This document shows, piece by piece, positions 1 through 64,000 of a stretch of 64,000 nt of DNA. Position numbers and translations under genes: made by a program. The first letter of the stretch is position 1. Each line of letters starts with the position of its first letter. The notes beneath the pieces are model-generated. The model was not told the DNA's origin and made no database searches. It saw only the letters and a program-made list of their open reading frames with translations. This stretch comes from Loxodes magnus (taxonomy: Eukaryota; Ciliophora; Karyorelictea; Loxodida; Loxodidae), in the NCBI GenBank assembly GCA_946699065.1, contig CAMPDV010000208.1, forward strand, positions 124,001-188,000, in the 5' to 3' direction.

Positions 1-1739
1 TTTTTTCAGTCTAAATAAGTCTTGATAGTAGAGGTAATAGAAAATTTAGAATGGAATGTGCTTTCTTTCATACCAAAGAATTGTTTTAATACTAAAATTA
101 ATTTTATTTTTAATTAATCTTGCCTTTTGTCCATAATTTATTTGTTTCAGCACTAGTTATTTAAAATTGTAATTTAATTGTCTTCTTTAAGCCATACTAC
201 TTAGCTAGCTATCCTGTATCAAAAAAACATACGTATGCAAGTTATTTGGTCCATATTCTTTAAAGCCTGAATATAACCAATTAAATTAGATTATGATCTT
301 CTCTTGACTCATTTCTAATAAATTATAAAATAAACTAAAGCAAATGCATATAAATAAGAACTTTAACGCTTACTTTGAAAAAATGCCTAAATTATTTATT
401 TAAATCTTATTAAATAAAATTCTATTTTTATTTATTGTAAAAAGTAGGTATTTCAGTCTAAAATATTTTTTCATTTATCTATTAAATTAATTGTTTTATT
501 ATTATAGACTTAGATTATTCTCTAAATAGATGAGCTATACAGTTTTTATACTGCTGAAGGTTAAATTAAATTTATTTTTTGTGATAGAAGCTAAAAGCAA
601 AATATGATTATTCTTTTTATAGTTTGAATTATGCATATATCCGTATCTAATCTAAGTGCATTCGTATATATTCTATCTAGCCTATCTTTTCTAGTTAGAG
701 TGAAAGATAACAAATAGATTCATAATAAAAAAAAGAAGAATAATAATCATAAATCACCAATATTTTATAGTGACTTTGATTTAGTATTTTTATAAGCAAA
801 TAATTATCATAAAAGTATAACTAAAGACATCAATCAAGCATTGATAAAATGTAAATGCTTTTTATTTTAGTTAGTAAGTAATAGCTTAAATCTAAATAAA
901 TATATAAAGATACCTACTTTAATACAGAATATAATAATAAAATAATCATAATAATAGGGGGTAGTTAAAGCTTAATTTAATTTAGTTACTATTTTATATT
1001 TAATGAAATTTAATAATAGCAATCTATTTTAGATTCTTTTTCTCTAAATATAATAATTTAAAATAACTAAGATTAGAAAATATCAAGTATACATCACAAT
1101 TAATAGAACAACTATATGTGGATGTGTTTGTTCATATAAATGATAATAATATGTGTTATCCTCATAAAAAAAGGATAAATATATAGCTTTATTTTATAAA
1201 TAATGAAAAGATAAATCGGGACTAATAAATAACTATAATTATCTTCATTTTTAACTTGACCTCTAATTCACTTTCATAATAGCCAAGTTAACTTTAATTA
1301 TATTTTCCCTTATTAAGTTTTAGTTTTATATTAAAGAGTAAATATTTCTAACTTAATTAATAAAATAAATAATTAAAGGTATAAAATAAAAATAAATTAA
1401 TTTGAGTTATACATTAAAAATTTAAAAGGTAAATCTATCATTATAATGAAAATTAAAAATTTAATCTACTTAATGAATCTATACATGCTGCATACCACTC
1501 TCTTATCTCTCAAATGGTCAATTTATTAAAAATTGTTAGCTGTATTTATTTTCCTAAGTTAAAAATTGATTATAAATTTTATAGATTTTAAATCTATAAT
1601 TCGTATATTCTTTTTGCAGTAATGAAATCACTGAAATATTGTAGCATTTTTGGGATATGAATTTAATTTTTACGCTTTATCTCTCCTTCTCACTTTGAAT
1701 ATAATTTATCTTAAAAATAAAATCAAGATTTTAACTTTT
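1..1739. other. AT-rich stretch, no gene seen
   Basis: The stretch is very A+T rich with short homopolymer runs. I see no reading frame with coding-like composition, no tRNA and no repeat shared with the rest of the window. Confidence 0.5.
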
Positions 1740-2090
1740 ATAATATGATATTTAGCTTTCGTAAATTTTCTATCAAGTTCCGCTTATTTAATTATAGTGC
1801 GAGCATCCAGTTTTTGTGTTTTCTTAGCGCTTTACGTTTTGAAGAAAAAACTTTACCTAAATTTTTATTTCTAGCTGTTTGAAATCCAGGTAATTCATTA
1901 ATGCTATATGAACTTAGAAAGATTTTATTGAAGCACAAAAATTGACTATAAGATTTTTCTCCCTAAGTCAACCCATTTAAAGCAGAAACCTTGATATTCT
2001 CTCAATAAGTCAGATAGCAGTCCAAGTAAAATGAATTGAAATTTATTTATAGCAGCTAGTTCTCCTCGACCTGACATATTTATTATAATT
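1740..2090 (-). CDS. possible small coding region, unknown
   Basis: This segment is less A+T rich than its surroundings. On the minus strand two overlapping frames look protein-like. One begins at an ATG with MSGRGELAAINKF. The other contains NELPGFQTARNKNLGK followed by a basic stretch (SSKRKALRKHK). With TGA readable as Trp neither frame is interrupted early, so the true frame cannot be chosen from sequence alone. No family is recognised and both ends are approximate. It may also be a decayed gene fragment. Confidence 0.25.
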
Positions 2091-4509
2091 TTAGAATAAT
2101 TCCCTTAAATAGATATTTCTAACTTTAATTTTGAGAATTAAATTAAAATTTAATTACCTCATTTATCTTAGAATTATTAATTTATTCCTCTAAATAGCCT
2201 ATAATATCCTAATGGTAGATATACCACTACTTTAAATTATTTAATTAATTTGAAATCAAAAATATTTGAAGAAGTTTAGATATAATAAACTAAAATTTAA
2301 TTTTTGTTTAAGATAAAGGATCCTAAGTAACTTATCAAGAGAACAATGCTTATTTTTAAAATACTCTGAGATAAATTCGCTAATTACGGAGAGTTATTAA
2401 GTTTTATATTTTCTTTAGAATATATAATTAAACTAACTATTCATTATCTTTTTTACTAATTTGCTTCTTTCTATAAAGAAAGCTATGATAATTAAGTTTT
2501 AGTTTATTAATTAATTTATTATTAATTGCATAATAAATATTTATTTAGCTATTCTTTATTTTTATTAGATAAATTTTTTTAATTTCCCATATGCTTTACT
2601 TAGTAGAAGATTCTATCCTTTTTTAGGAAATAATTATTTATAAAGTTAATGATATGTTTATTATAATTGGAAGAATTTAGTTTTTATTAGTTATAAATTT
2701 AGCACTATTATTTTAGAGCTGATTCTATCTTTATAATTTTTTTCTAAATATTTAGATAAAAATTGTATTTTAGGAAATTAAGAGTTAGGATAAATCGTGA
2801 AAAATTATAGCCTTACTTTCAAATTATAAAACTTAAGGCTTTTTTATAAATGTTTCTTATATTAAATCTATTTAACCTTGTTTGAGTATTAATTAGCAAT
2901 TTAAGTAAGTAAATATAGAGTAAATTTTTATTTTCTTGCACAGCTAAATTTATTTTTATAGATTTTGAGCTAATTTTTAGAAATCATAATCCAAAGATTT
3001 AATAAAATTTAAGAAAAACTAAAGATATTTAATAATTTTATTCTTTTATGACATCTAATATTCTTATATTCAATTTTTTATAAACTACCCGTAAAATTTA
3101 TTTATTAGGTTAAAAAGTTTAAATAAATAAAGAATCTATAATTGCATTTGTAGATTTAAATATTTTTTATATATTTCAAAGTTCATAAATTTATAAAATT
3201 GGATTTAGAGATTTCCTAAGAGATTTATTTATTTTTAAGAAACTTGTATTCAATCAGCTTTATTTTGCTAATAAGTTATTTTATCTAATAGTTACTATTT
3301 TAAATATTTTATGCTTTATTTTTATTTTGTTTTAGCATTCAATTTCTTTGCGATTCTTACTACTAGAAAAATTAGATAATTTTAAAATGAGATTTAAGAT
3401 AATAGAATAAGCTTTTTACTCATCAATGAAATAGAATTTATTATTGTCTTCTTTGAAGAAACTAAAAACTAGTTAGTATCCTTTGCATGAGAAAATTTAA
3501 ATATCATCTTTTATTTTTCTGAACGAGTTAGTTTATTTTCTAAGATAACTAAAAATATTTAATCTTTGCTTGTTAGAAAACTAGAAATGCTCATAATCTT
3601 TTTTTATTTTAAGAGTCCAAATTATTGTTCTAAAGCAAATATTAACTATAGATATATTCTATAAATTTAGCTAGCATTAATCTTAGTTTTTTAGATTTCT
3701 AAAGTAGAAAGGCTAAAACTTACTGTAATGGAAATATAATTTAATTTTATCTAGTTATATTCATGGTAAATACAAGCATATTTAAAATATATTTCTCTAT
3801 TAAATAACTTTATCAAGAGAAAAAGTAGCTACTAACTAATTTCGTTAATCAAATGCTAAAATAATTTTTCTTAGCTTTAGAAAATAATAATTATTTTTAT
3901 TAAATTGCTTGATCAAGTTTATTATTTGATTTTTAGTTTTTTATAAGGTAAAAAAAGACATAGCATAAAGAAAATAAAAGAGAAACTCTAAATTGTTAAA
4001 AAAATAAATAGATAACTATATTAAATTTAGGACTTTAATTAGAAAACGTATTTTGATCATTTAAGATTAAATTTTATAATTATGGTCTGAAGTTTCAAAA
4101 CTTTAAAAAGAAAAAATTAAAATTTTATTTCTTAAAAGTCATTTTATTCGTATGATAGAATAAAAATTTTAAAATTTATCAATGAAAATTAAGGAATAAT
4201 CTGAGATCTATATTTTGATTTGTCTAAATATTGGAAATTTTATAAAAATTTAGCGATATTTAATGCTTGAGAAAACTTAAAATTAAATTATAGATAAATA
4301 AACAAATTTTATTCAATTGCTTAGAGTAAAAAATGAAAGAATTTCACTTTAAAACACTTTATTTATTGAAATAATAAAGAATAAAAATATTTATAATGTC
4401 AAAAGAAATTTTGATTCACAATAACATTAATATCTAAAGGTTATGCCTTAATCATATATATAAAACAGAATATAATGCAAAAAAATGATAATTAAAAAGA
4501 TGGTGGGAG
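2091..4509. other. AT-rich intergenic, nothing supported
   Basis: About 2.4 kb of A/T-rich DNA. I find no convincing gene, RNA motif or repeat here. Confidence 0.5.
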
Positions 4510-4772
4510 CTGAGATTGACCTTCTGAATCATACTTTCTGGTTTTATAGCTAGGAACAAGTTCCTTTCCTGTCGCTGAGAAAGTCCCTGGTCAAAGTCAA
4601 CTTTTGCAAGGGAACGCCTTCCTCTTGATTATCCACTCCTGGTAGGGGCTTGAAGCCTGGCTGCCCATAGCGATGGAGCTCCCTGGCAGCTGCTTTTTGA
4701 AAGCAACAGGATATCCCCGTTATCCCATGAGGGAGTGTTGGGGTCGTTAAATTCAAGAAGTTGCAGTCCAAA
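4510..4772 (+). ncRNA. RNase MRP RNA (or RNase P RNA)
   Basis: A GC-rich island of about 260 nt in AT-rich DNA, close to the size of MRP RNA in other eukaryotes. It has the CR-I core at 4577-4592 (GAGAAAGTCCCTGGTC), preceded by a short hairpin (GGAACAAGTTCC, 4553-4564) and a TTTCC segment, the same order as P3 and CR-I in animal MRP RNA. A CR-V-like segment with ATATCCCC lies at 4711-4718. The ends can pair: 4514-4529 (GATTG..CTTCTGAAT) with 4751-4768 (ATTCAAGAAG..CAGTC), as expected for P1/P2. The product processes pre-rRNA (MRP) or pre-tRNA (P). The TATCCC form of CR-V and the CR-I sequence favour MRP. Exact ends are estimates. A 73-codon standard-code ORF on the opposite strand is incidental. 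Confidence 0.75.
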
Positions 4773-4971
4773 AACTCTTTTAGTTTAAAATTAATTAATT
4801 AATGCAAAAAAATTAAAATTTGAAATTACTAGTTTTCAAGGATAAAGAAACATAGTAAAATTACTATGAATTGTAATTAAGAAATAAATTTATATGATTT
4901 TTATATAAAGAGATTAATTTTTCTTATATTTATTTCACACTTTAGCAAAGGCTATTAGCTATTTAATTCAT

Positions 4972-5389
4972 AAATATCTTAGAATATTTTAAATAAGATT
5001 CTACGCCAAGCTATTGAAAATGTAAAACTTTTTTTTCAAATTAGAAATTTTAATATCTTTATCAGCTTAATATTTTACTAAATGGATTATCTGATGATTC
5101 ATTTATGGTTTTTATTTTTTTTAATTTTATGTCTAAAAAATATTTCCTATCTATCTTTCTAAATATTTAAATTGTGTTCTTCTATAGATTGGCATTTTTT
5201 CCTATTTTTTGATTTAAAAGATTATGAAATTAAAAATTTAAATTAACTTTATTTCTAATAATTATTAATTGTTATTTTTACATAATTTAATTCTTATTGC
5301 TATCAAAGAAAAAAGAAGGAATTTATTCCCTAATATTAAATCTAAATTAAACAAATAAATGAAAAATAATTTATTAAATGAGTCTTTTA
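4972..5389 (+). repeat. dispersed 0.4 kb repeat, copy 1
   Basis: About 420 bp that recur at 17876-18282 in the same orientation with scattered substitutions and small indels. Shared landmarks include AAATAAGATTCTACGC near the start and AAAGAAGGAATTTATTCCC near the end. No coding frame or terminal inverted repeat was seen, so the repeat is unclassified. It lies 200 bp downstream of the MRP RNA gene. The rest of 4773-6150 holds nothing I can support. Confidence 0.8.
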
Positions 5390-6150
5390 ATATTATGTTT
5401 TCTATAAATAGAAATTGTTATTCTTAACTTTTAGGTTTTTATTATTTTTATCTAATCGATGAAGTATATAAAAGAGGTTAATTTATTATTATATAATTAC
5501 TATTATTAATTTTTAATTCCTAATATTTCTATCTATTTAAAATTTAACTTTCTAAAAATCATTCAATAGATTATTATACTCTTTAAGGAGCTAAATTTTA
5601 ATAAACAAAATTTTTATTTTATCTAATCTTAAGAATATCTAAATTTAGTTTCCTTAGATCTAGTAATTTAAGTTTTATTACTAGTAGCTTTTATTAATTT
5701 CTTCATAGACTAACTTTTATTTATAAATAGTTATTTGATAGAAAATTATGGTATAATAATTAAAAAGAAGTTTTATTTTAATATAAAGCTTCTATCTGAT
5801 TGAAATTGTTTGCTAATATCTTTAAAAATAATTAAAATTATAAAGCTAATTCATATTATTATTTAATTTATCCTTATTTAGATTATAAAAAAATTAACTA
5901 ATCTATAAATACGAAAGTTCAAAGATATCATAAAATTATCTATAAATTGCTTTTTCAGATAATTAACTTAAAATTGTAATGGTCAGATTTTATCTTTATT
6001 ACATAAGAGTAGAATATAGAGGTATCCTTAAAATTGAAAAGAATTCGCTATGATTACTTTCGCTTAATTTTATCAAGCTATTTACATTTAATTACCTATG
6101 GCTTAAAGCTTTCTTTAATTTAAAAATTCTTTACTAACTAATAAAATAAA

Positions 6151-6508
6151 ATGGCAAACTTTATTAATGAAACACTAAATCTGCCTTAACGTGCTTCCTA
6201 AGAAAATTTTAATTTAGACAACAGCAAGAATATGATTCTTCTTTCACTTAAAAATAATTCTCATTAGAATTTTCCGCAAGCAAATCTAAAAAACTAAAAC
6301 ATCTTTTCCTTAAATCGTTTTTTCAACCGAAGCACACCAGTGTATGCAATCTAATTTACTAAAAGCATTAGTTTTAACAAGATAATGAAATTTCATCGAA
6401 TTCAACACTCTAAACTTACCAATTTAATGGCTCTGATATTAAAATTTCGTACTCTCACTTCAAAACACTTCAAAAACTATTTTTTTCCTTTAAAAAATTA
6501 GATAATAC
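6151..6508 (+). CDS. small gene cut by the 2.1 kb duplication
   Basis: With TAA/TAG as Gln, an ATG at 6151 opens a frame without TGA up to the left border of the duplicated block at about 6509. The protein begins MANFINETLNLPQRASQENF and stays Asn/Ser/Lys-rich with varied residues, unlike translated AT-rich spacer. No domain is recognised. Beyond 6509 the frame runs on into repeat sequence, so the original 3' end appears to have been replaced when the block arrived. The second copy of the block (35544) is likewise preceded by a plus-strand gene that runs into it. The function is unknown. The frame is supported only by composition and by the lack of TGA. Confidence 0.45.
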
Positions 6509-8640
6509 TAACTTTAAATATCTAAAATAATAATATAGAAATGATACTATTTAATTTTAAATTACTAAAAAGTATAAATTTTAATTAAGATATATATATA
6601 TAACTTTAAGTGTAATTTAAAGAAATATAAACTAATTAAATTAAAAAACTATTAGTAAAAGCATAAATAAAATTGAGGATATAAATTAAAAATATTTAAA
6701 CTAAAAAATAAATTAGTATTGTTATTAAAATTAAATGTAACTATACATATTTAAATAAAAATAATAGCTATATTTATATATGTATAAGAATGATATTTAA
6801 AAGTAGGTTCTAATATTAAAATAATGAAGCATTAATTTGGTTATAATTTGATCTATGATTATAATTTGGAGGTATTAATAAAATGAGTTGATATAATATT
6901 TGAAATTAGTATGTTTTTTAGAATTGATGACTATTTGATATGGAAAAAATGTATAAAATAAATGGTTTGATTTAAGTGTAATAATATATTTGAATAATGA
7001 TGAATTAGAAATATGTAATTTGGATATAATTTGAGTATATTATAATTTGATAATTTGATTATTATTATATGATTATTTGGATTGATTAAAAAATAGTAGA
7101 TATAAGTTAAAATAGTATATTTACTTAAAATAATTAATTTGATATAGTGTTGTAAATATCTGATATTTATATTTATTTAATTAAAAGTTTAATCATTTAT
7201 TCTAATTTAAAATATATTTAAATATCAATAATATTGTTCCTTTTTACTTACTTCAATTTATACTCTAAATAATATTATATAATTTAAATAAAACTTATCT
7301 GTAACCAAAATTTATAATTATATAAGTTTTAAACTTAAGAGTATATAATGGTTTAATTTATTTAATTAGATATAAATTAAGAAATTAAATATTTTAACTA
7401 ATTTAAATTAGTTTATTTTTTAATTCCTTTTATATTCAAATAAACCTATTATTATCAAAAAATCTAATCATATTCAGATAATACAATTAGCATCAACAAA
7501 ATTACTTTATATTAATGTATAAATAGATAGCTTAATGTTACCATTTATGTTTATCAACATATTCAAATTTCTTATCAACTAATTTCTTTCTAACTATAAA
7601 ACAGAGCTAATTTTAATCTTTATTGTAATCAATATAGAATCTTTATGTGCACGTAATAACTTTTATTTTAGGGAAATTATAAACAATTTTATATACTGCT
7701 TAGGAAATATTATTGCTAATAACACTTCATATCAATGATATTTAAATTATAATTAAATTATCGTAATATCCACCAAGAAATTCATTAAACTATCAAGAAG
7801 TTTATCTATCTATTAAAAAAGAAGCTTCTTAATAATATATTATATAACTTTAGAGCACTCAATATAGTAGTAATCATAATATTTTCACTTATAAATTTTC
7901 TTTTTTGTGAGCATTTATATAACTTCATTGTTCATGCTCTTTTTAAAATACTCGTCTTTACTTTTTCTTAAGTAAAAAAGATATAAGTAAAATGAATTTA
8001 AATAGCTATTTAGACAAAAGCAACATTTAATATGTTTTAGATAAAATATTTTCTAACTTTAATCTTTGTTAATCCAATAAAGAATTATTTTATCACTAAA
8101 ACTTACTTTTACCTTTAATTATTAAAGTAATATAATAGCTATAAATATTTATATCTATATGTATTATTAGATTCTTTTTGCTTATTTTTAGTATTATTTA
8201 GATAATAAACTTTTTAAGATAATAATTTAGCTAACTGTTTATTAGATCACTTTTTTATAAATTTTTATTATTTAAATAATTCTTTTAAACTATAATATAA
8301 TAACTAAATCATAAGTAGATAGCATCAACTTTAAAACTCAAATATTTTTATTTTATACTAAATTAAAACATACTTTCAAATTCATTATGCACATCATTAT
8401 GTGCATCATTACTTAATATTAATATGTCTCTACTAATTACACAATATTTAATTATATCAAATATATTTATATCAACCCTTACAATCAACACCATCACTGT
8501 CTAACTATCAGACTAACATTAAATCAACTTACAATATATAACATTCTAAAAATATTACTACATAATCATTACTTCTTATTATACCAAAATCATTAAAACT
8601 TATAAAATACTATAATATAATATTTATTATTAAAAAATAC
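6509..8640. repeat. 2.1 kb duplicated block, copy 1
   Basis: Nearly identical to 35544-37680 apart from a few substitutions and short indels near the left end. The left border has TAACTTTAAATATCTAAAA. A diverged relative of this border also occurs in each array unit (first at about 40870). The block lies immediately 3' of a RING-kelch gene in both places. I find no convincing gene inside it. It contains a T/G-rich, C-poor tract (6815-7140) followed by about 1.5 kb that is G-poor. Confidence 0.9.
6815..7140 (+). other. T/G-rich, C-depleted tract
   Basis: Over about 300 nt the plus strand is built from TTTGG, TTTGA and TTGAT-like words with only a handful of C residues. Downstream (7150-8640) the skew reverses and G becomes scarce. 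The same tract is present at about 35850-36180. Related C-poor tracts lie at 10980-11260 and in each array unit (39535-39790, 45525-45780, 51515-51770, 57482-57737, 63451-63706). The function is unknown. Confidence 0.6.
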
Positions 8641-8674
8641 TTTAAATTTATTATATTTTATTTAACTTCATTCA

Positions 8675-10039
8675 TCACACTATTCTTAAAGTCTTGTAAC
8701 CCAAGTTTACTATATCGACTCTCAATAATAAAAGGTTAGGTGATTCAACTATAAAAGAATAAGCAAATCTATCTCTTGTTTTAAATGCTGATAAATAAAA
8801 TGAATTATGTTTAAATTCTATTTATTATCATTATTGATTGATTCTTTTATATATCTTTCTTGAATATTCTTCTTTATAAGGATTTATTTCTCCTCCACCG
8901 ATAATTAGAGGCTCAAGTAATACTAAAGGAAATTAAACAGTTTCAGGAAGATTTAAATGACATTTATTTCATATATCGCTCTATATATTATATTTTCATA
9001 TGTCATTTAAAATTTATTCGTTTTAGTTCATTCCTCCAAACGAATAAATATTTTATTCACTTTTATCTGCTGCTAATGTCTAACATGCTATTCCAAAAGG
9101 AAACTAAGAACAATATTATCACTTATTTTAATTTCCTATCTTTAATTTTTCCACTGTTCTTAATATTTATCTTGAATCAAATTTTCCTCCTACTACATAT
9201 ATATAATCTTAAGCTGCTGCTATTCCAAATACAAACCTTCCTTAGTTAAGACTAGATAGTTTTATATTATTTCCTTAAAAGTCAAATTATCAAGTATCTT
9301 TTAATCCTTATTTATTTATTTATCCTCCAACTAAATATAATTTATTTCTATATTCAATACTTCTACTAATACTGGGCACTTAAATATTTATTTAAACTTA
9401 TTTAATTTATTCTGTTTCTATATTAAATAATCGAAGAATTTAAGTATCCCATTAAAAGAAATGAATATATTTACTTTCCTTTATATTCTACTAAGTTTAA
9501 CTTACTAATTTTATGCTTGATTTAATACTTCTTTAATCAATCATTTTAGATTTTAGTTGGTAATATATTTATTTTATTGCATTTGAGGAATATTTTTAGG
9601 TGACAGAAATTAAGGCTTACAGATGGACATTATATTGCTAATTATTCTTTATTTTCTATTATTTTAGTAATGTAATATGTTATGAGGGTATGCAATTTAT
9701 AAACTAATAGCTAACTATTTATTGCATCTAAGTAATTTTATTTTACTTCTAATCTATTTACTTCTTCATTTAATTTAATTTCTATTAGCATTACTTTCTA
9801 ATATTAATCTACTCCTATTATTATTGTAATATCTCTACCCATTCATCATTTATAGGTAAATCTTCAAATCTAAAGTGAAATACCTTATAACAAATGCAGC
9901 AGCTGATTTGATTCTATAAATAGTACTAAGTCTTTAAGCATAAGCTACAGAAAGTATGAGAACAAGGTAAGACAGTAGGAATAGCGTTAGTTAGGTTAAA
10001 AGGATAAGAGCAGTATTAGCATAGGTAGATGACTTACAT
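8675..10039 (-). CDS. RING/coiled-coil/kelch protein, copy 1
   Basis: The minus-strand ATG at 10039 opens 454 codons (TAA/TAG as Gln, TGA as Trp), ending at a tandem TGA TGA. Residues about 7-55 form a RING finger: CQYC, then CSHTFCSLC, then CCIC, spaced as C-x2-C...C-x-H-x2-C-x2-C...C-x2-C. A Gln/Lys-rich coiled coil follows (about 70-190), then kelch repeats with YLVGG, YVVGG and SFGG strands. Five TGA codons fall on the conserved kelch Trp positions (DTWQF, NKWQY, NDIWKYN, DIWNKC, QQWQQ). RING-kelch proteins are usually E3 ubiquitin ligases whose kelch domain recruits the substrate; that role is inferred here. The length equals that of the array copies, and the RING half is almost identical to them while the kelch half differs. 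A structured RNA-like element lies about 0.6 kb upstream. Short standard-code ORFs on the other strand are antisense noise. Confidence 0.88.
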
Positions 10040-10631
10040 TTTATTATAAAGTTAATAAATGTAAAAGCTAAAAGTGTAAATATAACAGTTTAGATTAGAT
10101 TATTACTATTACTATGATAAACTAGCTTATTAATATTACCTCTAATACTAATGTAACTAATCTATTTATAATTTATTACTTACTTTAAATATTATCATCT
10201 ATTACCTTATATTCTCTTTTAATCTATTTCATATATAACTAATATTAAATAGAAATTATAAAGAGTCTTTAGATAACTTAATATAAAGATAAATTAAAAA
10301 TTATTACATATAAGTGAATATTACTGAGCTGATATTAAAGACTAAATTAAAATCCTTAGATAACTTATTTAATTATTAAAATATATAAAAGTAAATGAAT
10401 TATGTCAATAATTTAAGAATTGATATGGAATATATTTACTAATTAAATTTAAAATATAATATATTATATTTTATTATTAATTTTAGAATATTTAAAAGCA
10501 AACTAAATAAAATCTAAATAAATAGAGCAATCTATTTATTTTAATAAATTTAACTTTAAAATTTTATTTTTAGATTAAAAGCATAAATAAAATTTATTAT
10601 ATATATAATTTATTTTAAATAGGGAAAAATA

Positions 10632-10916
10632 ATCCTCCAACTGATATTGAATTAAACTTTAATATCAGGAAGTACTTAGCCAGAGAAGAAACGATTAAGA
10701 ATCTTGATAGGAATCAAAATAATACAAGAATGAAGAGTTATCGGGTAGCGTTAATGATGAAAGGTGCCAAGGTTTCTAAGTGTAGAATTCCGATCACGGT
10801 CCTATTGAAAACAAAGCTAACCAAGGAATGCTAGTACTGTGAAATGCTTCGACAAAAAATTTTTTTAATTAAAAAAATTTTATTAAATAAATGTGCGCCA
10901 TTGAAGTGGTAGGCGT
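10632..10916 (+). ncRNA. structured RNA-like element, copy 1
   Basis: This is the most diverged plus-strand member of a seven-copy family (others at 19965, 26652 minus, 40368, 46358, 52348 and 58315). Shared blocks include AATGATGAAAG, TTCCGAT-x2-CGG-x-CCTAT and a GGAATGCTAG-type segment. The blocks GAATTCC and GGAATGC can pair, the small hairpin CCG/CGG is kept, and AAGGTTTC can pair with GAAATGCTT, where other copies use different bases for the same helix. A 3' hairpin with a GCG-rich stem closes the element (about 10893-10914). Such compensating changes suggest a folded RNA. No tRNA, 5S, snRNA, SRP or snoRNA signature fits. The rest of 10040-10631 is AT-rich 5' flank of the RING-kelch gene, related to the array. 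Confidence 0.6.
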
Positions 10917-12948
10917 TTTATAATATTTAGTTTTTATATATAAAATTAGTAATAAAATATTTCTAATTTAGTTATTGATAGTAATACAAAAATAGAAGAT
11001 ATGAATTTGAATAGTTTTAGCTTAGTTTAATTATAAAAGTGTTTACTTGTATCTGGTAGTCTAAATAATATTAAATAATTAGTTGATGTATTTTGATGTA
11101 TTAACTACATTTGATTAGTTTGATCTATATAATTGGATTTAGTAATGATATTGAATTGATTATAATGTAAGAAGTAAATGTTTATATTGAATTAGGTAGA
11201 TTTATTTTGATGTATTTAAATATTGATTTAATATTCTCTTTTTGATATTGTTTTTAAAGAAATATTGATAAATTTTTGAAGATTGAAAATCTAGAATATT
11301 AAAGATTTAATATTTAAATAAATAGTTTAAATAAATGTATCTTATAGTAAAGAGTAGATATTAAATTTAATCTATTATTTAAATAGAACAAGTTTTAATA
11401 AAATTACAGAAGAAACATTAAAGATTTTATTATAAACAAAATTATGCTTATAGATATATTTTTCCCTAAAATTAGTAGCAAATATAAAACTAAATAATTA
11501 AAGGATAAATAATTTAAATAATTAAAAATTTAAATATTATGACAGTAAAAATAAAAATTTAAAATATTTTTATAAATGATTTTATAAAGCTTTATTTTAT
11601 AAAAATACTTAGAATTAAAATTTACTATTTTCTAATTATTTTACTTATATTTTAAAAAACTAAAATAATAAATCTTAAATTTATTATCAAATTATACAAT
11701 TTTCTTTAAATAGAAATATTAAATATCTTTATTAAATAACTTAAATAATATAGATTAATCTAATAATGCTGCTTACTAAATAGTAACTCCCATTTTTTAT
11801 CAATTGTATACTTATCTTTACTACTTTATAACCATTATTAATTATATAATTCAATTCTTTACAAATACAGTTGTGTTAGTTCCTAGCTAGATAAACCTTT
11901 TTTCTAATATAAATAATAAGTAAAAATAATATAAGCAGATAATATTAACCTAAATATTATCAAAATTATATAATTAATAACTATAAATTTTAGCTTAAAT
12001 AGTAATAAAAAATTACTTTATGTGAAATTAAAGATATATCAACTAAAATACTTTTAAAAACTTAAATAGATTTAATCAAATATTTAATAATTGTCTATTA
12101 TTATTTAGATTATATATCAAACATTAAAGTGTAATCTATTCATTTAATTATCAATTCATATATTTAATTAAATTACTTATACTTTATTTAAAATTTATCT
12201 TTACTATATTATTACTAAATTTTAATTTTTAGATTTTAATATTTTATATTATTTTATCAATTATTATAATTATTAAATTTAAGAGAATAAAATTTATAAT
12301 AAAAAATAGTTATTAAGGATTTGTAAAAGAGAAAATACTAGAATTAGCAGATATAGATAAATAATATTAAAAGATAAGTGTTAAATTATTTACAAAACTC
12401 AATCTCAACTTCTTCATTTAATATTTTTTAATTATTTAGTTTTCATTAATTTTTTCTTTTACAAAAGCAAATTTATAATTATTTTCTTTCTATAATTTAA
12501 TTAATAATCTCTCAAGTATTTAAAAAATTTGAATTTTATCTTAAGTTTGATAAAAAGCATTTATTTTCTTATGTTTGAAAATATAGTTAAAATTAGAATA
12601 AAAAATTTATTTAAAAATAAGTTAAAAGTAAAGTAATTAAAAAGATGCATTATTTAATTCTAAAAAGAATAAAAATTATGTTTTAAGCATTTAAATTTGC
12701 TTTTTTATAAATAGTAAATATAAGAAAAATCTTATTTAAACCAAAAAATTACGTTGCAATTAGTTTAAAATATTTAAAGTTAAATTATTATTTTTATAGA
12801 TCAAAATATGTAAAAAAACAATTAAATTCTATGAATTTGCAACAAAGATTAAAAAATTAGAAAATAAGATCTATTATAAAGTAAGTAAAATAGAAGCATT
12901 AAATTAATAACTATATTTTATATAATATAAAATTTAACTAAACTTAAT
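10917..12948. other. AT-rich spacer with a T/G-rich tract
   Basis: The first part (10980-11260) is T/G-rich and C-poor, like the tract in the array units, and shares TTAATATTCTCTTTTTG with them near 11230 and 39780. From about 11300 to 12948 the DNA is nearly pure A/T and I see no gene. Confidence 0.5.
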
Positions 12949-13270
12949 ATGCTTTAAGGAAAAGATAAATTAGCTGAAGAGCTTCTGGAAAACTACAATT
13001 TTAAGACAGCCTATGTAAAATTGATAAAAATATTTAAAAATAGTTTAATTTAATTAAATTACTATCATTTAGAAAAATACTTGGTGGATAATTTTAATAA
13101 ACATAAATTTAATTTGGTATAAATTTATAACTAAGTAATTAAATTTAATTTCTTAAAGACATAAAATTTCTTAATAATTTATGAAAAAGATAAAAACTAA
13201 AATAATTTAAACTGGAAGAAATTTTTAAACTAAAGAATAAATTTTATTTTATTTTAAAATTAAATAGTAA
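12949..13270 (+). CDS. possible small protein, unknown
   Basis: An ATG at 12949 opens a plus-strand frame beginning MLQGKDKLAEELLENYNFKT. The first 40 codons have balanced, coding-like composition; after that it grades into A/T-rich codons. No TGA is met for several hundred bases, so the 3' end is arbitrary. It converges on the minus-strand coding-like region that follows. No family is recognised, and a gene fragment is as likely as an intact gene. Confidence 0.3.
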
Positions 13271-13289
13271 TAATAATAATATACTCAAA

Positions 13290-13960
13290 GTTAAAGTTTT
13301 AGATTCACCTGGACTTTCAACTTGACAACTATGCCATTTATTTTACTTGGATGAGTATCATAATTTTTTTTAATATTTGGCAGGATACTAATATCAATAA
13401 TATACCGTTCTTGATAAAATTTTTTATTTATAAATTCAAATTTCAGTGATCTTATGTTTATTCATCATCCTTCATGTTCTTTGAAGTTCTCTTATCTTAA
13501 GTTTTTTCAGGCTCAACATTTTAATATGATGTGGTAAATTGAATTGCAGTACTTACAGCTTTTGATCTATTTTCTTTTATCTTTTGCTTAATTTTTTTTA
13601 GTAATTTTATTGTCTTTTGTAAATTTAAGTCAGTCATCTCTTTTTTTTAATTTTTGATAAACTAATTTAACTTTTTCATTTTTATTTTCTTTAATATTGT
13701 TTAATCTATTTTAAATATTGACTAGGATTTTTTATATAGTTACTATTCTGTTACTAAGTTATTTTAGATTAGCTAAAAACAAAGTTTAATAAATCATTAT
13801 CTTAATCTTCGAAGTTGTTCATTAGTTTTCTGATCTTATTTTTAATTATTAATTGTTTCTTCATACTTTTAAATTAATTTCTTCATTTTATCAACTAATT
13901 TGAGAGTTTTGATCAGCTTAATTTTTAAAAATAGAATGATCTTCTATATAATTTTTATTT
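13290..13960 (-). CDS. coiled-coil-type gene, paralogue of the 15 kb gene
   Basis: On the minus strand a Lys/Gln/Glu-rich sequence contains an ATG-initiated segment MKKLIQKYEETINNQKQ and later EKTQDKRTSKN. DNA similarity to the plus-strand region 15040-16280 is clear across this part (matching EKKTLDKRIPKN), so the two form an inverted pair of paralogues. A TGA aligned in both copies (RQW and NQW) fits Trp. More than one frame looks open and homologous, and I could not decide whether tiny introns or indels separate the segments. The function is unknown, and this may be a pseudogene. Confidence 0.4.
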
Positions 13961-15039
13961 TTAAGGTTTCTTTTATTTTCTAAAATATATCGATATATTT
14001 TTTTTAATTTTTAAACTTTCTAATTTTATAATTTTATTAACTTTTTTATTTTTATAAAGAGATATTTTTTATTTTTTCTCCTATAAATTTTTATAAACTA
14101 TTTAGATTAATTTTTAGCTTTTAAATTAAAGTAATAAATAAAAAAATCTAAGCAATTATTTTATCTTTTTAAACATTATAGTATCTTTTTAAAAAATAAT
14201 AAATAATAAATTAGATTTAAACGCTAAATCTAATATTAAACTTTATTATTTTTTATTATTTTTACTTTAAAAAGATTTATTTATATCTTACTTAATTTTT
14301 AAAGATTATTATTTAAAGTTTTACTTTTATCATCTTATAATCTATTTTTATAACATTCTGCTTATTTAAGGTACTAGTTTATTTGATCAGCAATACTATT
14401 TTTAGATTTTAAACTTTTTATTTCTATATCTAGCATAAGCAAAAAAGTTAAAATTGTAATTTCGATGAATTTCTAAAATTATACTAAAATTATTTAAAAT
14501 TTATACAAGTTATAAAATTTGTTATCTGGCATATAAAATATCTTAGATTTAGCTAAGAAAGTATAAATATGAAGTATAATAATATAATTTAAAAATAGTT
14601 TTATAGCTAAAATTTTAGTATTTGAGTAATTTAAATTATACAATTAATTATTTATTTATTTATTGAATTAATTTGACTAAACTTCATAACTTATATCCTT
14701 TTAAACTTAATTTAACTTTTTTATTTGTATATATAAAAATATCTATTAATTAAGTTTAAATAATTTAAATTTAGAAGTAGTTAGCAAGTTTAACTTTTTA
14801 AAATTAAACATTATTTAAAGCAGATTAACTTCTTAGATAAATATAATAAAAAGTATAGTATTATTATAGTAAAATAGTTATATGAAATATATGATTTTAA
14901 TTAAAAATATTATTATAGATAATTACTAATTTTGATAGCAATTCTTTAAATAATATCAATTATTTACCTTATTTAGTTTATTTTAATAAAATTTATTTTC
15001 AATAAAAAATAGAGAAATATTTTAGTTTCTCAAAAAATT
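13961..15039. other. AT-rich spacer
   Basis: More than 1 kb of A/T-rich DNA between the two paralogues. It may include 5' parts of the minus-strand gene, but nothing can be supported. Confidence 0.4.
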
Positions 15040-16280
15040 AACTTTGAAATTTAACGAGAAAGCAGCAAAAGAAATGAAGAAAATTAAAGAGCAACAAGAA
15101 AAATCAAGTTCTTTCACAAGGTAATTCACAATAAGATATGTTGATTAAAAACCTAAGAAGGAATCTAATTTAAAACTTTAAGGAAAATAGACTAAATATA
15201 ATAATTAATCTAAAGATATGAAGAAATAATTTCCTATTAAGGGAGAAAGATCAATTAACTAATGAACAATATTGATAAAGTATAATGAGATACTGATAAA
15301 GTCAAAGATATATAAAAAATTGTTAATAGCAGAATAGTAATTTTATTAATAATCACATTCGATATCTTGTCAAGAAATAAATTTACAAAATATTATAGAA
15401 AAATCGAAAAAAATTAAGAAAAATATTAAGGAAAAAAAGAACAAAAGTATGAGTACTACAAGTAAAATAAACACATTCTACGACTATGATGAGCTTGAAA
15501 AAAAAACCTTAGATAAGAGAATACCAAAGAACATAAAATATGTTAAATAAACTTGGAATAACCGAAATTGGAATTTACAAATTTAAAATTTATGAAAGAG
15601 TTACAGGAAGATATTAGTGATAAACTTCAAAATTGATAGTGCTATTTTCACAAAAATAAAATGGTAACAAGTATCTGGATGAAGTCATGAGCAGCAATCT
15701 TTTATCACTTTAGTTTATTGTTATATATATAAAATGCATTCAAGAAACAATTCACCTAAAGTAATCTTCTATCTAACAATAAGATACCTTGATTGAAATT
15801 TATTCGCTATAATCAGAAAGCAAAAAATTATATGTTGCAGCGCAACAATTAATAAAATACAGAATACAGAATTGAGCTTAAAAGCTTCAACACATCTATT
15901 TAATCAAAAATAAAAAGAGCAGAAGAAAAATATTAGAAATTAGAAATCTTGTCTAAATAAACTACAAACAAGTTACGAGTAAAGCCATACTTGATTCAAT
16001 AGAGATTGAGCAATCAAGATTAAATATTAGTCAAACATAAGAAAATTAAACAATTAATTAAATAATAAAAAAAGACTAATTATGTGCTGATCTATAGAAA
16101 GCTAAAGCATATAAAATAAAAATGGGGAAGATATAAAAATTTAAAAGTTGTTAAAAAATTCTAATAAAACCTAACCAAGATTTATTGTACATCCGAAGGT
16201 GACCCATACAAGTAAAAATGATTGGTGGAGACTAATTACTCTAACAATTAGAAGATACAAAAAAAGAATAAATAAGTAAA
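15040..16280 (+). CDS. coiled-coil-type gene, unknown
   Basis: About 1.2 kb with higher GC than its surroundings. The 5' part reads NEKAAKEMKKIKEQQEKSSS from an ATG near 15074, then MSTTSKINTFYDYDELEKKT near 15450. The 3' part has good coding character in two alternative frames (for example KQLIKQQKKTNYVLIYRKL). It is an inverted paralogue of 13290-13960. Because no codon is a reliable stop, frame shifts, short introns and pseudogene indels cannot be told apart; a GT...AG segment of 16 nt lies near 15449. There is no recognised domain. The helical, charged composition suggests a structural or adaptor protein, but this is only an impression. Confidence 0.4.
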
Positions 16281-16369
16281 AGTTTTGAAAAAATTTATTG
16301 GAAAAAATATATTCATATTTTTGTTAATTATCTAAATAAAATACAAATTTTTTTGTTTTTAGCATTTAA

Positions 16370-16833
16370 AAAAGTAGATATATTTGGACTTAGTAACAAA
16401 ATTTTCTTAAAGTTTGTTCATATAATAATTTTTTGTAATGTATTGAATCTAAAATCTACTTAGCAGATTTGGATAGAAGAATCAGATCGTCTTTCCATCC
16501 TCTGCAAACAAATCTAAAACTTAAGTTTAAGCATTTTGATTCCAAATAGTTATTTTTATTTTCTAGATATCTTTTTACAATGTCATAATGCAACAAATCT
16601 AAAATTAGTTCATTTGAAGGTCTTTTGATTACTCTATTGTTACATTAAATTGTTCTAATATTAATTTCATCATTAATAAATTATGTTTTGAGGTTCATAG
16701 AATGACTCTAATATTTTTATTAGAAAGAGAATGGTAATTTGATTCTTTTAAGTGAATTCAATTGTATTCTTTCTATGAATCAAACATTTTCTTAATATCT
16801 GATAATTTCGCGATAAATTAGTATTATCTTCAT
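16370..16833 (-). CDS. small unknown protein
   Basis: A minus-strand ATG at 16833 begins MKIILIYREIIRYQEN. Further on come RPSNELILDLLHYDIVKRYL, RFVCRGWKDDLILLSKS and QILDSIHYKKLLYEQ, with TGG as Trp in the second and one TGA as Trp near the start. The mixed, globular-looking composition and the GC rise over 16440-16640 support coding. The C-terminal end is uncertain: the frame continues into A/T-rich sequence past 16370. No family is recognised. It lies tail to tail with the 15 kb gene. Confidence 0.45.
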
Positions 16834-17055
16834 TTTTTTCTAAATATTAATGATTTTTCATATCACCTAAAATTAATTATATACGTTTTTTCTATCTTTC
16901 ACAAATCCTGCTTAAATTTTGTAAATAAAATTTCATTAATAATTAAACTTATATAATTATTTACAATATCTATAAATTTTGTTAGATTTTTAATTAAAAT
17001 ATAATATTAAGTCAAAACTTATTTTATTTATTTAAAATTGCTTATCAGCAGTACA

Positions 17056-17808
17056 TCACTGCGATTAAATAAGTTGAAAGCTCAAAATTTCTTGCTTATA
17101 AAGGTCTTGTTTTCTTCTCCTTAGTCTAATTAATATTGGAATCTTGTAATTGTCGATCCATTTCCTTCTGTAAATCTAAGCATTTTTGTTACAATAAAAT
17201 TGCTCTCTTCTTCTTTTTTCTTAGATTCAATATTGTCTTTTAAAATTTTGGAATTTCAGGTAGTTCTTATGCAATCGTCTTTCGCTATTGAAGCAATAAC
17301 ATTTTTTTATTAATTATTTTCCTAAAGTTTAAATTTTCTGTGGTTCTTGTTTTTAATTTCCATAATATGTTCTATTAAGTTTTGTTGACTATATTAACTT
17401 TTTTAAGTCTATTCATTTTAGTCCAAAATATTTTGCACTTGAGAGTTTTTCTTGCTAAACTGTTCTTTCTTATATTTTCATAATCTATCGAGCTTTTCTC
17501 TCTAAGGTTTCTTGAAGTTCATGTTTTATCTGTTCCGACAGCTTTGAGTTTTCCATCCGTAACTTTCTTATCTCTTCCTAAGCTTTAGCATTATTTTAAT
17601 GAGCTGCTCCATGCTCATCTAACCGGAAGAATTAAACTCTGATAACTCTTGGTGCAGTACGGACTTCATTTATTTCCTAGGCTTCTCTTTCGATGTTGGT
17701 GTCAGTATATGAATCGCTTTCTGGAACTGTTTTTGCTCCTGTATTGTTGCTATTTGTCAGACTCCTACTTCTTAGGAGCAGGATAGAATTTCTTTCTGAA
17801 GTCGACAT
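17056..17808 (-). CDS. coiled-coil protein, unknown
   Basis: The ATG at 17808 starts MSTSERNSILLLRSRSLT, followed by a Ser/Thr-rich head and a strongly helical region (AQEEIRKLRMENSKLSEQ, QIKHELQETLERKARQ). In the starting frame 250 codons run to a TGA at 17056-17058 with two internal TGA codons. From about 17430 a +1 frame, and from about 17300 a further +1 frame, look more coiled-coil-like (KCLDLQKEMDRQLQDSN), ending at TGA 17045. These changes follow A-runs, so they could be small introns, indels or base-calling errors. The N-terminal half is convincing; the C-terminal half is not settled. The dispersed 0.4 kb repeat lies 70 bp upstream. Confidence 0.5.
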
Positions 17809-17875
17809 TTTTTCAGAAGATTTATTTTATTATTCAAAACTTATTTTTAATTTAAAAACTACTATTTAAATTCAC

Positions 17876-18282
17876 AAACATCTTAAAATATTTTAAATAA
17901 GATTCTACGCTAATTTATTGAAAATATAAATATTAATCAATTTCAAATTAGAAATTTTAATATCTTTATCAGCTTAATATTTTGTTAAGTGGATTATCTG
18001 ATGATTCATTTATTATTTTATGTCTAAAAAATATTTCCTATCTATCTTTCTAAATCTTTAAATTGTGTTCTTCTATAGATTGACATTTTTTTCTATTTTT
18101 TGATTTAAAAGATTATGAAATTAAAAATTTAAATTATCTTTATTTCTAATAATTATTAATAGTTATTGTTGCATAATTTAATTCTTATTGCTATCAAAGA
18201 AAAAAGAAGGAATTTATTCCCTAATATTAAATCTAAATTAAACAAATAAATGAAAAATAATTTATTAAATGGGTCTTTTGGA
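17876..18282 (+). repeat. dispersed 0.4 kb repeat, copy 2
   Basis: Second copy of the repeat at 4972-5389, in the same orientation. The shared 3' part with AAAGAAGGAATTTATTCCC is almost unchanged, while the 5' part has small deletions. Confidence 0.8.
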
Positions 18283-19679
18283 TATTAATTTCAAAGTGTG
18301 AAAAAGGAACTAAAAACATCAACAAAAAATAAGATTAAGATAATTATCCTAGTACTTTTTTGTTTAATTTCCATTATATCTAAAATAAATTAATTTTAGG
18401 AATATTTATATAAATAGAAAACTGATTCCACATTCCAAACTTTTTATTTATATAATAAAAAAGGAATATTTTTTCTAGAAAATATATAAATTTATTAATT
18501 AAAAAATAATAATAAAGAACTAAATACAATATTTGAATTTAGTGGAAAGTTAATTCAAAATTTATAATAAAATCGCATAATTAAGAAATTTATTTTTTAT
18601 TTATTATTGATATTTAAAAAATTTAGATTTTAAGTTTTATGGTTTGATAAATATTAAGATAATAAATTTATTTGAAGAGCAAAATTATAAATATAATTTT
18701 ATAAGTATAAAAACAATTAAATGAATTAAGAGATTAAATTAATATACTTTAGATTTAGTTAAATTTAGTTAATTATTTTATTTCTAAATTTTAAAGATCT
18801 CTTTAAAAGTGAAGCTAACTTTTAAAAAACCTTATTGTAAAATTTAATAGTTAATTTTTATTTTATAGAGCAACAAACTTTTAAGTAATAAACAACATAA
18901 TATTCTAAATATTCTAAACTATAAAGCTATCTTAATTTTGAGATAGAAAAATTTATTTAGCATAGTTTAAAAAATACAAATATAGTAAATTTCTTTTTAA
19001 AAATAATTAAAAAAATATAGAAAAAAAATTATGAGCTTTTGCATTAAATTTATAATGTAATAAATAAGAAATATTAATTTTTAAAAGATTAGGAATCCAT
19101 AGAACCATCATTATGTAATAGTTAAATAATAAAATAATAGATTGTTATTAAAATAGAGATTTGCTCAAATATTTAATAATTTTATTATCTTTCAATTGTA
19201 ATTTCTTCTTTGGAATATCAAAAATGTGAAAAATTAAAAGTTTTTACTAAAATCTAAACATTCTAATTTTAAATTAAATAAGCTTCATAGTTAAAAAAAT
19301 CCTTTAATTAACCACTTTAGAACATAGATTATATAATTAAATTTAAAAAAAATTAAATTTGAAATTATCATAAAAGGTATCTAGATATATTTTAACAAAA
19401 AGTTCTTAAATTTTATTTTAAGAATTTATATAATGAAACTATAAGTTAAATAGGTTCTACTATTAATATATGCTTTTAGTTTATAATTAAGTAATTATTT
19501 AAATAAAATTTTTCTAAATAATAGTAAAATATGCTGGTATATTATTAATTTCTATTTAATTGTTTAAAATTTTATTAATTATATAAGCTTAAAGAGTAGG
19601 GTAATCAAGTAAAGTTGTTTCTAGCAATTAAATAGGAAGAGATAAAGTTTTTAAACTTTATTTCATTATATTATTAAGA
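18283..19679. other. AT-rich spacer
   Basis: About 1.4 kb of A/T-rich DNA upstream of the tRNA gene. I see no gene or repeat. Confidence 0.5.
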
Positions 19680-19751
19680 GGCTGCTTGGTCTAGTGGTAT
19701 GATTCTCGCTTTGGGTGCGAGAGGTCACGGGTTCAATTCCCGTAGCAGCCC
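19680..19751 (+). tRNA. tRNA-Pro (anticodon TGG)
   Basis: A complete cloverleaf: acceptor GGCTGCT pairs with AGCAGCC. The anticodon stem CTCGC/GCGAG holds the loop TTTGGGT with anticodon TGG, which reads CCA and related proline codons. The T arm has GGGTTCAATTCCC. The internal polymerase III boxes are present (A box around TGGTCTAGTGG, B box GGTTCAATTCC). There is no intron, and CCA is not encoded. It is one of the few features that needs no assumption about the genetic code. Confidence 0.97.
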
Positions 19752-19756
19752 TTTTT
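19752..19756 (+). terminator. polymerase III T-run
   Basis: TTTTT directly follows the discriminator base of tRNA-Pro, the usual RNA polymerase III terminator. Confidence 0.8.
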
Positions 19757-19964
19757 GCTTATATTAATTAATATTCTTAAATTTAAAATTGCTAATATAC
19801 ATCTTAAGAAGCAGCTTTTAATTACATTTTTAACTAATTCAATCAGATTAGCAATACTTAATAAAGAAAAATAAATATCTTTGCTTCTCATTTATAAAAA
19901 GAGTCATCTAAACAGTGTAATTAGAACATTAAGAATTATTAAAAAAATAAATAAATTAGTAGGA

Positions 19965-20261
19965 GCAATCTTTCAACTGAGATTGACTAAAAATCTGGCC
20001 CCAGAAAGTATCCATAAGCGAAGAACCGAAAAGTACCATGGTAGGAACCAAGAGAGAAGATAAAGATTGAAGAAGCATCAAGTAACATATTGATGAAAGA
20101 TGCCAGATACCAAGGTCTCTTAGAAAGTATTCCGATAACGGCCCTATAAAAGAAAAGACTCGCAAATGAATGCTAGATCTATGGAAGATTTAAGGAATAA
20201 ATTTTTTTGACTTAAAAAATTTTATTAAAGAGAGGCGCGTCATTGATTTTCTACGCGCTCA
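19965..20261 (+). ncRNA. structured RNA-like element, copy 2
   Basis: A family member not next to a RING-kelch gene, 0.2 kb downstream of tRNA-Pro. It shares AGTATCCATA, GTAGGAACCAAGAG, TTGATGAAAGATG and TTCCGATAACGGCCCTAT with the array copies. The apical hairpin is TGG-TAGGAA-CCA here, whereas copy 1 has TTGA...TCAA, a compensated change. The closing 3' hairpin is GCGCGT...ACGCGC, a perfect stem that differs in sequence from other copies. A standard-code ORF of 69 codons on the opposite strand is judged incidental. Isolated copies argue that the element is an independent unit rather than a leader of the kelch genes. Confidence 0.6.
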
Positions 20262-20289
20262 CTAAACTTCATTATTTATTTATTAAAAC

Positions 20290-21110
20290 TTTAAAAATTT
20301 CTATTTTATGTACTGGCCGTTTGAAATACCAGCATATAATTATTTTCAGATAGAGAATCTTATATACGAGGTCATTACTCTTATTCTATTGAGTCGTTTA
20401 GTATTTAAGGGCTATTCTGGCTTAGGTTTTCTAGAACTTTAAATTTCCTTTAAAGTCTATTCCATTTATAAAACTTCTCCTTAAATTTGCTACAGGGACG
20501 GTTTGAGCTAAATCCTACCATAGTATAGATTTTTCAGATTTAAAAAAATTCTATAGTGCTGGTATAATCTTAAGTCGTTGATAGAGCTTATTAATAACCT
20601 TTATTAAACTATGATTCTCCATCTAAAAAGGTAGAGACCGTTGGAAACTTCCTGTTTAGAGTTATAATACATTTTGGAAAGGTCTGCTATTTCTTAATTG
20701 CCATTAAAAAAAAAGAATACATATTTAATATCTATTTTGAAATAGATGTAATTATAGCTAAGTTTCGTCATACTGTTTTTGAGCAGCCTCTTTATGAATA
20801 TAACAAGAATACTCTGCTTATCAGTTTCTTCAAACAGATGCAACCCATGAGTAATAAGAATATTCTCTGTAAAAATTGATTTCAAAGATCAAAGGATGAA
20901 AATCCCCTAAATCATATTTCTCCAAGGTCTAGGATACAATTTGAATCTTCCTAAGATTGATATAAAACCATATAAAGCAAACGTTTACTTCTACCTTTAT
21001 TTTCTTATTTAAACACTACCTTATAAAATAAAAGAATATAATATATTTTATATTTCTTTAACAATGCCATTAATATGTCTTATTAGAGTTTTTATTATCG
21101 CTGTTATATT
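20290..21110. CDS. coding-like region, strand unresolved
   Basis: A stretch with GC above background and few TGA codons in several frames. The T-rich plus strand suggests that a gene lies on the minus strand, where for example MENHSLIKVINKLYQRLKI and WQDLAQTVPVANLRRSF can be read. A plus-strand frame (ESYIRGHYSYSIESF) is also open. No domain is recognised on either strand, so strand and limits are left open. A 63-codon standard-code ORF here is a by-product of the same composition. Confidence 0.3.
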
Positions 21111-21445
21111 TAATCTTACTCTCTCAATGACCTATAGCATCAACAGATTTTTTCAATTAAATTTGAAATATTAAGTTAACTTAGTGCTTATCAAAGAAAT
21201 ATATTAAAAAAAATTTTAATCTAATGTAATTTCCTTTATTTAGAAAATGAGATTTATAAAAAAATAAAAAAATAACGAAAATAGGAAAAATTTAAAAAGG
21301 AAATCTACATCACTTCTTTTTTTAAACATCATGTAGCATAATTTTTTTAATAATTTTATTTGATGTTGTATAAATTTTGAAATGATATACAGTAAATTTA
21401 ATTAATCTTTAAAAATATATAAAAATTATAAAATTATAAGCAATC

Positions 21446-24309
21446 TCATCTTTCAAATGCTATGACATACTTCTATAGAGGGCAATAACTTTTCATATTT
21501 TTCAAGTATTTTATATACACTTTACTAGAATTATCTAGTCTTTTTCTTAACATCTCGTCAATCCTTGCATTTACCTTTTCCCTTTATAAATTTGTCTAGA
21601 TTTTTTCAGAATTTCCTTTCTTGCTTTAAACTATTTATTTGCTAGTATATCTTTCAGTTGCATATTATTATTATTCTGATGGAACATCTACAACTACCTA
21701 CTCTATAATCGCCTTTGATACTTCATTGTTCTACTTCTTCACTTCTTTAGTTACATTTTTCAAATCTTCTTCTTCTTCTTCTTCTTCTTCTTCTTCTTCA
21801 TCTCCACCTTACTCACTTTCACAACTAAATTTCTAAATATTAAAATACTTACATATCCATTCTCCTATATCGAAAGCTCTTGAGATAAAATTTATACATC
21901 TCTATAAGATAACGTTTAAATAGCCTAGCTTCTCCTCTAATAAGTCTTTTACAGTTCTCCAAGCTGTTTGCTTAACTCCTAAATAAATCTCAACTCTATG
22001 GCTAGTACATCTGTCATATGATCATTCTTTCAGTAATTGAACTAAACATTTACTTTCTCTTCCTACGAAGAACTATTTTCTTCTGGAAAATACATTCTAA
22101 ATTCTTTTAATAAGCTGTTAGGAATAAATCCATTATTAATTATATTCATCAGTTACTATATCACTTTTCTACATTGTTACTCATCACTTTTGCTCACAAT
22201 TTATTTACGATCGAACGATTACAAATCATATCATTTACAATTTTATATATTTCTGATATTTACAAACGCTATCTTATTATTTTTCTAGACTGCTTATACT
22301 ATTTCCTACATATCTTTATTACTTAGTATCTTCCATACGACATCATTTTAAACTTTCTCCTTCTAAAACTTTATAGTGAAGCTATCGTTTTCTTACTAAT
22401 CAATTATATGACTTTTCTATATCTATATCCATATAAGATGACTCTATTTTGAGTGTTTCTAGATTTAAAAGAGTTAACTTGCTTTAATAAGATAATTGTA
22501 CTAATTGTTAATCTAATATGTCTTAAAATTAATAGACTCTTTATCATTTAGCATGCTATATACATATCAGTTATATAGAACTGTAAATCCTCCATAGTTT
22601 GTCATTTCTTAGTATATCTGATTATTGTCCAAATTCTTATTACTAAAAAGTTAAAAAACGAAGAAAGAACTAAAGGGAATAATCAAAGCGTATTGTTATA
22701 TAAACTCTTTAAGACCTTTTCTTTCCAAATATAGACCAAGTGAGGCTAATTGGAAACTATTAAGTTAGAAATCTCTAGCTTATTACTTTAAGTAGTTATA
22801 GAGTAAAACCATTTAGCATTATATAAACTCTGCTTCTTATCCTTCTTCTATACTAAAGTTAGACTAGTTCTTTAAAGCTGTAAATTAATCATGTAAGAAG
22901 TCTTAAAATGATTGGGTGTTAAAGATATGAAATATTAAACCTTTTATTATCTTTTTATTGTTTTTCTTTTATTTTTTATCATATAGTTCTTTAAGTATCT
23001 TCATTTGAGTTAGTTGTTACTAAACGTTAAATTTACTCTTTTCCTGTATATGTATTTTGCTTTAAATTAACTCTATTTTTTCACTGAAAATGTTTTCTTA
23101 GAGTAAATAAGGCTTCAACTCACTTTCATAAACTAGTTTTTTATACTCTTTATGAACTATATCCTTTTATTGACCATAAAATAGTGAATAAGTAGAGTTA
23201 GTAGGTTACTCTATCGTAAGTTAGTTCTATCTAGTTTGAATGTTTGGCTAACTATTTTAGTGTATATCTGTATGATTATTAGTTTAGTTAAAAGCTTCAT
23301 TTTAGTTTAGTTCTTATTTAATCTTTGTACTGGTATACTCTGATAGTAATGATGCAAGGTATAATTTTTCTTAATTTGATAGATACTAGAACTCTTCACT
23401 TAAACTGTTAATAATATCTTCTAAGTTTGACTTAGATAGAAGATTAGTAATTTATTATGCTTAAGTGTCTTACTATTCACTATGTTCTTCTATTTCTTAT
23501 AAGCAAATCATATTTCTAATTATCATCTTCACTTGATGAATCATTATTTACTCATAGTCTCTAACTTCTTTACCTTAACTTATTTATTCCATTACTTCAT
23601 AGGGTAAATATTAGTAGTTCTTATACTCACTTTCTAGTATATAAACTACTTGTTATTTAATAGCTTCAATAGGTTGCATATAGTGTTATATTTCACTTAT
23701 ATCTTCATTCACATATAGAGAGTCACATGTTAAGACTATAAACTTATTTTACTTTAGTGTTCTCAGAATTAACTTTAGAATATTATATATAAATACTTCC
23801 ATCTACTAACAAGTAAAATTATTACTTTTCTACTTTCTGTTTTATAATAGGGTTTTTAAGGGATGCATATTCTATCAAGAAGTCATTTCGTATAGGTTAA
23901 AAATGAGATTGTTATTAGATAGTTGTGATATAAGATGATGTCTCATTTATTAAGCGTTGCATGATTTATCATTCTTTATTTACACTTTTAATTACTCTAA
24001 GTCTTTATATACTTCAAGTTTTAATAAAGTTTATTTATTTTATTTCTAAGCATGCAAATAAAGCTCTATCCTTTATTCCCCAACTACCAAAGTTCTATTA
24101 ATATGACAGTTGCTAAGCCCTAAAGATTTGAAAGGAAAGTTAATTAGATAATTTTAACTTGCTTTATCAAACAGGCTCTATAGCTTTTTAAGTGACTAAT
24201 GACTGTTTTATATTTATTGAACTAAATGATTTATACTAGATGAGTCTGTTCTTTGGTTTAAAGTGCTAACTTACTGTATGTTTGAAGTATCATCTTCTCT
24301 CTGCTTCAT
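21446..24309 (-). CDS. large protein of unknown function, one short intron
   Basis: The ATG at 24309 begins MKQREDDTSNIQQVSTLNQR. The frame stays open for about 2.46 kb with TGA used only where Trp is plausible (YNWYV, CKWYD, NYWKN) beside TGG (VVWKI). At 21833-21852 a 20-nt segment GTAAGT...TTTAG interrupts it. Removing it gives exactly 948 codons to TGA at 21446-21448 and joins the body to an acidic tail, GGD followed by 11 Glu, then a Lys/Glu-rich helical C terminus (NARIDEMLRKRLDNSSKVYI). Before the intron lies a helical stretch, ELRFIQELSKQLGELQKTYQ. The central part looks alpha-helical and mixed in charge, with no signal peptide or membrane span. No family is recognised. It is the longest gene here and the best non-kelch support for the recoded reading. 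Confidence 0.65.
21766..21798 (+). repeat. (CTT)11 microsatellite within coding DNA
   Basis: Eleven CTT units, read on the minus strand in frame as 11 GAA (Glu) codons near the C terminus of the large gene. Confidence 0.95.
21833..21852 (-). other. probable 20-nt spliceosomal intron
   Basis: On the minus strand the segment starts GTAAGT and ends TTTAG, is pure A/T between, and sits exactly where the large gene must change frame by two bases to enter its poly-Glu tail. Introns this short are known from ciliates. A 28-nt alternative ending at the next AG would not restore the frame. Confidence 0.6.
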
Positions 24310-26651
24310 ATTATATCTATTACTATAATTTTCCCATATATACTATATTTCTACAAGAAATGGAAATAATTTTGTAAATAGCCCTTTTTATTTATACTGC
24401 TAAAGTAAGATTCTAGTAACTAAACAAGAAATAGAGAGTAAATTTTAATTTACATTGAAATATTTTAAAGACAAATAATTAGGTTATTATAATGTTTAGT
24501 CTATTTAAAATAATATTACTTGCTTTTCTCTTATATTTTAAGTTTATTTTTTATAATTTTAAACATTTCTTTAGTGATAATTTTATTAAAAAGTTACATT
24601 CAAAAGTTTTTAACTTTTAAAGTTTGTTTTTTTAAGTAGTTTGTAAGTGAATCAGTTTTTATTTTTATTTAAAAATAATGAAATATATAGTAATTTTAAG
24701 TTAATAGATAAATATGTTCTGCTTAAGATAATTACATATTATTTAATTAGATTTTGATATCTAGATAAGTTTACATGGAACGATAGATAATATTTCCCTA
24801 TTGAATTAATATAAGTATATAAAACAAAGGCTTATAATAATTCTTTAAAGATACACTACAAGTTAAATAAAAATAATCTTTAAAGTTAATTATTTTAATT
24901 TTTTTATTAAATATATGTGAAAGTTTTATTTATTTTACTTATAAGCTAACTAAGAAACATATATAAGCTTAAAAATAGATAAATTTCATATAAATTTAGT
25001 ATCATAAATCCATATAAAAAAGCAAAGTTAAAAATTATGAAGATAAGAATAGGAAAGATATGCTTTTGAAGATTTACAGAAACCCTAAATTTTGTTAATG
25101 TTTAGTACTCTTTTGTAAATAAAATAAAATAAAATAAAATAAAAGTAGCTTCTTATATCAGATAAATTTTTGCTTATATTTTTAAACTTTATTGTACTAA
25201 ATGATGTATTTAAAATTCTTATTTAGTGAGAAAATTTCAAATTAAAACAAAAAATTTTTAAGTTTTTTAGAAAAGAAAGCAATAAACAATATTTTAAATA
25301 AAAAATAATAAAGAAATTTAAAGTTAACATAAAAATGCAAGAGAATAAGTCTAATTTTTTTATCATAATTTAGTCTTCTGTAAATATCTAGTCCAATGAA
25401 TTAGATAAAGAATAAAATAATAAAATTTAACATATAGTCAAAAACATTCAATTTTAATTAGAAAATCTATTAATTAAATTACGAAAATAAAAAAGTGAAA
25501 GGGTAAAGCAAAGTTGCTTACTCCGGAAAAATAGTTTTATTTAAATACTTAATTATATTATTAAAATGTTATAAGGTATAGTCTAATTAATTTTAATAAT
25601 AAAAATTTTGATATAATAAGTGTTATAATCTTATTTAATTACAAAAGCAAAGCATAAGTAATAATTAATATTTAAAATATAAATTTAACTTATTATATAA
25701 AGAAATAAATTAAATATTATAGATAATTTAAAAAATAATAACATAGAATTTTTTATAAAATTTAACTATTTAAAAACTTTTAAATTTAGAAATAAAAAAA
25801 TATTTAATTAAATTTTTTTTTTTATTATATAATTTTTTTTTATTTTAGAATATTGAAACAAAAATAAAAATAATAAAAAAATAAAATAAAATAGAATTCT
25901 TGATTATTTTGCCTTTAAATTTCTCACAAGATAAAATTATATTTATTTTAAGTAAATTCTTCTTTTTATTTTGAAATGACATTTTGATAAATTAAAGGTT
26001 TAAATATGAAATATTTTACTTTTTATTTTAAATGACATTCATTTATATTGTTTAAATATTGTTTAGTACAATAAAAAATTGAAAGCAAAATAAATGATTA
26101 AATAAAATGTTTATATAAAATCCAAACATTTATTTAAAATATATAATGCAAAGATCTTAAGTTCACAATAAAGTAATTGAAATTAAAAATCCATTTAGAT
26201 ATTATTTAACAAATCAGAGAAAAATAAAAATTTATATATCATCATGAAAATGTTTATAATTGATGTATTAAAAAATAAAAATGTTTAGAAAATTAATATA
26301 AAATTCCAAAACAATTATAAATTTATAAGATTATTTCTTATAAATACTTTTTATGAATTACTTATTATTCTCCAAAGTATAACTTTTTATTTTTATTTTA
26401 TTTTTATCATTTTTAGATATTTCTAAGTAAATTTAGTTTATTTAATTTAAATAAATATTAATTTAATCTTTAAATATACTAATTTAGAATATTTTTAGAG
26501 ACAAAATTAAAAAAACTTTTATGTTTTTAGCAAAATTAATCTAAATTTAAGAAAAATTATTATATAATAAAAAAGTGGCTTTTAATAAACAACAAATCTC
26601 TCTTAACATATATCTTAAAATAAGAACAAATAAATAAATAGACTATATTAT
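24310..26651. other. AT-rich spacer with an AAAAT repeat
   Basis: 2.3 kb of A/T-rich DNA upstream of the large gene. It holds a short pentanucleotide repeat (AAAAT, four full units, 25117-25144) and several A/T homopolymer-rich runs. I see no gene. Confidence 0.5.
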
Positions 26652-26955
26652 AGAGCGCGTAGCATTCTTAATGGTACCCAGCTTTTAAATTAATTTTATT
26701 TAATGTTAATAAAATTTCTCCTTGGAAGTTTCCTCCAGTGCTTCACTCCTTTGGGAATTCTGTCTTCTAATAGTGCATGGTCGAAGCAATGCCCCAAGAG
26801 ACCTAATCTTCTAGCATCTTTCAACATCCATTACTCAATGTCATCAGTTCTTTCCTCTTGGTTCCTGACGAGATTCTTCTTCAGTTATCGCCTCTGAAGT
26901 ACTTTCTTATGCTATGTGTTAAATTAATCTCAATTGGAGGATTGCTCCTCCCTAT
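26652..26955 (-). ncRNA. structured RNA-like element, inverted copy
   Basis: The only member on the minus strand. Reading the minus strand it shares GAAAGTACTTC, CGTCAGGAACCAAGAGG, GTTGAAAGATGC, AGGTCTCTTGG and the AAATTTTATTAAC segment with the plus-strand copies, and ends in the ACGCGCTCT arm of the 3' hairpin. The central CCG/CGG hairpin is lost or replaced, so this copy is the most diverged in the middle. It stands alone, with no RING-kelch gene within several kb. A 64-codon standard-code ORF on the plus strand overlaps it and is considered spurious. Confidence 0.55.
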
Positions 26956-27092
26956 TTAAAATCTATAATAACATGTTCTGACCGAACAAAAACCTTAACA
27001 AAAAGAATAAAATTAATTTCAAGAATAGTTTGTACAATTAGTTCATCAAATAATAACAAATCTTTAATTAAAGTAAAATAATAAAAATAAAA

Positions 27093-27600
27093 ATGCTAGA
27101 ATAAATATTAGATAAAATAGACGAAGAACTAAACCTTTAATTTTCATCTATAGATGAGGCTATAAATCAGATATAAGCTCAAATGGTTCAAAAAATAAAC
27201 GAGATTGATTAATAATTTAATCAAATTCCTCAAATTTTTTAATTTTAATTTTAATTTTCGATATTCTAATGTTAAATAAAAGAACTGTAGGAAAAACAGA
27301 CATTATAATCGGAAATTATTAAAATAACTACGGGAAATAAGGATGTGCGCCTATGGAATTAGAAAAAACGATATGTAATATTATATAGGAAGAAAAATTC
27401 GTTGCTACATATGTTAAAAGCAATATAATTACAAAAGATGCTGAAAAAACTTAGAGAATTATAACAAAAATAAATAAGTCATTTTGAAAGATTTATTTAA
27501 AACTGACCATCAAAAACTGGACTAAACCTATAATAAGAAATTCTATGATTCGAGTTACAACTTACCTAAAAAAATAATTTATCACTAATTTATTTCTTTA
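27093..27600 (+). CDS. Q-rich coiled-coil gene, relative of the array gene
   Basis: The ATG at 27093 begins MLEQILDKIDEELNLQFSS, then INQIQAQMVQKINEIDQQFN, matching in order the coiled coil of the gene at 41514-42319 and its array copies (SIDESLNKIQSQIV, IDKQFNEVPQMFQF). Further on, in a +1 frame, GRKIRCYICQKQYNYKRCWK matches the zinc-knuckle-like segment of the array gene, but the array His is Tyr here. The frame change falls in an A-run near 27314-27320 and could be a short intron, an indel or an error. With a metal-binding residue lost and a frame change this may be a decayed copy. The 3' end is uncertain. Confidence 0.45.
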
Positions 27601-28269
27601 AGATTTTAATTTTTAACAATATTATCTTTTATTAATTTTTAGAAATAATTAATTATTTTTTTAATTTATTTCTAAATTTCATTTTATGTCCATATGATTC
27701 ATAAGTAAGATACAACCAATAAACTTAAAAATAAAGTTATTAATAATTTTAGCCTTTTAATAAGCTCTCAGTTTAGTTAAAAAAATTATATCTTTATATG
27801 AAAAGTTATTTTAATTACAACTATAAAATTTGTTTATCTTTATTTATAAAAGTATTTATTAATAACTGTTTTAAGCTTCTGAATTAAAGTCAAAATTATT
27901 TCTAAATTTTTAATTAAATTATTTTTCTTAGTTTTTATATTTAAAATATGATTAAAGCTGAAATTATAATTTATTATTTATGAGAGCAAAAAATTTTTAC
28001 AAATTTCAATTTTTTTCGTCATTTTCGCTTTTAGTTTTTAACTTTTGAAATATCATATGTACTATTATTTTATTTATCTTCAAAATTTTTTTTTAATTCA
28101 ATGATTTTTTAAACTTTTAATTTTATAAATTTTACTTTCTTTAATTATTTGTCTTATTTTATTAAAATTTTAATTTTACTAAATCAAAAATAAAATTGTC
28201 ATAAATTATAGTTTTATTTTTATAATTAATTCAAAATTTATTTGAGAAGACATGATAAATTAAATACTG
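27601..28269. other. AT-rich spacer
   Basis: A/T-rich DNA between two coding-like regions; nothing supported. Confidence 0.45.
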
Positions 28270-28977
28270 ATATTCTTTGAGGTATTTCAACCTTTCCAGC
28301 AAACCTCTAAGTTACTCTAGAGACTAAATAAAAAGTTGTAAGTTTCTATAACTTATCTTCTTACTAATCACTTGATCCTTGATTTATTCTTTTGCCTAGA
28401 TAATATTTTATTTTTTCTTTTATATATTTCTTATTTAGTTGAATAGAATATTTCTTTTTCTCTTATTAGTTTAAGTTGATGTTTTTTCTTCTTTTTATTC
28501 TCCTACTTCTTCTAGTGATTTCAAAACTTTTATTTAAGTTGTGAAATTTCTAACATTTTTTCATAGCGGCGTTAGAGAGTTGCAGAATAATACCTTTGCG
28601 CTTATCATTTAGCTTTAAATCTTGCATTTGTTGTTCTTCTTCATAAAATCATTAAGCCTTTTCCTTACTCATTTAGTTCATTTTAATGCTAAATTTTTAA
28701 TGATTTCTCTATTTATTCTATCCCATTTCTCCTTTTTTTCTGTTTCTATTGTTTTGATCTATAAATAGCTATTCTAGTTTTTTTTGAAATATTTTAAAAA
28801 GGTGTTAAGGTTTCTTTCTTAGGTCATGAGTTTCTATTCTATTTCAAGTTTTTCCATTAGTTTCCTGTTGTCTTTACTCATTTTTAACATCTTACTGAGG
28901 TCAAGCAACACTTTATTCAGCTAATTATAGTTTATTTACTCCTCTGTGGTACAATTAGTGATTTTTGAGTGCTTCAT
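28270..28977 (-). CDS. coiled-coil gene or pseudogene
   Basis: A minus-strand ATG at 28977 opens MKHSKITNCTTEEQINYNQ, followed by LLDLSKMLKMSKDNRKLMEK and a long charged helical run. Near 28690 the best-looking frame changes (MSKEKAQ, then EEEQQMQDLKLNDKRKG), and it changes again near 28560. All frames are rich in Lys, Glu and Asn, so the choice is weak. Coding-like composition also extends upstream to about 29110. The repeated frame changes suggest a pseudogene or several short introns. No family is recognised. Confidence 0.35.
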
Positions 28978-29119
28978 ACTTTTAACCTATTTTCAAAATT
29001 TCTCTTCAAAGATGAGAGTCTCTATTTGATTATCGACTTTTTTGGTGGCTTTTTCCTGGCCTTAGTCTCTCTAGGATGTTTTTATTTCTATTATTTTGGA
29101 GCTCTTTAAAATCCTGATA

Positions 29120-29898
29120 TGAAATATAATATTTTTTTATCTTTCACAAAATTTATAAATTTTATTTATATCAACAAATAATTTTCTTATTCTATATCAA
29201 TTTTACATAAATTGAACATTTAAATTATAAAAATTTAAATAAACTTTTATTTTATTTAACTTAAAATTCTTTATCATTAATCATATTTAATTGTTTTTTT
29301 TTTCACTTTTTAAGATTTATAAATTTAATTTTTTAATTTTTATTAGTATGTCTGCAACTTTATGTAAAACTAATGAATTCTATATTTTATTCGTTTCAAA
29401 GATTTATTTTTATAATTTTAATTTTATAATTAATATCTTTTATATTTCTTATCACTACAAATTCATTAATTGCAATTTTATTTAATATGTTCATTATTAA
29501 TTTTTAAATTTATAATAATACATGAAATTTTTAAAAATAAAGTTTAATTATTTGATAATGGTAATTTATGTGTGAAAAGCATAAAGAATTTAAAAGAATA
29601 AAATAAAACAAGTTCTAAATAAAATAAACAGTTAAATAATAGAAATAACTATTGAAAAAGTATAATATTTATAAAGTTTAAAATATTGATTGTGGATTTA
29701 AAAAACTAAGCAACAAAAAATTTAATTATTGTATTTAAACTCAAAAAATTTATGATATATTTAAACTTAAAATTTAAATAACTTTTAGATTTATAAATAA
29801 TTGAGATAAATATAATCAAAATATGTTAGCAATTATTTTCAAATCTTGCTCTAAATTATTAATAATTTATATAATTTTAAAATAAAAATATAAAATGG
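29120..29898. other. AT-rich spacer
   Basis: A/T-rich DNA without supported features. A 64-codon standard-code ORF at 29291 is Phe/Ile/Tyr-rich translated spacer. Confidence 0.5.
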
Positions 29899-30915
29899 AT
29901 GACTTCAAAATGGGTTTTTATCACTTCGTCAAAACAGGAGAGAAAACCAGAAGCATCTTCTCTAACTAAATCCTAGTTTTAACTAATCCAATCTTCTTTT
30001 GACTAAAATTTACCAATAGGAAGGAAATTAAAAAAAATAGAGTAATAAATTCGCGCGGCTTTCTTTTATCAACAGACAGATAGGCACTGACGAAAAAATT
30101 TTGATTGAAATGTTAATATATCTCTCAATACCTCATCTTGAAAACTGGAAAAAGAGATCATTAGACTGAATTTCTGAAAATAATAACTAAAAAATGTATA
30201 AAACTTAGATAATAATGTAAGACACTTCATTGATATCGTTGATTTAGATAATATTGAAATAGAGCAAATGGAATCTTAATATAATAAACTGTAAATTTGT
30301 CAATTTATCGAAAAATTTATAAGAGGACTTTAACTAATAAAAGAAAGAGCAGTTAGAAATAATTCAAAATTCATAAAACACAAAGATAGTAATGAGGTAA
30401 ATATTGTAGTTCGGAGAGCTAGCATCGCTGTCTATTAATGATTGATAGGGCTAAAGAATGACATTTGAATAATGAAAGAGCAAGATGAGAAAAACTGAGT
30501 AGAATTAGATTCAAGACTCTAATATATTGAAGAAAATTTACAGAAACTTTTAAAAGAAATCCCATTGGCACAGGAAAATAAGGAAGAGCATTTCATAGAG
30601 CATGAAAAAAGATTCTAAATTTGCAACAAAACTTAACATTATGAAGAAAATATTTAACTTAAAAAAGAGAAAAAAGAAAATTTTTACGAAAAATTAAATT
30701 CTAGAGTCGAGATAAAGGGCTATTAAATTTATTCTTAAGGAGCTAGAAAAATTTGGGTAAAAATAAATCTCAAATACAAGGCATAAAATAATAAATAGCA
30801 AGAGATTAAATTAAAAACAAGGAGAAGTTAGAAAACAAAGTTATTATATTAACAAGAAAAATTTTGCTTTTAAGCTGAAAGACGAATTATATAAATGATT
30901 AAATTAATGATATAA
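29899..30915 (+). CDS. unknown protein with seven in-frame TGA
   Basis: The ATG at 29899 begins MTSKWVFITSSKQERKPEAS and the frame stays coding-like for about 337 codons. It includes IDIVDLDNIEIEQMESQYNK, a helical domain, and WVELDSRLQYIEENLQKLLK. Seven TGA codons fall between ordinary residues (for example RHW, FDW, FWKQQ, VYQW, NDIW, KNW), alongside TGG in SKW and KIW, so TGA reads naturally as Trp. Coding composition fades into A/T-rich sequence after about 30915, and no TGA follows in frame for some 200 bases, so the true end is unknown. No recognised domain. The next gene is convergent. Confidence 0.5.
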
Positions 30916-31128
30916 TTTTAAATTAAAATATTTGCTTTTATTTATATTAATACTTTTAGAATATAAAATTTTTTACATTAAATTTTATTGCAAAAGCTTT
31001 TTCATTAATAATTTTTATTAAAAAAAATGTGGAAATTCAAATTCAATTAAATTTTACTTTTATTCTATTTATTTTATTTTTAATTTAGTTTTGATACGTT
31101 TTTTCAAACAAAATGTCTATAATTAAAT

Positions 31129-32120
31129 TCAAAGTAATGAGTTTGTATATTTAGAATCTTCACTGAGAAAACTGTCAGATTCCAATGATATGCTTGGATG
31201 TAAAGCAAATATGAGTTAGTTCAAGCTTTATTTTCTACAATTATATTTCTTTCTAATCTCAGCAATAAAATTTCCTTACTTTATGAAAATTCAGCAAAAT
31301 ATGCATATCAAAAGATAATTCACAAAGAAAAAGGTATAAAAATAAGCTAAATTAGTTTTTGTAAACATAAAATTAGTAAAATTTAATATCTTGTTTCTAA
31401 AGGCTTATTCTTCTAGATAAAATGAGTCATTTAAATTATTAGTCTAGTAATATCCTAGAATCATATAATGAACTTAAGAAAAACGAGTCATTTTATCTTT
31501 CGAAATATATATATAATTTCTTGCATTTCTAGCGAAAAATTTTAAACTACTCGAATATCGGTTTTGCGAATTTTCTAAATTATTTGAATAATTAAATTGA
31601 CTGAATACAAAACTGGCAGCAAGAAAATAACTATGCAAAATAAGTATGTTCCTATTATTAAATTCTTTTTTTAGTAACTATTTAAAAATATTCAGATTAT
31701 TTCTGTAGTACCCATAAATAAAGGAAATATAAATAACACCAGAAGTTAGAAGATAACTATTTTTATGTATTGCTTCTAGGAAGTTCTTTAAAGCTACATG
31801 ATAAATTTTTTCAAAACAAAAAGGATAATAATATGTCAATATAAAATCTATAAAGAAAAATAAACTTAAATTAAGTGTAAAATTCTTTCTAAAATAAATA
31901 ATTACTAGTGTTTTTGAAAGCTTTCTTAAAGAATAAGATTCAGTATGTTTAAGATTTGTTTTATCATTGTATTAAAAATGAGCCATCATATTAGATTATA
32001 AATCTGACTATGCAAATTTTTCAAGCAAGCATACAAAATTATAGTAATCAAGCAAAATTAAAAAGCAAATCCATAAAATATTCCCGCAGAAATATAATAA
32101 ACAATCTCACTCAAATCCAT
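31129..32120 (-). CDS. multi-span membrane protein, unknown
   Basis: A minus-strand ATG at 32120 begins MDLSEIVYYISAGIFYGFAF, a hydrophobic segment typical of a first membrane span. Near 31990 the coding-like frame shifts by one (continuing SYSLRKLSKTLVIIYF), then runs to TGA 31129-31131. Further candidate spans are LFFFIDFILTYYYPFCF, YLLTSGVIYISFIYGYY, ILILHSYFLAASFVF and YFYTFFFVNYLLICIFCWIF, giving about five. Between them are polar loops, and the tail is charged (AEIRKKYNCRKQ). The shift may be an intron or an indel. No channel, transporter or receptor signature was recognised. The gene is convergent with the preceding plus-strand gene. Confidence 0.5.
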
Positions 32121-32937
32121 TTTAGTTAAATAATAAAAGTTACAATTATTTATACGATAAATTCTTATATAAATGCATTATTTAAAAAAAACAAAAATAA
32201 ATAATTATTAAAATATCTTAAATAAAGAAATAAAAAAATGAAGATAAAATAATATTTAAAAAAAAATTAAATAATTAGAAATATATTTAAAGACTTATTA
32301 CTATGAATCATATTAAAATTTTCTTAAAATTTTATTTTTTAAGCATATATTTAATAATTATAATTTTTTTGTATATTTATTTAATTTAAAAATTCTTTTA
32401 AATGTAAGATATCTTATTTTATTTTATAATATAAAACAATCGGAATATAATATATTCAAATATAAAAAAAAAATTAAATAATAGAAAGAAAAAGGATATT
32501 ATGCAGACATTTTAATATATTTATTTTTAACTATTATAACTAAAGCTAACGCTTTAATTTATAATTTTATTTTTATTTTTTCTAATTGCTTCATTATCAA
32601 ATTTTAAAGGCTTTTAATTATTCTACTTTATAATTTTTATTTAAAGTAATCTTCATATTCTAATCTTTCACTTACCTATATTAAATAAAGTCTCTTATTT
32701 TATTTTAACTAAATTTTCCTTTTTTTCAAAGTTATTGGTTTTTATAGTCTTTATTGAATTTTCAATCGACTTTGTCATAATATTTCAAATACTTATAGGC
32801 GTCAATATATTTTTTATTATTTAAAACTTAAATTAGTAGAAAGTTAGAGGGAGAAAAGCTTTTAATAATCTTGTTATACATTTAGACCTTAGAGAGGTTC
32901 TTAATTAGATACAAGATTTAAAAAGAATCATATCTGG
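32121..32937. other. AT-rich spacer
   Basis: A/T-rich DNA. Some coding-like sequence precedes the next ATG (about 32850-32937) and may be its 5' extension. Confidence 0.4.
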
Positions 32938-33288
32938 ATGATTATCCAAACTGAATAGAGGATTCAAATCTATGATAATGAAATATAAGAATTACTTAGT
33001 GATCCTTGCTTGCAGAAATTGATCATCACAATGTCTTCCATTATATCCATTATGAGATAGTTCGTAGAAAGCAGGTAAATGAAAGCTAAGCTTTCCTCAA
33101 ACATTCAAAGTTAATCTTTATTATTCATTTATTAAATGTAATCTGAAAAATATATAAATGTTTTGAAACTTTCCCAAAGATTTTGCAAGATTTTTATTTT
33201 AAGATATTTTATTAAAATTTTATTTAGTTAATCTTGCAGTAATTAAATTAGTAGTATTTTTAAATTGTTAAGGATCAAATTTATATGA
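32938..33288 (+). CDS. small unknown protein
   Basis: The ATG at 32938 begins MIIQTEQRIQIYDNEIQELL and runs 116 codons to TGA 33286-33288 without an internal TGA. The first 65 residues have a helical, balanced composition (SDPCLQKLIITMSSIISIMR, then QFVESRQMKAKLSSN); the tail is hydrophobic and A/T-driven. An alternative plus frame (KLEGEKLLIILLYIQTLERF) is open just upstream. No family is recognised. Confidence 0.4.
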
Positions 33289-35137
33289 ATCATTTTCTTT
33301 ATATTATTTTGTTAAAAAAAATTTAATTTGTTTTTAATTTTTGCTTTTAGCTTTTATTAATAAAATTGTAATTCTTAAAGTCATTTATTCAATTTTTTTG
33401 TTTTTGATACTGCCTCTCTCAACTTGCTTCTCATAATATTTTATAAGATTTTTCTATTTAAAATTTTTGAATCTGATTTATTATAAAATATTAGATATCT
33501 TTTTTAATATAAGGAAAGAAAATTAAATTAAATAATTTTTATTCTATTTAGGTTTAATTTTTAATATGAAATTTCCATTTTAGAGATAATAAAAATTATT
33601 AGCAAATATTATAAACTTACTGTAAGCATAAATATTCTAAAACAACATATTTTTTAAAGAAAATAAATAATAATTTTTTAAAACTTTTATTTATTTAGTA
33701 ATTTAAGTAATATTTTAAAATTTATCATAGAGATGCTAAATTAACTACTTTTTTGAATTTAATTTAGATTATTCTCCCTTTGTATAGGATAATTATGATA
33801 TATTAAGGATCACATTAAACAAAATAGCAATAATAATCTTGAAAAATAATATTATTTGATTGAAATAATGATTTTAACATAATTAAAATTAAAATTAATT
33901 GATAATTTACTTTTAATAAGTTGAACAATATTTTCCATTTTTAATAAATTAACGCAAACATTTTTCGAGCCATATTAAGCATAATAAATAATAAATTTAT
34001 AAACTTTAATGTTAATAACTTTATTAGCCAAAAATTAGCATTCACTCAAATCTAGTTGAATAGATTAAAAATAATTAAATTTTACTCTAATTTTTTTAAT
34101 CTAAATTTGAATTAAAATAAACGCTAAAACTAACAAATTTCCTATTTTGCATTTATCACTCATTTATTAATTTCTGTGAATTATAGCCTTTATTTACATT
34201 ATAAAAAATTTTATATCTTTATAGCAATAATAAATTATAAATATCATATATTTTAAAAAATATTAATAGTCATTCATTGATTATTATTATTTTATATTTG
34301 ATTAATTATTGTACTTTTTATAATATTGATTTAGACTACATTGAAGTTGATTTTGATTAATAGCTTTTAATAATTCTTATTAATATTAATAGTTTTATAG
34401 TTTCTAATATTTATTTCAGATTATTTATTAATATAAAATTTAATAATTTTTTAAATATACAAAATTATATTTAGCTATTTATTTAACTATAGTTGATGAC
34501 AATAATTTTTAATTATCATTTCTAATAGCATAATTTGCAAAAGGAATTTTAACCTTATATAATCTAAACTAATATATAAACTTACATGGTGCGACATTAT
34601 TTTATCTACTCTATATAGCCTTTATATTTTTCTAATTAATTGTAATCTCATTTTAATTAATTTATATTAGCAATAAAATATTTAGATACCATTTTTTAGT
34701 TAATTAGAAAATTTAATTCTGTAAATTAAGTTCTCCTTAACTATTATATATGAAATAATATTGATAAAAAGCTTCGAAACAATTTTCACTCAAAATATTA
34801 GTTTTTATTCAACTAAATATGTAAAATTATAATATAAAATAAATATTACTCTTGCACATTTAGAAAGCATTATAAGAAGTTTATAATCTAAAATAAAGCA
34901 TCGATAAAATTTTTTAAGTATAAAGTTTAAACTTAAAGTCCATATGAAGAAAAAATTATTAATTTCTAATAAATAATATTCCTAAGGATCTTAAGGCGAT
35001 CCTAAAACCTATCCTAAGTTCATCCTTGAAATAAATATTATATGATATATATTAATAGTTATTTAATACAATTTTGATGATAATTCGCATCATAATAAAA
35101 AGGGTGATAATTTAGTAGCAAAAATTCTATTTACAAC
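33289..35137. other. AT-rich spacer
   Basis: About 1.8 kb of A/T-rich DNA with no supported feature. Confidence 0.5.
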
Positions 35138-35722
35138 ATGAAAAATGAAATACGTGTTTTCAGAGTTAGACCAAGGAAAAAAATGTAAGGAAATGCTTTC
35201 AATGTGGTAGCATTTGATATTTATATCGTTAATGCAATAAGTTTAGGTAGGTTCAACATTAATATTGGAAAAAGTAATATTGGCTTCAGCAGAACTACCT
35301 AGCAGAGTAAAGAGCTAGAACAAGATTTTAAAAAGCAAAGTTAAACAAAATGTATTGTAACCCGAATGGTTATGTATATAAAGTTAAGGTTTAAAACCCA
35401 TGAAACTACCCTCAAGGCAACAAATGTCCCTAGTTGCAAAGCTGGAAGGAAAACCAGTTTGATAAACCCATCCAAAAGTAGATAGGATGTAAAAAAGTCA
35501 GTTCAAGTTCTAATTGAAAACCTTTCTAACGTTTATTAACTTTATAACTTTATAAATATCTAAAATAATAATATAAAAATGATACTATTTAATTTTAAAT
35601 TGCTAAAAAGAATAATTTTTAATTAAAATATATATAAATAACTGTAAGTGTAATTTAATTTAAAGAAATATAAACTAATTAAATTAAAAAACTATTAGTA
35701 AAAGCATAAATAAAATAGATGA
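35138..35722 (+). CDS. unknown gene running into the duplicated block
   Basis: The ATG at 35138 begins MKNEIRVFRVRPRKKMQGN, then FNVVAFDIYIVNAISLGRFN, and later CKAGRKTSLINPSKSRQD, with Cys, Pro, Gly and Thr well represented, so coding up to about 35540 looks real. The frame then crosses the left border of the 2.1 kb duplicated block (35544) and ends at TGA 35720-35722, so the last 60 residues come from repeat DNA. This parallels 6151-6508, where another gene is cut at the same border. No TGA lies within the unique part. The function is unknown. It is probably a 3'-truncated gene. Confidence 0.5.
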
Positions 35723-37680
35723 TATAAATTAAAAATATTTAAACTAAAAAATAAATTAGTATTGTTATTAAAATTAAATGTAACTATACATATTTAAATA
35801 AAAATATCAACTATATTTATATATGTATAAGAATGATATTTAAAAGTAGGTTCTAATATTAAAATAATGAAGCATTAATTTGGTTATAATTTGATCTATG
35901 ATTATAATTTGGAGGTATTAATAAAATGAGTTGATATAATATTTGAAATTAGTATGTTTTTTAGAATTGATGACTATTTGATATGGAAAAAATGTATAAA
36001 ATAAATGGTTTGATTTAAGTGTAATAATATATTTGAATAATGATGAATTAGATGTAATTTGGATATAATTTGAGTATATTATAATTTGATAATTTGATTA
36101 TTATTATATGATTATTTGGATTGATTAAAAAATAGTAGATATAAGTTAAAATAGTATATTTACTTAAAATAATTAATTTGATATAGTGTTGTAAATATCT
36201 GATATTTATATTTATTTAATTAAAAGTTTAATAATTTATTCTAATTTAAAATATATTTAAATATCAATAATATTGTTCCTTTTTACTTACTTCAATTTAT
36301 ACTCTAAATAATATTATATAATTTAAATAAAACTTATCTGTAACCAAAATTTATAATTATATAAGTTTTAAACTTAAGAGTATATAATGGTTTAATTTAT
36401 TTAATTAGATATAAATTAAGAAATTAAATATTTTAACTAATTTAAATTAGTTTATTTTTTAATTCCTTTTATATTCAAATAAACCTATTATTATCAAAAA
36501 ATCTAATCATATTCAGATAATACAATTAGCATCAACAAAATTACTTTATATTAATGTATAAATAGATAGCTTAATGTTACCATTTATGTTTATCAACATA
36601 TTCAAATTTCTTATCAACTAATTTCTTTCTAACTATAAAACAGAGCTAATTTTAATCTTTATTGTAATCAATATAGAATCTTTATGTGCACGTAATAACT
36701 TTTATTTTAGGGAAATTATAAACAATTTTATATACTGCTTAGGAAATATTATTGCTAATAACACTTCATATCAATGATATTTAAATTATAATTAAATTAT
36801 CGTAATATCCACCAAGAAATTCATTAAACTATCAAGAAGTTTATCTATCTATTAAAAAAGAAGCTTCTTAATAATATATTATATAACTTTAGAGCACTCA
36901 ATATAGTAGTAATCATAATATTTTCACTTATAAATTTTCTTTTTTGTGAGCATTTATATAACTTCATTGTTCATGCTCTTTTTAAAATACTCGTCTTTAC
37001 TTTTTCTTAAGTAAAAAAGATATAAGTAAAATGAATTTAAATAGCTATTTAGACAAAAGCAACATTTAATATGTTTTAGATAAAATATTTTCTAACTTTA
37101 ATCTTTGTTAATCCAATAAAGAATTATTTTATCACTAAAACTTACTTTTACCTTTAATTATTAAAGTAATATAATAGCTATAAATATTTATATCTATATG
37201 TATTATTAGATTCTTTTTGCTTATTTTTAGTATTATTTAGATAATAAACTTTTTAAGATAATAATTTAGCTAACTGTTTATTAGATCACTTTTTTATAAA
37301 TTTTTATTATTTAAATAATTCTTTTAAACTATAATATAATAACTAAATCATAAGTAGATAGCATCAACTTTAAAACTCAAATATTTTTATTTTATACTAA
37401 ATTAAAACATACTTTCAAATTCATTATGCACATCATTATGTGCATCATTACTTAATATTAATATGTCTCTACTAATTACACAATATTTAATTATATCAAA
37501 TATATTTATATCAACCCTTACAATCAACACCATCACTGTCTAACTATCAGACTAACATTAAATCAACTTACAATATATAACATTCTAAAAATATTACTAC
37601 ATAATCATTACTTCTTATTATACCTAAATCATTAAAACTTATAAAATATAATAATATAATATTTATTATTAAAAAATACT
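35544..37680. repeat. 2.1 kb duplicated block, copy 2
   Basis: Nearly identical to 6509-8640, including the C-depleted tract (here about 35850-36180). Identity is close to complete from about 35870 to 37660 and then drops sharply on entering the kelch half of the adjacent gene. The flanking genes at the left border differ, so the block was duplicated as a unit. Confidence 0.9.
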
Positions 37681-37706
37681 TTAAATTTATTATATTTTAT
37701 TTAACT

Positions 37707-39077
37707 TCATTCATCACTTAATCTTAAAGTCTTATAACCCAAGTTTACTATATCGACTCTCAATAATAAAATATTAGAGTTGTCAGGAATAAAAGAATAA
37801 GCAAATCTATCTCTTGTTTTAAATGCTGATAAATTACAAGAATTATGTTTAAATTCTATTTATTATCATTATTGATTGTTTCTTTTATATATCTTTCTTA
37901 AATTTTCTTTATTTCTTAGATTTCTAAATCCTCCAACTATAATTAGAGGCTCAAGTAATACTAAAGGATAAAAAGCAGCTACAGGAAGATTTAAATTACA
38001 TTTATTTCATATATCGCTCTATATATTATATTTTCAAATGTCATTTAAAATTTATCCATTTTAGTTTATTCCTCCAAACGAATAAATATTTTATTCTACT
38101 TTATCTGCTACTAATGTCTAGTTTATTATTCCAAAAGTAAACTAAGAACATTATTATCATTTACTCTAACTTCATACTTTTAATTTTTCTACTGTTCTTA
38201 AAGGTTTACTTTAATCAAAAATTCCTCCTACTACATAAATATAATCTTAAGCTGCTACTATTCCAAATTAAAATCTTCCTTAGTTAAGACTTGATAGTTT
38301 TCTACTATTTCCTTAAAAGTCTAATTATCAAGTATCTTTTAATCCTTATTCATTTATTTCTCCTCCAACTAAATATAATTTATTTCTATATTCAATACTT
38401 CTACTAAAACTAGGAACCTAAGTATTTATTTAAACTTTTTAAATTTATTCTGTTTCTATATTAAATAATCGAAGAATATAAGTATCCCATTAAAAGAAAT
38501 GAATATATTTACTTTCCTTTATATTCTACTCAGCTTAAATTATTTATTTTTATTCTTGCTATATATTTCTCTAATCAATCATGTTAAGTTTTATCTGCTA
38601 ATATATTTATTTTATTGTATTTGAGGAATATTTTTAGGTGATAGAGACAAAGGCTTACAGATGGACATTATATTTCTAGTCATTCTTTAGTTTCTATTAT
38701 TTTAGTAATGTAATATGTTATGAAGGTATTAAATTCAAATATTAGTAGCTAACTCTTTGCTATATCTAAGTAATTTTATTTTACTTCTAATCTATTTACT
38801 TCTTAATTTAATTTAATTTCTATTAGCATTACTTTCTAATATTAATCTACTCCTATTATTATTGTAATATCTCTACCCATTCATCATTTATAGGTAAATC
38901 TTCAAATCTAAAGTGAAATACCTTATAACAAATGCAGCAGCTGATTTGATTCTATAAATAGTACTAAGTCTTTAAGCATAAGCTACAGAAAGTATGAGAA
39001 CAAGGTAAGACAGTAGGAATAGCGTTAGTTAGGTTAAAAGGATAAGAGCAGTATTAGCATAGGTAGATGACTTACAT
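37707..39077 (-). CDS. RING/coiled-coil/kelch protein, copy 2 (array edge)
   Basis: ATG at 39077, 456 codons to TGA 37707-37709, with the same domain order as copy 1: RING (CQYC, CSHTFCSLC, CCIC), coiled coil, kelch repeats. The kelch half differs from both copy 1 and the array genes at many positions (for example SFGG-INQNGQ against MNQNEQ and MNQNAQ), while the RING half is essentially identical to them. In-frame TGA again sits on the kelch Trp positions, plus one extra (KVWSQS). A one-base deletion just before the end changes the last residues (TLRLSDE instead of TLRIK), which suggests that the end of the kelch domain is tolerant. The tandem array begins inside this gene at about 38805, so it is a mosaic of a unique kelch half and an array-type RING half. 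Confidence 0.87.
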
Positions 39078-39534
39078 TTTATTATAAAGTTAATAAATGT
39101 AAAAGCTAAAAGTGTAAATATAACAGTTTAGATTAGATTATTACTATTACTATGATAAACTAGCTTATTAATATTACCTCTAATACTAATGTAACTAATC
39201 TATTTATAATTTATTACTTACTTTAAATATTATAATACATTACCTTATATTCTCTTTTTATCTATTTTATATATAACTAATATTAAATAGAAATTATAAA
39301 GATTCTTTAATAAAAAGATAAATTAAAAAATTATTACAAATAAATAATCTGATATTAAGACAAAATTAAAATCCTTAGATAACTTATTTAATCACTAAAG
39401 ATATATAAAAGTAAATGTATTATATCAATAATTTAAGAATTGTAATATATTAACTAATTAAATTAAAAATATAATATATTTAATTTGATAATTAATATTA
39501 GAATATTTAAAAATAAAGTAAATAGATGTAAAAT

Positions 39535-39790
39535 AAGTTTAAGTATATATAGATAGTATATTAAATGTTTATAGTATTTTTGGAATTAGTAATTTGGATA
39601 TTTGATATGTTATTGATATGTTGATAATCTAGTGTATAATAGTGTTAGTTGAACTAGTTATTTTGTAATGTAAATAGTGATTTAATTTTGATAATATTAT
39701 TTAATTTAAATAATAATTTGAGATATTTAATTAGGAAAATTTAGTTTTTATATATTAAAACTATTTACATATTTTTTTATTTAATATTCT
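39535..39790 (+). other. T/G-rich, C-depleted tract in array unit 1
   Basis: About 250 nt with TTTGG, TTGATATG and GTTAGTTGAA-type words and hardly any C on the plus strand, between the RING-kelch promoter side and the RNA-like element. It is repeated in every unit at the array spacing and ends at TTAATATTCTCTTTTTGG, a segment also found near 11230. Confidence 0.6.
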
Positions 39791-40367
39791 CTTTTTGGTA
39801 AATATTGTTTATAACTATGAGAATAATCTATGAATGTTGATCTACAATAATAAAATAGGAAAGATTAATAATTTAAATAAATTAATTGTATATTTTAATC
39901 TAATTAAAGGAAATGTATCTTCATTGTAAAAACTTTTATCAAATTTAAACTGTTATTTAAATAGAATAAGATACAGAAAATAAATTAAAGATGTTAAATT
40001 AAAACTATGCTAATCAATAAAATCCTAAAAATCTAATATCAAACTAAATAAGTTAAGGATAACAATAAATAATCCAAAATTAAGATATTATTCAGTTCAA
40101 ATCAAATTTACCACTCAATCCATTTTGTAAATTATTTATAAAATTTAATAAATTTATGTTAAAATGTAACATTTTTAATTTTTTACAATCATTTAATTTA
40201 ATGATACAAAAATAATTAATTTTAATATTTCTTTATTAAATCTTTCGCTTTATAAAAATATAATTCAAAAATATTAATCAAATTATATATTATAATTAAG
40301 CCAAATAATAATCCTTACTACTTATTAGTTTTATATTTTCAAACTATTATGTATAAATCAATAGATG

Positions 40368-40661
40368 CCAATTCTCCAACTCAAACTAACTTGAACTCTG
40401 GTACCAGCAAGTATCCATAGGTGAAGAACCAATCAAAAATCTTGTTAGGAGCCAAGAGAAGAGAAGACAAGATCGAAGAGGCATCAAGTAGTATTAATGA
40501 TGAAAGATGTAGATACTAAGGTCTTGGAGAAGCATTCCGATAGCGGCCCTATAATAAACTCACAAGGGAATGCTAGCACTGTGGAAGACTTCAGCAAGGA
40601 ATTTTATTAACTTTAAAAATCTTTATCAAAGAGCTGCGCCCGCCTGAGGTGCTATGCGCTC
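40368..40661 (+). ncRNA. structured RNA-like element, array unit 1
   Basis: This family member carries GAAGAACC, AATCTTGTTAGGA, AATGATGAAAGATG, GCATTCCGATAGCGGCCC and GGGAATGC. GCATTCC pairs with GGAATGC, AGGTCTT with AAGACTT, and the element ends in a GC-rich hairpin (GAGCTGCGC ... GCGCTC). Against the unit-2 copy I count eight substitutions in about 290 nt, far more than in the surrounding unit DNA. It lies 1.3 kb upstream of the divergent RING-kelch start at 39077. No polymerase III boxes or T-run were recognised. Confidence 0.62.
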
Positions 40662-41513
40662 AATAATCGTATTAATTTATAAACTTTTTAATAAATATTT
40701 AATGCTTTATTTATAAATATTACTAATCTATTTATAGAGTTAAGATATCTTCTATATGTAAAATAACTTAACAACATTGCCTAAAAATTTACTAGAGTAG
40801 TGCTAGTTTTTTGCAAGTTAATTTAAAACCTTCAAATAATATATTGAGTATAAAAGACATAAATAACATTAACTTTAAATATCTAAAAATAACATAAAAA
40901 TGATATAGTTTAATTTTAAATTATTAATAGATGTAATTTTTAGTTAAATTATATACATAAAAAATGCCTGTAAGTAGAATTAATTTTAAATATATATCAA
41001 CTATTTTAATTGAATATATAATTTGAAAAAGCTTAAATAAAGCTAATGAAATAAATAAAAAGAAATGTTTTAAATTAAAGTATTAAGTAAATATTGATTG
41101 AATATTTATTAAAATAAATCAAATTATACATGCTTAAATTATAAATTATTAATAAAATTAATTTTACTAATAGATTAATTTAAAATGTAAACTTATATAT
41201 GTATATTTAAGATATTTCAAAAGTTATTTAATTATAAAAATAAATAAATACTACAATTTTAAATTTTTTTATTTATTATAAATTTTATTATTTTCTAGCT
41301 TTTAATAAATATAATTATAAACATAATTTTTTAATATTTTAGAAAAATAATTTAGATACTTAATTCAAATTTTATATTATTGATATTATATATTTCTAAA
41401 TCCAGAAAGAAAAGGGAAATCTATAAATTAAATTAGTACTTTCATTTACATGTTTTATATAAAAGGATAAAGGATAAAATTAAGTTTATAGTCTTAGAAA
41501 AGAGCTCCAGGGT

Positions 41514-42319
41514 TCACTTATTTTTGTTCCTGCTCTTTCTTGAACTAAAGGACTGCGTAGGACTACATTAGTCCACCATCCTTGTCTCTCCCTCATCCAC
41601 TAATTATCGTTATAGTTTCTTCTTCCATTTTTATAAACATCGTTGTTTCTTGAGTTGTAGAATTTCTTTCTGTATACTTATCCTGTTCTTGTTGGTCATA
41701 TTCTGAAAAGTTAGTCTAATATTTATTACTTGTTAATTTTTTCAATTTCTTGTTTCTTCCAGCATTTTTTCCAGCAATGATTTTTCTAGCATAAATAGCA
41801 CCGAATCTTTTTGCGATAATAATTGATCTTATTTATTTCTTATTATTAGAATTCCGATTCGATTTCCATTTGGATATTTGATTATTAATCTTATTAATCT
41901 TATAATTTTTTAATTATTACTTGCTATTATTCTTGTTTTTCTTAAAGTTGCTTTATTTGATATTCAATTTAAGAAAAATGAAATTGGAACATTTGAGGGA
42001 CTTCGTTAAATTATTTATCAATTTATTCCAATTTAATTACTATTTACGATTAGATTTTATTTAATGATTCATCTATGGATGGGAATCATAGGTTTAATTA
42101 TTCCATTAATTTTTCTAGTAAGTTTTCTAAATTTTCTATTTTTTATCTTTGCTTTTTCAAGTCGTATTGGATATTTGATATCCTTTGCTGAACTGATTAT
42201 GCAAAGGATTCCTTAGATTATTAATCTTTATCTTATTAAGACTATTCTTCAATTAAATTAGGTTATTCTTATTTTTTCAAGTATTCGTTAATAGAGGTCT
42301 ATTATTTCTTAGGTGCCAT
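41514..42319 (-). CDS. Q-rich coiled-coil protein with zinc-knuckle-like motif, unit 1
   Basis: The ATG at 42319 begins MAPKKQQTSINEYLKKQEQP, then an Gln-rich coiled coil (ENLENLLEKLMEQLNLWFPS, DKQFNEVPQMFQFHFSQIEY, IKQLQEKQEQQQVIIKK) and at about residues 180-195 CYLCQKNHCWKKC, a C-x2-C-x3-H-x4-C pattern close to a zinc knuckle. After it, a GT...AG segment of 14 nt (41717-41730 region) would join to a basic tail (IQKEILQLKKQRCLQKWKKK, then CSPTQSFSSRKSRNKNK) ending at TGA 41514-41516. Without splicing the knuckle frame continues with a TGA. A relative lies at 27093. Zinc knuckles bind nucleic acid in Gag-like and other proteins; that role is only a guess here. Confidence 0.5.
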
Positions 42320-42807
42320 TTTATATATATATAATAAATATTTGAATCATACTTAATTAAATAACTTATACTTTATTTTAAACATACTTTTAGTATATTA
42401 TTATTTTTAATCTTATAGATTTTTTATTTAGAATCTTATAATATTATCATTAATATATATTTAATATAAAATGCTACCTAAGAAATAGCAGATCTCTCTC
42501 AATAAATACCTTTAAAATAAGAATAAAGATCTTATTTAATTGATTAATTACCTTAATAAGATAAAGAAAAATGATTTCAGAAATATTTTTTACAATCAAT
42601 TCAGTAAAGGATATTAAATATATAATATGAATTGAGTACAATAGATTCTAAAAATATTTTCCCATTATTTTCTATAATTCTTTTTTCTTTAAGTCTAAAT
42701 TGAAAGCAATTCCGTACTTTATGTCAAGGTCCTTGCAAAATCAGTATGTCATAATTTTCCGATAGGGAATAAAAGTTGTTGTAGTTTGCTGTTCGACATC
42801 AATTGGA

Positions 42808-42957
42808 TCATTCATCGATATTTTTTAGAGGAACATGATTTCTAAAAACTCTGGGAATTGGTTGAATTTGTTTCTTGTTCTTCTATTCTGGTATTTCCTG
42901 ACTATTTATTTTCTAATTACATAGCTTGGAGTTCTTAAACTATTTTTTACTAAACAT
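42808..42957 (-). CDS. possible short ORF, 22-bp indel nearby
   Basis: A minus-strand ATG at 42957 gives MFSKKQFKNSKLCNQKINSQ, then IPRVFRNHVPLKNIDE and a TGA at 42808-42810 (49 codons). If TGA is read as Trp the frame continues through a second TGA into TANYNNFYSLSENYDIL. In units 3 and 4 a 22-bp deletion (unit-1 equivalent about 42760-42781) falls in that extension and would shift it, which favours termination at the first TGA or a non-coding extension. Copies recur at the array spacing. The function is unknown. Confidence 0.3.
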
Positions 42958-43046
42958 AACTTAATTGATTGCAGCTTTTTTAGAAGTGACTTTTTGCAAT
43001 AAATTTTCCAATTTTCAAAGTATATATAAGTTATAATAGAAATCTA

Positions 43047-43330
43047 ATGAAGATACATAAGCAATGGAAAATTAAAGATGGATGAAGATTCAAAGAAATA
43101 TTTAATAAATTAACTTTGAAGATATTGCAAGAGGATATTTTAAGATAAATAGACTCAATTTTAGTAATTTAGTAAATTTTTGATCTTATGGAAGAAGATT
43201 ATGAAGAAGTTAATTAATTATAATTTTAATTTATTGAATTGGAATCGTATGCAAGATGTTAGAGACATTAATTTAACTAATAAAAACTATGTAGACCTTT
43301 TAAAAGATAATTCCCTTAAATTATAATTAT
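43047..43330 (+). CDS. possible small coding region
   Basis: A plus-strand ATG at 43047 reads MKIHKQWKIKDGWRFKEIF (the second W is TGA), then ILQEDILRQIDSILVIQQIF and DLMEEDYEEVNQLQFQFIEL. The helical composition is coding-like, but two other frames are also open. It is repeated in each array unit at the same spacing (49037, 55004, 60973 by offset). The rest of 43331-43702 is A/T-rich. Confidence 0.3.
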
Positions 43331-43702
43331 TATAATTTCATACTTTTTAAGTTGCTAAATAAATAAATATTATATAACATTTTTATTTTATATAATATTT
43401 TATTTCTTTCCTAACTCATTACTTTACATTGCAATAAACCAAAATTTGGGTACTTAGTCTAAAGTTATAGGTTAAAGTTTTCATATCAATACTGCTTAAA
43501 TATTTATTTTTAATAAGAAATTATTATTTCATTCTTTGTAATTCAATAAAATAAAGTTATATATAAGATATTATTAATTATCAAATTATTAACTACAAAA
43601 TACTTAATTACTAAATTATTAAATCATTAATATTTAAAATATAATATAATATTTATTTTTAAAAATACTTTAAATTAATTATATTTTATTTAACTTCATT
43701 CA

Positions 43703-45067
43703 TCACTTTATTCTTAAAGTCCTGTAATCCAAGTTCACTATATCCACTCTCAACAATAAAATATTAGAGTTATCAGGAATAAAAGAATAAGCAAATCTAT
43801 CTCTTGTTTTAAATGCTGATAAATTATAAGAATTATGTTTAAATTCTATTTATTATCATTATTGATTGCTTCTTTTATATATCTTTCTTTAAAATTCTTT
43901 ATTTCTTTGATTTTTTACTCCTCCAACTATAGTTAGAGGCTCAAGTAATACTAAAGGATAATAAGCAGCTTCAGGAAGATTAAAATGACATTTATTTCAT
44001 ATATCATTCTATATATTATATTTTCATACGTCATTTAAAATTTATGCATTTTAGTTCATTCCTCCAAAAGAATAAATATTTTATTCACTTTTATCTACTA
44101 CTAATGTCTAATTTATTATTTCAAAAGGAAACTATGAACAGTATTATCATTTGTTCTAACTTCCTATTTTTAATTTTTCTACTGTTCTTAAAAATTTACT
44201 TTAATCAAAAATTCCTCCTACTACATAAATATAATCTTAAGCTGATGCTAATCCAAATCCAAATCTTCCTTAGTTAAGACCAGTTAGTATTTTACTATTT
44301 CCTTACAAGTCAAATTATCAAGTATCTTTTATTCCTTATCCATTTATTTATCCTCCAACTAAATATATCTTGTTTCTATATTCAATACTTCTACTAAAAC
44401 TAGGAACTTAAGTATTTAATTTAACTTTTTAAATTTATTCTGTTTCTATATTAAATAATCGAAGATCTTAAGTATCCCAATCAAAGAAATGAATATATTT
44501 TGTTTCTTTTATATTCTACTCAGCTTAAATTATTTATTTTTATTCTTGCTGTATATTTCTCTAATCAACTATTTTAAGTTTTATCTGTTAATATATTTAT
44601 TTGATTGTATTTTAGGAGTATTATTTAATGACAGAAATTAAGGCTTATAGATGGACATTATATTGCTTATTATTCTTTAGTTCCTATTATGATAGCATTT
44701 TAATATGTTATGAGGAATTGCAATTTATAAACTAGTAGCTAACTATTTGTTACATCTAAGTAATTTTCTTTTGCTTCTAATCTATTTACTTCTTCATTTA
44801 ATTTAATTTCTATTAGCATTACTTTCTAATATTAATCTACTCCTATTATTATTGTAATATCTCTACCCATTCATCATTTATAGGTAAATCTTCAAATCTA
44901 AAGTGAAATACCTTATAACAAATGCAGCAGCTGATTTGATTCTATAAATAGTACTAAGTCTTTAAGCATAAGCTACAGAAAGTATGAGAACAAGGTAAGA
45001 CAGTAGGAATAGCGTTAGTTAGGTTAAAAGGATAAGAGCAGTATTAGCATAGGTAGATGACTTACAT
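43703..45067 (-). CDS. RING/coiled-coil/kelch protein, array copy 1
   Basis: 454 codons from ATG 45067 to a tandem TGA TGA (first TGA 43703-43705). RING finger with CQYC, PCSHTFCSLC and SCCIC; coiled coil rich in TAA/TAG (Gln) and Lys; kelch repeats with FFDWD, IYLVGGQ, IYVVGGI, IYSFGGM and TIVGGV strands. TGA encodes the kelch Trp in DTW-QFDL, NKW-QYC, NDVW-KYNI, NDIW-NKC and QQW-QQI, whereas TGG is used in NDEW and FDWD. The inferred role is an E3 ubiquitin ligase with kelch-mediated substrate binding. The 77-codon standard-code ORF on the plus strand at 44044-44277 is antisense to the kelch repeats and not a gene. Confidence 0.9.
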
Positions 45068-46357
45068 TTTATTATAAAGTTAATAAATGTAAAAGCTAAA
45101 AGTGTAAATATAACAGTTTAGATTAGATTATTACTATTACTATGATAAACTAGCTTATTAATATTACCTCTAATACTAATGTAACTAATCTATTTATAAT
45201 TTATTACTTACTTTAAATATTATAATACATTACCTTATATTCTCTTTTTATCTATTTTATATATAACTAATATTAAATAGAAATTATAAAGATTCTTTAA
45301 TAAAAAGATAAATTAAAAAATTATTACAAATAAATAATCTGATATTAAGACAAAATTAAAATCCTTAGATAACTTATTTAATCACTAAAGATATATAAAA
45401 GTAAATGTATTATATCAATAATTTAAGAATTGTAATATATTAACTAATTAAATTAAAAATATAATATATTTAATTTGATAATTAATATTAGAATATTTAA
45501 AAATAAAGTAAATAGATGTAAAATAAGTTTAAGTATATATAGATAGTATATTAAATGTTTATAGTATTTTTGGAATTAGTAATTTGGATATTTGATATGT
45601 TATTGATATGTTGATAATCTAGTGTATAATAGTGTTAGTTGAACTAGTTATTTTGTAATGTAAATAGTGATTTAATTTTGATAATATTATTTAATTTAAA
45701 TAATAATTTGAGATATTTAATTAGGAAAATTTAGTTTTTATATATTAAAACTATTTACATATTTTTTTATTTAATATTCTCTTTTTGGTAAATATTCTTT
45801 ATAACTATGAGAATAATCTATGAATGTTGATCTACAATAATAAAATAGGAAAGATTAATAATTTAAATAAATTAATTGTATATTTTAATCTAATTAAAGG
45901 AAATGTATCTTCATTGTAAAAACTTTTATCAAATTTAAACTGTTATTTAAATAGAATAAGATACAGAAAATAAATTAAAGATGTTAAATTAAAACTATGC
46001 TAATCAATAAAATCCTAAAAATCTAATATCAAACTAAATAAGTTAAGGATAACAATAAATAATCCAAAATTAAGATATTATTCAGTTCAAATCAAATTTA
46101 CCACTCAATCCATTTTGTAAATTATTTATAAAATTTAATAAATTTATGTTAAAATGTAACATTTTTAATTTTTTACAATCATTTAATTTAATGATACAAA
46201 AATAATTAATTTTAATATTTCTTTATTAAATCTTTCGCTTTATAAAAATATAATTCAAAAATATTAATCAAATTATATATTATAATTAAGCCAAATAATA
46301 ATCCTTACTACTTATTAGTTTTATATTTTCAAACTATTATGTATAAATCAATAGATG

Positions 46358-46651
46358 CCAATTCTCCAACTCAAACTAACTTGAACTCTGGTGCCAGGAA
46401 GTATCCATAGGTGAAGAACCAATCAAAAATCTTGTTAGGAACCAAGAGAAGAGAAGACAAGATCGAAGAGGCATCAAGTAGTATTAATGATGAAATAGCC
46501 AGATACTAAGGTCTTAGAGAAGCATTCCGATAGCGGCCCTATAATAAACTCACAAGGGAATGCTAGCACTGTGGAAGACTTCAGCAAGGAATTTTATTAA
46601 CTTTAAAAATCTTTATCAAAGAGCTGCGCCCGCCTGAGGTGCTATGCGCTC
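46358..46651 (+). ncRNA. structured RNA-like element, array unit 2
   Basis: Same structure and position as the unit-1 copy. Differences from unit 1 include GGTGCCAGGAAG for GGTACCAGCAAG and GATGAAATAGCC for GATGAAAGATGT. The paired blocks GCATTCC/GGAATGC and the terminal GC-rich hairpin are unchanged. Confidence 0.62.
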
Positions 46652-47503
46652 AATAATCGTATTAATTTATAAACTTTTTAATAAATATTTAATGCTTTAT
46701 TTATAAATATTACTAATCTATTTATAGAGTTAAGATATCTTCTATATGTAAAATAACTTAACAACATTGCCTAAAAATTTACTAGAGTAGTGCTAGTTTT
46801 TTGCAAGTTAATTTAAAACCTTCAAATAATATATTGAGTATAAAAGACATAAATAACATTAACTTTAAATATCTAAAAATAACATAAAAATGATATAGTT
46901 TAATTTTAAATTATTAATAGATGTAATTTTTAGTTAAATTATATACATAAAAAATGCCTGTAAGTAGAATTAATTTTAAATATATATCAACTATTTTAAT
47001 TGAATATATAATTTGAAAAAGCTTAAATAAAGCTAATGAAATAAATAAAAAGAAATGTTTTAAATTAAAGTATTAAGTAAATATTGATTGAATATTTATT
47101 AAAATAAATCAAATTATACATGCTTAAATTATAAATTATTAATAAAATTAATTTTACTAATAGATTAATTTAAAATGTAAACTTATATATGTATATTTAA
47201 GATATTTCAAAAGTTATTTAATTATAAAAATAAATAAATACTACAATTTTAAATTTTTTTATTTATTATAAATTTTATTATTTTCTAGCTTTTAATAAAT
47301 ATAATTATAAACATAATTTTTTAATATTTTAGAAAAATAATTTAGATACTTAATTCAAATTTTATATTATTGATATTATATATTTCTAAATCCAGAAAGA
47401 AAAGGGAAATCTATAAATTAAATTAGTACTTTCATTTACATGTTTTATATAAAAGGATAAAGGATAAAATTAAGTTTATAGTCTTAGAAAAGAGCTCCAG
47501 GGT

Positions 47504-48309
47504 TCACTTATTTTTGTTCCTGCTCTTTCTTGAACTAAAGGACTGCGTAGGACTACATTAGTCCACCATCCTTGTCTCTCCCTCATCCACTAATTATCGT
47601 TATAGTTTCTTCTTCCATTTTTATAAACATCGTTGTTTCTTGAGTTGTAGAATTTCTTTCTGTATACTTATCCTGTTCTTGTTGGTCATATTCTGAAAAG
47701 TTAGTCTAATATTTATTACTTGTTAATTTTTTCAATTTCTTGTTTCTTCCAGCATTTTTTCCAGCAATGATTTTTCTAGCATAAATAGCACCGAATCTTT
47801 TTGCGATAATAATTGATCTTATTTATTTCTTATTATTAGAATTCCGATTCGATTTCCATTTGGATATTTGATTATTAATCTTATTAATCTTATAATTTTT
47901 TAATTATTACTTGCTATTATTCTTGTTTTTCTTAAAGTTGCTTTATTTGATATTCAATTTAAGAAAAATGAAATTGGAACATTTGAGGGACTTCGTTAAA
48001 TTATTTATCAATTTATTCCAATTTAATTACTATTTACGATTAGATTTTATTTAATGATTCATCTATGGATGGGAATCATAGGTTTAATTATTCCATTAAT
48101 TTTTCTAGTAAGTTTTCTAAATTTTCTATTTTTTATCTTTGCTTTTTCAAGTCGTATTGGATATTTGATATCCTTTGCTGAACTGATTATGCAAAGGATT
48201 CCTTAGATTATTAATCTTTATCTTATTAAGACTATTCTTCAATTAAATTAGGTTATTCTTATTTTTTCAAGTATTCGTTAATAGAGGTCTATTATTTCTT
48301 AGGTGCCAT
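47504..48309 (-). CDS. Q-rich coiled-coil, zinc-knuckle-like protein, unit 2
   Basis: Array copy of the gene at 41514-42319 with no difference noticed: start MAPKKQQTSINEYL at 48309, the CYLCQKNHCWKKC motif, and the last candidate TGA at 47504-47506. The same uncertainty about a 14-nt intron applies. Confidence 0.5.
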
Positions 48310-49692
48310 TTTATATATATATAATAAATATTTGAATCATACTTAATTAAATAACTTATACTTTATTTTAAACATACTTTTAGTATATTATTATTTTTAA
48401 TCTTATAGATTTTTTATTTAGAATCTTATAATATTATCATTAATATATATTTAATATAAAATGCTACCTAAGAAATAGCAGATCTCTCTCAATAAATACC
48501 TTTAAAATAAGAATAAAGATCTTATTTAATTGATTAATTACCTTAATAAGATAAAGAAAAATGATTTCAGAAATATTTTTTACAATCAATTCAGTAAAGG
48601 ATATTAAATATATAATATGAATTGAGTACAATAGATTCTAAAAATATTTTCCCATTATTTTCTATAATTCTTTTTTCTTTAAGTCTAAATTGAAAGCAAT
48701 TCCGTACTTTATGTCAAGGTCCTTGCAAAATCAGTATGTCATAATTTTCCGATAGGGAATAAAAGTTGTTGTAGTTTGCTGTTCGACATCAATTGGATCA
48801 TTCATCGATATTTTTTAGAGGAACATGATTTCTAAAAACTCTGGGAATTGGTTGAATTTGTTTCTTGTTCTTCTATTCTGGTATTTCCTGACTATTTATT
48901 TTCTAATTACATAGCTTGGAGTTCTTAAACTATTTTTTACTAAACATAACTTAATTGATTGCAGCTTTTTTAGAAGTGACTTTTTGCAATAAATTTTCCA
49001 ATTTTCAAAGTATATATAAGTTATAATAGAAATCTAATGAAGATACATAAGCAATGGAAAATTAAAGATGGATGAAGATTCAAAGAAATATTTAATAAAT
49101 TAACTTTGAAGATATTGCAAGAGGATATTTTAAGATAAATAGACTCAATTTTAGTAATTTAGTAAATTTTTGATCTTATGGAAGAAGATTATGAAGAAGT
49201 TAATTAATTATAATTTTAATTTATTGAATTGGAATCGTATGCAAGATGTTAGAGACATTAATTTAACTAATAAAAACTATGTAGACCTTTTAAAAGATAA
49301 TTCCCTTAAATTATAATTATTATAATTTCATACTTTTTAAGTTGCTAAATAAATAAATATTATATAACATTTTTATTTTATATAATATTTTATTTCTTTC
49401 CTAACTCATTACTTTACATTGCAATAAACCAAAATTTGGGTACTTAGTCTAAAGTTATAGGTTAAAGTTTTCATATCAATACTGCTTAAATATTTATTTT
49501 TAATAAGAAATTATTATTTCATTCTTTGTAATTCAATAAAATAAAGTTATATATAAGATATTATTAATTATCAAATTATTAACTACAAAATACTTAATTA
49601 CTAAATTATTAAATCATTAATATTTAAAATATAATATAATATTTATTTTTAAAAATACTTTAAATTAATTATATTTTATTTAACTTCATTCA

Positions 49693-51057
49693 TCACTTTA
49701 TTCTTAAAGTCCTGTAATCCAAGTTCACTATATCCACTCTCAACAATAAAATATTAGAGTTATCAGGAATAAAAGAATAAGCAAATCTATCTCTTGTTTT
49801 AAATGCTGATAAATTATAAGAATTATGTTTAAATTCTATTTATTATCATTATTGATTGCTTCTTTTATATATCTTTCTTTAAAATTCTTTATTTCTTTGA
49901 TTTTTTACTCCTCCAACTATAGTTAGAGGCTCAAGTAATACTAAAGGATAATAAGCAGCTTCAGGAAGATTAAAATGACATTTATTTCATATATCATTCT
50001 ATATATTATATTTTCATACGTCATTTAAAATTTATGCATTTTAGTTCATTCCTCCAAAAGAATAAATATTTTATTCACTTTTATCTACTACTAATGTCTA
50101 ATTTATTATTTCAAAAGGAAACTATGAACAGTATTATCATTTGTTCTAACTTCCTATTTTTAATTTTTCTACTGTTCTTAAAAATTTACTTTAATCAAAA
50201 ATTCCTCCTACTACATAAATATAATCTTAAGCTGATGCTAATCCAAATCCAAATCTTCCTTAGTTAAGACCAGTTAGTATTTTACTATTTCCTTACAAGT
50301 CAAATTATCAAGTATCTTTTATTCCTTATCCATTTATTTATCCTCCAACTAAATATATCTTGTTTCTATATTCAATACTTCTACTAAAACTAGGAACTTA
50401 AGTATTTAATTTAACTTTTTAAATTTATTCTGTTTCTATATTAAATAATCGAAGATCTTAAGTATCCCAATCAAAGAAATGAATATATTTTGTTTCTTTT
50501 ATATTCTACTCAGCTTAAATTATTTATTTTTATTCTTGCTGTATATTTCTCTAATCAACTATTTTAAGTTTTATCTGTTAATATATTTATTTGATTGTAT
50601 TTTAGGAGTATTATTTAATGACAGAAATTAAGGCTTATAGATGGACATTATATTGCTTATTATTCTTTAGTTCCTATTATGATAGCATTTTAATATGTTA
50701 TGAGGAATTGCAATTTATAAACTAGTAGCTAACTATTTGTTACATCTAAGTAATTTTCTTTTGCTTCTAATCTATTTACTTCTTCATTTAATTTAATTTC
50801 TATTAGCATTACTTTCTAATATTAATCTACTCCTATTATTATTGTAATATCTCTACCCATTCATCATTTATAGGTAAATCTTCAAATCTAAAGTGAAATA
50901 CCTTATAACAAATGCAGCAGCTGATTTGATTCTATAAATAGTACTAAGTCTTTAAGCATAAGCTACAGAAAGTATGAGAACAAGGTAAGACAGTAGGAAT
51001 AGCGTTAGTTAGGTTAAAAGGATAAGAGCAGTATTAGCATAGGTAGATGACTTACAT
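49693..51057 (-). CDS. RING/coiled-coil/kelch protein, array copy 2
   Basis: Essentially identical to 43703-45067 (offset 5990): 454 codons, RING, coiled coil and kelch, with five in-frame TGA at kelch Trp positions. No disabling change was seen. The near-identity implies recent amplification or ongoing homogenisation. Confidence 0.9.
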
Positions 51058-52347
51058 TTTATTATAAAGTTAATAAATGTAAAAGCTAAAAGTGTAAATA
51101 TAACAGTTTAGATTAGATTATTACTATTACTATGATAAACTAGCTTATTAATATTACCTCTAATACTAATGTAACTAATCTATTTATAATTTATTACTTA
51201 CTTTAAATATTATAATACATTACCTTATATTCTCTTTTTATCTATTTTATATATAACTAATATTAAATAGAAATTATAAAGATTCTTTAATAAAAAGATA
51301 AATTAAAAAATTATTACAAATAAATAATCTGATATTAAGACAAAATTAAAATCCTTAGATAACTTATTTAATCACTAAAGATATATAAAAGTAAATGTAT
51401 TATATCAATAATTTAAGAATTGTAATATATTAACTAATTAAATTAAAAATATAATATATTTAATTTGATAATTAATATTAGAATATTTAAAAATAAAGTA
51501 AATAGATGTAAAATAAGTTTAAGTATATATAGATAGTATATTAAATGTTTATAGTATTTTTGGAATTAGTAATTTGGATATTTGATATGTTATTGATATG
51601 TTGATAATCTAGTGTATAATAGTGTTAGTTGAACTAGTTATTTTGTAATGTAAATAGTGATTTAATTTTGATAATATTATTTAATTTAAATAATAATTTG
51701 AGATATTTAATTAGGAAAATTTAGTTTTTATATATTAAAACTATTTACATATTTTTTTATTTAATATTCTCTTTTTGGTAAATATTCTTTATAACTATGA
51801 GAATAATCTATGAATGTTGATCTACAATAATAAAATAGGAAAGATTAATAATTTAAATAAATTAATTGTATATTTTAATCTAATTAAAGGAAATGTATCT
51901 TCATTGTAAAAACTTTTATCAAATTTAAACTGTTATTTAAATAGAATAAGATACAGAAAATAAATTAAAGATGTTAAATTAAAACTATGCTAATCAATAA
52001 AATCCTAAAAATCTAATATCAAACTAAATAAGTTAAGGATAACAATAAATAATCCAAAATTAAGATATTATTCAGTTCAAATCAAATTTACCACTCAATC
52101 CATTTTGTAAATTATTTATAAAATTTAATAAATTTATGTTAAAATGTAACATTTTTAATTTTTTACAATCATTTAATTTAATGATACAAAAATAATTAAT
52201 TTTAATATTTCTTTATTAAATCTTTCGCTTTATAAAAATATAATTCAAAAATATTAATCAAATTATATATTATAATTAAGCCAAATAATAATCCTTACTA
52301 CTTATTAGTTTTATATTTTCAAACTATTATGTATAAATCAATAGATG

Positions 52348-52640
52348 CCAATTCTCCAACTCAAACTAACTTGAACTCTGGTGCCAGGAAGTATCCATAG
52401 GTGAAGAACCAATCAAAAATCTTGTTAGGAACCAAGAGAAGAGAAGACAAGATCGAAGAGGCATCAAGTAGTATTAATGATGAAATAGCCAGATACTAAG
52501 GTCTTAGAGAAGCATTCCGATAGCGACCTATAATAAACTCACAAGGGAATGTTAGCACTGTGGAAGACTTCAGCAAGGAATTTTATTAACTTTAAAAATC
52601 TTTATCAAAGAGCTGCGCCCGCCTGAGGTGCTATGCGCTC
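52348..52640 (+). ncRNA. structured RNA-like element, array unit 3
   Basis: As unit 2 but with GATAGCGACCTAT for GATAGCGGCCCTAT (one base shorter) and GGAATGTTAG for GGAATGCTAG. The second change turns a G-C pair of the GCATTCC/GGAATGC helix into G-U, so pairing is kept. Confidence 0.62.
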
Positions 52641-53492
52641 AATAATCGTATTAATTTATAAACTTTTTAATAAATATTTAATGCTTTATTTATAAATATT
52701 ATTAATCTATTTATAAAGTTAAGATATCTTTTATATGTAAAATAACTTAACAACATTGCCTAAAAATTTACTAGAGTAGTGCTAGTTTTTTGCAAGTTAA
52801 TTTAAAACCTTCAAATAATATATTGAGTATAAAAGACATAAATAACATTAACTTTAAATATCTAAAAATAACATAAAAATGATATAGTTTAATTTTAAAT
52901 TATTAATAGATGTAATTTTTAGTTAAATTATATACATAAAAAATGCCTGTAAGTAGAATTAATTTTAAATATATATCAACTATTTTAATTGAATATATAA
53001 TTTGAAAAAGCTTAAATAAAGCTAATGAAATAAATAAAAAGAAATGTTTTAAATTAAAGTATTAAGTAAATATTGATTGAATATTTATTAAAATAAATCA
53101 AATTATACATGCTTAAATTATAAATTATTAATAAAATTAATTTTACTAATAGATTAATTTAAAATGTAAACTTATATATGTATATTTAAGATATTTCAAA
53201 AGTTATTTAATTATAAAAATAAATAAATACTACAATTTTAAATTTTTTTATTTATTATAAATTTTATTATTTTCTAGCTTTTAATAAATATAATTATAAA
53301 CATAATTTTTTAATATTTTAGAAAAATAATTTAGATACTTAATTCAAATTTTATATTATTGATATTATATATTTCTAAATCCAGAAAGAAAAGGGAAATC
53401 TATAAATTAAATTAGTACTTTCATTTACATGTTTTATATAAAAGGATAAAGGATAAAATTAAGTTTATAGTCTTAGAAAAGAGCTCCAGGGT

Positions 53493-54298
53493 TCACTTAT
53501 TTTTGTTCCTGCTCTTTCTTGAACTAAAGGACTGCGTAGGACTACATTAGTCCACCATCCTTGTCTCTCCCTCATCCACTAATTATCGTTATAGTTTCTT
53601 CTTCCATTTTTATAAACATCGTTGTTTCTTGAGTTGTAGAATTTCTTTCTGTATACTTATCCTGTTCTTGTTGGTCATATTCTGAAAAGTTAGTCTAATA
53701 TTTATTACTTGTTAATTTTTTCAATTTCTTGTTTCTTCCAGCATTTTTTCCAGCAATGATTTTTCTAGCATAAATAGCACCGAATCTTTTTGCGATAATA
53801 ATTGATCTTATTTATTTCTTATTATTAGAATTCCGATTCGATTTCCATTTGGATATTTGATTATTAATCTTATTAATCTTATAATTTTTTAATTATTACT
53901 TGCTATTATTCTTGTTTTTCTTAAAGTTGCTTTATTTGATATTCAATTTAAGAAAAATGAAATTGGAACATTTGAGGGACTTCGTTAAATTATTTATCAA
54001 TTTATTCCAATTTAATTACTATTTACGATTAGATTTTATTTAATGATTCATCTATGGATGGGAATCATAGGTTTAATTATTCCATTAATTTTTCTAGTAA
54101 GTTTTCTAAATTTTCTATTTTTTATCTTTGCTTTTTCAAGTCGTATTGGATATTTGATATCCTTTGCTGAACTGATTATGCAAAGGATTCCTTAGATTAT
54201 TAATCTTTATCTTATTAAGACTATTCTTCAATTAAATTAGGTTATTCTTATTTTTTCAAGTATTCGTTAATAGAGGTCTATTATTTCTTAGGTGCCAT
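53493..54298 (-). CDS. Q-rich coiled-coil, zinc-knuckle-like protein, unit 3
   Basis: Array copy of the unit-1 gene. ATG at 54298, candidate final TGA 53493-53495. I noticed no change in the coiled coil or the C-x2-C-x3-H-x4-C motif. Confidence 0.5.
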
Positions 54299-55659
54299 TT
54301 TATATATATATAATAAATATTTGAATCATACTTAATTAAATAACTTATACTTTATTTTAAACATACTTTTAGTATATTATTATTTTTAATCTTATAGATT
54401 TTTTATTTAGAATCTTATAATATTATCATTAATATATATTTAATATAAAATGCTACCTAAGAAATAGCAGATCTCTCTCAATAAATACCTTTAAAATAAG
54501 AATAAAGATCTTATTTAATTGATTAATTACCTTAATAAGATAAAGAAAAATGATTTCAGAAATATTTTTTACAATCAATTCAGTAAAGGATATTAAATAT
54601 ATAATATGAATTGAGTACAATAGATTCTAAAAATATTTTCCCATTATTTTCTATAATTCTTTTTTCTTTAAGTCTAAATTGAAAGCAATTCCGTACTTTA
54701 TGTCAAGGTCCTTGCAAAATCAGTATGTCATAATTTTGTAGTTTGCTGTTCGACATCAATTGGATCATTCATCGATATTTTTTAGAGGAACATGATTTCT
54801 AAAAACTCTGGGAATTGGTTGAATTTGTTTCTTGTTCTTCTATTCTGGTATTTCCTGACTATTTATTTTCTAATTACATAGCTTGGAGTTCTTAAACTAT
54901 TTTTTACTAAACATAACTTAATTGATTGCAGCTTTTTTAGAAGTGACTTTTTGCAATAAATTTTCCAATTTTCAAAGTATATATAAGTTATAATAGAAAT
55001 CTAATGAAGATACATAAGCAATGGAAAATTAAAGATGGATGAAGATTCAAAGAAATATTTAATAAATTAACTTTGAAGATATTGCAAGAGGATATTTTAA
55101 GATAAATAGACTCAATTTTAGTAATTTAGTAAATTTTTGATCTTATGGAAGAAGATTATGAAGAAGTTAATTAATTATAATTTTAATTTATTGAATTGGA
55201 ATCGTATGCAAGATGTTAGAGACATTAATTTAACTAATAAAAACTATGTAGACCTTTTAAAAGATAATTCCCTTAAATTATAATTATTATAATTTCATAC
55301 TTTTTAAGTTGCTAAATAAATAAATATTATATAACATTTTTATTTTATATAATATTTTATTTCTTTCCTAACTCATTACTTTACATTGCAATAAACCAAA
55401 ATTTGGGTACTTAGTCTAAAGTTATAGGTTAAAGTTTTCATATCAATACTGCTTAAATATTTATTTTTAATAAGAAATTATTATTTCATTCTTTGTAATT
55501 CAATAAAATAAAGTTATATATAAGATATTATTAATTATCAAATTATTAACTACAAAATACTTAATTACTAAATTATTAAATCATTAATATTTAAAATATA
55601 ATATAATATTTATTTTTAAAAATACTTTAAATTAATTATATTTTATTTAACTTCATTCA

Positions 55660-57024
55660 TCACTTTATTCTTAAAGTCCTGTAATCCAAGTTCACTATAT
55701 CCACTCTCAACAATAAAATATTAGAGTTATCAGGAATAAAAGAATAAGCAAATCTATTTCTTGTTTTAAATGCTGATAAATTATAAGAATTATGTTTAAA
55801 TTCTATTTATTATCATTATTGATTGCTTCTTTTATATATCTTTCTTTAAAATTCTTTATTTCTTTGATTTTTTACTCCTCCAACTATAGTTAGAGGCTCA
55901 AGTAATACTAAAGGATAATAAGCAGCTTCAGGAAGATTAAAATGACATTTATTTCATATATCATTCTATATATTATATTTTCATACGTCATTTAAAATTT
56001 ATGCATTTTAGTTCATTCCTCCAAAAGAATAAATATTTTATTCACTTTTATCTACTACTAATGTCTAATTTATTATTTCAAAAGGAAACTATGAACAGTA
56101 TTATCATTTGTTCTAACTTCCTATTTTTAATTTTTCTACTGTTCTTAAAAATTTACTTTAATCAAAAATTCCTCCTACTACATAAATATAATCTTAAGCT
56201 GATGCTAATCCAAATCCAAATCTTCCTTAGTTAAGACCAGTTAGTATTTTACTATTTCCTTACAAGTCAAATTATCAAGTATCTTTTATTCCTTATCCAT
56301 TTATTTATCCTCCAACTAAATATATCTTGTTTCTATATTCAATACTTCTACTAAAACTAGGAACTTAAGTATTTAATTTAACTTTTTAAATTTATTCTGT
56401 TTCTATATTAAATAATCGAAGATCTTAAGTATCCCAATCAAAGAAATGAATATATTTTGTTTCTTTTATATTCTACTCAGCTTAAATTATTTATTTTTAT
56501 TCTTGCTGTATATTTCTCTAATCAACTATTTTAAGTTTTATCTGTTAATATATTTATTTGATTGTATTTTAGGAGTATTATTTAATGACAGAAATTAAGG
56601 CTTATAGATGGACATTATATTGCTTATTATTCTTTAGTTCCTATTATGATAGCATTTTAATATGTTATGAGGAATTGCAATTTATAAACTAGTAGCTAAC
56701 TATTTGTTACATCTAAGTAATTTTCTTTTGCTTCTAATCTATTTACTTCTTCATTTAATTTAATTTCTATTAGCATTACTTTCTAATATTAATCTACTCC
56801 TATTATTATTGTAATATCTCTACCCATTCATCATTTATAGGTAAATCTTCAAATCTAAAGTGAAATACCTTATAACAAATGCAGCAGCTGATTTGATTCT
56901 ATAAATAGTACTAAGTCTTTAAGCATAAGCTACAGAAAGTATGAGAACAAGGTAAGACAGTAGGAATAGCGTTAGTTAGGTTAAAAGGATAAGAGCAGTA
57001 TTAGCATAGGTAGATGACTTACAT
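55660..57024 (-). CDS. RING/coiled-coil/kelch protein, array copy 3
   Basis: Same 454-codon gene as in the other units (offset 11957 from copy 1). A C-to-T change at about 55759 on the plus strand (AAATCTATTTCTTG against AAATCTATCTCTTG) distinguishes units 3 and 4 from 1 and 2 and changes one residue near the C terminus. RING and kelch signature residues are intact. Confidence 0.9.
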
Positions 57025-58314
57025 TTTATTATAAAGTTAATAAATGTAAAAGCTAAAAGTGTAAATATAACAGTTTAGATTAGATTATTACTATTACTAT
57101 GATAAACTAGCTTATTAATATTACCTCTAATACTAATGTAACTAATCTATTTATAATTTATTACTTACTTTAAATATTATAATACATTACCTTATATTCT
57201 CTTTTTATCTATTTTATATATAACTAATATTAAATAGAAATTATAAAGATTCTTTAATAAAAAGATAAATTAAAAAATTATTACAAATAAATAATCTGAT
57301 ATTAAGACAAAATTAAAATCCTTAGATAACTTATTTAATCACTAAAGATATATAAAAGTAAATGTATTATATCAATAATTTAAGAATTGTAATATATTAA
57401 CTAATTAAATTAAAAATATAATATATTTAATTTGATAATTAATATTAGAATATTTAAAAATAAAGTAAATAGATGTAAAATAAGTTTAAGTATATATAGA
57501 TAGTATATTAAATGTTTATAGTATTTTTGGAATTAGTAATTTGGATATTTGATATGTTATTGATATGTTGATAATCTAGTGTATAATAGTGTTAGTTGAA
57601 CTAGTTATTTTGTAATGTAAATAGTGATTTAATTTTGATAATATTATTTAATTTAAATAATAATTTGAGATATTTAATTAGCAAAATTTAGTTTTTATAT
57701 ATTAAAACTATTTACATATTTTTTTATTTAATATTCTCTTTTTGGTAAATATTCTTTATAACTATGAGAATAATCTATGAATGTTGATCTACAATAATAA
57801 AATAGGAAAGATTAATAATTTAAATAAATTAATTGTATATTTTAATCTAATTAAAGGAAATGTATCTTCATTGTAAAAACTTTTATCAAATTTAAACTGT
57901 TATTTAAATAGAATAAGATACAGAAAATAAATTAAAGATGTTAAATTAAAACTATGCTAATCAATAAAATCCTAAAAATCTAATATCAAACTAAATAAGT
58001 TAAGGATAACAATAAATAATCCAAAATTAAGATATTATTCAGTTCAAATCAAATTTACCACTCAATCCATTTTGTAAATTATTTATAAAATTTAATAAAT
58101 TTATGTTAAAATGTAACATTTTTAATTTTTTACAATCATTTAATTTAATGATACAAAAATAATTAATTTTAATATTTCTTTATTAAATCTTTCGCTTTAT
58201 AAAAATATAATTCAAAAATATTAATCAAATTATATATTATAATTAAGCCAAATAATAATCCTTACTACTTATTAGTTTTATATTTTCAAACTATTATGTA
58301 TAAATCAATAGATG

Positions 58315-58607
58315 CCAATTCTCCAACTCAAACTAACTTGAACTCTGGTGCCAGGAAGTATCCATAGGTGAAGAACCAATCAAAAATCTTGTTAGGAACC
58401 AAGAGAAGAGAAGACAAGATCGAAGAGGCATCAAGTAGTATTAATGATGAAATAGCCAGATACTAAGGTCTTAGAGAAGCATTCCGATAGCGACCTATAA
58501 TAAACTCACAAGGGAATGTTAGCACTGTGGAAGACTTCAGCAAGGAATTTTATTAACTTTAAAAATCTTTATCAAAGAGCTGCGCCCGCCTGAGGTGCTA
58601 TGCGCTC
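58315..58607 (+). ncRNA. structured RNA-like element, array unit 4
   Basis: Same as the unit-3 copy as far as I can see, including GCGACCTAT and GGAATGTTAG. It is the last complete copy in the window, because the fifth unit ends before this position. Confidence 0.62.
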
Positions 58608-59461
58608 AATAATCGTATTAATTTATAAACTTTTTAATAAATATTTAATGCTTTAATTTATAAATATTATTAATCTATTTATAAAGTTAAGATATCTTTT
58701 ATATGTAAAATAACTTAACAACATTGCCTAAAAATTTACTAGAGTAGTGCTAGTTTTTTGCAAGTTAATTTAAAACCTTCAAATAATATATTGAGTATAA
58801 AAGACATAAATAACATTAACTTTAAATATCTAAAAATAACATAAAAATGATATAGTTTAATTTTAAATTATTAATAGATGTAATTTTTAGTTAAATTATA
58901 TACATAAAAAATGCCTGTAAGTAGAATTAATTTTAAATATATATCAACTATTTTAATTGAATATATAATTTGAAAAAGCTTAAATAAAGCTAATGAAATA
59001 AATAAAAAGAAATGTTTTAAATTAAAGTATTAAGTAAATATTGATTGAATATTTATTAAAATAAATCAAATTATACATGCTTAAATTATAAATTATTAAT
59101 AAAATTAATTTTACTAATAGATTAATTTAAAATGTAAACTTATATATGTATATTTAAGATATTTCAAAAGTTATTTAATTATAAAAATAAATAAATACTA
59201 CAATTTTAAATTTTTTTATTTATTATAAATTTTATTATTTTCTAGCTTTTAATAAATATAATTATAAACATAATTTTTTAATATTTTAGAAAAATAATTT
59301 AGATACTTAATTCAAATTTTATATTATTGATATTATATATTTCTAAATCCAGAAAGAAAAGGGAAATCTATAAAATTAAATTAGTACTTTCATTTACATG
59401 TTTTATATAAAAGGATAAAGGATAAAATTAAGTTTATAGTCTTAGAAAAGAGCTCCAGGGT

Positions 59462-60267
59462 TCACTTATTTTTGTTCCTGCTCTTTCTTGAACTAAAGGA
59501 CTGCGTAGGACTACATTAGTCCACCATCCTTGTCTCTCCCTCATCCACTAATTATCGTTATAGTTTCTTCTTCCATTTTTATAAACATCGTTGTTTCTTG
59601 AGTTGTAGAATTTCTTTCTGTATACTTATCCTGTTCTTGTTGGTCATATTCTGAAAAGTTAGTCTAATATTTATTACTTGTTAATTTTTTCAATTTCTTG
59701 TTTCTTCCAGCATTTTTTCCAGCAATGATTTTTCTAGCATAAATAGCACCGAATCTTTTTGCGATAATAATTGATCTTATTTATTTCTTATTATTAGAAT
59801 TCCGATTCGATTTCCATTTGGATATTTGATTATTAATCTTATTAATCTTATAATTTTTTAATTATTACTTGCTATTATTCTTGTTTTTCTTAAAGTTGCT
59901 TTATTTGATATTCAATTTAAGAAAAATGAAATTGGAACATTTGAGGGACTTCGTTAAATTATTTATCAATTTATTCCAATTTAATTACTATTTACGATTA
60001 GATTTTATTTAATGATTCATCTATGGATGGGAATCATAGGTTTAATTATTCCATTAATTTTTCTAGTAAGTTTTCTAAATTTTCTATTTTTTATCTTTGC
60101 TTTTTCAAGTCGTATTGGATATTTGATATCCTTTGCTGAACTGATTATGCAAAGGATTCCTTAGATTATTAATCTTTATCTTATTAAGACTATTCTTCAA
60201 TTAAATTAGGTTATTCTTATTTTTTCAAGTATTCGTTAATAGAGGTCTATTATTTCTTAGGTGCCAT
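59462..60267 (-). CDS. Q-rich coiled-coil, zinc-knuckle-like protein, unit 4
   Basis: Array copy of the unit-1 gene. ATG at 60267, candidate final TGA 59462-59464. One A insertion at about 59374 lies downstream of the proposed end and would not affect the product. Confidence 0.5.
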
Positions 60268-61628
60268 TTTATATATATATAATAAATATTTGAATCATAC
60301 TTAATTAAATAACTTATACTTTATTTTAAACATACTTTTAGTATATTATTATTTTTAATCTTATAGATTTTTTATTTAGAATCTTATAATATTATCATTA
60401 ATATATATTTAATATAAAATGCTACCTAAGAAATAGCAGATCTCTCTCAATAAATACCTTTAAAATAAGAATAAAGATCTTATTTAATTGATTAATTACC
60501 TTAATAAGATAAAGAAAAATGATTTCAGAAATATTTTTTACAATCAATTCAGTAAAGGATATTAAATATATAATATGAATTGAGTACAATAGATTCTAAA
60601 AATATTTTCCCATTATTTTCTATAATTCTTTTTTCTTTAAGTCTAAATTGAAAGCAATTCCGTACTTTATGTCAAGGTCCTTGCAAAATCAGTATGTCAT
60701 AATTTTGTAGTTTGCTGTTCGACATCAATTGGATCATTCATCGATATTTTTTAGAGGAACATGATTTCTAAAAACTCTGGGAATTGGTTGAATTTGTTTC
60801 TTGTTCTTCTATTCTGGTATTTCCTGACTATTTATTTTCTAATTACATAGCTTGGAGTTCTTAAACTATTTTTTACTAAACATAACTTAATTGATTGCAG
60901 CTTTTTTAGAAGTGACTTTTTGCAATAAATTTTCCAATTTTCAAAGTATATATAAGTTATAATAGAAATCTAATGAAGATACATAAGCAATGGAAAATTA
61001 AAGATGGATGAAGATTCAAAGAAATATTTAATAAATTAACTTTGAAGATATTGCAAGAGGATATTTTAAGATAAATAGACTCAATTTTAGTAATTTAGTA
61101 AATTTTTGATCTTATGGAAGAAGATTATGAAGAAGTTAATTAATTATAATTTTAATTTATTGAATTGGAATCGTATGCAAGATGTTAGAGACATTAATTT
61201 AACTAATAAAAACTATGTAGACCTTTTAAAAGATAATTCCCTTAAATTATAATTATTATAATTTCATACTTTTTAAGTTGCTAAATAAATAAATATTATA
61301 TAACATTTTTATTTTATATAATATTTTATTTCTTTCCTAACTCATTACTTTACATTGCAATAAACCAAAATTTGGGTACTTAGTCTAAAGTTATAGGTTA
61401 AAGTTTTCATATCAATACTGCTTAAATATTTATTTTTAATAAGAAATTATTATTTCATTCTTTGTAATTCAATAAAATAAAGTTATATATAAGATATTAT
61501 TAATTATCAAATTATTAACTACAAAATACTTAATTACTAAATTATTAAATCATTAATATTTAAAATATAATATAATATTTATTTTTAAAAATACTTTAAA
61601 TTAATTATATTTTATTTAACTTCATTCA

Positions 61629-62993
61629 TCACTTTATTCTTAAAGTCCTGTAATCCAAGTTCACTATATCCACTCTCAACAATAAAATATTAGAGTTATC
61701 AGGAATAAAAGAATAAGCAAATCTATTTCTTGTTTTAAATGCTGATAAATTATAAGAATTATGTTTAAATTCTATTTATTATCATTATTGATTGCTTCTT
61801 TTATATATCTTTCTTTAAAATTCTTTATTTCTTTGATTTTTTACTCCTCCAACTATAGTTAGAGGCTCAAGTAATACTAAAGGATAATAAGCAGCTTCAG
61901 GAAGATTAAAATGACATTTATTTCATATATCATTCTATATATTATATTTTCATACGTCATTTAAAATTTATGCATTTTAGTTCATTCCTCCAAAAGAATA
62001 AATATTTTATTCACTTTTATCTACTACTAATGTCTAATTTATTATTTCAAAAGGAAACTATGAACAGTATTATCATTTGTTCTAACTTCCTATTTTTAAT
62101 TTTTCTACTGTTCTTAAAAATTTACTTTAATCAAAAATTCCTCCTACTACATAAATATAATCTTAAGCTGATGCTAATCCAAATCCAAATCTTCCTTAGT
62201 TAAGACCAGTTAGTATTTTACTATTTCCTTACAAGTCAAATTATCAAGTATCTTTTATTCCTTATCCATTTATTTATCCTCCAACTAAATATATCTTGTT
62301 TCTATATTCAATACTTCTACTAAAACTAGGAACTTAAGTATTTAATTTAACTTTTTAAATTTATTCTGTTTCTATATTAAATAATCGAAGATCTTAAGTA
62401 TCCCAATCAAAGAAATGAATATATTTTGTTTCTTTTATATTCTACTCAGCTTAAATTATTTATTTTTATTCTTGCTGTATATTTCTCTAATCAACTATTT
62501 TAAGTTTTATCTGTTAATATATTTATTTGATTGTATTTTAGGAGTATTATTTAATGACAGAAATTAAGGCTTATAGATGGACATTATATTGCTTATTATT
62601 CTTTAGTTCCTATTATGATAGCATTTTAATATGTTATGAGGAATTGCAATTTATAAACTAGTAGCTAACTATTTGTTACATCTAAGTAATTTTCTTTTGC
62701 TTCTAATCTATTTACTTCTTCATTTAATTTAATTTCTATTAGCATTACTTTCTAATATTAATCTACTCCTATTATTATTGTAATATCTCTACCCATTCAT
62801 CATTTATAGGTAAATCTTCAAATCTAAAGTGAAATACCTTATAACAAATGCAGCAGCTGATTTGATTCTATAAATAGTACTAAGTCTTTAAGCATAAGCT
62901 ACAGAAAGTATGAGAACAAGGTAAGACAGTAGGAATAGCGTTAGTTAGGTTAAAAGGATAAGAGCAGTATTAGCATAGGTAGATGACTTACAT
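61629..62993 (-). CDS. RING/coiled-coil/kelch protein, array copy 4
   Basis: Fourth array gene, 454 codons, identical in layout to 55660-57024 (offset 5969). ATG at 62993; tandem TGA at the end. The downstream part of its unit continues to the window edge, so further copies probably follow. Confidence 0.9.
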
Positions 62994-64000
62994 TTTATTA
63001 TAAAGTTAATAAATGTAAAAGCTAAAAGTGTAAATATAACAGTTTAGATTAGATTATTACTATTACTATGATAAACTAGCTTATTAATATTACCTCTAAT
63101 ACTAATGTAACTAATCTATTTATAATTTATTACTTACTTTAAATATTATAATACATTACCTTATATTCTCTTTTTATCTATTTTATATATAACTAATATT
63201 AAATAGAAATTATAAAGATTCTTTAATAAAAAGATAAATTAAAAAATTATTACAAATAAATAATCTGATATTAAGACAAAATTAAAATCCTTAGATAACT
63301 TATTTAATCACTAAAGATATATAAAAGTAAATGTATTATATCAATAATTTAAGAATTGTAATATATTAACTAATTAAATTAAAAATATAATATATTTAAT
63401 TTGATAATTAATATTAGAATATTTAAAAATAAAGTAAATAGATGTAAAATAAGTTTAAGTATATATAGATAGTATATTAAATGTTTATAGTATTTTTGGA
63501 ATTAGTAATTTGGATATTTGATATGTTATTGATATGTTGATAATCTAGTGTATAATAGTGTTAGTTGAACTAGTTATTTTGTAATGTAAATAGTGATTTA
63601 ATTTTGATAATATTATTTAATTTAAATAATAATTTGAGATATTTAATTAGCAAAATTTAGTTTTTATATATTAAAACTATTTACATATTTTTTTATTTAA
63701 TATTCTCTTTTTGGTAAATATTCTTTATAACTATGAGAATAATCTATGAATGTTGATCTACAATAATAAAATAGGAAAGATTAATAATTTAAATAAATTA
63801 ATTGTATATTTTAATCTAATTAAAGGAAATGTATCTTCATTGTAAAAACTTTTATCAAATTTAAACTGTTATTTAAATAGAATAAGATACAGAAAATAAA
63901 TTAAAGATGTTAAATTAAAACTATGCTAATCAATAAAATCCTAAAAATCTAATATCAAACTAAATAAGTTAAGGATAACAATAAATAATCCAAAATTAAG

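Follow-up and report, generated by a model that had tools for sequence, protein, structure and literature searches.

The window, by which we mean the whole 64-kb stretch of DNA analysed, is very AT-rich (GC 16-27% per 2-kb step). From about 37.6 kb to its end it consists of a tandem array with a unit of 5967-5990 bases, each unit carrying one RING-kelch gene on the minus strand, and a partial, older copy of the unit lies at 6509-10509; Tandem Repeats Finder, with a maximum period of 500, reported no repeats. A six-frame Pfam search of positions 1-44000 at E 0.01 returned kelch-type and RING families only, marking the window as gene-poor, and gene finding by codon usage, with a single gene as the seed, gave eight segments, six of them within kelch copies. 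The remaining two, 21440-22429 and 28601-28945, yielded no convincing gene on translation and were kept out of the argument about TGA. The former, on the minus strand, is GC-richer, with a strong period-3 signal, 11 consecutive Glu codons and seven TGA codons in the favoured frame, and holds no recognised gene. Rfam at the gathering threshold matched one tRNA-Pro and nothing else in the 64 kb, rRNA included, and this was also the sole tRNA found by ARAGORN; a search for tRNA-Trp(UCA) and tRNA-Gln(UUA/CUA), proposed in a preliminary description of the locus, came back empty for the window.

Six RING-kelch copies are present (Table 1), and the one singled out in the preliminary description lies exactly at the coordinates given there, 43703..45067, as a single minus-strand frame from an ATG. 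They amount to three clearly distinct sequences: copy 1, copy 2, and copies 3 to 6, of which 3 and 4 have identical genes and 5 and 6 each differ from these by one base. Near the end of copy 2, a 1-base deletion shifts the last codons into another frame, which runs to a TGA at codon 457. The search with kelch and RING models suggested earlier gave, in copy 3, a kelch match to PF13418 (4e-19) and a RING match to PF13445 (5.3e-5) whose 23.6 bits fall slightly below the gathering score of 25.2, with the RING Cys/His residues at 7, 10, 26, 28, 31, 34, 47 and 50 all in place; kelch scores are strong in all six copies. Structure prediction, based on three sequences, was of low confidence (mean pLDDT 46.8) and served for a fold match alone, which retrieved kelch propellers such as KLHL12 (E 7.3e-10), so that Pfam and fold match both point to a propeller. 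The product is probably a RING-type protein with a kelch beta-propeller, a candidate ubiquitin ligase. With one query protein and a reach limited to close relatives, three pattern matches in viral contigs and 11 in genome contigs were obtained, none of them confirmed.

Table 1. Genes, codons and other features placed in the window
Feature	Position	Strand	Remarks
RING-kelch copy 1	8678-10039 (8672..10039 with TGATGA)	-	80% amino acid identity to copy 3
RING-kelch copy 2	37710-39077 (37707..39077 with end TGA)	-	83% amino acid identity to copy 3
RING-kelch copy 3	43706..45067	-	454 sense codons, ATG start, single frame; Pfam RING and kelch; fold match
RING-kelch copy 4	49696-51057 (49693..51057)	-	tandem repeat of copy 3
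RING-kelch copy 5	55663-57024 (55660..57024)	-	tandem repeat of copy 3
RING-kelch copy 6	61632-62993 (61629..62993)	-	tandem repeat of copy 3
TGA codon 250 (KDTWQFD), copy 3	44318..44320	-	Trp raises score in 5/5 families; Glu in aligned KLHL-type chains
TGA codon 307 (NKWQYC), copy 3	44147..44149	-	Trp raises score in 5/5 families; Trp in aligned solved kelch chains
TGA codon 348 (NDVWKYN), copy 3	44024..44026	-	Trp raises score in 5/5 families; Glu in aligned KLHL-type chains
TGA codon 357 (NDIWNKC), copy 3	43997..43999	-	Trp raises score in 5/5 families; Trp in aligned solved kelch chains
TGA codon 404 (NQQWQQI), copy 3	43856..43858	-	Trp raises score in 3/5 families, lowers it in 2/5; weakest site
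Tandem TGATGA, codons 455-456 of copy 3	43700..43705	-	probable terminator
Second coding-like frame	41489..42319	-	period-3 peak; in repeat unit; 3' end approximate
Diverged relative of second frame	27096..27561	+	protein-level matches 6.1e-11 and 2.6e-5

How are the three standard stop codons used in these genes? TAA and TAG are plainly sense: as the preliminary description had it, they occur dozens of times in frame, 38 TAA and 15 TAG making up 53 of the 454 codons of copy 3. TGA is also found in frame in all six genes, as described before, at codons 250, 307, 348, 357 and 404 of copy 3 and at the same five positions in every copy; copy 2 has an additional TGA at codon 302, where the other copies have Gly. 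TGG is used in the same genes as well, again as noted earlier, at codons 67 and 197, and TGA accounts for five of the seven Trp codons and for 5/454 codons overall (1.1%). Its raw count in the gene frame is not low (6/455, with 4 to 16 in the other five frames), and the oddity is one of placement rather than number. The ratio of A-ending to G-ending codons is also much the same for TGA and TGG (5:2) as for AAA and AAG (26:11), GAA and GAG (14:4) and TAA and TAG (38:15).

When all 20 amino acids were substituted for TGA in turn and the kelch family scores were compared, Trp came out on top in all five families, by 7.9 to 13.9 bits: 68.7 bits against 54.8 for Cys, the runner-up, in Kelch_4; 66.5 against 56.8 for Glu in Kelch_1; 61.5 and 58.5 against 51.7 and 48.1 for Tyr in the LZTR1-type and KLHDC2-type families; and 52.0 against 44.1 for Cys and Phe in Kelch_6. 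Placed at all sites together, every one of the 19 other residues scored lower in all five families. A site-by-site comparison of Trp with an unknown residue, over codons 187-454 in the same number of kelch families, refines the earlier claim that TGA sits where kelch repeats call for Trp. At 250, 307, 348 and 357 the claim stands, with the loss of Trp costing 0.7 to 7.5 bits in every family; site 404 is mixed, Trp adding 0.2, 3.0 and 3.7 bits in three families and costing 2.9 and 0.2 in the other two. Alignment with KLHL-type chains agrees at 307 and 357, where these have Trp, and not at 250 and 348, where they have Glu. With Glu substituted at 250, Trp still scores better in all five families, in Kelch_1 by just 0.1 bits; at 348 it does so in four, Kelch_1 favouring Glu by 1.4. 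Four sites therefore favour Trp and the fifth is doubtful. From these sequences, TGA is most likely read as Trp in the RING-kelch family, a use of UGA inside genes of the karyorelict type, found here in one gene family and with site 404 mixed. Nearly all of the evidence comes from this family, in three distinct sequences from one gene-poor window.

Could the TGAs be marks of dead genes instead? If the common ciliate code applied, with TAA and TAG as Gln and TGA as the stop, the kelch copies would be decaying pseudogenes in which TGG had mutated to TGA, perhaps in germline-limited DNA. The poverty of the window in genes, its repetitiveness, the weak constraint at the residue level, and the frameshift and non-Trp TGA of copy 2 all suit such a history, which we nevertheless consider unlikely. 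Past the first TGA, codons 251-447 carry 76, 53 and 76 substitutions between copies 1 and 3, 2 and 3, and 1 and 2, respectively, and no indel in 197 codons, against 16.5, 11.2 and 15.2 indels predicted from the flanks, where one indel occurs per 4.6 to 5 substitutions. The probability of zero indels is 6.7e-8, 1.4e-5 and 2.5e-7 for the three pairs, which are non-independent and whose flanks supplied 46, 19 and 30 substitutions and 10, 4 and 6 indels for the ratios. To judge by these alignments, the reading frame past the TGAs has been kept, and UGA used only as a stop, as in the common ciliate code (table 6), does not fit five in-frame TGAs unless the genes are dead. The placement of the TGAs points the same way: a neutral mutation model whose parameters were fitted to the sequences has TGG as the origin of 18% of newly arisen TGAs, so that the chance of all five arising there is 0.178^5 = 1.8e-4 (0.178^4 = 1.0e-3 without site 404), against five shared TGAs at Trp-favouring kelch positions, 404 being mixed. 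Not one of 60 simulated decays reached TGA at five of seven Trp codons within 6000 substitutions. For these two reasons, and not through selection on residues, which is weak, it is unlikely that TGG became TGA in a dead gene.

The pattern of conservation also argues against decay. The five TGAs and four Gly-Gly pairs are identical across the three sequences at all 13 codons, compared with 153 of 245 other domain codons (Fisher P 0.0027; at the residue level 174/245, P 0.0135), and high kelch scores persist in all copies. Differing codons change the residue in 88 of 121 cases between copies 1 and 3 (0.727), 72 of 91 between 2 and 3 (0.791) and 79 of 103 between 1 and 2 (0.767), where neutrality predicts 0.819, 0.812 and 0.821 (P 0.0045, 0.28 and 0.06); purifying selection at the residue level is weak overall. 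The intact RING is uninformative on this question, because codons 1-90 are identical DNA among the copies. Copy 2 may be at the start of decay, given that it has lost a base near its end and carries an additional TGA where the other copies have Gly.

If TGA is sense within the gene, where does translation end? Copies 1 and 3 close with a conserved tandem TGATGA, and the shifted frame of copy 2 meets its TGA at 457. Tandem UGA stops are described as enriched in ciliates that use UGA stops (PMC6879139, PMC10553269), and TAA, TAG and TGA as depleted before the true gene end in Condylostoma and Parduczia (PMC4967479). In the RING-kelch genes these three codons make up about one codon in eight (60-62 per copy) and are absent from codons 407-454 in all three distinct sequences, a gap of 48 codons; this depletion before TGATGA is suggestive of a gene end, although the argument is weak because other gaps are nearly as long (up to 34 codons in copy 1, 46 in copy 2 and 36 in copy 3). 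For TGA itself, the empty stretch covers codons 405-454, in this one gene family and with comparable gaps in stop-like codons elsewhere in the gene. Past TGATGA, indels reappear in two of the three pairs. The most economical reading is that TGA is Trp within the gene and a stop at its end; TGATGA probably ends translation, which would make TGA both. Of the earlier reading of all three stop codons as sense, TGA as Trp is thus upheld firmly at four sites and TAA and TAG are upheld as sense; at a plausible gene end TGA is the only one of the three to appear, and a double role is suggested for TGA alone.

We therefore favour the interpretation, with a probability of roughly three in four, that the window is nuclear DNA from an AT-rich protist, most likely a ciliate, in which TGA encodes Trp inside genes and stops translation at their ends, and in which TAA and TAG encode an amino acid, likely Gln. 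The ribosome would read TGA inside the RING-kelch gene as Trp, and the same codon, doubled as TGATGA, would terminate translation close to the 3' end of the mRNA, with distance to the 3' end deciding between the two meanings, by analogy with what has been proposed elsewhere (PMC4967479). That the code applies genome-wide would be an extension from one gene family, which carries almost all the evidence.

Which amino acid TAA and TAG specify is best approached through the same kelch models, here with ten residues tried rather than 20. Gln, the assignment implied by the tRNA search proposed in the preliminary description, scored best in three of five families and was not singled out: Arg and Asp beat it in one family each, while Lys, Ser and Glu mostly came within a few bits of it. 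Glu fell below Gln by 1.7 to 3.7 bits in Kelch_4, Kelch_1, Kelch_6 and the LZTR1-type and KLHDC2-type families and by 3.1 bits in NANM, and exceeded it in Kelch_3 (40.2 vs 31.6) and Kelch_2 (31.0 vs 25.4). Exchanges of TAA and TAG with other codons resemble the mutation spectrum and look neutral. Variation between TAA and TAG occurs in six columns and between TAA and TGA in none, a zero that is weakened by the rarity of A/G changes at second positions in general (11 columns, against 21 at third positions). Gln remains the most likely meaning by precedent, since neither the kelch models nor the exchange counts single out a residue. A code in which all three codons are sense and UAR specifies another residue, such as Glu in Blastocrithidia, seems improbable to us, more so than decay of the genes. 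The near-equal scores of Glu, Lys, Ser and Arg, the families in which Asp or Arg came first among the ten, and a high use of UGA, as in Blastocrithidia (0.72-0.85%, as given in PMC12153298), would all be compatible with it. They are set against the lead of Gln in three of five families, the description of UAR as Gln as the commonest ciliate variant (PMC10553269) and, for Glu, a UAR share of 53/454 that far exceeds the figures given for Blastocrithidia (UAA 2.06-2.28%, UAG 1.38-1.66%; PMC12153298). An ordinary ciliate code, with the TGAs lying in short introns, edited in the RNA or passed by programmed readthrough, is scarcely credible: UGA readthrough in yeast does insert mostly Trp (PMC4967479), but five consecutive readthroughs per message would presumably be inefficient, and the kelch match spans the sites (198-437 in the LZTR1-type model), with 307 and 357 aligned to Trp and no gap there.

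Dual use of UGA as Trp and stop has precedents, and among the codes without ordinary stops, that of Condylostoma is NCBI table 28 and that of Blastocrithidia NCBI table 31. The karyorelict nuclear code, NCBI table 27 (Loxodes, Parduczia; PMC11441545), resembles the reading proposed for the kelch genes, with UAA and UAG read through and UGA serving as Trp inside genes and as a stop near their ends, and the Loxodes genome is described in the same source as repeat-rich, like the repetitive window; the coding GC reported there for Loxodes magnus is 33.5%, compared with 19-28% by codon position here. Condylostoma likewise gives all three codons a sense meaning and depletes stops just before gene ends, but also stops at UAA and UAG (PMC4967479), whereas TGA alone stands where copies 1 and 3 probably end. 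The list of lineages offered in the preliminary description (karyorelicts, Condylostoma and Blastocrithidia) was sound as far as it went but incomplete, as all three codons are also reported as reassigned in Plagiopyla frontata (PMC10553269) and Amoebophrya (PMC6394959). Plagiopyla frontata matches the reading proposed here, with UAR predicted as Gln and UGA perhaps both stop and Trp, except that UGA as Trp is reported as rare (3/240 proteins; PMC10553269), unlike in the kelch genes. In Blastocrithidia all three codons are sense and UGA is a fairly common Trp codon, at the 0.72-0.85% quoted above (PMC12153298), but UAR is Glu and the stop is UAA (PMC12153298, PMC11687900), in contrast to the probable TGA stop here. 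Amoebophrya sp. ex Karlodinium veneficum is reported to read all three codons as sense, as here, yet its dynein genes strongly prefer UGG over UGA (PMC6394959), whereas TGA outnumbers TGG in the kelch genes.

UGA as both Trp and stop, with sense UAR, is thus already reported in karyorelicts, Condylostoma and Plagiopyla. What stands out is the share of UGA, a rare sense codon in the dual-UGA ciliates for which figures are given (0.120% of codons in Parduczia and 0.042% in Condylostoma; PMC4967479) against 5/454 in the kelch gene. It is tempting to suppose that UGA is the usual Trp codon in this lineage while also being the stop, heavily used both ways, but we hold this to be doubtful, and the high share of TGA among Trp codons may be a local peculiarity of one gene family. 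Should it extend genome-wide, it would represent an extreme form of context-dependent termination, possibly from an undescribed lineage. Codes without a dedicated stop are confined to a handful of lineages, and how the ribosome distinguishes a sense UGA from a stop UGA is unsettled; a genome with frequent UGA as Trp would strongly test the idea that proximity to the message end is decisive. At a practical level, the RING-kelch genes would be fragmented or overlooked if this assembly were annotated under the standard code or that of Tetrahymena.

A second coding-like frame lies in the repeat unit. Its predicted product is Gln/Glu-rich, probably a coiled coil, followed by a Cys-rich stretch, CYLCQKNHCWKKCWKK, and it had no match in Pfam or the PDB at the thresholds used. 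The 330 codons read contain 34 TAA, 6 TAG, 7 TGG and 2 TGA, so that TGG outnumbers TGA, unlike in the kelch genes. Its diverged relative has TGA for Trp after the last Cys, where the aligned second frame has TGG; this pair gives weak support to TGA as Trp, because the relative looks degenerate. The second frame (MAPKKQQTSINEYL...) also has a head-to-head relative starting MLPKKQQISLNKYL at about 42.47 kb on the plus strand, which makes the region an imperfect palindrome, 71-78% by arm.

Two further repeats were observed. One is dispersed, measures about 350 bases and occurs at 10631-10986, 19951-20292, 40353-40725 and 26630-26962, with 68-74% DNA identity for the first three; it is probably noncoding, because identity is just 29-43% among the protein-level matches listed. 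The 4-kb copies at 6509-10509 and 35545-39524 differ in an uneven manner. About 1.6 kb downstream of the kelch gene (6902-8501) shows one substitution and one gap, and codons 1-90 together with the 156 bases before the start show no differences, whereas codons 91-447 have 132 differing bases out of 1071 and no indels, the divergence ending just before TGATGA. This looks like exchange of a kelch cassette between paralogues, or like diversifying selection acting on the protein's recognition half.
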